A stretch of DNA of 46,940 bases from Williamsia herbipolensis (lineage in GTDB: Bacteria; Actinomycetota; Actinomycetes; Mycobacteriales; Mycobacteriaceae). Shown here piece by piece: positions 1 to 46,940 of the stretch. The translations under genes were made by a program, and so were the position numbers. Location of the stretch: positions 1 through 46,940 of the forward strand of contig NZ_JXYP01000037.1 in assembly GCF_000964005.1 (NCBI RefSeq). The letters are read 5' to 3'. Under the pieces are notes generated by a model, which was given only the letters and a program-made list of their open reading frames with translations, was not told the DNA's origin and did no database searches. Position 1 is the stretch's first letter. Every line of letters begins with the position of its first letter.

Positions 1-79
1 GCTCGGCATCAGACTCCAACGCCGTCTCCAACATGCGCACAGATTGCTGCCGGAACTCCGGCGGATACTGACGTGGCAT
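1..79 (-). CDS. IS3-family transposase OrfA, N-terminal 26 residues
   Basis: Reading leftwards from the ATG at 79-77, the protein starts MPRQYPPEFRQQSVRMLETA, the usual beginning of the helix-turn-helix OrfA that recognises IS3-family terminal repeats. A strong AGGAGG lies about 8 nt upstream of the ATG. The rest of the gene lies outside the window. Confidence 0.8.
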   Translation of the reverse strand, partial: MPRQYPPEFRQQSVRMLETALESDAE

Positions 80-127
80 AGCTCCATCCTCCTATAAGGA
101 TCGGAACTAAACCTGGGGTACTTCAGT
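1..127 (-). mobile_element. Left end of an IS3-family element (partial, cut by window edge)
   Basis: The first 127 nt are the terminal part of an insertion sequence that continues to the left. They contain the beginning of an orfA-type transposase on the minus strand, its AGGAGG ribosome binding site (about 87-95), and a terminal repeat at 103-126. The same terminal repeat occurs inverted at 46815-46838, where the opposite end of a same-orientation copy begins. Only the ends are visible, so the exact IS name cannot be given. The IS3 assignment rests on the OrfA start here and on the OrfB C-terminus at the other end of the window. Confidence 0.85.
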
Positions 128-541
128 CGGGAACTCGCAGGTCTGCTCAGATACGACGACCTCGCGAGTAGGTGCCGTTGCCCCCTCACAGCGGACCGGG
201 GATCAGACTCGTCGCCGCGCATCCGTGAGAGACGCGTGCGTAGTCGAAGGGTTCGTTCACGAGGTCGAACGTCCATAACTCACCGACGACCCTGTTAATT
301 TTGAGGGGACACCCCTCGACACTCATCCTATGAGCATCTAAGCGCTTCCCTCGGGCAGCACACGAAGGGTTCCTGTGTGTTTGTCAACGACCGTAGGTGT
401 TCGAAGGGCACGCGCTTGTGAAGTTCACGGAGCGGGGCAGGCTATTCGAAGGGTTGCATGCATTCTTTTAAGCGGACGTGTCTGAGTGCGGACCGTTTTC
501 GCGTGACAAGGGGGAGTGGGACAGCGGCTGTGTAAAACCCC
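128..541. other. Non-coding stretch with a repeated CGAAGGGTT word
   Basis: No gene can be supported between the IS end and the end of the exporter gene. The nonamer CGAAGGGTT occurs at 245-253, 363-371 and 447-455, and a variant CGAAGGGCA at 402-410, all in the same orientation. The spacing is irregular (118, 39 and 45 nt). I cannot assign a function; the copies may be remnants of a repeat or chance. Confidence 0.4.
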
Positions 542-1957
542 TCAGCGCCGTGATGCGTTGGGTGGGCTTTTGTGTTTGGTCTCAGGAGCGCCATGCCTTC
601 TAGGCGAGCGACTTGAGGAGTCTTCTTTCAGTACCGTCCAGATGGCGAGGATCAGGCATGCGAGTACGCATCCGAGTGCAGTGACGAGCAGGGCTGTAGT
701 GGTCGCGGCGTGTGAGCCCCCGCTGTCCTGTTGCGTGACGGCGCCTGACAGTCCGATGCCTAGCCCGGCTGCGACTGTAATTACGGTCTTAGTTACTCCG
801 GATGCTTCCCCTGCGCGTTCGGGTTTGATCACCGCTTGGGTCGCGGTGAGTGTCAGCGAATTGCCTAAGCCCAGAACCACGCCTCCAGATGTGGCGGCGA
901 CCAGGTAAACAGGTAAGTTCGGGGCCCAAGCCAGAGTGAGGAGGCTGAGCGCTCCGATCGCAAGACAAACAAGCATTACTGGCACAGCGCGCCGGGAAGA
1001 GACGCGCCCCGCGAGTGGTCCAGCAAGTGCCATGGCCGTTGCGGGGGCGAGAAAGACAACGCCTGCCAAAGCGACGGATAGAGTCCATATGCCTTGCAGG
1101 GATAGAGGAACGATGAAGAGAAACATGACGGTTGCGGTGTTGGCTACTGCGCCAGCGAGGGTGAGAGCCACATACGGGGTGTTGCGGAACAGGGCTAGTT
1201 CGATCAACGGGTTTGCCGTCGCCCGTTCGTGCCTCACGAATATTCCCCCCACTGTTCCGGCGGCAATCAGGCCGACTACGACCGGAGGCCACGACCAATG
1301 GGAGCTTCGGTCGACCACTACCGCTAGGACGGCGAGTGCCGCCGTGACTGTCGCGAGTCCGCTCCAGTCGACTTTGCGATCTGCCTTGGCGTCGTAACTC
1401 TCCGTGGTACGGGTCGCTGCTAAGGCGCCAATCAGAGCGAGTGGAACGTTGAGCCAGAAGACGGCTCTCCAGGAGGAGTGGTCGGTAAGGACGCCGCCGA
1501 TAAACGGGCCGAAAGCGGTTGCAACGCCGCCGATCCCAAGCGCTGCGCCAATGGCGCGTGTCCGCAAATTGCCCGGATATAGGTTGGTGAGCAGGGATAG
1601 GCCTACCGGCATGATCATGGCTGCCCCCGCGCCTTGTGCTATTCGCGCACACACAAGAACCGGAAGTGTAGGGGCCAACGCGCAGAGCAGGGAGGATCCT
1701 CCAAAGAGCGTGAGGCCCAGCAAGAGTAGTTTGCGCCGTCCGAACAAATCGCCGAGGCGGCCGGCGCCGAGCATGAAGGTGCCCGTCGATAGCAAGTACG
1801 CGCTGATCACCCATTGAAGTCCGCCACCACTGACCTCTAGGTCACGGCCGATCTGAGGTATCGCGAGATTTAGGGCGAAGGAATCGAGTTGTATGCAGAA
1901 GACACCCACTGACACTGCCAGTAAGGCCCAGCGTCGGGCGGTAGGCGTGGTGGCCAT
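542..1957 (-). CDS. bcmT: MFS drug exporter (DHA2/EmrB-QacA-like), likely bicyclomycin exporter BcmT
   Basis: This 471-residue inner-membrane protein has the hydrophobic pattern of a 12-14 helix drug:H+ antiporter. Motif A (GRLGDLFGRRK) lies after the second helix, and a GPFIGG motif typical of antiporter motif C lies in the fifth helix region. The C-terminal tail of about 30 residues is polar and basic. The ATG at 1957 has GAAGGGAA about 9 nt upstream. It is divergent from the bcm biosynthetic genes with 430 nt between them. Bicyclomycin clusters carry an MFS gene called bcmT, so export and self-protection is the natural role here. The symbol is given by context; specific orthology with a characterised BcmT was not tested. 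Confidence 0.75.
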   Translation of the reverse strand: MATTPTARRWALLAVSVGVFCIQLDSFALNLAIPQIGRDLEVSGGGLQWVISAYLLSTGTFMLGAGRLGDLFGRRKLLLLGLTLFGGSSLLCALAPTLPVLVCARIAQGAGAAMIMPVGLSLLTNLYPGNLRTRAIGAALGIGGVATAFGPFIGGVLTDHSSWRAVFWLNVPLALIGALAATRTTESYDAKADRKVDWSGLATVTAALAVLAVVVDRSSHWSWPPVVVGLIAAGTVGGIFVRHERATANPLIELALFRNTPYVALTLAGAVANTATVMFLFIVPLSLQGIWTLSVALAGVVFLAPATAMALAGPLAGRVSSRRAVPVMLVCLAIGALSLLTLAWAPNLPVYLVAATSGGVVLGLGNSLTLTATQAVIKPERAGEASGVTKTVITVAAGLGIGLSGAVTQQDSGGSHAATTTALLVTALGCVLACLILAIWTVLKEDSSSRSPRRHGAPETKHKSPPNASRR

Positions 1958-2387
1958 AGCCGGCGTTCCCTTCGTCGCGCTGCCGGGGCAGCGTCGTTTC
2001 TGGCACTTGATTCGATCGTGAAGGCCTCAGTTGCCATCAGTTGAGGAACCCACCATTAGGGCTGATGACGGTCAAAACCGCGCGTGCGGCGGCTTGCTGA
2101 AGACGAGTGAGTTCCGGTGCGACGGAAGCGATGCGCCTCAGGAACGTGGGCGTGCGCGCACGGCGTTCGCTCGTTTTGACGCCGCCCTAGAACCGTCACG
2201 CTAGCTGAATCGCCGGCCCTTGACAAGGTTAGCGGCGGCAAGCAAATGGCTTGACTCGTTCGTATGCCTTGCTAACCCGGTGTGGACCTGTACAGGTGTA
2301 AGTCAGTCGCCGAGCGCCCACAGCCTGGGGCGGCGCATCTTCAAGCGGACATGACTCGGCAACGCGACGGATTGGGCGGACGCAGAA
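1958..2387. promoter_or_regulatory. Divergent control region between bcmT and bcmA
   Basis: These 430 nt separate the leftward exporter from the rightward biosynthetic operon and must hold promoters for both. A TTGACA hexamer occurs at 2219-2224, but I see no convincing -10 box at the right distance. No regulator gene lies in the cluster itself. The small open frames here are not supported as genes. Confidence 0.45.
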
Positions 2388-3131
2388 TTGATAGACGCAC
2401 AAACGCTCTCTACTGTTGGCCCGCGCGAAGAGCCAACTCGCAGAAGGCGTTACAAGACTGAGGTCGCGGCTGTTTCTCCCGAAACAAGCAGGGCCACGTT
2501 CGACAACCACGATTCATGTTTTCTTGGTGTGAGCTTGGAGAACTCGAACTTCGCGCCATCAAAGCTCGAAAGCATGGTGAAGTGGATCTCACGCCGGTTC
2601 AAGCACTGCACAGTCCTTGTTGGCGACAGCATCCATCGAATAACCCTTGAGTCAACCGCGGAATGTTCGCCCACAGTCGCCCGCGCCACAGCCTTAGAGC
2701 TGGGTCAGCAATTCATCGACGACAACCAGGCCTTATTCGACTTCTATGGCGACGAGACGGAATTCTCGTTCCTGAGGTGCAGCGATGTGCAGGTTTGGGA
2801 GGAGTACGACAAATTCCACACCCAGCTGCAAGCGCTGTTCAAATCAGACAGCGAGTTTCTGGCATCGGTCGAATCGTTTGGCCGTGCGTATCACGGGAAA
2901 CACTCGAGTGATGTTGGCGAGGCCGAGTTCGAGGCGCGAGCTGACATGTCCAGCGCTTACTTTCTTGAAGAATTCGCTATCTTCGCGTGTCTCCAAAAGC
3001 GCGACCTTCCGGTGATGGTATATCCCGGATCTTTCAGCACGTTATCCGAAATTGCCGCCGGGCTCCATAAATCTGCGCCGAGCGAGCTGCAGGAGTTGAT
3101 CGTAGTGTCTCTCCACCTGAAAGGTAAGTGA
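2388..3131 (+). CDS. bcmA: Cyclodipeptide synthase, BcmA-like (cyclo-Leu-Ile former)
   Basis: The 247-residue product fits the cyclodipeptide synthase family, which makes diketopiperazines from two aminoacyl-tRNAs. The GVSLENSNF motif at 47-55 holds the catalytic Ser49, equivalent to Ser37 of AlbC. AYFLEEF at 190-196 gives Tyr191 and Glu195, at +142 and +146 from the serine; the AlbC pair Tyr178/Glu182 is at +141 and +145. A YP pair at 212-213 lies near the position that divides the NYH and XYP subfamilies. The start is a TTG at 2388. The gene is followed after 10 nt by five 2OG oxygenases and a P450, which points to BcmA, the maker of cyclo(L-Ile-L-Leu), the bicyclomycin scaffold. Substrate identity is inferred from context. 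Confidence 0.88.
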   Translation: MIDAQTLSTVGPREEPTRRRRYKTEVAAVSPETSRATFDNHDSCFLGVSLENSNFAPSKLESMVKWISRRFKHCTVLVGDSIHRITLESTAECSPTVARATALELGQQFIDDNQALFDFYGDETEFSFLRCSDVQVWEEYDKFHTQLQALFKSDSEFLASVESFGRAYHGKHSSDVGEAEFEARADMSSAYFLEEFAIFACLQKRDLPVMVYPGSFSTLSEIAAGLHKSAPSELQELIVVSLHLKGK

Positions 3132-3141
3132 GGATTCGTAA

Positions 3142-4140
3142 ATGAAAATATTGCCGTCAGGTCCAGACATACGTCGCGGTAAGATCTACCGCGACGTATA
3201 CCAAAAGCGGTCGAACTCTGAAAGTGCTGTCGGTGAAGCTCGTATTGAGCGGGCGAGAATTGTTGACAACGAACTTTATTTCCCCAGCCCAGAGGCGAAG
3301 GATCGAGCGTTCGGGGACGGAGTGTTTTTCCTGGAAATTCCTGACAAGTTGGACGTGTCGGTCGGCGACACCTTCTCTGAGTAATTCTACCAAGGGCCTT
3401 CGCTCAAGCCGTATGGAAAATTCCGGGATATTCACAGCGAACACTTCGATGATCCGCTACTTGGGTACCATCAACGCGTCAACCAAATCGAGCAGTTTCT
3501 ACTAGAACGGCGTTTCTGGTCTACCGACTACCCGACGGAAATTGCCGGTCTCGGCGAAGGGCTCACGCGGTTGTCCCAACAAGTCTTATGCTCAGCACTA
3601 TCCTATATTGGAGTACCTGAACGGGACTGGTCTCAAGCCACCGGCGACTGCTCAAACTCATCCGGCTCGTACCATCTGACCTTTAACCATTATCGGCCCG
3701 CCCATGACGATATCGGGCTGAACTCTCACAAGGACGATGGCTTTCTCACAATACTTCGAACAAGAACTCTCGGTCTTGAAATCGCGAGGGGTGACCAATG
3801 GGAATTCGTTCCGGTGGATCCGAGTTGCTTCGTGATCAACTTTGGGTTGTCGATGGAGATCTTATCTGCGCAAAGCAAGAGGCCAGTTGCCGCGATCATG
3901 CATCGCGTAGCGAGGCAGCAACGTGACCGCTGCAGCTGCGGGCATTTTAGCTCAAGCGGATGTTTACCTGGAGAGGACCGCGGTGTCTATCGCTACACCG
4001 ACGAACACGGACTGCAGAGGGTCTGCGGATCTCGTGAGCTGATTGACGAGAACGACTACGAAATTTACGCCGGCACCGAGGCGCCTACTACGCAACCCGC
4101 ATCACCGCCGACCAGCCGTGCCCACGAGGAAAACCGATGA
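3142..4140 (+). pseudogene. bcmB: BcmB-like Fe(II)/2OG oxygenase with an in-frame TAA at codon 81
   Basis: The frame starting at ATG 3142 (GAGGA 7 nt upstream) stops at TAA 3382-3384. The same frame then stays open to 4140, giving 332 codons, the family length. Residues on both sides of the stop align with the paralogues: GDTFSE-stop-FYQGP here against GDRFAQSFYRP in BcmG. The lesion is therefore a substitution (a Ser codon TCA to TAA would suffice), not a frameshift. Downstream, the iron triad His196/Asp198/His254 and the 2OG-binding Arg263-x-Ser265 are intact. In the known pathway BcmB acts in forming the oxygen-bridged bicycle. The gene overlaps bcmC by 4 nt. It may be a recent nonsense mutation, a sequencing error or, less likely, a readthrough gene. 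Confidence 0.85.
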
Positions 4141-5045
4141 CCGGCACGTCTTTGGCGCTGCAACGCGGCAGAGTTCTAGATGGCGCTCTCAGGTTTTCGA
4201 CAGACGGCGGACTGTCGCAAGCTCTACGCGACGGGTGCTTCGTGCTCGAAGCGCCCAGCGATTTCGACCCGTTGCCCGGGGTCACACTGTGTCGCGAATT
4301 CTTCCGCGCATCAGATGAAGGCGCAGAAGAGACTCGTCGATACCGCGGCTACCGGGACCATGAAGGCCTCTACTTTGATCGGGAACACTTTCAAACCGAG
4401 CACCTGCTCATTGATGGACCTGAACGACGCAGACACTTCCCGCCGGAGCTACTGTCGATGACCGAGCAGATGAGTGCGCTCACGTTGGTTGTTCTCCAGG
4501 CTGCTATGACAGAGTTGGGGATTGTTCGGCGCCTGTGGAGTGAGATCACCGGCGGCGCGGTCGACGGCGAGGGCACGCATTGGTTCGCGGCGAACCATTA
4601 CCGCTCCGACCGCGCCCAGCTTGGCTGCGCCCCGCACAAAGACACCGGGTTCGTGACTGTGCTCTACAACGAAGAACCGGGACTGGAAGCGTCTGTCGAC
4701 GGCCGGTGGGTCCCCATCGACCCTGTGCCCGATCACTTCATTGTGAATTTTGGGGGGGCCTTTGAGCTTCTCACCGCAGCTCTCGACCGGCCGGTACGGG
4801 CAATCTTGCACCAAGTGCGGCAGTGCAAGCCAGAGCAAGGGACAGACGATCGATTTTCGTTTGCGGCCTTCGCCAACCCCCCTGCCGACGGGACTCTTTA
4901 CCAGGCGCGCCAGGACGGCTCCGCTGTTGCAGTGCGCACTTGTGCCGACTTCCTCCGAGAGTTCAACGAGCAAACTTGGTCCGACCGCCATGTGGACTTC
5001 GGAATTGGTCAGCAGGCCGTGACGTCCAGTACCGAACCGTTATGA
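4137..5045 (+). CDS. bcmC: BcmC-like Fe(II)/2-oxoglutarate hydroxylase
   Basis: This 302-residue protein belongs to the isopenicillin-N-synthase-like 2OG oxygenases. The iron ligands are His167 and Asp169 (APHKDTGF) and His225 (AILHQV); the 2OG carboxylate is held by Arg239-x-Ser241 (DRFSF). A conserved NHYRSD element at 153-158 precedes the triad, as in all five paralogues of the cluster. In bicyclomycin biosynthesis this position encodes one of the hydroxylases acting on the Leu-Ile diketopiperazine. Both ends are translationally coupled: ATG 4137 overlaps the bcmB stop, and its own stop overlaps the bcmD ATG. Naming rests on gene order; the exact carbon hydroxylated cannot be read from the sequence. 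Confidence 0.83.
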   Translation: MTGTSLALQRGRVLDGALRFSTDGGLSQALRDGCFVLEAPSDFDPLPGVTLCREFFRASDEGAEETRRYRGYRDHEGLYFDREHFQTEHLLIDGPERRRHFPPELLSMTEQMSALTLVVLQAAMTELGIVRRLWSEITGGAVDGEGTHWFAANHYRSDRAQLGCAPHKDTGFVTVLYNEEPGLEASVDGRWVPIDPVPDHFIVNFGGAFELLTAALDRPVRAILHQVRQCKPEQGTDDRFSFAAFANPPADGTLYQARQDGSAVAVRTCADFLREFNEQTWSDRHVDFGIGQQAVTSSTEPL

Positions 5046-6613
5046 GAGCGAACACAGGCAGAGGAATGCCGAGCGCTTACGGCGGCGATGTCGTCGTGGC
5101 GTCACCTGAGCCGCCCAGTGCGCCGTTTCCTGGTCTAGTCGCACACCACGAGGGCCCCAGTAAAGTCCATGGGCACGCCGACGCCCTGCATGAGGCGACG
5201 GTGACAGGTGGTGAACCGGTCTCGGACTACTTCCGCCGAAGTGGCATCAGCGCTTTAGCGGAGGCCAGCGGAGGCATGTGCACGTTTTGGATGGGCTCGC
5301 GGTTGGCGCTATACCAGATCACTAACACGCCCCTGGTTATCGACGCGGTCCTCGCGCCGTCAACCGAGGCGAACCGTGAGCTGTTCGGCGATTTCATGGG
5401 TTCGATGCCCCACGACCATCCAGGCCGCCCCGCGAGGCGCATCGCGGTCGAACGCTCGCTCGGCAACGCAAAATTCGTAGCAAACCTAGAACCTGCCATC
5501 CGCCAAAACACAGCAACTTTTCTGCAGCAGCAGACAGGGCGAAAAAATTCACTTGAGGACTTCACTCTATCGCTAACTGCTTATGTGGACAGCATGATTC
5601 CGGGAGTGCTCGACCTCAGTCAGCACCCTATCACCAGCTATTTGAAGTCTGAACAGTATGGCCCGGTAGTTCGCGGGTTCTTTGATTTGGCATCGGATGT
5701 TATCAGTAATGATAATCCCGATGCTATGAAAGAATTTGACGTCATTGTGCCGTTCGTCCGTCAGCTACTCTTGGAAAACCTGGCGCCACTCATGAAAGCG
5801 CCAGCGGCGAACATGATCCGGCGGTACTTCGATCTATGGGGTCTAGCTCTCGATCGTACGAATATCGAGGCGCTTGACTCCTCAAAGCTGAAAGAGCTCG
5901 GCACAATAATTATCGCAACCTACGACACCAGTGCCTTAAGTTTGATGTGGGCGATTGCCTATATTGAGAGCACGCCTCAGGTGAAGGGCGAGATCATTGC
6001 GCAAGCTCGGAGCGATGTGGCGCAAGAAAAAGGCCCAGGTGGTGACGCGACTCTAAGTGTGATTGATCTCGCGGTACTTGAGGCAGTTCGCCTTGGCGGC
6101 AGCAATCCAAGTGCGCTTTGGCGCCGGACCACTGAGCCAGTCACTATCTCCTTCCGCGACTCGGCGGTGACAATTCCGCCGGACACCATGCTTTGGTTGG
6201 ATCGTCGGCAAGCAAATCGCGATCCAGCAATTTTCCCTGAGCCGGCTGCGTTCTCGCCCGCAAACATCAGGTCCATATACCGGTCGGAACGTGAGACGCT
6301 GTCGTCCCTGCTTTCCCGAAGTCGCTATGAGATAAATTCGTTCAGCATGATCAATGCCGAACGTAACCCGCGGAAGTGTCCAGGACGACTATTCTCGGTG
6401 CGGATGCAATCAATAGTGCTATCCGAACTATATGGCGACTATCGCGTCATCACGAATGGCCACAACCTGGACCTGAAGCCGTACGCATCCATGCCCAGGC
6501 CGACGCAACCAGGAACAGTCGAGATCCTGCCTATCAACAAGGAGCGATCAATTGACAGATTTAACTTCCCAGGCCACACGAAGAAAGGCCGTACGACTCC
6601 CGGTAATGCCTAG
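5042..6613 (+). CDS. bcmD: BcmD-like cytochrome P450 with a divergent heme loop
   Basis: The frame is open from 4823, but the ATG at 5042 overlaps the bcmC stop as ATGA and gives a 523-residue protein, long for a bacterial P450. The I-helix motif is ATYDTS at 292-297, the K-helix ExxR is Glu347-Ala-Val-Arg350, and the heme thiolate is Cys446 in NPRKCPG. The usual Phe at Cys-7 and Gly at Cys-4 are missing (Ala439, Asn442), while Arg444 and Gly448 are kept. This divergence explains why the gene could be missed by simple motif searches. BcmD is the single P450 of the bicyclomycin pathway and hydroxylates a late intermediate. No ferredoxin is encoded in the cluster, so electrons must come from elsewhere. 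GC content is visibly lower than in the flanking regions. Confidence 0.85.
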   Translation: MRANTGRGMPSAYGGDVVVASPEPPSAPFPGLVAHHEGPSKVHGHADALHEATVTGGEPVSDYFRRSGISALAEASGGMCTFWMGSRLALYQITNTPLVIDAVLAPSTEANRELFGDFMGSMPHDHPGRPARRIAVERSLGNAKFVANLEPAIRQNTATFLQQQTGRKNSLEDFTLSLTAYVDSMIPGVLDLSQHPITSYLKSEQYGPVVRGFFDLASDVISNDNPDAMKEFDVIVPFVRQLLLENLAPLMKAPAANMIRRYFDLWGLALDRTNIEALDSSKLKELGTIIIATYDTSALSLMWAIAYIESTPQVKGEIIAQARSDVAQEKGPGGDATLSVIDLAVLEAVRLGGSNPSALWRRTTEPVTISFRDSAVTIPPDTMLWLDRRQANRDPAIFPEPAAFSPANIRSIYRSERETLSSLLSRSRYEINSFSMINAERNPRKCPGRLFSVRMQSIVLSELYGDYRVITNGHNLDLKPYASMPRPTQPGTVEILPINKERSIDRFNFPGHTKKGRTTPGNA

Positions 6614-7499
6614 TGAGCACGAGGCACTCGAAAGGTATTCGGCAATAGATCTCGAACGGTGCAAACTGCAAGACGGTGAGTTGATATTCAGCCGTGCGGG
6701 AGCATTCGAGCGGGCATTAGCACAGGGATTCTTTCTCCTGCAGATGCCCGAAGGTATTAAGCCCGCCGTGGGCGACCAGTTCGCGGCGCATTTTTTCGAG
6801 GACAAAAAAGGAGACGACCTCGATCGGTACCGCGGGTATCGGGAGGTCGAGATCCCTGGGTCTTACCAGGGCTACTTCGACCGTGCGCATGACCAGTGGG
6901 AAAACCTTTACATCGAGCAATCCAACTGGTTGCTTCTTCCGGCAGACATTGCTGAGCTAGGTCGCTGCATGGCTGATCTCGGTATACAGGTCCTCCGAGC
7001 AGTCTTTCGACAACTTGAGATCCCAGAAGGCACGTGGGACCTGATTTCGAGTGGGCTATCCGAGAATCAGGGGCACCAGATGCTTGCCTTCAACCACTTC
7101 CGGTCTGACAAAGCCACACGAGGGTGCAAGTTTCACCGCGACTCAGGCTGGGTCACCGTCCTGCGATCAACGGAACCAGGTCTGCTCGGTTTGATCGAAG
7201 GGGAACTAGGAACCATTAACCCGGTTGAAAGCTATTTCATCGTCAACTTCGGTAGTTCCATGGAGGTCCTCACCGCCGATCTACCTACGCCGGTGCGCGC
7301 CAACATTCACGGCGTAGTCGCCACTGAGCGGGCCGCCCCGCAGCCTGACCGCGTCTCGTATGTCACCTTCCTGGATTCAAGCTTGGATGGCGATATCTAC
7401 AGCCTCGACAGCGCAGGTACACCACACCGCATCCAATCAGTGGCCGACTTCGCCACCCAGGAAGTGAGTCGCACATACGACGACGACCTCAATCTGTGA
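6552..7499 (+). CDS. bcmE: BcmE-like Fe(II)/2-oxoglutarate hydroxylase
   Basis: This is a 315-residue 2OG oxygenase with His195/Asp197 (FHRDSGW), distal His253 (NIHGVV) and Arg267-x-Ser269 (DRVSY). The TTG at 6552 is chosen because AAGGAG at 6539-6544 sits 7 nt before it; the next candidate, ATG 6606, lacks a comparable site. With the TTG start it overlaps the end of bcmD by 62 nt. In the reconstituted bicyclomycin pathway BcmE makes the first hydroxylation of cyclo(Ile-Leu). The paralogue most like it by eye is BcmG (both have SGWVTVLRSTEPGL). Assignment to BcmE is by position in the operon. Confidence 0.83.
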   Translation: MTDLTSQATRRKAVRLPVMPSEHEALERYSAIDLERCKLQDGELIFSRAGAFERALAQGFFLLQMPEGIKPAVGDQFAAHFFEDKKGDDLDRYRGYREVEIPGSYQGYFDRAHDQWENLYIEQSNWLLLPADIAELGRCMADLGIQVLRAVFRQLEIPEGTWDLISSGLSENQGHQMLAFNHFRSDKATRGCKFHRDSGWVTVLRSTEPGLLGLIEGELGTINPVESYFIVNFGSSMEVLTADLPTPVRANIHGVVATERAAPQPDRVSYVTFLDSSLDGDIYSLDSAGTPHRIQSVADFATQEVSRTYDDDLNL

Positions 7500-7526
7500 A
7501 CCAACAGCCCAAAAGAAGGATTAGTT

Positions 7527-8417
7527 ATGACCACCCAGACGAGTCACGATCACTTAGTTTTAACGCTTCCCGCGGCACGAGTGGACGGCGGAAAACTTCA
7601 GTTCGAGTCTGATGACGATTCGAACCGAGCCCTCCGCATTGGAGCCTTCAACCTCCAGATACCGGCAGACCTGGATCCAGGCGCTGGCCTAGAGTTCTGT
7701 CGCAGCTTCTACCAGCCAGCCACCGACGCCGCCGACCGCCAACGCGGACATCGTGAACACGGCCATCCCGAATCAAAGCTGGGTTATGAAGATCGACCAG
7801 ACCAAGTAGAGCAGCTGCAACTCGAGAACTTCCTGTGGTCGCGGTACCTGCCAGATCGCCTCACGACTGTTCTTCGCAAGCTGGAACAGCTGACGCAGAC
7901 GACCCTTGACGGCGTCTTTGATGCAGCCGGAATCTCGAAAAGTGACCGCGAGGTCGTCACCGGCGGCATCGGTGGCCCGCTGTGCTACACAACCGTCAAC
8001 CACTATCGAGCTGGACTGACCGACCGAGCCGGAATCGTAGAGCATTCGGACAGCGGGTTCATCACCACGATCTGCACGGATCAACCTGGCTACGAGATCC
8101 TCCACGATGGCAACTGGATGCCCGTCCGTGAACGAGCAGGCCATTTCATAGTCAATCTCGGAGACGCCTTCGAGGTCTTAACGGCCAACTACGCAGACCC
8201 AGTCTCGGCTGTCTACCACCGCGTTCCCGAATTACGTCCCGATGCCGCGGGCAGAACACCAGACCGATCGTCGTTCACCATCTACATGGGCCCGCGATAC
8301 GACATGGACCTCTACCAGTACGACGCAGACGGCACACTGCAGATGTTCCAAGGCTTCCGCGAATTCTCGGTGGAGAAAGCGGGCAAGCTTGGCTACGACT
8401 TCCACTCACGCATATGA
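7527..8417 (+). CDS. bcmF: BcmF-like Fe(II)/2OG oxygenase (exomethylene-forming step)
   Basis: The 296-residue product has His173/Asp175 (VEHSDSGF), distal His231 (AVYHRV) and the Arg247-x-Ser249 motif, so a catalytic iron site is expected. Its triad segment differs from the others (EHSDSG instead of HKDSG), which fits a different chemistry. In bicyclomycin biosynthesis BcmF carries out the last step, desaturating dihydrobicyclomycin to the exocyclic methylene. ATG 7527 follows AGAAGGA at a good distance, 27 nt after bcmE. Its stop overlaps the bcmG ATG by 4 nt. The reaction is inferred from gene order. Confidence 0.83.
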   Translation: MTTQTSHDHLVLTLPAARVDGGKLQFESDDDSNRALRIGAFNLQIPADLDPGAGLEFCRSFYQPATDAADRQRGHREHGHPESKLGYEDRPDQVEQLQLENFLWSRYLPDRLTTVLRKLEQLTQTTLDGVFDAAGISKSDREVVTGGIGGPLCYTTVNHYRAGLTDRAGIVEHSDSGFITTICTDQPGYEILHDGNWMPVRERAGHFIVNLGDAFEVLTANYADPVSAVYHRVPELRPDAAGRTPDRSSFTIYMGPRYDMDLYQYDADGTLQMFQGFREFSVEKAGKLGYDFHSRI

Positions 8418-9343
8418 GTGCGGGACAGGAGTCAGGGCGGTTGGACGCCACGGACAACTGGCAACTAGCCCAGCTACAAGGTGAAGACCTCGTCTTCACC
8501 ACCACAGACGGTCTCGCCCGAGCGCTGACTGACGGGTTCTTTTACGTCCAACAGCCAACAGGCCTGGATCTAGCGGCCGGCGACCGCTTCGCCCAGAGCT
8601 TCTATCGCCCTCTCGAAGGTGGGGCCGGAGACCCGTACCGGGGTTACCAGCAGTGGACATCAGACCAACTAGGTCCACACCAGGGCTACTTTTCTCGCGA
8701 CGCCGATCAGACCGAACAGTTCTTCCTGGAAAGCGCCAACTGGAAGCGCGCTTACCCCACCGCGCTTGTCGAACAAGCCCACGGGATGCGTGACCTCGCT
8801 CTGAGAATCGAGCGTGCGGTGCTCACTCACCTCGACATACCCCGCGAGCTCTGGACAGAGGCAACGGGCCACAGCCTGACGCCCGAGGGAACGCACACGC
8901 TAACGTTCAACCACTTCCGACCCGAAATCGCAGCTCGCGGTCTTAACATTCATAAAGACTCGGGATGGGTAACGGTACTGCGATCAACCGAACCGGGACT
9001 CGAAGTGGACCGGGGCGACGGCGACTGGGTACCTATCAATCCGATCCCGGGAACATTTATTGTCAATTTTGGATGCGCAATGGAGATTCTGACCCGGGAA
9101 ACAAAAACACCCGTCGCCGCTGTAGCGCACCGCGTCGTGCAACAACCTTCTGAACAGCACGCCGCCAAGCCCGATCGCTTCTCATACGCGCTGTTCGTCG
9201 ATAGCAGCCTTGATAAGTCCGTGTGCCCTGGACTCTTCACTTACAAGCCAAACTCCGGTCTGCACTTAGAAAAATCTGTGGACGGCTTCCTCGATCAAAT
9301 ACTGGACAACACGTATAGAAGGGACACCGCGGGCTTGTACTGA
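8414..9343 (+). CDS. bcmG: BcmG-like Fe(II)/2-oxoglutarate hydroxylase
   Basis: This 309-residue protein is the fifth 2OG oxygenase of the operon. The iron ligands are His180/Asp182 (NIHKDSGW) and His239 (AVAHRV); Arg255-x-Ser257 (DRFSY) binds 2OG. It starts with an ATGA overlap on bcmF and is the last gene of the cluster. In bicyclomycin pathways BcmG is one of the three early hydroxylases. The IS110 element begins within about 60 nt of its stop codon, so any natural terminator or further 3' gene may have been displaced. The reading frame itself is undamaged. Confidence 0.83.
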   Translation: MSAGQESGRLDATDNWQLAQLQGEDLVFTTTDGLARALTDGFFYVQQPTGLDLAAGDRFAQSFYRPLEGGAGDPYRGYQQWTSDQLGPHQGYFSRDADQTEQFFLESANWKRAYPTALVEQAHGMRDLALRIERAVLTHLDIPRELWTEATGHSLTPEGTHTLTFNHFRPEIAARGLNIHKDSGWVTVLRSTEPGLEVDRGDGDWVPINPIPGTFIVNFGCAMEILTRETKTPVAAVAHRVVQQPSEQHAAKPDRFSYALFVDSSLDKSVCPGLFTYKPNSGLHLEKSVDGFLDQILDNTYRRDTAGLY

Positions 9344-9349
9344 CGTTCT

Positions 9350-10700
9350 ATCAACACGGCTGCCGCAGTGGCTGCCGAGCCCAAGGGGTGGTGCAGTTGT
9401 CTTCACGCTGCAGCCAGGTTCTCGGTCGTGTTGTCGTGTTGCATTGTGCGCCAAATCTGTTTAGTGATTTGGCGTTTGAGACAGCGTTGGGCTTCGCGAC
9501 GAGTCTTGCCCTCAGTGATCTTTCGGCGGTAGTACGAATAACCCGGTGCTGAGGGGTGCCGGGATTGGCTGACGGCGATGATGTGGATGACGGCGTTGAG
9601 TTTGCGGTCGCCGCTGCGGGATAGTCGGTGACGGTTGTGATCGCCGGAGGACACGTCGATGGGTGCGGTGCCGACGTAGGAGGCGAATGCGGCTTCGCTG
9701 GCGAACCGGGTTGGGTTGCCGATGCGGGCGACAAGGCGGGCGGCACAGATAGGCCCCACACCTGCAATGCTGGTCAGGGTGGATCCGCTGGCCTCGAGGG
9801 CGGTGATGATTCGCTCGGTGAGCTCGTCGAGTTGGAAGCGCAGCCGGCGCAGATCGCCGATGATCTCCAGGGCAACGGTTTTCCGCATCTCGTCTGCCGG
9901 GGTGGCGGGCTGGTGAGTGACAACGATGTGACGGATCTGCTCGACGCGCTGATTGGTTGCGACGCCACCGGGCAGGAGTTCGCGCAGGACAGCGTGGAGC
10001 TGGTTGATGACCCGTGAGTGCTGATTGGCGACATCGGTGCGGCGTTCATCGAGTAGTCGGATGATGGCGCGATCGCCATCGGCTTCGACGGGCCGGTAGT
10101 CGGCTTGGGTGAACGCGACACACGCCGCGGCAGCCGCGTCTATACGGTCGGTCTTGCGTCGGCCGCCGCGGGAGAGTTCGCGGACCCGGGCGGTGGCGGT
10201 TGAGGGGACGTCGACGACGGTTTCGCCTGCCTGGATGAGCCATTGGGCGAGGTGGTGGCCAAGTCCTTTGGCGTTCTCGATCGCCCAGACCCGGTCGGGC
10301 CAGGTGGCCGACCAGTCGAGGAGCTGCTGGTAGCCCTCTAGGGTGGACGGGACTCGGAGTGATCCGAGGTCGGTATTGGTAGATGGCTCGACGCTGGTAG
10401 CGGTGTGGCTGAGCTTGTGCGGATCGATCCCGATCACGTGCACTCGGGGCTCCTTGTCGGTAGGTGCGAACAGGATGGGTATCTGTGATCGGCATTCCGA
10501 CTTTCAGGCCCAGCGAGTGGGCGTCATTCCTGTGTTGAGCCAGATCGCAGACGGAGATCACGGTGGGGGCAAAACCCTCCGAGAGTCAGGTCCCGGCGCC
10601 AGGACCGGCAGGAAGCTAACGAGCCGCCCTCCGTGACTCCTCGTCAGGTTAAAACCCGGTTGGTTCGAACACCCGACGTACTTCCCATACAAGTCGGAAG
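9350..10700 (-). mobile_element. IS110-family insertion sequence (approximate limits)
   Basis: The element consists of the transposase gene at 9403-10443 plus a short flank on its 3' side and about 250 nt of non-coding DNA on its 5' side. IS110 elements lack clear inverted repeats, so the ends are estimated from the last base of bcmG (9343) and the beginning of the methyltransferase fragment (10703). It separates the bcm cluster from the scar zone to its right. Confidence 0.7.
9403..10443 (-). CDS. IS110-family transposase (DEDD recombinase)
   Basis: The 346-residue protein starts MHVIGIDPHKLSHTATSVE, with the first acidic residue of the RuvC-like DEDD domain in IGIDPHK. RRKTDRIDAAAAACVA, around residue 100, carries two further Asp residues of that domain. 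The C-terminal transposase-20 domain is clear from SIAGVGPICAARLVARIG through ASYVGTAPIDVSSGDHNR and RSGDRKLNAVIHIIA, and includes the catalytic serine region. The length is normal and the frame is intact, so the element may be active. IS110 recombinases use a structured bridge RNA from the element's non-coding end to choose target and donor sites. Confidence 0.92.
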   Translation of the reverse strand: MHVIGIDPHKLSHTATSVEPSTNTDLGSLRVPSTLEGYQQLLDWSATWPDRVWAIENAKGLGHHLAQWLIQAGETVVDVPSTATARVRELSRGGRRKTDRIDAAAAACVAFTQADYRPVEADGDRAIIRLLDERRTDVANQHSRVINQLHAVLRELLPGGVATNQRVEQIRHIVVTHQPATPADEMRKTVALEIIGDLRRLRFQLDELTERIITALEASGSTLTSIAGVGPICAARLVARIGNPTRFASEAAFASYVGTAPIDVSSGDHNRHRLSRSGDRKLNAVIHIIAVSQSRHPSAPGYSYYRRKITEGKTRREAQRCLKRQITKQIWRTMQHDNTTENLAAA

Positions 10701-10702
10701 CA
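10444..10702 (-). ncRNA. Candidate bridge-RNA region of the IS110 element
   Basis: IS110-group elements encode a bridge RNA in the non-coding DNA 5' of the transposase gene. Here about 250 nt without a supported gene lie 5' of the start at 10443, a suitable size and place. I have not derived a fold or the target-binding loops, so this entry marks only the position where such an RNA would be expected. Confidence 0.3.
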
Positions 10703-10975
10703 ATGAAGTCACCGAGAGGCCGGCTCAAACTGACATGGATGGGCAAGGACCTTGTTCTAGTCCCGTCCGAAGTCGACAAGTACGACTACGAAAGGGTAGG
10801 TGGCGCACACGATGCAGATCAGAACCTGCTTATCGTGGGTGACTCGGGTGATGCCCCGTATTCGCTCGGCACAATTCCGGAGTGGTCCGACAGTAAACGC
10901 GGCACCGTCAAGTTGTATTACATCGATCCGCCGTGTAACACCGGTCAGGCTTTAGATCACTACGCCGCCGCTCGC
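10703..10975 (+). pseudogene. DNA methyltransferase (type III Mod-like), N-terminal fragment
   Basis: The frame starts MKSPRGRLKLTWMGKDLVLV and reaches VKLYYIDPPCNTGQALDHY, a recognisable N6-adenine methyltransferase catalytic motif (DPPxNTG, with Cys in place of the usual Phe or Tyr). Homology stops at about 10970; the normal enzyme continues for several hundred residues. The remaining open frame runs as unrelated sequence to 11050, where its TGA overlaps a possible ATG of the next P450. It lies next to the IS110 5' end, so insertion and deletion probably destroyed a restriction-modification gene here. No restriction subunit is visible. Confidence 0.7.
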
Positions 10976-11046
10976 CCAAGAATTCAGGCCGTGCCTGCGG
11001 ATGAGCCAAAGCACCGGGTGTCTGGATCCCTCGATGGGAATCACCG

Positions 11047-12345
11047 ATGAACGGAATCCACCCGGTGAGCGGGGCCCGCCAGATCGGGGCGCCGGTTATT
11101 CAGGCTGTCGGTATGAATATCGCTGCCGCCCTGCGGGTGCGGCGCCGCGGCTATGCGGGATGGACCGGCGCGGTCAACACCGATTACGACCCGCTCGATC
11201 CGGCGACCGCGGCGCAGCCATTCGACGCCTATCGTGGGTTGTACGCCAGCGGCCGAGTGCACTACAACCCGCGGCGTGCGACCTGGATTCTGAGCCGACA
11301 CGATGACATCCGAGCAGCTTTACGCAACACCGACGCGATCACGAGTACCCAGGGCGTCACCCGGATGAAGATCTCGGCACCGATTCTGGTACTCACCGAC
11401 GGCGCTGACCATGCCCGGATGCGAAGACAGGTACAGCCGGGATTCACCAAGGGCGCCATGAGTGACTGGCAACCGATGGCCGATCGACTCGCAAGAGAGC
11501 TTGTGGCCGACTTGATCGCCAACCCGGGCTGCGATGTGGTGTCGCGACTCGCGACGCCGTTTCCCATCCGGATGATCGCACACATACTGGGAATCCCACC
11601 CGGGGACGTCGACCGTTTTCGGTCGTGGTCCGAAGACGGGGTCGGCGTCATGAATGCCGCCCTGACCCCTGCTGGGTTGCGGCAGGCGTTCGGAGGGATT
11701 CGGGCGATCGCGGCGCTACGCCGGTACTTCAGCGAACAGTTGGCCGCGGGCCGGCTCACAGGGACCGATACCGTGCTTGGTCGTCTCGTCGACCACAACG
11801 AGGACGGCGAACTCTCCGACGACGAACTGTTCTTCTTTGCGATGCTGCTGCTGTTCGCCGGGAACGAGACCACCACCAACCTCATCGGTGGCATGTTCGA
11901 CACCCTTGCCCACAACCCGGAGCAGTTCGCCATGATTCGAGACCATCCCGAGCTGATCCCTGGCGCCGTCGAGGAGCAGCTTCGCTACTCGACACCCATC
12001 CAGAACCTGTACCGCTACACCCGTACCGATTACCGGGTCGGCGAGGTGACCATACCCAGTGGCTCGCGATTGCTGCTGGCATTCGGCGCCGCCAACCGCG
12101 ACCCCGACGTCTTCGACGACCCCGACACCTACCGTGCTAACCGAAATCCGCACAGTCACATAGCTTTCGGGTACGGCGCCCACATGTGTATCGGCGCCGC
12201 CCTCACCCGTATGGAGGGCCAGGCGGTACTTCGTGAACTCACCTCCCAAGCCGCGGCTATCACGGCAGTCGGCTCGACCACCTGGTCGACCAACACGTCG
12301 CTGCGCGGGCCCACCCACCTGCCGATTCGACTGACACCCGCCTGA
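11047..12345 (+). CDS. Cytochrome P450, family not assigned
   Basis: This is a complete soluble bacterial P450 of up to 432 residues. The I-helix motif is LLFAGNETTTN, the K-helix ExxR lies in AVEEQLRYSTPI, and the heme-binding loop is FGYGAHMCIGAAL. A meander-type DPDVFDDPD element precedes the loop. Two starts are possible: ATG 11047, and ATG 11113, which would give a more typical 410 residues. Neither has a clear ribosome binding site, and the upstream sequence is a broken methyltransferase, so the native promoter and start may be lost. There is no adjacent ferredoxin. The substrate cannot be inferred. Confidence 0.85.
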   Translation: MNGIHPVSGARQIGAPVIQAVGMNIAAALRVRRRGYAGWTGAVNTDYDPLDPATAAQPFDAYRGLYASGRVHYNPRRATWILSRHDDIRAALRNTDAITSTQGVTRMKISAPILVLTDGADHARMRRQVQPGFTKGAMSDWQPMADRLARELVADLIANPGCDVVSRLATPFPIRMIAHILGIPPGDVDRFRSWSEDGVGVMNAALTPAGLRQAFGGIRAIAALRRYFSEQLAAGRLTGTDTVLGRLVDHNEDGELSDDELFFFAMLLLFAGNETTTNLIGGMFDTLAHNPEQFAMIRDHPELIPGAVEEQLRYSTPIQNLYRYTRTDYRVGEVTIPSGSRLLLAFGAANRDPDVFDDPDTYRANRNPHSHIAFGYGAHMCIGAALTRMEGQAVLRELTSQAAAITAVGSTTWSTNTSLRGPTHLPIRLTPA

Positions 12346-12358
12346 TGGTGGGTGTCAG
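12331..12358 (+). terminator. Perfect 9-bp hairpin over the P450 stop codon
   Basis: CTGACACCC (12331-12339) and GGGTGTCAG (12350-12358) pair perfectly around a 10-nt loop that holds the P450 stop codon. There is no U tract, as is common for actinobacterial terminators. The hairpin marks the boundary with the IS3 remnant that begins at about 12356. Confidence 0.5.
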
Positions 12359-12860
12359 ATCAGCGAGATGCTCGCGGTCGGGCCAGGCTCGGGTGTCGAG
12401 GAGCTCGCGTTGCATGGTCGACCAGAACGATTCCATCATCGTGTTGTCCACAGTGGATGCGACTTGACCCATCGATTTCAGTGGGCGGCCGAGCGCAGGC
12501 GCTCACCGAAGACCCAACCGGTGTATTGCGATCCGCGATCGGAATGCACGATCGTTCCCGACCCCGGTTGCTGACGCCATAGTGTGATCTGCGGGGCGTC
12601 GACACCGCGACGGGGAACCCGTCGGCAGCCATGTCATGGACCAGCCCGAACCCCATTTGGGAGGATGTTCTCCCGCGCGAAATACGCACTGGCAGGCTTG
12701 AGGATCTCGATCTCGGTCTCGAGGCGCTTCTTGTCGCGGCGCTACTGTGCGAGTTACGCGCGCTCGTTCGATGTCAGTCCTTCGACCCGGCCGCCATCGA
12801 TGTTGTCGACTTTCATCCACCGACGCAGACACGACTCACTGATCCCCAAGATCAGAGGCT
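12356..12860 (-). pseudogene. Decayed IS3-family transposase remnant
   Basis: Several frames on the minus strand together give IS3 pieces in the correct order. The OrfA end is KRLETEIEILKPASAYFARE (around 12664-12725), followed by the OrfB start with AADGFPVAVS. HSDRGSQYTGW at about 12520-12548 contains a catalytic Asp of the DDE triad, and SMGQVASTVDNTMMESFW leads to TRAWPDREHLADL at 12356-12480. An internal part of OrfB is missing, and at least one small indel shifts the frame between the HSDRGS and VDNTMMESFW segments. It cannot encode an active transposase. It lies exactly between the P450 stop and the mmpL stop. Confidence 0.8.
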
Positions 12861-12900
12861 ATGCGCATCGCACTCGACATTCCTCGACTTGGACTTACCA

Positions 12901-15900
12901 TTACCGTCTAGTCAATCTGCTCTCGTGGTGCTGCCGGTCAATATTTCCCGGCCACCAGCTTGCCTTGCCCAGCAGAACTGCCAGTGCAGGGACAACCAGT
13001 GTTCGAACCACGAACGTGTCCATCAGAAGACCGGCCGCGACAATTACACCGATCTGGACCATGACGTCAATGGACCCGAAAGCCAACCCGAACATGCTAG
13101 CAGCGAAAATCAATCCCGCTGAGGTGATCACGGATCCAGTGTGGGCGACGGTCCGCAGTACGCCGAGCCGAACGCTGTCAGAAGTCTCCTCTCGTAGCCG
13201 CGACACCAGCAACATATTGTAGTCCGCGCCCACTGCCACAAGAACGATGAACGAAACCAGCGGAACCGGCCAGGATATCGAAGCTCCGAGCAAGTTTTGA
13301 AATACTAGGACCCCAATCCCGAGCGCGGCGAGATAATTGAGGACCACCGTCGCGAGAAGATAGATTGGTGCGACGATAGCTCTCAGCAGAATCATCAGAA
13401 TCAGCCCCACGATGAGCAGGGTGGCAATTCCCAATAGCTTGAAATCGTAAGAAAGCAGACGCTGGACATCCGCGTTGATGGCCGGGAATCCGGCTACGGA
13501 AGCGCGGGCGCCCTCGAGAGAAGTATTTGGCATCGCGCCTTCGGCAACCTTTGAAAGCGTGTTCGCCAAGCGAATGGCATCAGCCGTGTACGGATCGTAA
13601 CCAGTCTGTACCGCGAACCGTACAGTCTTCCCGTCCGGCGAGATGAACTGTTTTGCGACCTGACTGAACTGCTGATCCTTGAAGGCGTCGGCAGGAAGGT
13701 AAAAGCCGGTTGCCGAGTCCGAGTTGCCGATATCACGGGCGGGCGCTCGTAGTTGCGCTGCCACCTGCGACAGTCCTGCGAGCAACTGCACATTGCTGTC
13801 CACCAAAGCGGCCACACCACCCGACAATTGACGGGCGCCGTCGGCCAGCGCGCCGACTCCTGTCTCGAGCTGGGACAGCCGGCTGGTGAGGTCTTGGCCG
13901 TTGATGGTCTGTAGCGCGGAGTCGAGGACATTCAATGAGTCCCGCAGCTGTGCGACATCCGCGGCGCCCGGCGCGCGGATCCCGCCGAGGTTCGTGGCGA
14001 AGTCCGCGAATCGAGTGAGCGACTGGTTCTCGGCAAGTGAGCGAATGTCGGCTGTCTGGGTCCGCAAGGCGGAACACTGGGGAATCTGCCGGCACCACGG
14101 GGCGTCGAGCGCGTTCAATGCGGGAGCGACGGTGTTGGCTGCCGACTGCGCCTGCCGAGCCAGTCTCGCCAGCTGTGGCGCCTGTTGTGAGAACTGGTCG
14201 AGAGCTGGTGCGGCGCTTGCGAGCTCGTCCACCAACGGCCGGTACTGACTGAGTTGCCCGCCCGCGGCGGAGGCCTGACCGAGCAGACCTCCCAGTGGCG
14301 CCAGATTGGTGGTGATCTGGTCCCTCAGAAGTGCGAGGCCACCTGCGAGCTGCGAGGACCCCGTCTTCAGGAGATCGAGGTCACCTTTGCGCGCTTGTGC
14401 GCCTCCGGTTTGCTCGGTGATCTTGTTGCCGATCTGATCGTTCTGCCATGACAACTGGGCCTGCTGAAGTTTCTCGCCGGTCGGACGTGTAACGCCGATG
14501 ACCCGTGTGACTCCTGGTGTTTGTGCGACTCGCGAGGCCATCTGATCGAGATCGGCGAGACCTTGAGCGGTGCGCATGTCCTTCGTGGACTCCACGATCA
14601 GGAATTCGGAGATTATGGTGTCTTTGGGAAAGTGTCGGTTGAGAAGGGCGTAACCCTCGTTACTCTCCGTAGAGGCGGGTTGACCCTCTCGATCGTCGTA
14701 CGTGATCGTCATAGTGGTTGCGATGAGACTGAGGCCGATCAGCGCCACGATACTGACGGCGAGGAGTTGCACCGGCCGCCTGACGACGATGGTCCCCACG
14801 CGATGCCAGTATCGCCGCGTCAAGTCTCTGCGAGGCAGCCCCGCACCATGTTTCGCGGCAAATGACAGCACTGCAGGCAGCAACGTGACTGTTGCCAGGA
14901 AGCCGATTAGGATCGCGATTGCGCACGCTGGTCCCAGCGTTCTGAACACGCTCAGTTTCGCGAACGCCATCGATAGAAACGCCAAGGCGACAGTCGCTGC
15001 CGACGCCAAAACCACGCGTCCGATGGTCCCGTTGGCCTGCGCAATCGCGACATCTGGCGTGCTGCCGGAGCGGATGGCCTCGTGATATCTGCTTATCAGG
15101 AACACGGAGTAGTCCACTCCTGCACCGAAGATGATCACCGTCATGAACATCGAGGTGAACTGGGATACGGGCATACCAATCTCACCAAGTCCGGACAGGA
15201 CGCCCCGACCTACCGCAAGGCTCATCACCACCACAAGCAGCGGCATCACGGCGGTGAACAACGATCGATAGACGATAAAGAGAATCGCGGCGATCATGAA
15301 CACGGTGGCGAGGGTGATCACGAGTAGATCTGATTCGCCCACCTTGATTTGATCGCTGAAAGTTGCCGGCGGGCCAGTGATCCGCACAGTGGTTCCGGAA
15401 CCGTCGAAGGTTCGGTCCGCGACGTCGCGAACCGAATCCACGGAGTCTGCGGCCTTCGGACCACCCAGCGTTCCCTGCAGCGAAACCGGCAGGTACCACG
15501 CCTTCTTGTCGCTGCTCAGCGCCTGACTCTCGGTGAGCGGATCACCGAGGAGGTCACGTACAGCAATGACGTGCTCGCGATCGGCATTCAGCGCATTTAC
15601 CATCTCGCCGTACTTGCCCCGCGTTTCCGCGTCCAGTCCACCCTTGTTTTCCATGGCCACGAACACGGTGGTCTTCGCGCCGCGCTCGTTGAACGCAACT
15701 CCCATCCGGTCGAGCGTCTGGAACGACGGGACGCTGGCCGGGATCGGGTCCACGGACTGGTCTCTGATCACCGACTCGAGCTGAGGAAACAGCAGAGCAA
15801 GCCCACCGGCGATGATGATCCACACCAATGCCACGACACCCTTACGCCGCAAGACTAGCCAGGCCAACTTCTCCAGCAGGGCGCTGTACTCGCCGCTCCC

Positions 15901-15963
15901 AGCCGACTTCTTCGACGATGGTTTCGGGGACGGACCGTTGTCCACGGTCGACGCGCTAGGCAC
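12901..15963 (-). CDS. MmpL/RND-family lipid transporter
   Basis: This 1020-residue membrane protein has the RND layout: one helix near residues 42-60, a periplasmic domain, a block of helices (about 210-365), a second periplasmic domain with a long helical insertion (about 455-760), and a second helix block to the C-terminus. The proton-relay Asp-Tyr pairs of MmpL proteins are present as Asp284-Tyr285 (GVDYSVFLISRYHE) and Asp914-Tyr915 (GADYNMLLVSRLREE). MmpL proteins export lipids or lipid-like metabolites across the mycolate-bearing envelope. The start is GTG 15963 with GAGAGGAAA upstream. It is 107 nt downstream of the DUF4873 gene in the same direction, which suggests that it exports or handles the product of the oxidative cluster opposite. 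Confidence 0.92.
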   Translation of the reverse strand: MPSASTVDNGPSPKPSSKKSAGSGEYSALLEKLAWLVLRRKGVVALVWIIIAGGLALLFPQLESVIRDQSVDPIPASVPSFQTLDRMGVAFNERGAKTTVFVAMENKGGLDAETRGKYGEMVNALNADREHVIAVRDLLGDPLTESQALSSDKKAWYLPVSLQGTLGGPKAADSVDSVRDVADRTFDGSGTTVRITGPPATFSDQIKVGESDLLVITLATVFMIAAILFIVYRSLFTAVMPLLVVVMSLAVGRGVLSGLGEIGMPVSQFTSMFMTVIIFGAGVDYSVFLISRYHEAIRSGSTPDVAIAQANGTIGRVVLASAATVALAFLSMAFAKLSVFRTLGPACAIAILIGFLATVTLLPAVLSFAAKHGAGLPRRDLTRRYWHRVGTIVVRRPVQLLAVSIVALIGLSLIATTMTITYDDREGQPASTESNEGYALLNRHFPKDTIISEFLIVESTKDMRTAQGLADLDQMASRVAQTPGVTRVIGVTRPTGEKLQQAQLSWQNDQIGNKITEQTGGAQARKGDLDLLKTGSSQLAGGLALLRDQITTNLAPLGGLLGQASAAGGQLSQYRPLVDELASAAPALDQFSQQAPQLARLARQAQSAANTVAPALNALDAPWCRQIPQCSALRTQTADIRSLAENQSLTRFADFATNLGGIRAPGAADVAQLRDSLNVLDSALQTINGQDLTSRLSQLETGVGALADGARQLSGGVAALVDSNVQLLAGLSQVAAQLRAPARDIGNSDSATGFYLPADAFKDQQFSQVAKQFISPDGKTVRFAVQTGYDPYTADAIRLANTLSKVAEGAMPNTSLEGARASVAGFPAINADVQRLLSYDFKLLGIATLLIVGLILMILLRAIVAPIYLLATVVLNYLAALGIGVLVFQNLLGASISWPVPLVSFIVLVAVGADYNMLLVSRLREETSDSVRLGVLRTVAHTGSVITSAGLIFAASMFGLAFGSIDVMVQIGVIVAAGLLMDTFVVRTLVVPALAVLLGKASWWPGNIDRQHHESRLTRR

Positions 15964-15992
15964 GTGTCTTGTTTCCTCTCGAACAATTGGTC

Positions 15993-16041
15993 ATGCAAAA
16001 GTCCAGTGAACTGCAACGGGCCAATGAGGAGAGTTTTGCAT
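15993..16041. repeat. 8-bp inverted repeat between DUF4873 and mmpL
   Basis: ATGCAAAA at 15993-16000 and TTTTGCAT at 16034-16041 are exact inverted repeats 33 nt apart, in the 107-nt gap between the DUF4873 stop and the mmpL start. They could form a leader hairpin in the mmpL transcript or be two half-sites for a regulator. The evidence is only the symmetry. Confidence 0.3.
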
Positions 16042-16070
16042 TCACCCCGAAACGGCCGTCTGCAGTCAGA

Positions 16071-16412
16071 TCAGCTGTGGTGTTCGCTCTCGGCGATTGC
16101 TTCCACCTCTTCGAGAGTGCTCGGTACGTGATACGGCGGGCGGCTCTTGCCGCTCAGCCGGTAGCGGCCCCAGAAATCGACGTCGCCGACGACGCATTCG
16201 GCGCGTCCCTCGGGCGTCGAGACCACCGCCACCGTTCGTTTGCCCTGCAGCACGGCGTCGAGCTCGGCGTTCTTGGCTATCCGGCCGTACCAGGTGTAGA
16301 GGCCGTTGAGCGGCTGAAAATAGCCCTTGATCTTGAGATCGACAGGGATCTCCTTCCCTCGGCATGCCAGCACCGCTTCGCCGGAGTAGTCGAGATCGTG
16401 GTCGTCTGACAT
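16071..16412 (-). CDS. DUF4873 domain protein
   Basis: This 113-residue soluble protein is recognised as a DUF4873 domain from features such as GEAVLACRGKEIPVDLKIKG and QPLNGLYTWYGRI, and a C-terminal GDVDFWGRYRLSGKSRPPY. In actinomycetes this domain is often found fused to or beside flavin-dependent Baeyer-Villiger monooxygenases. Here it is a separate gene divergent from an AurF-BVMO operon, which fits an accessory or ligand-binding role in that pathway, but its function is unknown. It is the first gene of a leftward unit with mmpL. Confidence 0.75.
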   Translation of the reverse strand: MSDDHDLDYSGEAVLACRGKEIPVDLKIKGYFQPLNGLYTWYGRIAKNAELDAVLQGKRTVAVVSTPEGRAECVVGDVDFWGRYRLSGKSRPPYHVPSTLEEVEAIAESEHHS

Positions 16413-16462
16413 TGGGTCTCACCTTCGTACATCGCCGTTGACAAGTTGGAACTTCTTGAGAA

Positions 16463-16489
16463 TACTAGCAGTACCGGGTACTACTGGTA
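16463..16489. promoter_or_regulatory. 27-bp imperfect palindrome, probable operator
   Basis: The arms TACTAGCAGTACC (16463-16475) and GGTACTACTGGTA (16477-16489) match in 11 of 13 positions around a central G; the inner AGTACC-G-GGTACT is perfect. It lies between the start of DUF4873 (16412) and the start of the AurF-like gene (16539), where one dimeric repressor could control both directions. The TetR-family protein at 22131-22874 is the nearest candidate. A partly similar sequence (CTGGTAA plus ATACT, 22111-22127) lies just upstream of the tetR start. Confidence 0.6.
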
Positions 16490-16538
16490 ACAGATACTCG
16501 CGCAGCTGATCCCAAAACCACGAACACATGGAGCGCAG

Positions 16539-17507
16539 ATGACCGTTCAAGACGCTGAAATCAAGCCGAACTTTTCCACCGAGGGCCTTGCGCGAGTCAA
16601 CACGCGCAAGCCTGTTGACATGCAGCGCTCGGCCGGTCGCTTGCTGCGCTCGTCAGCCGAGAAATCCTACGATGCCGAGATTGACATCGATTGGGATTCG
16701 CCGTGGGAAGACGACAAGCGTTTCCTGCCTGAACACAGGGTGTCGCTCTACGGTTCGAAGCTGTGGGACAAGATGACCGACGAGCAGAAGTTCGAGCTGG
16801 GCCGGCACGAGATCGCAAGCATTCTGAGCTTCGGGATCTACGCCGAGAACTTGCTGAGCTCAGCTCTCCTGCGAACCACCGCCAAGGGGGCGATCACCGA
16901 CGAGCGTTCGTTGTACTCGCTAACAGAGGTCGGTGATGAATCGCGTCACTCGATCATGTTCGCCCGTCTGATCAACAAGATGGGCATCGAGCCCTACCGT
17001 TTGCCCAGGGGTTTCCTCAGCTTCGCCAAGATTCTTCATTTTGTCCCGCTCGGTCCCTCGGTCTCTGGTGCGACTCTGCTGATCGAGGAGATCCTCGATC
17101 GCGCTCAGCGTGAGGCGATGAGTGACCCCGAGATGCAGCCGCAGCTGCGTCAGCTGATGAAGATCCATGTGCTCGAGGAGGCTCGGCACATCACGTTCGC
17201 GCGGCTGGACATGGTCGAAGGAATGCAGCGTCGTGGCAAGATCTCCCGAGCGTGGCACCGCGGAGTGCTCGCAGTGATCGCCAATCTCGCATACCCGCTG
17301 CTGATCAACCCAAAGGTGTACCCGGCCGTGGGCATCGGCCGCCTACGTGGCGTGTTCGCACAGCAGACCAGCCCGCACTACCGCGTGAACCTTCAGTTCA
17401 TGTCAGAACCCATGATCCGGTTCTTCCACGAGGCCGGCATGATCGAGGGCAAGTTCACCATGGCGATGTGGCGCGCGACCCGCAGCCTTCCCGACGACCT
17501 TCGGTGA
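16539..17507 (+). CDS. AurF-like di-iron oxygenase
   Basis: This 322-residue protein belongs to the AurF (p-aminobenzoate N-oxygenase) family of ferritin-fold di-iron enzymes. The ligand set is visible: Glu103 (YAEN), Glu134 and His137 (GDESRH), Glu183 or Glu184 (LIEEIL), then His210, Glu214 and His217 (IHVLEEARH). The His-x3-Glu-x2-His spacing equals that of AurF (His223, Glu227, His230), and Glu134/His137 matches Glu136/His139. It is the first gene of the rightward operon, with GGAG before ATG 16539. Electrons could come from the reductase encoded at 20033-21103. The substrate is unknown; hydroxylation, N-oxygenation and decarboxylation all occur in related enzymes. Confidence 0.85.
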   Translation: MTVQDAEIKPNFSTEGLARVNTRKPVDMQRSAGRLLRSSAEKSYDAEIDIDWDSPWEDDKRFLPEHRVSLYGSKLWDKMTDEQKFELGRHEIASILSFGIYAENLLSSALLRTTAKGAITDERSLYSLTEVGDESRHSIMFARLINKMGIEPYRLPRGFLSFAKILHFVPLGPSVSGATLLIEEILDRAQREAMSDPEMQPQLRQLMKIHVLEEARHITFARLDMVEGMQRRGKISRAWHRGVLAVIANLAYPLLINPKVYPAVGIGRLRGVFAQQTSPHYRVNLQFMSEPMIRFFHEAGMIEGKFTMAMWRATRSLPDDLR

Positions 17508-17512
17508 CTGAT

Positions 17513-17533
17513 CGTTGATCCAACGGATCAACG
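17513..17533 (+). terminator. Perfect 9-bp hairpin 5 nt after the AurF-like gene
   Basis: CGTTGATCC (17513-17521) and GGATCAACG (17525-17533) pair perfectly around a 3-nt loop, starting 5 nt after the stop codon. There is no U run. It may partly terminate or stabilise the first gene's message and so set its level apart from the downstream BVMO gene. Confidence 0.5.
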
Positions 17534-17610
17534 CTCAGGCCATGCATCACGCCTGCACCTCCCTGTCTCATTTGCATCGCGAACACTCGTTAATTTAGGA
17601 GTATCAATCA

Positions 17611-19128
17611 ATGACGTCATCCACCACGAAGCGGGCGGCACGCTCCGCCAAGTCGCCGAAGTCCAACGAGCCAATCAAAACCAAGGTATTGATCATTGGC
17701 AGTGGATTCTCGGGGCTCGGGATGGCCGTGCAATTGCGCCGCAAGGGAATCAACGATTTCCTGGTTCTGGAAAAAGCTGAATCCGTGGGTGGGACGTGGC
17801 GCGACAACACCTATCCGGGTTGTGCGTGCGACGTTCCTTCTTTGATGTACTCGTACTCCTTCGAGAGTCGTGGCAGTTGGTCCAAGGTGTGGTCGTCACA
17901 GCCTGAGATCGAGCAGTATCTGCAGGAGATCTCGGACAAGCGCGGTGTGACCCAGAAAATCCACTTTGGTCAGAAGCTGGTGTCCGGGTACTGGAGCGAT
18001 TCCGAGTCGCGGTGGCATGTGCGGACCGAGGCCGGCCAGGAATACATCGCGCAGTACGTGGTGTCGGGCGTCGGTGCTTTGCACATCCCCAACTTTCCCG
18101 ATTTGCCCGGAATCGATACCTTCAAGGGGCAGGCATTTCACTCCGCGCAGTGGGACCACTCGGTGGAGCTCGCGGGCAAGCGTGTCGCTGTCCTGGGTAC
18201 GGGTGCCAGTGCTATTCAGTTCCTGCCTTTCGTGCAGAAGGAGGCCGGCAAGCTGACAGTTTTCCAGCGTTCTCCGGCTTGGGTGTTGCCGCGCAAGAAC
18301 TTCGCGGTACCCGCGGCAGTTCGAACGGTCCTCAGCAAGGTTCCGCTCGCGCGTCGGCTCGCTCGCTGGTCGGTGTATTGGGGCGCCGAGAGCCTGGCTT
18401 TCGGGCTGAACGGCCATTCCAACATGATGCGTCCGATCGAGAAGGTCGCGAAGTGGAACATCAAGCGCTCCATCAGTGATCCGGTTCTCCGCGAGAAGTT
18501 GACCCCCTCGTACCGCATCGGCTGCAAGAGAATCCTCGGATCGAACGATTACTACCCGGCTCTTGCAGCGCCGAACACGACGGTCGTCACCGACCGGATC
18601 GCTGAGGTGACCGAGGACTGCATCGTCACGTCCGATGGAAAGTCGTACCCGGTCGACGTGATCATCTACGCGACGGGTTTCCACGTCACCGATGGCTTCG
18701 ATTCGTTGGCGCTCAAGGGTGCTCGCGGTGAGGATCTTCCGTCGCACTGGCGCGAGACGGGCATCAACACCCATCTCGGTATCACCACCGAGGGCTTTCC
18801 CAATCTGTTCTTCCTTCTCGGGCCGAACACCGGATTGGGACACAACTCGGTCGTTTTCATGATCGAACAGCAGATCAAGTACATCTTGAAGGTGATCGAC
18901 GCAGTCGACGGCAAAAATGCACAGCGCATTGACGTGCGCCCGACTGTTCAGAGCAAGTTCAACGACGACATCCAGCACAAATTGGCCAACGGAGTCTGGA
19001 CCAACGGCGGATGCACAAGCTGGTATCTGGACTCGCTCGGCGTGAATCGGACGGTCTGGCCCGGCTTCACGTGGCAGTACTGGCGCGCCACGAAGGACTT
19101 CGAGCCCGCTGAGTACGAGATCGCCTAG
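17611..19128 (+). CDS. Baeyer-Villiger flavin monooxygenase (class B)
   Basis: This 505-residue FAD- and NADPH-dependent enzyme has an N-terminal Rossmann motif (VLIIGSGFSG, glycines 30, 32 and 35), a second dinucleotide fold (VAVLGTGASA from about 192), and the BVMO fingerprint FxGxxxHxxxW as FKGQAFHSAQW at 171-181. It would insert an oxygen beside a carbonyl, making an ester or lactone. The length is typical of MymA/EthA-type enzymes rather than larger cyclohexanone monooxygenases. ATG 17611 follows AGGAG at a good distance. The downstream alpha/beta hydrolase could open the ester formed, and the SDR could supply the ketone. Confidence 0.92.
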   Translation: MTSSTTKRAARSAKSPKSNEPIKTKVLIIGSGFSGLGMAVQLRRKGINDFLVLEKAESVGGTWRDNTYPGCACDVPSLMYSYSFESRGSWSKVWSSQPEIEQYLQEISDKRGVTQKIHFGQKLVSGYWSDSESRWHVRTEAGQEYIAQYVVSGVGALHIPNFPDLPGIDTFKGQAFHSAQWDHSVELAGKRVAVLGTGASAIQFLPFVQKEAGKLTVFQRSPAWVLPRKNFAVPAAVRTVLSKVPLARRLARWSVYWGAESLAFGLNGHSNMMRPIEKVAKWNIKRSISDPVLREKLTPSYRIGCKRILGSNDYYPALAAPNTTVVTDRIAEVTEDCIVTSDGKSYPVDVIIYATGFHVTDGFDSLALKGARGEDLPSHWRETGINTHLGITTEGFPNLFFLLGPNTGLGHNSVVFMIEQQIKYILKVIDAVDGKNAQRIDVRPTVQSKFNDDIQHKLANGVWTNGGCTSWYLDSLGVNRTVWPGFTWQYWRATKDFEPAEYEIA

Positions 19129-19169
19129 ACAGTGCATGTGTTCAATCATCGACAGAGTGGGTTTACAAA

Positions 19170-20036
19170 GTGACTAGTTCGACGTCAGGCGACTACGCAT
19201 CAAAGGTCGCTGTGATCACCGGCGCGGCGTCGGGAATCGGGAGATCGTTGGCAGTGCAGTTGGCCGAGCGCGGTGCCTCGCTCGCCCTGTCTGATATCGA
19301 CGAGATGCACCTGAAAGAGACGGCCGACATCTGCCGTACGAAGTACGGCACCACGGTCGAGACCTCAGTTCTCGATGTTGCGGACCGCAAGGCGTTTCAG
19401 GACTACGCCGACGCGGTGCAGTCGTCCTTCGGCAAGGTCAACCTGGTCTTCAACAACGCCGGCGTCGCCCTCGGCGCCGACGTCGTCGACATGTCGTGGG
19501 AGGACTTCGACTGGCTGATGGGGATCAACTTCGGCGGTGTCGTCAACGGCACGAAGTCGTTCCTGCCGCATCTGATCGCTTCCGGCGACGGGCATCTGAT
19601 CAATACCTCGAGTGTCTTCGGTCTGATCGGGATCCCGAGTCAGAGCGCGTACAACGCTGCCAAGTTCGGTGTTCGAGGGTTCACCGAGGCTCTGCGCCAA
19701 GAGATGAAGATCAGCCGCTACCCGGTCGTGGTGACCTGCGTTCACCCGGGCGGTGTCAAGACGAATATCGTCAACAATGCTCGTGGTGTGTCCGAGATGG
19801 GCGACACCACGACCATCGCGTCCATGTTCGACAAGATCGCTCGGAGCACGCCCGACAAGGCTGCATCGACCATCCTCAAGGGCGTCGACAAGAAGCGGGC
19901 ACGTGTGCTCATCGGTGCTGACGCCCGTGGCTTCGACTTGGTAGCACGCGTCGTCGGCCCTCGCTACCAGGACATCGCAGCGCCTCTCACACGTGTGGGA
20001 TATGCGGTTGCGCGCAGGCGGGGAATCATCAAATGA
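19170..20036 (+). CDS. Short-chain dehydrogenase/reductase
   Basis: This 288-residue classical SDR has the TGAASGIG cofactor motif near the N-terminus, the NNAG motif, the catalytic Ser in NTSSVFG and the Tyr-x3-Lys in SAYNAAKFG. The C-terminal region is about 40 residues longer than in minimal SDRs and basic, ending RVGYAVARRRGIIK. It would interconvert an alcohol and a ketone with NAD(P)H, a fitting step before the BVMO. GTG 19170 is the start, and the stop overlaps the ATG of the reductase gene by 4 nt, so the two are translationally coupled. Confidence 0.9.
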   Translation: MTSSTSGDYASKVAVITGAASGIGRSLAVQLAERGASLALSDIDEMHLKETADICRTKYGTTVETSVLDVADRKAFQDYADAVQSSFGKVNLVFNNAGVALGADVVDMSWEDFDWLMGINFGGVVNGTKSFLPHLIASGDGHLINTSSVFGLIGIPSQSAYNAAKFGVRGFTEALRQEMKISRYPVVVTCVHPGGVKTNIVNNARGVSEMGDTTTIASMFDKIARSTPDKAASTILKGVDKKRARVLIGADARGFDLVARVVGPRYQDIAAPLTRVGYAVARRRGIIK

Positions 20037-21103
20037 CGGTGGAGCAAGACGCGCCTCCGGCAGCTGGATCGCGAGCTCGGGCACTCACCGTGGCCGACGT
20101 CGTTCAGGAGACGAGCGACTCGGTGACGATTTCTTTCGAGGTCCCAGACGAGATCATCGAAGACTTCAAGTACGCGCCGGGTCAGTTCGTGACTGTGAAG
20201 ATCCCGTCTGACGAGACCGGTCACGTCGCTCGCTGCTATTCACTGAGCAGCTCGCCCTATGTCGATGATTTCCGTGTCGAGATCGGTGTCAAACGTACCC
20301 GCGACGGTTACGCGTCGAACTGGTTGTGCGACAACGCGACGGTGGGCATGGAAATGACAATTCTGGCTCCGTCCGGCCAGTTCACCGCGAAGAACCTGGA
20401 CGTGGACATGGCGTTCTTCGCCGGCGGGAGCGGGATCACGCCGGTCCTGTCGCTGGTGAAGTCGGCGCTGATTGCCGGCGCCGGAGAAGTGGTACTATTT
20501 TACGCCAATCGCGACCGCGAGTCAGTGATGTACGGAAGTCAACTCGAACAGATCGCGTCAGAGTTTCCCGAGCGGTTCTCCCTGATCAACTGGCTCGAGT
20601 CCGAGCGCGGCATTCCGACTGCGCAGGCGGTGACGCAGATCCTCCGTAATCACAAGGGCACTGAGATATTCATTTGCGGCCCTGCGCCTTTCATGGACCT
20701 CGTCGAGAATGCCGCGGACGAGTGCGGGGTGGACCACGCGAATGTCCATCGCGAGGTCTTCCAGTCGTTGTCCGGCGATCCATTCGACACCGCAACACTG
20801 CGGCGTCTCAGCGACGATGAGGGTATCGCCACGGGGACCGTGTATCTCAACGGCGCCTGCATAACCGTTGACTGGCCGCGGAACACCCCTCTTCTCGATG
20901 TGCTGTTGTCGCAGGGGTACAACGCTCCGTACTCGTGCCGTGAAGGTGCGTGCAGCGCATGCGTGTGCAGGCTGGTCGAAGGCGAAGTCGATATGGTCCA
21001 TAACAACATTCTCGTCGACGAGGATGTCCAGGATGGTGAACGTCTTGCGTGTCAAGCGCTTCCGTTGACCGACGCAGTCACGGTGAGCTTCGATGGTCTC
21101 TGA
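20033..21103 (+). CDS. Ferredoxin-NAD(P)H-type oxygenase reductase (KshB/Hmp-like)
   Basis: This 356-residue three-domain reductase has an FAD domain with RCYSLSS, an NAD(P)H domain with GGSGITPV and CGPAPFM, and a C-terminal plant-type [2Fe-2S] domain with Cys302, Cys307, Cys310 and Cys340. The layout is that of KshB and phenylacetate-hydroxylase reductases, which pass electrons from NAD(P)H to a non-heme iron oxygenase. In this operon the natural partner is the AurF-like di-iron protein, since the BVMO needs no reductase. It overlaps the SDR at its 5' end and the hydrolase at its 3' end by 11 nt. Confidence 0.9.
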   Translation: MTVEQDAPPAAGSRARALTVADVVQETSDSVTISFEVPDEIIEDFKYAPGQFVTVKIPSDETGHVARCYSLSSSPYVDDFRVEIGVKRTRDGYASNWLCDNATVGMEMTILAPSGQFTAKNLDVDMAFFAGGSGITPVLSLVKSALIAGAGEVVLFYANRDRESVMYGSQLEQIASEFPERFSLINWLESERGIPTAQAVTQILRNHKGTEIFICGPAPFMDLVENAADECGVDHANVHREVFQSLSGDPFDTATLRRLSDDEGIATGTVYLNGACITVDWPRNTPLLDVLLSQGYNAPYSCREGACSACVCRLVEGEVDMVHNNILVDEDVQDGERLACQALPLTDAVTVSFDGL

Positions 21104-22007
21104 CGTTCAGGCGGCAGTGTCGGCAACTCGACGGGTCAAAGAGGTCCTGTCCAAGGATGGAACACGCTTGTGGGTCGAAGAGTTCGGTCTCGGGATAGAC
21201 GCCCCGCTCGTGGTCTTCAGCCATGGTTGGGCGTGTCAAGGTCGATTCTGGCGCCCACAGATCGAGCACTTCGCCAAGTCCAATCGTGTAGTGGTTTATG
21301 ACCAGCGCGGACATGGCTGGAGCGATCGTGGACGCACCGCGTTCACCTCAGCCGCGCTCGGCGACGACCTCGAGGCCGTTCTGCGAGCCGTGGTGACGCC
21401 GCCTCACAAAGCGCTGGTGGTGGGTCACAGTATGGGTGGAATGTCGGTGATGGCGTGGGCAGACGGGCATCCTGACTCGGTAACTGAGCTCGCGCGTGGC
21501 GCTGTTCTGGCCAGCACCGGTCCGTCGGAACTGGTCAGCAAGTCGACGCTGATCGGATCGCGTCCGTCGCTTCGCGCACATCTAGAGCGCGCCTTCGGTG
21601 CAGGTCTAGCAGTAGCGGGACCGGAGATGCCCAACAGCGCACTCACCCGGCGCTTCGTGAAGTACGGCACCATGGGTCGACATGCCCCAGTCGATGTGGT
21701 TGCCGAGTGCTGCGCGATCGTTCTCGAATGTCCCCCATCCGTGCGGGCCGGCTGGGGGGGCGTCCTCGCCACCATCGATGTCGGTGCGGGGTTGGATGCT
21801 CTGACTGTGCCGACCACGGTTGCCGTGGGCGAGGCGGACAAGCTCACCCCGCAGGCCCACTCGATCGTAATTGCAGAACGTCTACAACAACGTGGTTGGT
21901 TGCATGAGACGGTGACCATCCAGCACGTCGGTCACATGATCAATCTCGAGGCCCCGCGGGAGTTCAACGACGCGGTCGGCCGACTGGACGCAGCCACACC
22001 CCGCTAG
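21093..22007 (+). CDS. Alpha/beta hydrolase
   Basis: This 304-residue alpha/beta hydrolase has an oxyanion loop HGWACQGRFW at 45-54, the nucleophile elbow GHSMGG with Ser113, an acidic residue in VGEADKLTP and the catalytic His in VGHMINLE. The fold and size suit an esterase, lactonase or lipase-like enzyme. As the last enzyme of the AurF-BVMO-SDR-reductase operon it could hydrolyse the ester or lactone made by the BVMO. The start at 21093 lies inside the reductase gene, indicating translational coupling. Confidence 0.88.
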   Translation: MVSDVQAAVSATRRVKEVLSKDGTRLWVEEFGLGIDAPLVVFSHGWACQGRFWRPQIEHFAKSNRVVVYDQRGHGWSDRGRTAFTSAALGDDLEAVLRAVVTPPHKALVVGHSMGGMSVMAWADGHPDSVTELARGAVLASTGPSELVSKSTLIGSRPSLRAHLERAFGAGLAVAGPEMPNSALTRRFVKYGTMGRHAPVDVVAECCAIVLECPPSVRAGWGGVLATIDVGAGLDALTVPTTVAVGEADKLTPQAHSIVIAERLQQRGWLHETVTIQHVGHMINLEAPREFNDAVGRLDAATPR

Positions 22008-22130
22008 GCGTGTGGCGTACCAGCAGATTGCAGTGTGATTGAACGGCGGTGCCCACGCCTGCGATGCAGGTCCTCGAGGATGACCCAGGCTCGGTGGTTG
22101 GGTCGCACCGCTGGTAATCTCGATACTGAT

Positions 22131-22874
22131 ATGTCTGTCATTCGCCGGATCTCAGCAAAGCCCCACCAGGTTCAGAAACGTGTGTTCGATGCACGAAATA
22201 CCCGCTGGGATGACCATAGGCTCGTGGTCAGGGCCGAGCTTTCGGACGCAGCAGTCCGCGCGATCGACAAGTGTGGCCAAGGTGTCAGCATGGAGGATAT
22301 AGCAGCGGAGGCCGGAGTTTCGAAGCCCAAGTTGTACCGCCACTTCGGCGACAAAGCGGGTCTATACCGGGCGGTGGGTTCGAGGCTGGGAACCATGATC
22401 TGGGAATCGGCCGAACTGACGTTGCAGGACGCGGGAAGCGCGCCCTCCGTGGATGAGGTCTTCGGCTCTTTGATCCGTTCTTATGTACGATTGGTCGCGA
22501 AGCACCCGGCAGTTGTGCGCTTTTTGATCAGCCACAAGATGTTTCAGTACTCGGTCTCGGGGGATGGCGGTGCGGCGGACGAGTTGAGGTCGATTGTCGA
22601 GATACTGGCCGAGCAATTTGCGACGCACCTACGGACCATTGATGCCGACACTTCAACTGTTCCAATCGTGGTGGCATCCATCCTTGGTTCAGGCTTATCG
22701 GCGACAGAGTGGTGGTTAGACGGTGGTGCAGAGCAGGGCGTAGATGACGAGTTGTTTATCGCCCATCTGCAAGATACGACATGGGGTATAGTCGAAGCTG
22801 CTTCCCGCCGGCTTGGTGTCGATTTCTCTCGAGACCGGTCGATTTCAGATGTTGGCTTCGTGACGCGTCGTTAG
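22131..22874 (+). CDS. TetR-family transcriptional regulator
   Basis: The N-terminal DNA-binding domain is clear from SMEDIAAEAGVSKPKLYRHF followed by GDKAGLYRAV, the TetR helix-turn-helix. The C-terminal ligand-binding half is helical and unassigned. The frame is open from GTG 22035, but the ATG at 22131 gives 247 residues with a more normal tail before the HTH. It follows the oxidative operon in the same direction after about 120 nt, so it may control that operon through the palindrome at 16463-16489. The region just before its start carries partly similar sequence, consistent with autoregulation. Confidence 0.85.
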   Translation: MSVIRRISAKPHQVQKRVFDARNTRWDDHRLVVRAELSDAAVRAIDKCGQGVSMEDIAAEAGVSKPKLYRHFGDKAGLYRAVGSRLGTMIWESAELTLQDAGSAPSVDEVFGSLIRSYVRLVAKHPAVVRFLISHKMFQYSVSGDGGAADELRSIVEILAEQFATHLRTIDADTSTVPIVVASILGSGLSATEWWLDGGAEQGVDDELFIAHLQDTTWGIVEAASRRLGVDFSRDRSISDVGFVTRR

Positions 22875-23072
22875 CCCGCTCGATCAGTCCGGATACGCGG
22901 TCGTAACGCTTGGTTAGGCTCTGCTTCGCGATGTGGATACCGGGCTCGATGGTAGGGCGCTCTTGAGAAAATTGTGCTGCCCTCGCTCCAGGAAGTCTGT
23001 ATTCGTTCGATTGAGGCTCGAACGTGGCGCCATACGAAGGTGGCGATCTGATTTGCGAAGGCACGGGCCCTA

Positions 23073-23117
23073 TCACTAGCTGACCTACCGTCACAGTGAC
23101 GGAAGGTCAGCTAGTGA
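23073..23117. terminator. 45-nt near-perfect palindrome
   Basis: A 22-nt arm at 23073-23094 and a 22-nt arm at 23096-23117 are inverted repeats with 21 of 22 positions matching around a single A. It lies 198 nt after the tetR stop and just before the IS3 remnant. As RNA it would be a very stable hairpin, so bidirectional termination is the simplest reading. A palindrome this long could also be a recombination scar or a small mobile repeat. The rest of 22875-23130 holds no supported gene. Confidence 0.55.
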
Positions 23118-23129
23118 GTCTCGGTTCTC

Positions 23130-23749
23130 GGTGATCTCGAGATGACAGGGTTCGTGGACCGGGATGGTTGCGTGCGTCGTAGGTCTGTACCTGCCATCCT
23201 TCCTACGTCCACAACGGTGAATCTGCTTCTCGTTGATCGGCATGGCCTGGCGTGTAGCGGGATGTCCGCGCGCGGTTAAGCCATGCACCGGATTCGCCCG
23301 GGCATACGTTCGCTGTATCTCGTGGAGATCGGCCTCAGAATCAGCCGGACTCGACGACCGTTGCACTCGCCTGGGTAAGACGAGCAAGCCCGACCGCCCC
23401 GCGCGCCAACCGCTTCGACGCACAAGCCCTCAACGAGTATGTTCCACAGCGCGGCGCTTGGCGGTTCGGCCCTGAAGTTGCCCTCCGCCACCTCGCGCAG
23501 CGCATACCTTTCGGCTCGGCGTCGGCGAGGAGTCGTTGAGCAGGTCGTTTGCTTCCGGAGCTCGTGAAGTTCCTTCGCGACGTCGGTGTACATACCGCCA
23601 TACGAACGTCGCCAGTCATACACTGTGGCGAACGACACCTCCAGCTCGGCAGCAAGCTTCTCAGAGGTCTCGCCCGCCGCGGTGAGCTCGTCGGCACCGC
23701 GCAGCCGGTGCACGATCTACTGCGCGGAATGCCTTTTCCGTCGAGCCAT
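23130..23749 (-). pseudogene. IS3-family transposase remnant with nonsense codon
   Basis: On the minus strand ATG 23749 starts MARRKRHSAQ, then a TAG (23719-23717) interrupts. The same frame continues as IVHRLRGADELTAAGE and VSFATVYDWRRSYGGMYTDV, a typical IS3 OrfA. Past about 23530 the match breaks into pieces in different frames that resemble the start of OrfB, with no intact DDE region. This is a different IS3 lineage from the copies at the window ends. It directly precedes the mce operon and may have replaced its original promoter. Confidence 0.75.
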
Positions 23750-23937
23750 GTGGTTATCGAAAGCCATATCCGCGCAGCTCACGGCAACAGGGAGCAAAAA
23801 CAGGATGCGCAGATAGCTGCGGACATGCCAATTTCCTGAACCGGTGACCGTACTCCAAGTACCTGATACCCTCAGGAACGAATTCGCGATGCAATACGGA
23901 TCTGTGGTGTCAGGAGCAATCAATTACCAGTCGAATA

Positions 23938-24720
23938 GTGGGTCGAACGGCAGACAGCCTGGCGACCTTTGGGAGTACAGCCGCGATGGCGGGCGCTGCG
24001 CTGAGATGGACTGTCCGCGACATCGCCACCGGCCGCTTCCCGTTCCGGGAATCCATCACGCAAACCTGGTTTGTGATCACCGTGACCACTCTGCCGGCGA
24101 TTCTGGTGGCTATACCGTTCGGCGTCATCGTTTCGGTGCAGGTCGGGAGCCTGACCCAGCAAGTGGGCGCGACATCTATCGCCGGAGCCGCCGGCGGACT
24201 CGGAATCATTCAGCAGGGAGCGCCGATCGTGACGGCGCTCCTGCTCGGGGGTGCGGCGGGATCGGCCATCGCAGCCGACCTCGGCGCGCGGACGATCCGA
24301 GAAGAGATCGACGCGATGGAAACCCTGGGCTTGAATCCGACACGCCGAGTCGTTGCGCCACGCGTTGTCTCAGTCCTCGTCACAGCGCCGATGCTCTGCA
24401 TGTTGATCGTGTTCACGGGGCTCCTGGCGGGCTACATCATCAGCGTGAACGTTCAGGGAATCACCCCTGGCAGCTACACCGCGTCCTTTGCGTCCTTCGC
24501 GTCTGTGACAGACGTCGTGGTTGCTCTGATCAAGTCGCTCGTGTTCGGTCTCGTGGTCGTCGCGATCGCATGCCAACGCGGACTTTCGACAAAAGGTGGA
24601 CCGGCGGGAGTCGCGCAGTCGGTCAACGCGACGGTCGTTCTGGGTGTCGTGTCTTGCTTCATCATCAATGTGCTGATCACACAGCTCACGACCATGTTCG
24701 TACCCCAGACCATCGGATAG
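23938..24720 (+). CDS. yrbEA: YrbE/MlaE-family Mce permease A
   Basis: This integral membrane permease of about 260 residues has five or six hydrophobic helices and the conserved YrbE/MlaE cytoplasmic loop around EEIDAMETLGLNPTRRVVAP, where an ABC-type ATPase docks. With YrbEB it forms the transmembrane core of an Mce lipid importer. The GTG at 23938 is the first usual start codon in frame, but no Shine-Dalgarno sits close to it. An AGGAG at 23912-23916 is instead 6 nt before an in-frame ATT at 23923. The 5' end may have been altered by the neighbouring IS remnant. The Mce ATPase (MceG/MkL) is not in the window and is normally encoded elsewhere. Confidence 0.92.
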   Translation: MGRTADSLATFGSTAAMAGAALRWTVRDIATGRFPFRESITQTWFVITVTTLPAILVAIPFGVIVSVQVGSLTQQVGATSIAGAAGGLGIIQQGAPIVTALLLGGAAGSAIAADLGARTIREEIDAMETLGLNPTRRVVAPRVVSVLVTAPMLCMLIVFTGLLAGYIISVNVQGITPGSYTASFASFASVTDVVVALIKSLVFGLVVVAIACQRGLSTKGGPAGVAQSVNATVVLGVVSCFIINVLITQLTTMFVPQTIG

Positions 24721-24729
24721 CAGATCAAC

Positions 24730-25596
24730 ATGAACCTAGCCGTACCTTCTGTTCAAACGAGACCTGGCATCCGGACACTCGCCGGAATAGCGAACGCAAC
24801 CACCGGAATTGCCGAGCAGGTGGGGCATGTCTTCACCTTTGTCATCGAAACGGTCATGGGACTCCGACACGTGGCGACCACATATCGGCGTCAGACGTTG
24901 CTCTACATACAAGAGTTCGCTTGGGGCCGTGGAGCGGTCTTAGTCGGCGGCGGCACGGCGATCGTTCTGGCCATCCTCGGTATTGCCGTCGGCGCGTCCA
25001 TCGGCATCCAGGGCTACGCGTCACTTGACCTGGTCGGGATGAGTTCATTGACCGGATTCTTGTCGTCGTACGCAAACACACGCGAACTCGCCCCGATTAT
25101 CGCGGCGATCGGATTCGCGGCTCAAGCGGGCTGCCGCTTGACCGCAGAGATCGGGTCGATGCGTATTGCTGAGGAGATCGATGCCCTGGAATCGATGGCC
25201 GTGCGTCCGATTCCTTTCGTAGTGAGCACGCGAGTGGTTGCGGCGGTGACCACAGTTATCCCGCTATACATCGTCACCCTCATTCTCGGGTATTTTGCCG
25301 CCAAACTGGTCGTCACCATCGGACGCGGACAATCGGGCGGCACCTACGATTTCTATTTCAATGAATTCCTTGTGCCACGCGATTTGTTGTTCTCAGTCAT
25401 CAAAGTGTTGGTATTCGTCGTTTCCGTTGTCATTATTCACAGCTACCAGGGCTATTACGCCACAGGCGGAGCAGAAGGAGTCGGTCGTGCCTCAGGCCGA
25501 GCGATTCGGAGCAGCCTCATCATCATCGTCGTCGAGGACATGGTGCTGACACTGTTGATGTGGGGCTTTGATTCAGGCGTCCGGATCTCAGGGTAG
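24730..25596 (+). CDS. yrbEB: YrbE/MlaE-family Mce permease B
   Basis: This 288-residue permease has the same architecture as YrbEA, with the ATPase-facing loop EEIDALESMAVRPIPFVVST and about six helices, ending in a hydrophobic LIIIVVEDMVLTLLMWGF. It starts at ATG 24730, nine bases after the yrbEA stop, and pairs with YrbEA as a heterodimer in the Mce complex. It is followed by mceA after 8 nt, the standard order yrbEA-yrbEB-mceA-F. Confidence 0.92.
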   Translation: MNLAVPSVQTRPGIRTLAGIANATTGIAEQVGHVFTFVIETVMGLRHVATTYRRQTLLYIQEFAWGRGAVLVGGGTAIVLAILGIAVGASIGIQGYASLDLVGMSSLTGFLSSYANTRELAPIIAAIGFAAQAGCRLTAEIGSMRIAEEIDALESMAVRPIPFVVSTRVVAAVTTVIPLYIVTLILGYFAAKLVVTIGRGQSGGTYDFYFNEFLVPRDLLFSVIKVLVFVVSVVIIHSYQGYYATGGAEGVGRASGRAIRSSLIIIVVEDMVLTLLMWGFDSGVRISG

Positions 25597-25604
25597 GGGT
25601 TCAG

Positions 25605-26639
25605 ATGGCTGTCTTCAAAGATCTATCCGGGCGTGCGCCGTCGCGCAAGAGCCAGGTCGTACGTGGCGTGGCTGTGCTGGTGGTGGTGATCATTGCGGGT
25701 TACTTCGTTGTCGACACCACGACGAAAGTCAACGCGGACAAGACTTTCACCTTGAACACCGATGTGATCGGCGATGGGTTGAAGGGCGGTTCGGAGGTCA
25801 AGTATCGGGGCCTGACCGTGGGGCGAGTGTCGAGTGTCAAAGTCGGCACCCGCGGCACGGCCGTGAAGATCGAATTCACCGGGGGAAACGGCGCCATACA
25901 TCCGAAGCAGGGTTTGTCGGTAAATTACACCTCCGCGAATGCTTTGGGGCCGACTGCTCTCGAGATCGTCGACCTGGGCGACGGAGCGCGGGTCCGAGAC
26001 GGAGGAGTGGTCAGCGTCTCGCGGGCGCAGACCGAGCAGACCTCGGTGTCGACCCTGATCCGCAAGATCTCAAACCTGGTCCAAGTTCTCGATCAACCGT
26101 CGTTCGAAGCGGTGACGAAGTTCATCGTCGATGACTCTCAGACATTCGCCGACACCGGTAAGTTGGCGTTCCAGATCGCACAGCTCACCCGCGATGTACA
26201 GAGACGACCTGTCGGTAAAGACCTTGCGATTGCTGCTGATTTGTCTCAAGGCATTGCGGATTTCATGAAGCCATTTATCCCGGGCGTATATCTCAACGTA
26301 GACATTGCTGAATTCTTCGGTAATCAGCGCGGCATCGACATCGCAAAGAGCAATCTGAAGGATACCGGCGAGGTGCTGTTCGGCGGACTCGGCGGCCTGT
26401 TGACGAAGAATTACGCGACGCTCAGCTCACTACTGGACGTAGGGCTTGATCTCGCACTTCCTGTTGCACGTTCTGCGTCGGGTCTGGTTCGGACCATGGA
26501 CTCGGTCCCGCAGATCCTTGACGGAATCGACAAGGCAACGCCGCGTGTCGACAACAAAGTGCAGCTGCAGGTCGCGCTGATTATTCGCACGTCGCCTGCT
26601 CTGCAGAGCGCGCTGGCGGCGGGAAGGGCTGTCAAATGA
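25605..26639 (+). CDS. mceA: Mce-family protein MceA
   Basis: This 344-residue protein has an N-terminal membrane anchor (about 22-38), an MCE domain (about 45-125, including LKGGSEVKYRGLTVGRVSSV) and a helical C-terminal part. The six Mce proteins of an operon assemble as a hexamer, forming a periplasmic tunnel for lipid substrates such as fatty acids or sterols. The stop overlaps the mceB ATG by 4 nt. The substrate of this particular operon cannot be read from the sequence, but the neighbouring oxidative lipid genes suggest a hydrophobic carbon source. Confidence 0.92.
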   Translation: MAVFKDLSGRAPSRKSQVVRGVAVLVVVIIAGYFVVDTTTKVNADKTFTLNTDVIGDGLKGGSEVKYRGLTVGRVSSVKVGTRGTAVKIEFTGGNGAIHPKQGLSVNYTSANALGPTALEIVDLGDGARVRDGGVVSVSRAQTEQTSVSTLIRKISNLVQVLDQPSFEAVTKFIVDDSQTFADTGKLAFQIAQLTRDVQRRPVGKDLAIAADLSQGIADFMKPFIPGVYLNVDIAEFFGNQRGIDIAKSNLKDTGEVLFGGLGGLLTKNYATLSSLLDVGLDLALPVARSASGLVRTMDSVPQILDGIDKATPRVDNKVQLQVALIIRTSPALQSALAAGRAVK

Positions 26640-27640
26640 CTATCAAGTCGTTGGTTCCCACGATTATGAGAATCCTGATTTTTGTTGTGGTGATCGGGCT
26701 ACTGACCTATGTGATCGTCGCCATTCTGGAGCCGGCTTCGCAGGATGGGAGTTCGGAACATTCCGCTGTATTCAGCGATGCGTCGGGCCTCAAGCCCCGC
26801 GACGGGGTGCGCTTGGCCGGCGTCAAGGTCGGATATGTGACGGCGGTCGATCTCAAGGGCGCCACTGCCGTTGTGCGATTCCAGCTGAACAAAGACATCA
26901 CAATCACTGACAAGACGAGTGCTGCGGTGCGGTACCAGAACCTCTTGGGCCAGCGATATGTCGAGCTCATCGGTGCGCAGCAGAACGACACACAAGGGTC
27001 GCTCACTCAGGTGGCCCTCGACAAAACCATTCCATCGTTTGACGTGTCGACGCTGTTCAACGGATTCAAACCCGTCTTTGACACGCTCAACGCCAACGAG
27101 ATCAACGAGTTGCAGGCCAATCTTCTTCGAGTCGCGCAAGGCGACGGTAGTGGGTTATCTCCGGTTCTCAAACAGGTCGAGAACATCACCGCCTACGGCA
27201 ACCAGCGATCTGAGATCATCACCAATATCGTGACCAGCCTCGGCCGGGTTTCCGATCAGCTGCGTGGACGATCGGCGCAGTTGGTAGAACTCGTCGACAA
27301 ACTGGGGTCGATTGTGGACGCCTTCAGCCGTGTCAGCGACCGGCTCCGGGCATCGCTCCGCGAGGTCAATCGGTCACTTGCCAATACCGTGAAGATCGGT
27401 GAGCAGTTCGAGTCGACGTACGACGACAGCTACGCGGTGATCTACCAACGATTGCTGCGTGAGCCGGGTGATTCACAACGACTTCTCAATGGAGCAGTTC
27501 TGCTGAAGCCGGTCCTCGACGCATTGGCCGGTGCAACCCGCGCGACCACGTCCGAGGCGAAATGTTCCGGTAGTCCGCTCACCTTGCCCAGAACCGCCCA
27601 GATCGCGTTGATGGGCCAGCGATTGGTTGTGTGCCAGTGA
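26636..27640 (+). CDS. mceB: Mce-family protein MceB
   Basis: This 334-residue Mce subunit has an N-terminal helix (IMRILIFVVVIGLLTYVIV), the MCE domain with FSDASGLKPRDGVRLAGVKV, and a coiled C-terminal region. It starts at ATG 26636, overlapping mceA, and its stop overlaps the GTG of mceC. The C-terminus has two Cys residues (AKCSGSP and LVVCQ) that could form a disulfide in the periplasm. Confidence 0.92.
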   Translation: MTIKSLVPTIMRILIFVVVIGLLTYVIVAILEPASQDGSSEHSAVFSDASGLKPRDGVRLAGVKVGYVTAVDLKGATAVVRFQLNKDITITDKTSAAVRYQNLLGQRYVELIGAQQNDTQGSLTQVALDKTIPSFDVSTLFNGFKPVFDTLNANEINELQANLLRVAQGDGSGLSPVLKQVENITAYGNQRSEIITNIVTSLGRVSDQLRGRSAQLVELVDKLGSIVDAFSRVSDRLRASLREVNRSLANTVKIGEQFESTYDDSYAVIYQRLLREPGDSQRLLNGAVLLKPVLDALAGATRATTSEAKCSGSPLTLPRTAQIALMGQRLVVCQ

Positions 27641-28635
27641 GATCCGTGTTCAATTCCAACCGACCGCACAATCGGCCCGAACGCGGACGGAACCTAATCG
27701 TGGCAGGCGTGCTGGCTCTGCTTCTGGTCGTCGGTCTCGTGATCGCCGGCGTCACCTACGTCATGCCTCCTGGGCAACGAACCCTGTCGGCACAGCTGAT
27801 CAATACAGGCGGCTTGAAGTCCGGTGATCAAGTCCGCATTGCCGGTATCCGTAAGGGCAAGGTCTCGGCGGTGGATCTGACCGGGACGTTCATCACCGTC
27901 AAGTTTCGGCTCGACGACGCGATTCCAGTTCGGTCGAACGCCACGGCGAACGTCCGTCTGGTGACGCCGATCGGCGGGCGGGTCCTGGACCTGAATCCAG
28001 GATCGGGATCGCAGAAGTTGTCGGGACCGATACCTCTTGTGCAGACATCGAGTACCTACGATATTTCCGACACGCTCGAAACCACCACACCGATTTTTCG
28101 CGACGTCAAAGCAGTTGATCTGCGCAAGACAGCCGACCTGTTGCAAAAGGCGTTCTCCGACGGAAACACGAACCTCCCAGACGCTTTACGCAACACCAGT
28201 AGCCTGGTCGATCTGCTCGAGCGACAGTACGGTCAGCTCGACAGTGCTGTCTCGCTCTCTGACGAGTACGTCAAGGCGCTCGCCGACCGCAAGCAGGTGC
28301 TGGTCGACTTTCTGCGCCAGCTGAGTTTCCTCGCGAGCACACTCGGCCCTGACATCCAGAACGTGCGGGATGGATTTGACTATTTGCGGCGCTTGTTCAA
28401 ACTCCTCACCAGGCCGCTGGTTGCATATCAAGACGGGATCGAACCGTCGGTTCAGCAGTTCAAGAAGCTGCTCGACAATGTTGCAACTGGGTTGCCGGGG
28501 TATTCGAACGCGCTGACACAAGTCGACCAGATCTCGCGTCAACTCGGGATCCTGCTCGACGCGCCCGTCAGCGCACCGACCCCTCAGAAGCCCCAATTAC
28601 GTATGTGTATCCCGACTGGTGAGGACAAATGTTGA
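27637..28635 (+). CDS. mceC: Mce-family protein MceC
   Basis: The product of about 332 residues has an N-terminal helix (GVLALLLVVGLVIAGVTYV), the MCE domain with INTGGLKSGDQVRIAGIRKG and a helical tail. GTG 27637 is preferred because it overlaps the mceB stop as GTGA; GTG 27631 is in frame as well. It ends LRMCIPTGEDKC, again with two cysteines near the C-terminus as in MceB. The stop overlaps the start of mceD by 7 nt. Confidence 0.9.
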   Translation: MRSVFNSNRPHNRPERGRNLIVAGVLALLLVVGLVIAGVTYVMPPGQRTLSAQLINTGGLKSGDQVRIAGIRKGKVSAVDLTGTFITVKFRLDDAIPVRSNATANVRLVTPIGGRVLDLNPGSGSQKLSGPIPLVQTSSTYDISDTLETTTPIFRDVKAVDLRKTADLLQKAFSDGNTNLPDALRNTSSLVDLLERQYGQLDSAVSLSDEYVKALADRKQVLVDFLRQLSFLASTLGPDIQNVRDGFDYLRRLFKLLTRPLVAYQDGIEPSVQQFKKLLDNVATGLPGYSNALTQVDQISRQLGILLDAPVSAPTPQKPQLRMCIPTGEDKC

Positions 28636-29699
28636 GACGAGGATCGAGATCGTGGCTGGTTCCCACCGCTGTCGTGGTGGCTGTCCTGGTCGCGGTTGTG
28701 GGTGGGGTCGTCGGCCGCTCCGCTTCCGACGGCAACACACGCACGATGTGCGCGATCTTCAGCGACGCCTCCGGTCTATTCAACGGGAACGCAGTTGCGA
28801 TGCTCGGTAAAAAGATCGGAAGCGTCACAAAGGTCGCGCAAAACAACGATGACGGTGGACGCGGGGTTCGCGTCGACATGAAGGTCGACAAGAACGTTCC
28901 GCTCCCCACGGACGTGGGTCTCACGTTGGTGTCGACGTCAATCGTCACCGAGCGGCAGATCGAGTTCACAAAGCCCTACGCCGGTGGAGCCCGCTACAAC
29001 GGAATGCAGTGTGTCCCTCTGGCCAACACGAGAACCCCGCTAGGAATCAGTCAGACGCTCGAGTCCTTGAGTAGTCTGTCTGATGATCTCGTCAAGGACA
29101 ATGGCCGGAACACTGATGCCGTTCTGCAGTCGCTCAATCTTGTCGCCCGCAATTTGAATGGGTCCGACGGAGATATCTCGTCAATCATCAAGAATTCCGC
29201 GGCGTTGATAAACGATCCGGCAAAGCGGGACGGTCAGATCAGGCGTATTGTCGGAAATCTCGCCACACTCACCGGAGTGGCAACCGATAATTCTGCACAA
29301 GTCACGGCCCTGTTCGACCATTTCGTAGAAGCCATCCAGGTCATCGTTGCCTTCGGCCAGACGTTTGGCGCTGCCGTCGAATATGCGGGCGTATTCGTGC
29401 CGATTCTGTCCCGGCTGTCGACCGACTTCGGCCCGCCCATCTTTGCGATCGGTGACGCCGCGGTACCGCTGATCGCCAAGGCTGGCGATCAGCTGAACCT
29501 TGTGGCCGCTTCCGCGGCGCGCACTGCGGACCTCATCGTCAAATATCCTGATTCGCAATCCATCCTGAAGGCGTTCGCCGTGTCGTTGCCGCTCCGTCAG
29601 GTTGTGGGTGCGTGCAACAGTCGGGCGGCAGCAGACGTTTGCGCTCCCGGCGGAGCCTCCGCCGCAGTATCTTCGTTGATGGGTGGAGTACCGCGATGA
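28629..29699 (+). CDS. mceD: Mce-family protein MceD
   Basis: This 356-residue Mce subunit has an N-terminal helix (VVVAVLVAVVGGVVG) and an MCE domain beginning at about residue 38 with CAIFSDASGLFNGNAVAML. The domain contains a longer charged insertion (NNDDGGRGVRVDMKVDKN). A long helical C-terminal region follows. ATG 28629 overlaps mceC, and its stop overlaps the mceE ATG as ATGA, so translation is coupled throughout the operon. Confidence 0.9.
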   Translation: MLRRGSRSWLVPTAVVVAVLVAVVGGVVGRSASDGNTRTMCAIFSDASGLFNGNAVAMLGKKIGSVTKVAQNNDDGGRGVRVDMKVDKNVPLPTDVGLTLVSTSIVTERQIEFTKPYAGGARYNGMQCVPLANTRTPLGISQTLESLSSLSDDLVKDNGRNTDAVLQSLNLVARNLNGSDGDISSIIKNSAALINDPAKRDGQIRRIVGNLATLTGVATDNSAQVTALFDHFVEAIQVIVAFGQTFGAAVEYAGVFVPILSRLSTDFGPPIFAIGDAAVPLIAKAGDQLNLVAASAARTADLIVKYPDSQSILKAFAVSLPLRQVVGACNSRAAADVCAPGGASAAVSSLMGGVPR

Positions 29700-30736
29700 T
29701 CAGGGGCATTCGGTTACGACGGGGATTGCCGATCCTCATGTCAGGGGTCTCCGTCGTGCTGGTAGTGACGTCGTGTGGCATCAACGCGGACAACCCGCCG
29801 TCGTTCAATACTTCCGGTAGCCGCGGGTACAGCATCGGCATGGAGTTTACGAGTGCGCTGAATCTCCCCGCGCAGGCGAAGGTTCTTTCAAATGGTGCAG
29901 ATATCGGGACGGTCAAGGACGTCACCTACGAGAACGGACACGCACTGGTCCGGGCTCAGCTCACGTCAGATTCGCGACTTCCCGCCGATTCCCGTGCTGA
30001 GTTGAGGCAGGACACTCTACTGGGTGAGATCTATGTCTCGATTCTTCCGCCTAGCGATCCGACGACCGCCGACATGTTGAGATCCGGCTCCGTCATCCCG
30101 CTGTCCCGAACCGAGCCGGCGGCCAATGTCGAGGACGTGATGCGCGGCATGGCCAACGTCTTGGGCGGAGGCGAGCTGTCGAAGGTCCACACGGCGATCT
30201 CAACGCTCAACACCGCGTTCCCCAAGAGTCCAGAGCAGTTCGACACGCTATATCGGACCACGCTCGCCACGTTGTCGGAGGTCTCGTCGAACACGGACAA
30301 GCTCGACGTGGTATTGACCTCCGCCAACCGAACGCTGAAAGTTGTGTTATCGGACCCCGCCGCGTTGGATCGCGTGCTCATCAAGGGTGGGAAAAATTTC
30401 TACGGACTGGGTTACACCCTCATCGACGTCGCGCTCCTCATCGCGAATCTGCGCGACTTTTCTACGGCGGCCGGTGCAATCGTCGACCCTGAGAACTCGC
30501 GGATCGTGCCATCGGTGGCTGCCATAGCCCCCGTTGTCCGTTCGCTGGCGAATTCGGATATCTACTCTGCAGCTGTCACCGAGCAAGCGACCCGCGTCAT
30601 CCGCGACAAGCTGATCCCGTTCGTCGGCTCACCGAACGTCAACGTGTCCGGAATTTCCGTCGACAACCGTGACCTCGCTCGCCGCGATGCCAGCTCGTTC
30701 ATCACAGTCTTGAAATCGATCGGAATGCTGCCATGA
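29696..30736 (+). CDS. mceE: Mce-family lipoprotein MceE
   Basis: The frame is open from 29612, but ATG 29696 overlaps the mceD stop and places a lipoprotein signal at the N-terminus: RLRRGLPILMSG, then VSVVLVVTSC, with the Cys in lipobox position. This is the LprN/MceE lipoprotein, the one lipidated subunit of Mce complexes. The MCE domain follows (SALNLPAQAKVLSNGADIGT). The protein has about 346 residues and ends next to mceF with an ATGA overlap. Confidence 0.92.
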   Translation: MIRGIRLRRGLPILMSGVSVVLVVTSCGINADNPPSFNTSGSRGYSIGMEFTSALNLPAQAKVLSNGADIGTVKDVTYENGHALVRAQLTSDSRLPADSRAELRQDTLLGEIYVSILPPSDPTTADMLRSGSVIPLSRTEPAANVEDVMRGMANVLGGGELSKVHTAISTLNTAFPKSPEQFDTLYRTTLATLSEVSSNTDKLDVVLTSANRTLKVVLSDPAALDRVLIKGGKNFYGLGYTLIDVALLIANLRDFSTAAGAIVDPENSRIVPSVAAIAPVVRSLANSDIYSAAVTEQATRVIRDKLIPFVGSPNVNVSGISVDNRDLARRDASSFITVLKSIGMLP

Positions 30737-31689
30737 CCCGAGGTGCGCGACTCTCTGCGCTGGCCCTGTTCGTCGTCCTCGTTGTGGGCCTCACCTACCT
30801 CGTTGTCGTCGTCGCTCGCATCAACCCGGCGCGGTCGGACTATTCGCTGACGGCATACATAGACGCCTCCGGAGGCCTCTTGGACACCTCGCCGGTGATG
30901 CTGCAGGGACTGCCGGTGGGGAAGGTCACCGCGATCCACGCATCGGACAGCGGTCTCAAGGTGGACATGAGCGTCGAGACCGGAACGAAGATCGCGCGAA
31001 ACAGCGTAATGACAATAGAGAATCTGTCGGTAGCGGGCGAACAATACGTCAACTTCATACCTGCCGATTCGACCGCTGCCGGATTTTATGGCAGCGGCGA
31101 CGTGGTGCCGCCCACCGCTGTTCACGTCTATCCGTCGGTTCCACAGGTGCTGCCCAAACTGTCATCGGTTGCGGACGCACTAGATCCCACCGCAATCGAA
31201 TCCATCAACAAGACCGTGTCGCAAGCGGTGGACGGTCGGCAAGCGGACCTGGCCACGATCGGTGACATGATGGGTCGCCTTGTCGACTTCGTGGGCAAAG
31301 ACGGTGCCGTTCGGGTGACCGCGGACAACGCGGAGTTCTTGCTCGGATTGCTGTCGAACGCCGGCGACGTTCTCAGTGCCGCAACCGTCGAGACGCCGGC
31401 AGCAGTCGGCGGGTTGGCGCGAATCCAGCGGGCGTTCATCAAGTTCTCGGCGACGTCATATGACAAATGGCCTCCCATCCTGAAGCTCGTCACAAAGTTG
31501 AACAGTTACCTGCAGATCCTCCAGCCCGATCTGGTGGCCATCACCAGAGCTGTCAAACCGGCAACGGCCAAGGTCGCGAACACCTATGTCGACTTCGGAT
31601 CGATCGGCGACCTTCTTTCGCGTACATTCCCGACGTCGAAACCGGGAAGCGCGCAGATTCCGATCAACGCGTTACCGTCACCGCGGTGA
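30733..31689 (+). CDS. mceF: Mce-family protein MceF
   Basis: This 318-residue last Mce subunit has an N-terminal helix (SALALFVVLVVGLTYLVVVV) and an MCE domain with YIDASGGLLDTSPVMLQGLP. The C-terminal region ends in a polar tail (SKPGSAQIPINALPSPR), shorter than in many MceF proteins, which often exceed 400 residues. The stop codon shares its A with the ATG of the next gene. Confidence 0.9.
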   Translation: MTRGARLSALALFVVLVVGLTYLVVVVARINPARSDYSLTAYIDASGGLLDTSPVMLQGLPVGKVTAIHASDSGLKVDMSVETGTKIARNSVMTIENLSVAGEQYVNFIPADSTAAGFYGSGDVVPPTAVHVYPSVPQVLPKLSSVADALDPTAIESINKTVSQAVDGRQADLATIGDMMGRLVDFVGKDGAVRVTADNAEFLLGLLSNAGDVLSAATVETPAAVGGLARIQRAFIKFSATSYDKWPPILKLVTKLNSYLQILQPDLVAITRAVKPATAKVANTYVDFGSIGDLLSRTFPTSKPGSAQIPINALPSPR

Positions 31690-32408
31690 TGAAACTGAAC
31701 ACTGCGACCCCGGCCGCAGCGCAAGAAAGGCCTCACATGACAGACCACGAACAATCGAGTGTGGGAACGCCTCCCGCACAGAGCACCGAGTCGGAGAGCA
31801 CACCAGGTTCAAACGTGGTGGTGAGCGAGCCCGTCGACACGGTCGACGATCCCATTCGCGAAACGGCGGACCGTGACGCCGTTGCCGCAAAAAAGCCGCG
31901 GCGATACCTCACGGCGCGTGCTCGCGGCGCGATCGCGATTGTCCTGATCGTGGTCTTAGCGGTGCTGGCAGGTGTGTTCGCCTACCTGTACGTCGACGCC
32001 GACGATGTGAATTCCGCCAAAGATGCCGAGGCCACCCAGCGCGCACAGGCAGCCGCCGCGGCAGCGGACTACACCACGAAATCACTGACGTACAGCTACC
32101 AGAACACCGACGCCTTCTTCGCGGCAGTGAAGACGAATGCCGGCGACGCCCTGGTCAAGCGGTACGACGAGGTCCGTTCGACGTTGACCCAGATAATGCA
32201 GCAAGCCCAGGTGCAGGCCACCGGCCGCGTTCTCGCGACGAGCGTCACGGGGAAGACCGACGGGAACTACACGGTGATGGTCTTCGCGAACCAGAAGACC
32301 CAGAATGTACAGAATACTCAACCAAGCGAATTGCCGACGTTGCTGAAAGTGGTGGTTACGAAGAGTGGTGAGGGCTGGCAGATCCTGGATTACGGTCCGC
32401 CCTCGTAA
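31689..32408 (+). CDS. Mce-associated membrane protein
   Basis: This protein of about 239 residues has a hydrophilic, acidic N-terminus, a single membrane helix (about 75-98; IAIVLIVVLAVLAGVFAYLY) and a periplasmic NTF2-like domain, the layout of Mas proteins that stabilise Mce complexes. ATG 31689 overlaps the mceF stop as TGATG. ATG 31737 is a good alternative because AGAAAGG lies just before it. Only one such gene is present here, whereas mce operons usually carry two to four. Confidence 0.85.
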   Translation: MKLNTATPAAAQERPHMTDHEQSSVGTPPAQSTESESTPGSNVVVSEPVDTVDDPIRETADRDAVAAKKPRRYLTARARGAIAIVLIVVLAVLAGVFAYLYVDADDVNSAKDAEATQRAQAAAAAADYTTKSLTYSYQNTDAFFAAVKTNAGDALVKRYDEVRSTLTQIMQQAQVQATGRVLATSVTGKTDGNYTVMVFANQKTQNVQNTQPSELPTLLKVVVTKSGEGWQILDYGPPS

Positions 32409-32567
32409 AGGACGCGGGGTGACCCGGCTGAAATTCAAAATGAAGAGCGCCATACAAAGGAGGGTGAGGCGCCGTTGCGCTAGATAGCGAAGATTTCCGG
32501 GTGTCCGAGGGCAGTGTGCATCGCGGCCTGAACCGTTCAACGCCACGAATAAGCCAGAGTGGGGGCA

Positions 32568-33953
32568 CTACCGGCGATCATCTGGGCCGTTCGTTTCACA
32601 TTGGACGAAGCTGCGGCCAGCCCCTTGCTCAACCGCAGCTCGACAGTGACGACGTCGCTGACGGTATCGATGCGCTTGTTCGGTTGACGGTGAGTCATCT
32701 CGTTCTGCCTGCCGGTGATAGTGATGCCACCGGTCGGCAGATCTCGCGGGTTGCCCTGCGCTATCTGGGACTCGAGGAACCGCTCGCCACCCTTGACGTC
32801 TGAGGCCGTGTCGTCTCACGGCGCCGGCCGGTGTCCCGCCGTGCCGTCCCCAGGTATGCCCACGGCCCCCTTGATCGCAGGCGTAGGGGATCGATCCGGG
32901 GCTGGGCCGTCGGTGCCGTGCGTGACGGAGCTCGCTGGGAGAGTAACCGGTCAAGCGCTTGAATGCGTGCGAGAAGTTAGTCAGATCGCTGTAACCGAGT
33001 TCGAGCGCGATCTGGGTAGCGGACATGGATCGGGTCAATAGGAGCCGCATGGCGAAATCGCGAAGACAGGACTGTTGCAACTCGCGAAAAGTGGTCCCCT
33101 CTGCGGAAAGTTTCCGCTTCAGAGTGCTCGTTGATACGGACAATTCGCCGGCCACCCACTGACTACTCCGCTGCCCAGGTGCCGTTTCGATTAAAAGTCT
33201 CACCTGCTCCGAGACTGACGTTGTGCCTTCCCGTTGCTCGAGTGTGTGCTTCAATTCAGCGATCGCGAGCCGGTAGGCGAGGGGGTCGGAAAATCGACAC
33301 ACATCGTCAAGCGTGTCCGCGGGAACGTGCAGATACGACATTGGAGCGTCAAAGAACAAGCGCCCGGCAAGCGCTGAGTCGTCCTTGGTACCTGGCAGCG
33401 CGACGGGCGCCGGCCAACTCACGTGAAGGCTCACGGTTGGCGCGCCACCGGCGAGCATGTCCAGCACTCGCAACAACGCGGCCCCGCTGTAGGTGACCGC
33501 TAAACAGTCGAGTGCCCAATCGCCGGTAATTCCGGTAAGCCAGACCGTCAGGCCCTGAGAGTCCCAATGGAAGTGTGGACGTAGGGCTGTCGAGATCACC
33601 GGCAGGTAGGCGAGCAGTTCGACGACCTCGGTGATCGAGCCTGCACTGACCAACGGCACACTCAAGGCCCCGAACGACGTCAGCCGGGCCTGTTCTGCAA
33701 AAGCCAAACCCAATCGGGTTGCCTGATCGCTGTCGAGTTCTGGGTAGGCCTGTCTGAACCACCGCAACGGCGCCGGGGTATCACGCTGGAGAAGGGTCGC
33801 CTCGTCGACCCCTTCGGACCGCATGATGCTGCGCAGTCGCGCGACCGCGACCGGATCGAGCGCAGGACTCTGCAGCATCTGGACGAATACGAATGGGGGT
33901 ACTCCCTCGTCGTTGAGGTTCACGATCGTCCTTTGAGCTGAATCCACAAGCAT
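32568..33953 (-). CDS. AraC-family regulator (VirS/OruR type) with an odd C-terminal extension
   Basis: The first 345 residues are a normal protein of this subfamily: an N-terminal sensing domain (about 25-215) and a C-terminal double HTH from WVAGELSVSTSTLKRKLS to LELGYSDLTNFSHAFKRLTG. After about residue 350 come about 110 residues rich in Arg, His and Gln that look like out-of-frame translation. A different minus-strand frame in the same stretch is open and protein-like. The extension may therefore be a fusion scar or result from a small indel. VirS-type proteins activate lipid-oxidising operons such as mymA, so control of the rightward lipid genes is likely. Confidence 0.85.
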   Translation of the reverse strand: MLVDSAQRTIVNLNDEGVPPFVFVQMLQSPALDPVAVARLRSIMRSEGVDEATLLQRDTPAPLRWFRQAYPELDSDQATRLGLAFAEQARLTSFGALSVPLVSAGSITEVVELLAYLPVISTALRPHFHWDSQGLTVWLTGITGDWALDCLAVTYSGAALLRVLDMLAGGAPTVSLHVSWPAPVALPGTKDDSALAGRLFFDAPMSYLHVPADTLDDVCRFSDPLAYRLAIAELKHTLEQREGTTSVSEQVRLLIETAPGQRSSQWVAGELSVSTSTLKRKLSAEGTTFRELQQSCLRDFAMRLLLTRSMSATQIALELGYSDLTNFSHAFKRLTGYSPSELRHARHRRPSPGSIPYACDQGGRGHTWGRHGGTPAGAVRRHGLRRQGWRAVPRVPDSAGQPARSADRWHHYHRQAERDDSPSTEQAHRYRQRRRHCRAAVEQGAGRSFVQCETNGPDDRR

Positions 33954-34126
33954 CTGACTCTAGTGAACATAGCCCTTGGTCTCGTCCGCCACGAGAATTT
34001 ACTCAGACCCCGAACCGGGGATTCGGGTACCAACTCGACGAGTGGTGGCGTTCTCGGGTTTAACCACCCGGAACCCGTTCCAGTCAGTGGCGACGTCGGT
34101 TGCCGTAGTAAACAAAGTGAGGACAC

Positions 34127-35275
34127 TTGGTGGTCAGCAAAAGTTCGAGCTGGATGGACGACGACCTCGTCGCGCTGCGGGATCTGGCGCGCGCATTCTG
34201 CGAGAAGGAGATCGCTCCCAATATCGACCGGTTCATTGAGCAACATCACGTCGACAGGGATCTGTGGACACGGGCGGGAGAGCTGGGACTACTTTGCATG
34301 TCAATCCCCGAAGAGTTCGGCGGCGGCGGCGGAACTTTCGCTCATGAAGCAGTGTTGATCGAGGAGCAGGCGCGCGTGGGCGATTCCGCATGGGGTGCCC
34401 CGCTGCATAACGGAATCGTTGCCCACTACCTGCTCGAGTACGGAAGCGATGCGCAAAAGAGGCATTTCCTGCCTCGTTTGGCGACTGGCGAGATGGTCGG
34501 TGCAATTGCCATGACGGAGCCGGGCACGGGATCCGACCTACAATCAGTTACTACCAAAGCGGTACGCGTCGGAGATGAGTACGTCGTGAATGGGGCCAAG
34601 ACCTTCATCACCAACGGCGCTCAGGCGGACGTGGTCATCGTTGTCGCGAAGACAGATCCGGGCGCGGGCGCAAACGGCATCTCGCTGGTGTTGGTCGAAG
34701 GCGACCGGCCAGGTTTCCGCCGCGGCCGGGTGCTGGACAAAGTGGGTCAGCGCGGGCAGGACACATCCGAGCTCTACTTTGAAGACGTGCACATCCCCAT
34801 CGAGAATCTCCTAGGTCCGACCGAGGGACAAGGCTTCATCCAACTCATGCAGCAACTCCCTCAGGAACGATTGATACTTGGGCTAGGGGCGGTGACAGTT
34901 CTGGAAACGGCACTTGAATTCACAGTGGAGTACGCCAAGGAACGCCATGCCTTCGGTAAGCCCATCTTTGCCGTTCAGAACACGAAATTCAAGCTCGCGG
35001 AGGTTGCTACCGACGCCCATATCAGCCGCGTTTTCATCGATGACTGTATTGCCCGCCATCTGCGCGGCGAACTTGATATCCCCACGGTCGCAATGGCGAA
35101 GTGGTGGACAACCGACAGGGCAATGGTGGCGCTCGATGAATGCCTGCAATTGCACGGCGGTTATGGATACATGAACGAATACCCAATCGGTAGAATGTGG
35201 GCTGATGCGCGGGTTCAGAAAATTTATGGTGGGACAAGCGAAATCATGAAGGAAATCATTGCTCGTTCACTCTGA
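34127..35275 (+). CDS. Acyl-CoA dehydrogenase
   Basis: This FAD enzyme of about 382 residues has the three-domain acyl-CoA dehydrogenase fold: a helical N-terminus, the central motif AIAMTEPGTGSDLQSVTT, and a C-terminal QLHGGYGYMNEYPIGRMWAD. Where medium-chain enzymes have the catalytic Glu (IYEGT) this one has IYGGTSEI. The base is probably the Glu in LPQERLI, as in long-chain and isovaleryl-CoA enzymes. It starts at TTG 34127 or GTG 34130 and is divergent from the AraC-type regulator. It could start beta-oxidation of the acyl-CoA made by the operon downstream. Confidence 0.9.
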   Translation: MVVSKSSSWMDDDLVALRDLARAFCEKEIAPNIDRFIEQHHVDRDLWTRAGELGLLCMSIPEEFGGGGGTFAHEAVLIEEQARVGDSAWGAPLHNGIVAHYLLEYGSDAQKRHFLPRLATGEMVGAIAMTEPGTGSDLQSVTTKAVRVGDEYVVNGAKTFITNGAQADVVIVVAKTDPGAGANGISLVLVEGDRPGFRRGRVLDKVGQRGQDTSELYFEDVHIPIENLLGPTEGQGFIQLMQQLPQERLILGLGAVTVLETALEFTVEYAKERHAFGKPIFAVQNTKFKLAEVATDAHISRVFIDDCIARHLRGELDIPTVAMAKWWTTDRAMVALDECLQLHGGYGYMNEYPIGRMWADARVQKIYGGTSEIMKEIIARSL

Positions 35276-35801
35276 ACGGCCGTGGGCGGTGGTTCCTGAT
35301 GGAAAAGCGGAATCATCGCTGTCCGCCGCGACATAGCGTGGGAACGGTGGAGGTGATCTCGAACGTGCGGGTACGAGACAAGCGCTGCGGGGCATGGGTG
35401 GCCTAAGCGCGATGTCCGGGACACGACGCGGCGTGGGCGCCTCTTAAAAGTAAGCTCTGCTTACGATGCTACAAAAACGTCAAAACGTCACGAACCTTGA
35501 CATTCGATGCGACGATGTTCCTGACAAACGTGATCAGCAAGCATGGGAGTCGATGTGGGAACTAGCGCATCCTGCACACTCGGCCGCGTCGTAGGGGCCG
35601 AGACGAGTGCAGCACGCCAAGTCGTGGTGCGGGGCTGTGCGCAATTTTGGCGTGATCGGCCGATGCTGGCATGTCGCCGAATTGCGCGCCCTGCAATGGC
35701 GTTTCACACGCGTCTGACATCCACCTGCGAGAGCCTCTCAGGCGCGCTGCCGCTCAACCGTTAAGAAGCTGTTCCCCAACAAGGATTTTAGGAGGTTCGC
35801 A
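35276..35801 (+). promoter_or_regulatory. 526-nt control region before the alkane operon
   Basis: No gene is supported here. The region has a 6-bp inverted repeat GTAAGC-TCT-GCTTAC (35450-35464) and a tandem direct repeat of AAAACGTC (35474-35481 and 35482-35489). A TTGACA box follows at 35497-35502, with no good -10 at 17 nt. Direct repeats just upstream of a -35 box are the usual layout of AraC-family activator sites, and such a regulator is encoded at 32568-33953. Transcription probably starts here for SCP2-fadD-adh-aldh-fdx-CYP153-fdr. Confidence 0.5.
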
Positions 35802-36212
35802 ATGGCAGTGTTTAAGAACGAGGACGAGGTTTACAAATTTCTCGCGGGCATATTTCAGCGTGGTCTTGAGGTCGAAGGTCTGGCGGACAAGCTCTCGGGG
35901 TCGGGCGTGGTGCTGCGCGTGCACTACACCGATCCGGATGCGGTGGTGACAGTGGATATGCCGAACAAGGTGGTGGAGACCGGAGCGTCGAGTACCGCGG
36001 TCCCCAATGTCGAGTTGTTCATGTCCTCGGACACCGGTAACAAGTTCTGGCTGGGGAAGGTGAACCTCACGATGGCCATGGCAAAGGGAACCGTTCGTGC
36101 CAAGGGCCCGGTGCCGAAGCTGCTCAAGTTGATCCCGCAGGCCAAGAACCTGTTCCCCGAGTACAAGTCGATGCTGCAGAGCGAGAATCGGCAGGACCTC
36201 ATCGATGCGTGA
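35802..36212 (+). CDS. SCP2 sterol-transfer-like lipid-binding protein
   Basis: This 136-residue protein has a single SCP2 domain (LRVHYTDPDAVVTVDMP, then VELFMSSDTGNKFWLGKVNL), the hydrophobic-tunnel fold that binds fatty acyl chains or sterols. It has a strong AGGAGG before ATG 35802 and opens the alkane-oxidation operon. A likely role is presenting hydrophobic intermediates to the oxidising enzymes in the cytosol; this is inferred from the family and context. Confidence 0.85.
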   Translation: MAVFKNEDEVYKFLAGIFQRGLEVEGLADKLSGSGVVLRVHYTDPDAVVTVDMPNKVVETGASSTAVPNVELFMSSDTGNKFWLGKVNLTMAMAKGTVRAKGPVPKLLKLIPQAKNLFPEYKSMLQSENRQDLIDA

Positions 36213-36248
36213 CGACCATCTGACCGCTGACGACAGGATGGTGGCCTG

Positions 36249-37877
36249 GTGAAGAGCACCATGCAGGACGTTAGGTTGACCGTGTCGTCGATAGTGCGCA
36301 ATGCCTCGATGGTCCATGGCGATCGCGAGGTGCTGACCGCCCGCGGACCCGGGCAGATCTCCCGGGTGTCCTACCGGGAGTTGGGCGAACGCGCGGCTCG
36401 GCTGGCAAATGGCCTACGCGAGCTCGGTATCGGGGCAGATGAGCGCGTCGCGACGCTGCAGTGGAGCAACCAGGAGCATCTGGACTGTTACGCGGCGGTG
36501 CCGTCGATGGGCGCAGTCTTGCACACGTTGAACCTGCGGCTGCCGGCCGAACAGCTGACGTGGATCGCCAATCACGCCGAGGACCGGGTGATCATCGTCG
36601 ACGGCACCGTCCTTCCCCTCCTCGCGCCGGCCCTGCCGGCGATGACGTCGGTCCGCACGGTGCTGGTCACCGGTGCGGGTGACCTTGCCGCGGTCGAGGG
36701 GTGCGGAAAGGACGTTCTCCGCTACGACGATGTACTGGCCACCCAGTCGAGCACCTTCGACTGGCCTGACGTGGACGAGCGGTCCGCCGCGGCGATGTGT
36801 TACACCAGCGGCACCACTGGACATCCGAAAGGTGTTGTCTACAGCCATCGTTCGACGTGGTTGCATTCTCAGGCGGCGTGCACCTCGAATGCCCTGGGCA
36901 TCGGGCATGACGACATGGTGCTGGCGATCGTTCCGATGTTCCACGCCAATGCATGGGGACTTCCCTACGCAGCGATGATGGCGGGTGCGCAGCTGCTGCT
37001 GCCTGACCGCTTCCTGCAGGCGGAGCCGTTGGTGGAGATGATCGAGGCAGAGCGACCGACGATGGCGGGCGCTGTTCCAACGATCTGGACCGACGTTCTG
37101 CACTATCTCCGGGACAGTCCCGGCCACGACGTGAGTTCGTTGAAGATGGTCGCGTGCGGGGGCTCTGCGGTTCCGCGGTCGTTGATGACCGCATACGACG
37201 AGCTGGGCATCCGCATCGTGCAGGCGTGGGGGATGACCGAGACATCGCCGCTCGCCGCGGTCGCATTGCCGCGGTTCACCGACTCTCCGGAGCGGTCGCT
37301 CCAGATTCGTGGAACCCAGGGTCGGGTGGTGGCCGGGGTGGAGGCACGCATCGTCGATGACACTGGCGCCGAGCAACCTTGGGACGGAAAGTCGGTAGGT
37401 GAGATTCAGATCCGCGGCCCGTGGATCACCGGGTCGTACTACGAGCACGACAGGCCAGCGGTGTCGTCGGACGGGTGGTTGTCCACCGGAGACGTCGGCA
37501 CGATCAGCGCTGACGCGTTCATCACCCTGACCGACCGCTCGAAGGACGTCATCAAGTCCGGCGGTGAATGGATTTCCTCGGTCGAACTCGAGAACGAGTT
37601 GGCCGCTCATCCCGCGGTACGCACCGCCACGGTGATCGGTGTGCCCGACGAGAAATGGCAGGAGCGCCCGCTGGCCGCGGTGGTCCTCGACGGCGACCGC
37701 ACCGCCACCGCGGCGGAGTTGTCGGAGTTCCTTCGTCCGCGGGTGGCCAAGTGGTGGTTACCGGAGCGGTGGACATTCGTGTCGGAGATCCCACTGACCT
37801 CTACCGGCAAGTTCGACAAGAAGAAGCTACGCCGCCAGCACGCCGACGGTGACCTCACCGTCGAGACACTCGCCTGA
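36249..37877 (+). CDS. Fatty acyl-CoA ligase (FadD/AMP-binding family)
   Basis: This 542-residue ANL-superfamily ligase has the P-loop [11 protein letters not shown] at 185-195, the A5 motif WGMTETSPL, the hinge [20 protein letters not shown] with KSGGEWISS, and the C-terminal catalytic Lys region [12 protein letters not shown]. It activates a carboxylic acid as acyl-AMP and then acyl-CoA. In this operon it would take the fatty acid produced by the alcohol and aldehyde dehydrogenases into beta-oxidation. The start is GTG 36249, 36 nt after the SCP2 gene. Confidence 0.92.
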
Positions 37878-37920
37878 CGGGGCTACCGCGGCAACCGGAT
37901 GTATCGACCGAAGGAGAGTC

Positions 37921-39027
37921 ATGAAGACACGCGCTGCTGTTCTGTGGGGACTGGGGGAGAAGTGGGAGGTCGTAGAGGTCGAGTTGGATCCGCCCGGCCC
38001 CGACGAGGTGATGGTGCGGCTGACCGCTAGTGGGTTGTGCCATTCCGACGAACACCTTGTGACCGGTGATCTACCTTTCCCGCTGCCCGTCGTGGGTGGT
38101 CACGAGGGTGCCGGCACCGTGGTCGAAGTCGGTGCGGGTATCGAGGACATCGCCGAGGGTGATTCGGTCATCCTCACCTTCCTGCCGTCGTGCGGACACT
38201 GTTCGTATTGCGCGCGCGGCATGGGGAACCTGTGCGACATGGGTGCGGCCATCATGATGGGCCCGCAGATCGACGGTACCTACCGCTTCCATGCTCGCGG
38301 CGAAGACATTGGCCAGATGTGCCTGCTGGGGACATTTTCCGAGTACACGGTGGTTCCGAGATCGTCGCTGGTGAAGATCGATACCGGGACACCGCTGGAC
38401 AAGGCTGCGCTGATCGGCTGCGGTGTCACCACCGGCTACGGGTCGGCGGTGCGCACGGGCGAAGTACGCGCCGGGGACACGGTGGTCGTGATTGGGGCCG
38501 GTGGCATCGGCATGAACGCCATTCAAGGCGCGCGAATCGCTGGCGCGTTAAACATCATCGCCGTCGATCCCGTGGAGTTCAAGCGCAAGCAGGCCGGCGT
38601 GTTCGGAGCTACTCATGCCGCTACCTCGATCGACGACGCGTGGGCACTCATCAGCGACATCACTCGCGGCAAACTCGCCGACGTCTGCATCCTGACCACT
38701 GATGTCGCCGAGGGGTCCTATACTGCCGAGGCGCTCTCACTCGTCGGCAAGCGCGGACGCGTAGTGGTCACCGCAATCGGACATCCCGAAGACACCTCAA
38801 TGTCAGGTTCGCTGCTCGAATTGACATTGTATGAGAAGCAAATTCGCGGTTCCCTCTACGGCTCGTCCAACGCCGCTCACGACGTCCCACGGCTGGTCGA
38901 ACTCTACAACGGCGGACAACTAAAGCTCGACGAGCTGATCACCCGCGAGTACACCCTCGACCAGATCAACGAGGGTTACGAAGACATGCGATCAGGACGC
39001 AACATCCGAGGCCTCATCCGATTTTGA
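37921..39027 (+). CDS. Zinc alcohol dehydrogenase, NDMA-dependent type
   Basis: This 368-residue medium-chain dehydrogenase has the catalytic zinc site Cys40 and His61-Glu62 (GGHEGAG), the structural zinc cysteines 91, 94, 97 and 105 (CGHCSYCARGMGNLC) and a Rossmann motif GAGGIG. The sequence pattern is that of the actinobacterial NDMA-dependent alcohol dehydrogenases, whose nicotinamide cofactor stays tightly bound. It would oxidise the 1-alkanol made by CYP153 to the aldehyde. The frame is open from 37849, but AAGGAGAG just before ATG 37921 decides the start. Confidence 0.9.
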   Translation: MKTRAAVLWGLGEKWEVVEVELDPPGPDEVMVRLTASGLCHSDEHLVTGDLPFPLPVVGGHEGAGTVVEVGAGIEDIAEGDSVILTFLPSCGHCSYCARGMGNLCDMGAAIMMGPQIDGTYRFHARGEDIGQMCLLGTFSEYTVVPRSSLVKIDTGTPLDKAALIGCGVTTGYGSAVRTGEVRAGDTVVVIGAGGIGMNAIQGARIAGALNIIAVDPVEFKRKQAGVFGATHAATSIDDAWALISDITRGKLADVCILTTDVAEGSYTAEALSLVGKRGRVVVTAIGHPEDTSMSGSLLELTLYEKQIRGSLYGSSNAAHDVPRLVELYNGGQLKLDELITREYTLDQINEGYEDMRSGRNIRGLIRF

Positions 39028-39174
39028 CGCTCCACGGCGGCGGAGAACTCCTATCGGCGGTGGCGACGGTAGGCGGTAAAGCTCGTGCACGGCAGGCCAT
39101 GCGCCTCCACGGTGCGCTTCGGGGACGCTCCCGCTCACACGCGAAACGCCCTGCAACCAGGAAGGCTAGATCAC

Positions 39175-40572
39175 ATGGCACTACCAATGGAATCGCAAGG
39201 CGTCAGGACCGACTGTAAGCAACTACTCGACGAGGTCCGTCGTGTCGCAGAGTCAGGACGTACGCGCGATCTGCAATGGCGCTTGGATCAACTGGCAGGG
39301 ATCGAGCGGCTCTGTACGGAGCGCGAGGGCGAGATCGCCGCGGCGTTGGCCGATGACCTTGGTCGCTCCCCTGTCGAGGCGTGGCTTGGCGACATCAACG
39401 CCACGAAGACCGAAGCCGGCTTTGCGCGAAAACACCTCAAAAAATGGATGCGACACAAACGCGTGTCACTGCCTCTGACTCAGTTGCCTGGTCGCGGGTG
39501 GGTGCAGTACGACCCATTGGGCGTCGTGCTGGTCATCGGGCCGTGGAACTACCCCCTCTATTTGACTCTGGGCCCATTGGTTGCAGCGGTGGCAGCCGGC
39601 AACTGCGCAGTGATCAAGCCATCCGAGCTTGCGCCGGCAACCTCCGCGTTACTAGCCCGCGTGGTGCCGGAATACCTTGATGCAGAGGCGATTCGAGTCG
39701 CGGAGGGAGACGGGGAGACTACTCAGGATCTGCTGCGTCAGGGGTTCGATCATGCCCTGTTCACCGGAGGCACAGAAATCGGTAAGAAGATCATGTCCAC
39801 CGCCGCGCTGACGTTGACTCCGGTGACGCTCGAGTTGGGTGGGAAGAGCCCGGTCGTGGTGGCCGCCGACGCCGACATCGACGTCGCTGCGCGCCGGATC
39901 GCATGGGTCAAGTTGCTCAACTCAGGCCAAACCTGTATCGCCCCGGATTACGTTCTGGCGGACAAGTCGATCGCCGGCGTCTTGGTGAAGAAGATCATCC
40001 AGAACATCGCCGAGTTCCGGTCCGCCGAATCGGAGTACTCGCTGCCGATCGTCAATGCGCAGCAATTCGACCGGTTGGTCGACTTACTCACCGCCACCCA
40101 GGGCACCATCGTCGCCGGGGGTAACTCGAACCGGGAAAGCCTACGTATTGAGCCGACTGTCGTCGTGAATCCGCCCGACACCGATGCGGTCATGGCCGGT
40201 GAGATCTTCGGGCCCGTCTTGCCGGTCCTCGCGATTGACTCGATCGACGCAGCGGTATCTGAGATCAACGCCGGACCAAAACCATTGGCGCTCTACATTT
40301 TCACATCTTCGTCGCAGCAGGCCCGCCACCTGGTCGACCGCATCCCATCTGGTGGTGCGGTCATCAACCACGTCGCGCTGCACTGCTTGATTCCGCAGCT
40401 GCCTTTCGGCGGCGTGGGTGCCAGTGGGATCGGCGCCTATCACGGCAAGTGGGGGTTCGAGGCCCTGAGCCACCGCAGAGCAGTGCTGTCCAAACCTGCC
40501 AAACCCGATCTGAGACTGATCTATCCGCCGTACACCGAACGTACGGTCAAGTTACTACGGAGACTCCTATGA
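39175..40572 (+). CDS. Aldehyde dehydrogenase, class 3-like (fatty aldehyde)
   Basis: This 465-residue NAD(P)-dependent dehydrogenase has the cofactor segment GPWNYPLYL, the general base Glu220 in LELGGKSP and the nucleophile Cys254 in NSGQTCIAPDY. The short length and hydrophobic C-terminus (PDLRLIYPPYTERTVKLLRR) fit the ALDH3/fatty aldehyde group. It would convert the fatty aldehyde to the acid used by the acyl-CoA ligase. ATG 39175 is chosen over the upstream open frame because it gives a normal N-terminus with a purine-rich site before it. Confidence 0.92.
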   Translation: MALPMESQGVRTDCKQLLDEVRRVAESGRTRDLQWRLDQLAGIERLCTEREGEIAAALADDLGRSPVEAWLGDINATKTEAGFARKHLKKWMRHKRVSLPLTQLPGRGWVQYDPLGVVLVIGPWNYPLYLTLGPLVAAVAAGNCAVIKPSELAPATSALLARVVPEYLDAEAIRVAEGDGETTQDLLRQGFDHALFTGGTEIGKKIMSTAALTLTPVTLELGGKSPVVVAADADIDVAARRIAWVKLLNSGQTCIAPDYVLADKSIAGVLVKKIIQNIAEFRSAESEYSLPIVNAQQFDRLVDLLTATQGTIVAGGNSNRESLRIEPTVVVNPPDTDAVMAGEIFGPVLPVLAIDSIDAAVSEINAGPKPLALYIFTSSSQQARHLVDRIPSGGAVINHVALHCLIPQLPFGGVGASGIGAYHGKWGFEALSHRRAVLSKPAKPDLRLIYPPYTERTVKLLRRLL

Positions 40573-40777
40573 ACGAGCTTTGTGAACACCGGTTCAACGT
40601 CATCGCTCGGACCACTCGTCGGGAACGACAAGCGGCTGTAACACTCGGCATCGTGACACACCGGGCCTGGCCGTTGAGCCAAAGTCACAACCTTTTGGAC
40701 TCGGACGGACATAGCCGCCGTAGGCAATCTTCGGCACAGTTATTAGATATCTCACGACACCGCAACGGGAGTTGGTT

Positions 40778-41098
40778 ATGGCAGTTGTCACGTTCGTAAC
40801 TCATGACGGCAAGCAGCACGAGGCGCCGCTGGTGGAGGGCCAATCCTTGATGAAAGTCGCTACCGAGAACGCGGTGCCCGGTATCGATGGCGATTGTGGA
40901 GGTGAAGCGGCGTGTGGGACGTGCCCTGTGATCGTCGATCCGCGGTGGTCGGAGACGGTTGGGCGTTCGGGCGCCGTCGAGGAGGAAATGCTGGCCATGA
41001 ACCCCGAGCGTGAACCGACCTCCCGGTTGTCCTGCCAGATGGACGTGTCCGCGGCGTGGGATGGTTTGATCGTTCAGACGCCTGAATTTCAGATGTGA
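40778..41098 (+). CDS. [2Fe-2S] ferredoxin of the CYP153 system
   Basis: This 106-residue adrenodoxin/putidaredoxin-type ferredoxin has cluster ligands Cys40, Cys46, Cys49 and Cys86 (C-x5-C-x2-C-x36-C). It carries electrons from the reductase encoded at 42509 to the P450 at 41124, making a complete class I P450 system. ATG 40778 follows GGGAGTT. A 205-nt gap separates it from the aldehyde dehydrogenase gene. This protein could also serve the orphan P450s elsewhere in the window. Confidence 0.93.
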   Translation: MAVVTFVTHDGKQHEAPLVEGQSLMKVATENAVPGIDGDCGGEAACGTCPVIVDPRWSETVGRSGAVEEEMLAMNPEREPTSRLSCQMDVSAAWDGLIVQTPEFQM

Positions 41099-41123
41099 CC
41101 ACGAGGAAACGGATATCAACGCA

Positions 41124-42512
41124 ATGAAGGTTTCTGACGTAATCACTGAGCGTGTCCAGTCAGCTATCCCGATAGACCTGCAGATCCGTGGCGCACATCT
41201 GTACGACAAGACTCGACGTGTGGTGACCGGGTCGAACGGGAAGAAGCTGTTCGTCGAAAGTCCCATCCCGCCGGTTGAGGATGTCGAACTCGCCGACATC
41301 GACCTCAGCAACCCGTTTCTCTACCGTCAGGGGCGGTGGCAGTCGTACTTCGAGCGCGTGCGCAACGAGGCCCCGGTGCATTTCCAACCCAACAGTCCGT
41401 TTGGTCCGTTCTGGTCGGTTACCCGCCACGCCGACATCATGGCCGTCGACAAGAACCATGAGGTGTTCTCCGCCGAGCCGTTGATCGTCATCGGGGTCCC
41501 GCCGCGCTTTATGGACATCACCATGTTCATCGCGATGGATCCGCCGCGGCATGACCGGCAGCGGGCTGCCGTTCAGGGTGTGGTCGCGCCGAAGAACCTC
41601 CGCGAGATGGAGGGGCTGATTCGCTCGCGCGTGCAGGAGGTGCTCGACGACCTGCCCCTCAACGAGCCCTTCGACTGGGTTCAGACAGTGTCGATCGAGT
41701 TGACCGCTCGCATGCTGGCGACGTTGTTGGATTATCCATACGAGCAGCGGCGCAAGCTCGTCGAATGGTCCGATCTCGCAACGTCGATGGAGCAGACCAA
41801 CGGCGGCCCCGCAGACCTCGACGACACGTTCCGCGGTATGAGGGAGATGGCGCAAGGTCTCAGTAAGCATTGGCACGACAAGGCGGCCCGGACCGCAGCA
41901 GGCGAGGAACCCGGATTCGATCTGATCACCATGATGCAAAGCAACGCCGACACCGAAAACCTTATCGACCGACCGATGGAGTTCCTGGGCAACTTGGCAT
42001 TGCTGATCGTCGGTGGCAACGACACCACCCGCAACTCGATGAGCGGCGGCGTACTCGCGTTGAACCGGTTCCCCGACGAGTTCGAGAAACTGAAGGCCAA
42101 CCGCGACCTGATCCCGAACATGAACTCCGAGATCATCCGGTGGCAGACACCGGTGGCCTACATGCGCCGCATCGCGATGACCGACACGATGCTCAACGGG
42201 CAATTCATCCGCAAAGGCGACAAAGTCGTGATGTGGTACGCCTCGGGCAACCGCGACGAACGCGTGTTCGACCGGCCCGATGACTTCATCATCGACCGCG
42301 CCAACGCCCGCAACCACATCTCCTTTGGATTCGGTGTTCACCGCTGCATGGGTAATCGACTGGCCGAACTGCAGCTGAAGATCCTTTGGGAAGAACTGCT
42401 TTCTCGTTTCGAGAACATCGAGGTCGTCGGCGAACCCGAGTACGTGCAGTCGAACTTTGTGCGGGGGATCAGCAAGATGATGGTCCGCCTCACCCCCAAG
42501 TCCGACTCGTGA
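41124..42512 (+). CDS. Cytochrome P450 CYP153, alkane terminal hydroxylase
   Basis: This 462-residue soluble P450 has the I-helix GGNDTTRNS (297-305), ExxR as Glu336-Ile-Ile-Arg339 and the heme loop FGFGVHRCMG with Cys408. The N-terminal half carries CYP153 hallmarks: NPFLYRQGRWQSYFERVRNE, DPPRHDRQRAAVQGVVAPKN and the SAEPLIVIG segment. CYP153 enzymes hydroxylate the terminal carbon of medium-chain alkanes. The ferredoxin and reductase genes lie on either side, as in known mycobacterial CYP153 operons, and the alcohol and aldehyde dehydrogenases precede it. The stop overlaps the reductase GTG by 4 nt. Confidence 0.93.
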   Translation: MKVSDVITERVQSAIPIDLQIRGAHLYDKTRRVVTGSNGKKLFVESPIPPVEDVELADIDLSNPFLYRQGRWQSYFERVRNEAPVHFQPNSPFGPFWSVTRHADIMAVDKNHEVFSAEPLIVIGVPPRFMDITMFIAMDPPRHDRQRAAVQGVVAPKNLREMEGLIRSRVQEVLDDLPLNEPFDWVQTVSIELTARMLATLLDYPYEQRRKLVEWSDLATSMEQTNGGPADLDDTFRGMREMAQGLSKHWHDKAARTAAGEEPGFDLITMMQSNADTENLIDRPMEFLGNLALLIVGGNDTTRNSMSGGVLALNRFPDEFEKLKANRDLIPNMNSEIIRWQTPVAYMRRIAMTDTMLNGQFIRKGDKVVMWYASGNRDERVFDRPDDFIIDRANARNHISFGFGVHRCMGNRLAELQLKILWEELLSRFENIEVVGEPEYVQSNFVRGISKMMVRLTPKSDS

Positions 42513-43711
42513 CAACGAGGCGGGCCGTCATCATCGGCGCCAGCCATGCCGGGGTCCAAATCGCTGTCGGCCTGCGACAAGAGGGATGGACCGGAGACAT
42601 CGTCCTCATCGGCGACGAATCGGCGCTGCCCTACCAACGCCCTCCATTGTCCAAGGCCTACCTGGCTAACAAGTGCGGCGTCAGCGAACTCGCACTTCGA
42701 AGCGAAGAGTTCTATGCGAAGCAACGGATTCAACTCCTCGACGCGACGGTCGAATCGATCGAACCATCCGCGAAACATGTCGTGTTGGGCACTGGCGAAA
42801 CATTGACCTACGACAACCTCGCCCTGTGCACCGGCGCACGACCCAGGCGCCTGTCGATTCCGGGCGCCAACCTGGCCGGAGTCCACTATTTGCGTACGGC
42901 CGCCGACGTGACAACGCTGCGTGCCGCCACGACACCCGGCCAGCGAGTCGTCATCGTCGGCGGCGGCTACATCGGCCTGGAAACAGCGGCGTCGCTGCGC
43001 GCATTGGGTCTCGAGGTCACTGTGCTCGAAGCCGCCGGCCGCGTTCTCGAACGCGTCACGGCTCCAGAGGTGTCGACGTTCTTCGACCGCATTCATCGCG
43101 AAGAAGGGGTCACCATCCGCACCGACGCCTCGGTCGAGGCACTGGGCGGGGAGGAGCAGGTTCGTGAAGTGGTTCTGGCAACCGGCGAAACGATTCCAGC
43201 GGACATCGTCATCGTGGGCATCGGCGTCGAGCCGAACATCGACCTCGCGTCGGCCGCCGGCCTACTCATCGACGACGGCATCGTGATCGACGACCACGCT
43301 CGGACCAGCGCCCCCGACATCCTCGCCGCCGGGGACTGTGCAAGTCACGACATGGCTCGTTACGGCCGACGCATTCGTTTGGAGTCGGTGCCGAGCGCGG
43401 GCGAACAGGCCAAGGCGGCCGCGGCAACCATCTGCGGGAAACCTAAACAGATAGCAGCGCTTCCGTGGTTCTGGTCAGACCAATACGAGCTCAAGCTCCA
43501 GATCGCCGGTCTCAACACCGGGTACGACGAGGTTGTTCTCAGCGGCGACCCGGCACGCGACCGCGACTTCAGCTGTTTCTATCTCCGAGCTGGTGAGCTC
43601 ATCGCAGCAGACTGCATCAACCGCCCCCGTGACTTCATGACCAGTAAACAGACCATCACCCAGCAACTCCCCATAAACCGAGCAGAGCTGGCACACGTCG
43701 GATCGGCGTGA
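42509..43711 (+). CDS. Ferredoxin reductase (FAD, NADH) of the CYP153 system
   Basis: This 400-residue putidaredoxin-reductase-type flavoprotein has the FAD Rossmann motif IIGASHAGVQ, the NADH-binding GGGYIGLETAASLRALGL and the FAD site DILAAGDCAS. The open frame extends back to 42386, but GTG 42509 overlaps the CYP153 stop as GTGA and puts the Rossmann strand at the N-terminus as expected. It passes electrons from NADH to the ferredoxin of this operon. Confidence 0.93.
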   Translation: MTTRRAVIIGASHAGVQIAVGLRQEGWTGDIVLIGDESALPYQRPPLSKAYLANKCGVSELALRSEEFYAKQRIQLLDATVESIEPSAKHVVLGTGETLTYDNLALCTGARPRRLSIPGANLAGVHYLRTAADVTTLRAATTPGQRVVIVGGGYIGLETAASLRALGLEVTVLEAAGRVLERVTAPEVSTFFDRIHREEGVTIRTDASVEALGGEEQVREVVLATGETIPADIVIVGIGVEPNIDLASAAGLLIDDGIVIDDHARTSAPDILAAGDCASHDMARYGRRIRLESVPSAGEQAKAAAATICGKPKQIAALPWFWSDQYELKLQIAGLNTGYDEVVLSGDPARDRDFSCFYLRAGELIAADCINRPRDFMTSKQTITQQLPINRAELAHVGSA

Positions 43712-43801
43712 CCTGATCGGCTCTCGAACACCTACACCGAGAAGCAGAAATCGATGACCGAAAACCGGCCAAAGCGTCGATGTGCGCTGTAAGGAGTTCT
43801 C

Positions 43802-44863
43802 ATGTCCGCCAGTACCTTGATCGAGGATTACCCCCACCGGATGGGAGGTCATTGCGGATCGGGCGCGATGCGGGATCTGCTGCACTGGAATGGCCTGGGG
43901 TGGGACGGGCCGCCAGATGAGGGTTTGGTGTTCGCGCTCGGCGGTGCACTGGGGCTGTCCTATGTCCGATCGAAGGACCTGACTCCGCCGCTGTACCTGG
44001 TGGGACGGAACTCTGACTTCGAGATCGATCTACCGCGCCGCCTCGGTGGCCAGGTCGACGTCCTGACTACAGACGATGCCGCGGAGGGATGGTCCTGGGT
44101 GGCCGACGAGATCGATGCCGGTCGACCAAGTCTCGTGTGGGGCGACATCGCTGAACTGCCGTACCTACGAGTCCAGCTGCAAATGAGCCGCCACGACATT
44201 GTTGTGATCGGCTACGACGAGGCCCAGGGCATTGCCTTCGTCGTGGACAACGACCGCGCGGAGGTACAAGAGGTCCCACTCGACGCACTGGCACGTGCTC
44301 GATCATCGACGGCATTCCCGGAGCCGACCCGTCACCGCACCTACCGCATCACCTGGCCGCAGGAGTTGCCAGATCTGCGATGCATCGCCGCGGACGCGTT
44401 TCGCCAGTCCGCAGACAGTATGCGCCGGCCGTCCGAGCCCGGAATCGTCGATGTTGCGGCGACGGGAGCCGAAGGCCTGGCCGCAGCTTCACTTCTGGCG
44501 GACGACATCCAGACCTGGGGCGACCTCCCCGCCGAAGAGCTCGAGGTTTTCCTGTTCAGTCTGCGTGCATTCGTCGAGAAAGCCGGCACAGGCGGCGGAC
44601 TGTTTCGTCGCCTGCTCGCCCAAGGGTGCGGCGATGTTGCACGTCTGACCGGTGATGGCGCGACAGCGGAGCTCGCAATCGCGGCCGGCGATTGTGCGCA
44701 AGCGTGGACCGACGCCGCACGGGTGGGAACCCAGCGCGACGTCGAAATACGAGCCCGCGTGGAGAACGTGGCTGCGGCGGCCAGCAGCCTCCCTGAACTG
44801 GAGCTCAAGTTGGTCGAGTCCCTCGAATCCGCTGCGCTCTCGCTGAGACTTGCGGGTCGTTGA
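43802..44863 (+). CDS. BtrH N-terminal domain / DUF4872 protein
   Basis: This 353-residue protein has a BtrH-type N-terminal domain, a papain-like fold with an apparent catalytic Cys18 (GGHCGSGAM), His131 (SRHDIVVIGYDE) and a following acidic residue (VVDND, Asp149 or Asp151). A DUF4872-like helical C-terminal half follows. BtrH transfers an acyl group from a carrier protein in butirosin biosynthesis, so an acyl- or peptidyl-transfer activity is possible here. It lies 90 nt after the ferredoxin reductase gene in the same direction, a place that suggests acyl transfer to or from a product of the alkane pathway. The actual substrate is unknown. Confidence 0.75.
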   Translation: MSASTLIEDYPHRMGGHCGSGAMRDLLHWNGLGWDGPPDEGLVFALGGALGLSYVRSKDLTPPLYLVGRNSDFEIDLPRRLGGQVDVLTTDDAAEGWSWVADEIDAGRPSLVWGDIAELPYLRVQLQMSRHDIVVIGYDEAQGIAFVVDNDRAEVQEVPLDALARARSSTAFPEPTRHRTYRITWPQELPDLRCIAADAFRQSADSMRRPSEPGIVDVAATGAEGLAAASLLADDIQTWGDLPAEELEVFLFSLRAFVEKAGTGGGLFRRLLAQGCGDVARLTGDGATAELAIAAGDCAQAWTDAARVGTQRDVEIRARVENVAAAASSLPELELKLVESLESAALSLRLAGR

Positions 44864-45212
44864 CGGCCCACAGCCGGTCTGTACGGACACTGGGCGCCGC
44901 GTGGATCGTCTGGTACCTGCGGATAAGAGTGATGATGCGCGGCGCGATGCTCTTAGCCCGCCGGGCGGAAGTGAGCGAGGCGGCGCGCACCGACTCGGTT
45001 CCCGGGCGCCTGGACGGTACCGAGCAACTGAAGTACGACGTATGCATGCGCGTCGAAATTGCATCGCTAGCGGCGCGCCACCCTGACCGGCCGCAAGTAA
45101 AGGGAACCGAGACACACACCGATCTATCTGAGTCGGAACACGAACGGTATGAGAGCTGCTCGCAGCACCCAAGGTTTACGGCGACGGTCGCCGGTATCAG
45201 GAGGAGCGCGTC
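44864..45212. other. 349-nt gap without a supported gene
   Basis: Open frames exist in several phases but none has family features or a good start. The last bases contain the AGGAG ribosome binding site of the hydrolase at 45213. I see no repeat or strong hairpin. A promoter for the hydrolase probably lies here. Confidence 0.4.
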
Positions 45213-46103
45213 ATGAGTAGCGTTGCACGCCAACGGGTCCGAACTACGGACGGGATCACTCTCGTCGCAGACTACTATCACCACACAGGTGCCGGTCCCG
45301 TGGTGATCCTCCTCCACGGCGGTGGCCAGAATCGCCACGCGTGGCGCGAGTCTGCTCAGCGTCTCCACGATCGCGGATACACGGTGGTTGCCTACGACGC
45401 CCGCGGACACGGTGACAGCGACTGGGACCCGGACGGCAACTACGACATCGAACGACTTGCTGCCGACCTCACCGCGGTCCGAGATCACTTCGCCGCAGAC
45501 ACGCCTCCGGTGGTTGTGGGCGCATCCCTTGGGGGCATGACCATCCTTGGCGCGCATAGGAGTTCGGCCGCGAGCTCGTGGGGCGCAGTTGTCCTGGTCG
45601 ACGTCACTCCTCGATTGGAGATCGACGGCGCGCGGCGAGTAGTAGCCTTTATGGCTGCCTACCCCGACGGCTTCTGCTCTTTAGAAGACGCCGCGGAAAT
45701 TATTGCTGCCTACAACTCGCGACCCGAGCGGGCGAAAAGTCGCAGTGGCTTGCACAAAGTGCTCCGACAGCGCGAAGACGGCCGGTGGATATGGAGATGG
45801 GACCCGGCATTCGTACACTCCAATTTCGAGTTTCTCCGCGGAGAACCGACTGCCGGACACGAACAGTTCGAAGCGATCAGTCAACTGCTCATCGACGGCG
45901 CCCAACGGGTCACTGCGCCGACGCTTCTCGTGCGCGGCCTATTATCCGACGTAGTTTCGACCGCGACCGTCGACGAATTCAAGCAACTGGTGCCTCACGC
46001 CGAGGTAGTCGACGTGTCCGGCGCCGGCCACATGATAGCCGGGGACAACAACGACGCGTTCACCGCCGCGTTAGTCGATTTTCTGGACCGCGACAAGTTG
46101 TAA
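45213..46103 (+). CDS. Alpha/beta hydrolase
   Basis: This 296-residue hydrolase has the oxyanion loop LLHGGGQNRHAW, the nucleophile elbow GASLGG with Ser105 and a C-terminal catalytic His in GAGHMIAGDN. The family includes esterases, epoxide hydrolases, C-C hydrolases and haloperoxidase-like enzymes. It is separated from the preceding gene by 349 nt, so it may be its own unit. The AAACG/CGTTT pair at 46103-46117, right after the stop, is a weak hairpin. Confidence 0.88.
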   Translation: MSSVARQRVRTTDGITLVADYYHHTGAGPVVILLHGGGQNRHAWRESAQRLHDRGYTVVAYDARGHGDSDWDPDGNYDIERLAADLTAVRDHFAADTPPVVVGASLGGMTILGAHRSSAASSWGAVVLVDVTPRLEIDGARRVVAFMAAYPDGFCSLEDAAEIIAAYNSRPERAKSRSGLHKVLRQREDGRWIWRWDPAFVHSNFEFLRGEPTAGHEQFEAISQLLIDGAQRVTAPTLLVRGLLSDVVSTATVDEFKQLVPHAEVVDVSGAGHMIAGDNNDAFTAALVDFLDRDKL

Positions 46104-46385
46104 AACGACCGGCGTTTGTGCGACCACGTCGTCGGCGAACAACGGCCAGTGGGTCTCGTCGGTGAACCCGTCGATCATGGCGCGCGCTTGTTCGTGTCAG
46201 ATCGCGGTCACCGACCCCCTCAGCCCGCGACGAGCAACAGCCCGAACACGACGTCGGGGCATACCTAGTATCGGCGACGATGAGTCCGCAGCGGTGTTTA
46301 CCGCGTTAAAGGCCGCTGCTCCACTCCGGGCTTCGGCGATGGTGCTGCTGGAACGAATACGACAGACTCGACGTGATGCGGACGT
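46104..46385. other. Gap, possibly with a minus-strand gene remnant
   Basis: No complete gene is visible. On the minus strand a short stretch at about 46110-46190 reads MIDGFTDETHWPLFADDVV, which looks protein-like but has no recognisable family and ends at the hydrolase stop. It may be the remnant of a gene cut off by rearrangement, or chance. Confidence 0.3.
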
Positions 46386-46697
46386 ATGACACGCGGATGG
46401 ATGCCGGTGCTGCTCGTAGCGGCCGTCCCTGTAGCAACCCTGACCGCCTGCACGCAATGGAGCGATGTGACGACGACCAACGATGCCGCGCACAGCACCA
46501 TCATTCGACTGTTGAACGACTCGCTCGACGGATTACCGACGGCTTCATCCTCCGCCACACCGTCTGCGCGCAAGGTGACGTGTCTGTCTCGGTCGAAAGC
46601 CCCTGCTTTCCCAAGTCCCCGCTCAACTGTTCGATGGCCTGGCCGGAAACGCTCACCAAATAGCAGCCTTCGTAGGTTTATGCGAGCAGCGCTGTGA
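46386..46697 (+). CDS. Small putative lipoprotein, possibly frameshifted
   Basis: The 103-residue frame begins like a lipoprotein: MTRGWMPVLLVAAVPVATLT followed by AC, placing a Cys at residue 22 in a lipobox-like position, then TQWSDVTTTNDAAHSTIIRL. After about residue 52 it becomes a basic, Ser/Arg-rich sequence unlike a secreted domain, and the neighbouring frame stays open for a similar distance. A frameshift near 46540 is therefore possible. The family is not recognised. The 116 nt after it, up to the IS end, hold nothing I can name. Confidence 0.4.
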   Translation: MTRGWMPVLLVAAVPVATLTACTQWSDVTTTNDAAHSTIIRLLNDSLDGLPTASSSATPSARKVTCLSRSKAPAFPSPRSTVRWPGRKRSPNSSLRRFMRAAL

Positions 46698-46813
46698 GAC
46701 GTGGGTCGGTTCGCCAGTCGCCGCCGAGAATCCCGCGAGCTGAACAGAGACTGATCGCTGGGGCGGTTGGACCGCTGAGTCGTAGGGGCACGGCGTCATC
46801 GAACGCAAACGAC

Positions 46814-46940
46814 ACTGAAGTACCCCAGGTTTAGTTCCTACGTCGTTACGAGGGCCGGGACGGCTGACTCGCTGGGGTGTGAGGCTGCCCGTAGGGCGGC
46901 CTCGTACTCGGCTGGGGGTTGATAGCCGAGGGACTCGTGG
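46814..46940 (-). mobile_element. Right end of an IS3-family element (partial, cut by window edge)
   Basis: The last 127 nt are the OrfB-proximal end of an insertion sequence running out of the window. The terminal repeat at 46815-46838 is the exact reverse complement of 103-126. Transposase coding is on the minus strand in both partial copies, so the segment between them is bracketed by directly repeated IS copies. Confidence 0.85.
46838..46940 (-). CDS. IS3-family transposase OrfB, C-terminal fragment
   Basis: Read on the minus strand, the last codons give HESLGYQPPAEYEAALRAAS and end at a TAG (46840-46838) just inside the terminal repeat. HxSLGYxPPxEYE is the usual C-terminal signature of IS3-family OrfB, following the DDE catalytic core. 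The remainder lies beyond the window. Confidence 0.85.
   Translation of the reverse strand, partial: HESLGYQPPAEYEAALRAASHPSESAVPALVTT

Follow-up and report, generated by a model that had tools for sequence, protein, structure and literature searches.

Positions 542 to 9343 of the window (the whole stretch of DNA analysed, 46,940 nucleotides, which is the entire contig C24 of a 50-contig draft genome from a relative of the mycobacteria) carry what sequence comparison strongly supports as a true bicyclomycin (bcm) cluster, in which the gene bcmB is interrupted by an in-frame stop codon. We consider it probable (roughly 0.72) that a Gram-positive-type cluster was acquired here by horizontal transfer, that the nonsense codon recently inactivated its bcmB, and that the product is now the tri-hydroxylated compound 5. 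The strain as sequenced would probably make this unfinished open-ring precursor instead of bicyclomycin. The cluster contains the following features.

542..1957, minus strand: bcmT, DHA2/EmrB-type MFS exporter, 471 aa
2388..3131, plus strand: bcmA, cyclodipeptide synthase (CDPS), TTG start, 247 aa
3142-4140, plus strand: bcmB as a whole, first oxygenase gene and ether-bridge gene, interrupted by an in-frame TAA
3142..3381, plus strand: bcmB first piece, 80 codons, ahead of the in-frame stop
3382..3384, plus strand: in-frame stop TAA inside bcmB, seen directly in the sequence
3385..4140, plus strand: bcmB second piece, 251 codons, carrying the HKD, H, and RCS motifs
4137..5045, plus strand: bcmC, Fe/2OG oxygenase, 302 aa
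5042..6613, plus strand: bcmD, cytochrome P450, start uncertain (ATG 5042 or 5066)
6552..7499, plus strand: bcmE, Fe/2OG oxygenase, 315 aa
7527..8417, plus strand: bcmF, Fe/2OG oxygenase, desaturase by homology, 296 aa
8414..9343, plus strand: bcmG, Fe/2OG oxygenase, 309 aa

Protein comparison gave each of bcmT and bcmA-G a single partner in named relatives, the BcmT or BcmA-G protein of the same letter. The comparison set comprised 13 named loci, which are a sample because the exact short-peptide matching that found them may miss near records, together with a mycobacterial cluster (L086, genome G475). The clusters published in 2018 from Mycobacterium chelonae (20 strains) and Williamsia herbipolensis (PMC5930311) are not among the 13; the W. 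herbipolensis cluster comes from the same order of bacteria and groups with M. chelonae (PMC5930311), and the window cluster could be that published one. To judge from sequence, the region appears to hold everything that marks a bcm cluster: a BcmA-group CDPS, the B, C, E, F, and G oxygenases, BcmD, and an MFS gene. The genes named in an earlier note on this DNA were confirmed far beyond chance (MFS_1, E 3.7e-54; CDPS, 7e-11; TIGR04539, 1.9e-35), as were its five 2OG-FeII_Oxy matches and one p450 match (Pfam). That note had also suspected a departure from known layouts in the inverted upstream exporter. The inversion is real, and the order is a divergent bcmT followed by contiguous bcmA-G with the P450 BcmD between C and E; however, the same bcmT position occurs in 6 of the 13 named loci (L003-L007 and L009) and in L086, and it is the usual layout in most Gram-positives (PMC5930311). 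We therefore rejected a new arrangement.

Comparisons gene by gene agree with this assignment. BcmT, for which the top NCBIfam model was efflux_EmrB (under its cut-off), is 67-71% identical to its counterparts in six Streptomyces loci, where bcmT is likewise divergent, and 49-55% to those of L008, L010, and L012. BcmA, the source of the TIGR04539 (NCBIfam) match, matched the solved CDPS 9j61 at about 3e-91 and the next solved CDPS at 6e-8. It has the Y-P motif common to all 10 other BcmAs compared and is 47-65% identical to 11 BcmAs of bcm clusters (60-65% to the nearest relatives), versus 26-28% to two other CDPSs in the family sample. BcmC matched 8xhp (SsBcmC; 4.6e-131) and keeps 7 of 7 substrate residues that PMC12089406 names for SoBcmC. 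The bcmD tail overlaps bcmE by 62 bases, and searches with the stretch 5063-6613 matched 9xho, named BcmD (2.5e-199), and p450 (3.2e-9; Pfam). BcmE matched 8xhy (2.3e-125), a T307A mutant of SsBcmE, and equals the wild-type enzyme at all 12 substrate-pocket residues looked at. For BcmF, which has no solved orthologue (best structure match, 4.6e-37), identity to nine actinobacterial BcmFs was 52-74%, and it is placed in the F clade described below. BcmG matched 8xht (PaBcmG; 3.9e-113), with 8 of the 11 pocket positions looked at kept.

An oxygenase tree of 64 rows, with BcmB represented by its second piece and stretches of 200 aa or less left out (the bcmG of L015 and the bcmB of L013), resolved five clades, B, C, E, F, and G, each with support of 100/98 or better and each with one window member. 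The bicyclomycin-type identity that the earlier note proposed is upheld by this result and by the grouping of the CDPS with BcmA. In a tree of A plus C-G (bcmB excluded and L015 dropped; L006 and L013 without a bcmA row, L007 without a bcmD row), the window cluster was sister to L086, with an SH-aLRT of 100 and a bootstrap of 91, below the usual 95. L086 shares the eight genes, their order, the divergent bcmT, and a similarly low G+C content (57.6%), but its bcmB is open and its proteins are 59-76% identical to those of the window. The surroundings differ as well: L086 lies near tRNA-Ser and tRNA-Arg genes, as described for M. chelonae, whereas the window cluster is surrounded by insertion sequence (IS) elements and catabolic genes. 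The Streptomyces loci L003-L005 and L009 are colinear from bcmT to bcmG at 60-76% identity; unlike the window, they have an open bcmB and a cluster G+C content of 68-72%. Gram-negative clusters (P. aeruginosa in PMC5930311, Photorhabdus L013, and Paraburkholderia L014) have like enzyme types where these are present; in L013 and L014, however, the E/F order is swapped, and the MFS gene lies downstream and is only weakly similar.

A functional cluster has all seven biosynthetic genes intact, and here bcmB has a stop, so the "complete-looking" cluster of the earlier note is not complete. The His-x-Asp, later His, and Arg-x-Ser motifs reported for all five oxygenase frames are indeed there, but in BcmB the whole set, both metal and 2OG motifs, lies behind the stop in the second piece. 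A motif reading in which every catalytic motif is present can thus overlook a stopped gene. The first piece is 36-64% identical to the corresponding stretch of uninterrupted bcmB genes from 10 named loci and 59% identical to that of L086; the second matched 2OG-FeII_Oxy (1.1e-10; Pfam), fell in the B clade, and matched the solved oxygenase 7v2t, which we infer to be BcmB, at 7.6e-107 (next different enzyme, 1.2e-41). Among 14 loci examined, the frame is open across the stop position in all 11 that hold both halves.

The lesion is single and without a frameshift, and motifs and invariant columns are preserved in both pieces; in the second, 2 of 110 otherwise invariant columns are changed, compared with 1-7 in relatives. 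A leave-one-out count of such changes, restricted to actinobacterial rows and with short pieces (including the bcmD of L007) falling out, placed every window gene within the relatives' range. BcmD has 12 of 164 invariant columns changed, versus 0-3 in L003-L006 and L009 and 12-27 in L008, L010, and L011; BcmE has 5 of 101 changed, versus 0-2 in L003-L007 and L009 and 3-6 in L008, L010, and L011. General decay of the cluster is thus unsupported, although BcmD and BcmE lie above the nearest Streptomyces. Since the change counts of the other genes all fall inside the relatives' range, the stop appears to be either of recent origin or an artifact of sequencing.

A base-call or assembly error, which would leave the cluster intact and the strain able to make bicyclomycin, is unlikely. 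In its favor, the genome is a draft, and a solitary stop between well-preserved pieces, with all other genes open, is what such an error would leave. The genome is scored 100% complete and 0.1% contaminated, figures that are silent on single bases. Breaks in bcm genes also occur in 2 of the 13 other named loci (L006 and L007), which suggests that loss in these genes is not rare; these too could be draft errors. That the stop is real but bypassed, by read-through, by internal restart, or by another oxygenase taking over the BcmB step, is very improbable. The metal and 2OG motifs do sit in the second piece, but the first in-frame ATG, GTG, or TTG past the stop is TTG 3571, from which a product of 189 aa would lack 143 codons, and TAA is usually an efficient stop. 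We see a slighter chance still that the product is another oxidised cyclodipeptide and that bcmB was lost as unneeded for it. BcmA enzymes make side products, identity between this BcmA and its nearest relatives reaches only 60-65%, and invariant columns are altered more often in BcmD and BcmE than in the closest Streptomyces; on the other hand, those counts fall inside the spread seen in L008, L010, and L011, and the substrate residues of BcmE and BcmC are kept.

Under the preferred reading of a recent nonsense mutation, published work on orthologues suggests the following pathway. BcmA would form cyclo(Ile-Leu) from two aminoacyl-tRNAs, and BcmE, then BcmC, then BcmG would hydroxylate it to compound 5 (MW 274). 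The next step, ring closure by BcmB, would be blocked, so that BcmD and BcmF would receive no bicyclic substrate and the cluster, if expressed, would yield compound 5 rather than bicyclomycin; BcmT would carry products of the pathway out of the cell. In S. cinnamoneus, deleting any of bcmB-G abolishes bicyclomycin production, and compound 5 accumulates in the bcmB deletion (PMC6934819). If the stop is real, these deletions therefore predict tri-hydroxylated cyclo(Ile-Leu) of MW 274 and no bicyclomycin. PMC5816076 reports mainly cLI (65.7%) as the product of the CDPS from Actinokineospora sp. EG49, a strain that we equate with that of L010. The earlier proposal that the strain or its ancestor made bicyclomycin is supported for the ancestor; for the strain as sequenced it is unsupported because bcmB is stopped. 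The cluster adds one natural case of bcmB loss. Apparently recent and in an otherwise preserved cluster, this loss offers a test of pathway retention without the finished antibiotic.

Self-resistance at the level of Rho, with Met replacing Leu at MtbRho 495/EcRho 320, has been reported in M. tuberculosis and M. chelonae. The host Rho instead has Leu, the bicyclomycin-sensitive type, at that site, a state found in 13 of the 39 family genomes when the host is counted (read without G475 and G005, the latter with its Rho split between contigs), whereas the M. chelonae Rho has methionine. Loss of bcmB might then be adaptive disarmament: the cluster would have entered a host genus with Leu-type Rho, from which M. 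chelonae and two thirds of the sampled family differ, and the pathway would have been cut at exactly the step that makes the Rho-binding bicycle. We regard this as improbable; if true, it would imply that a working pathway still leads to an open-ring poly-hydroxylated diketopiperazine serving some other role. The Leu/Met split in the family raises the question of whether target resistance decides where a complete bicyclomycin pathway survives transfer.

The cluster is lower in G+C than its host and adjoins insertion sequences, and BcmA was not found in the 7 other species of the host's genus examined. The neighboring features are as follows.

1..127, minus strand: insertion sequence end at the contig left edge, with a 25-base terminal repeat at 103-127
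9403..10443, minus strand: IS110-family transposase gene beside the cluster (NF033542, 1.3e-52, above cut-off)
10703..10986, plus strand: truncated remnant, adenine-specific DNA methyltransferase-like, presumed from the motif YIDPPCNTG in its translation
46814..46940, minus strand (orientation inferred): opposite end of an insertion sequence of the 1..127 kind, at the contig right edge, with terminal repeat

The IS110-family transposase has a second copy elsewhere in the genome (87% identical). The 25-base repeat is identical, inverted, to 46814-46838, with more copies at the ends of C27 and C35, and we take the edge element to be IS3-like by its protein. IS ends at both contig edges might suggest a composite transposon, but they prove little because assemblies break at repeat copies anyway. 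As a candidate for an empty site, the genus member with the block most similar to the window (G005; window 12879-32416, 95-97%) is without bcm but rearranged there. Nothing supported a known plasmid or phage as the carrier: a search of 72,556 plasmid records with BcmG was negative at E 1e-20, and 50,697 phage records gave a single match, 37% identical over one third of BcmG. In the window, Rfam gave 0 matches and ARAGORN 0 tRNAs. Also present are mce genes and MMPL. Of the plasmid records with similar DNA, 31 of 39 are from Rhodococcus, which, with the mce genes and MMPL, is consistent with a mycolic-acid host.

The window spans an entire contig (C24; 46,940 bases) of a 4.74 Mb draft genome. 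It carries these bcm genes:

within 542-9343, minus strand: MFS exporter gene
within 542-9343, plus strand: cyclodipeptide synthase (CDPS) gene, five Fe/2OG oxygenase genes and a P450 gene, which sits between the second and third oxygenase genes

We compared the window Bcm proteins with solved structures. Each protein with a solved counterpart matched its own Bcm enzyme far ahead of any other: the CDPS matched 9j61 at 3.2e-91 (next match, 6.4e-8), BcmC matched 8xhp at 4.6e-131, BcmD 9xho at 2.5e-199, BcmE 8xhy at 2.3e-125, and BcmG 8xht at 3.9e-113. The second piece of bcmB, downstream of an in-frame stop codon, matched 7v2t, which we infer to be BcmB, at 7.6e-107 (next different enzyme, 1.2e-41). 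No solved orthologue of BcmF was found among these structures. Chain identities for 8xhp, 8xhy, and 8xht come from PMC12089406; the PDB table labels 9xho as BcmD and 9j61 only as a cyclodipeptide synthase. At substrate-pocket positions, those of BcmC and BcmG being taken from PMC12089406, the window keeps 12 of the 12 residues looked at in BcmE, 7 of 7 in BcmC, and 8 of 11 in BcmG. Two of the BcmG changes, R81 to H and H154 to T, recur in 6/9 and 7/9 other actinobacterial BcmGs, respectively; position 281 is D in the window, N in the solved chain, and printed as R281 in one place in PMC12089406.

With BcmG as the query, a search of named genomes yielded 13 loci, 8 of which (L003 to L005 and L008 to L012) have bcmA-G colinear with the window. 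The others are L006, L007, L013, L014, and L015; L013 is incomplete, and both L013 and L014 have the Gram-negative E/F order. A 64-row oxygenase tree supported each of the B, C, E, F, and G clades at 100/98 or more, and exactly one window protein fell in each, near the Streptomyces rows. Thus, the one-to-one pairing of the oxygenases proposed in the earlier note is borne out, and the CDPS groups with BcmA rather than with CDPSs of other specificity. Collectively, the window holds a true bcm cluster of known kind, which is probably inactivated.

Several of the named loci have features of their own. In L006 (Streptomyces sp. NBRC 110035), bcmA and the first part of bcmB were unmatched around 4458-4830, and in L007 (S. 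somaliensis; 6615-9034), bcmD and bcmE are each broken across frames. For L015 (Salinarimonas ramus; 10001-10318), the match (62%) was confined to the final third of a BcmG-like protein, the end of a bcmG. L012 (Pseudomonas fragi D12; 4201-12184) is a complete cluster with the Gram-positive E-F order, unlike L013 and L014, and its bcmT is 49% identical to that of the window. Its B and F proteins group with those of Actinokineospora, and the joint tree gives the same grouping weakly; this pattern suggests a second transfer across phyla.

The cluster had been described as complete-looking. All bcm genes and oxygenase motifs are indeed present, but direct reading of the sequence shows that bcmB, which starts with ATG at 3142, is stopped by an in-frame TAA at 3382-3384. 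Its HxD, H, and RxS motifs all lie behind this stop, which explains why the set looked complete from its motifs. At this site, the frame is uninterrupted in all 10 of the 13 named loci that hold both bcmB halves, as well as in L086, the bcm locus of the mycobacterial genome G475. Within the second piece of bcmB, 2/110 invariant columns are altered (1 to 7 in relatives), and every other window bcm gene is within its relatives' range; compared with the nearest Streptomyces, BcmD has 12/164 altered (versus 0 to 3) and BcmE 5/101 (versus 0 to 2). Apart from the stop, the cluster shows little sign of decay. The stop is either a recent lesion or a draft-sequence error.

In orthologous pathways, cyclo(Ile-Leu) is the product of BcmA and receives three hydroxyl groups from BcmE, BcmC, and BcmG; BcmB then forms the ether-bridged bicycle, followed by hydroxylation by BcmD and desaturation by BcmF (PMC6934819). 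Deletion of any one of bcmB-G abolishes bicyclomycin, and deletion of bcmB leads to a buildup of compound 5, a tri-hydroxylated cyclo(Ile-Leu) with an MW of 274 (PMC6934819). Because of the latter, compound 5 would be the expected output of the window cluster as sequenced. The predicted specificity of window BcmA for cyclo(Ile-Leu) is supported by its position among the BcmAs. Actinokineospora sp. EG49, which we presume to be the L010 strain, has a CDPS whose output is 65.7% cyclo(Leu-Ile) (PMC5816076); the window and L010 BcmAs are 53% identical and share a Y-P motif. The role of the window exporter is uncertain; BcmH of S. cinnamoneus is reported to confer bicyclomycin resistance in E. coli yet is dispensable in the producer (PMC6934819).

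Bicyclomycin resistance is reported to follow from replacement of a Rho Leu by Met (Met495 in M. tuberculosis), a change that M. chelonae Rho also carries (PMC8828861). Host Rho has Leu at this position, so the host is without that known target-site protection. The main Rho copies of 39 family genomes divide into 26 with Met and 13, the host's among them, with Leu; within the host genus, Leu is found in 7/8 genomes, the residue being unreadable in the remaining one. Streptomyces producers are likewise believed to have a sensitive Rho (PMC6934819), so target-site protection may be unnecessary. It is very unlikely that bcmB was lost because host Rho is unprotected. Two family genomes encode an additional, short Rho that has Leu, besides a main Rho that has Met (G022:C19:622247-623368, L074; G028:C4:89854-90966, L075). 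The literature on bicyclomycin and chelonae includes work on bcr resistance genes (PMC10796651, PMC10499228).

The bcm clusters of M. chelonae and W. herbipolensis are already in print (PMC5930311); searches of a mostly open-access literature on bicyclomycin clusters and pseudogenes, Williamsia, and chelonae brought up no account of a stopped bcmB. bcmA was not found at an E value of 1e-5 in the 7 other host-genus genomes examined, and 401 evenly drawn family genomes, host included, held besides the host's only two remote CDPSs (26-28%). Among 396 genomes of the genus containing G475, a true bcm cluster was found only in G475 itself; it is complete, lies near tRNA genes, and encodes a BcmA 65% identical to that of the window. 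The other match in this genus belongs to the pair of remote CDPSs above. Over 158 compared residues, the Rho of one member of that genus is 99% identical to M. tuberculosis Rho. The tree built from A and C-G places the window and G475 as sisters (SH-aLRT, 100; bootstrap, 91), the window having the longer branch (0.35 versus 0.20).

The G+C content is 52-61% in the window bcm genes and about 58% in the G475 cluster, with 63-66% in four stretches of other host contigs and 66-72% in nine Streptomyces, Kitasatospora, and Actinokineospora loci. An IS110 gene directly follows the bcm genes, then a truncated methyltransferase-like remnant, and IS ends lie at both edges of the contig. Together with the low G+C content, these features fit an acquired island, in line with the reported link between bcm clusters and mobile elements (PMC5930311). 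Elsewhere in the window, alcohol/aldehyde oxidation, P450, and ferredoxin genes at 35790-43700 are ~83% identical to Rhodococcus plasmid blocks, and mce genes lie at 24.7-31.7 kb, which suggests a catabolic island.
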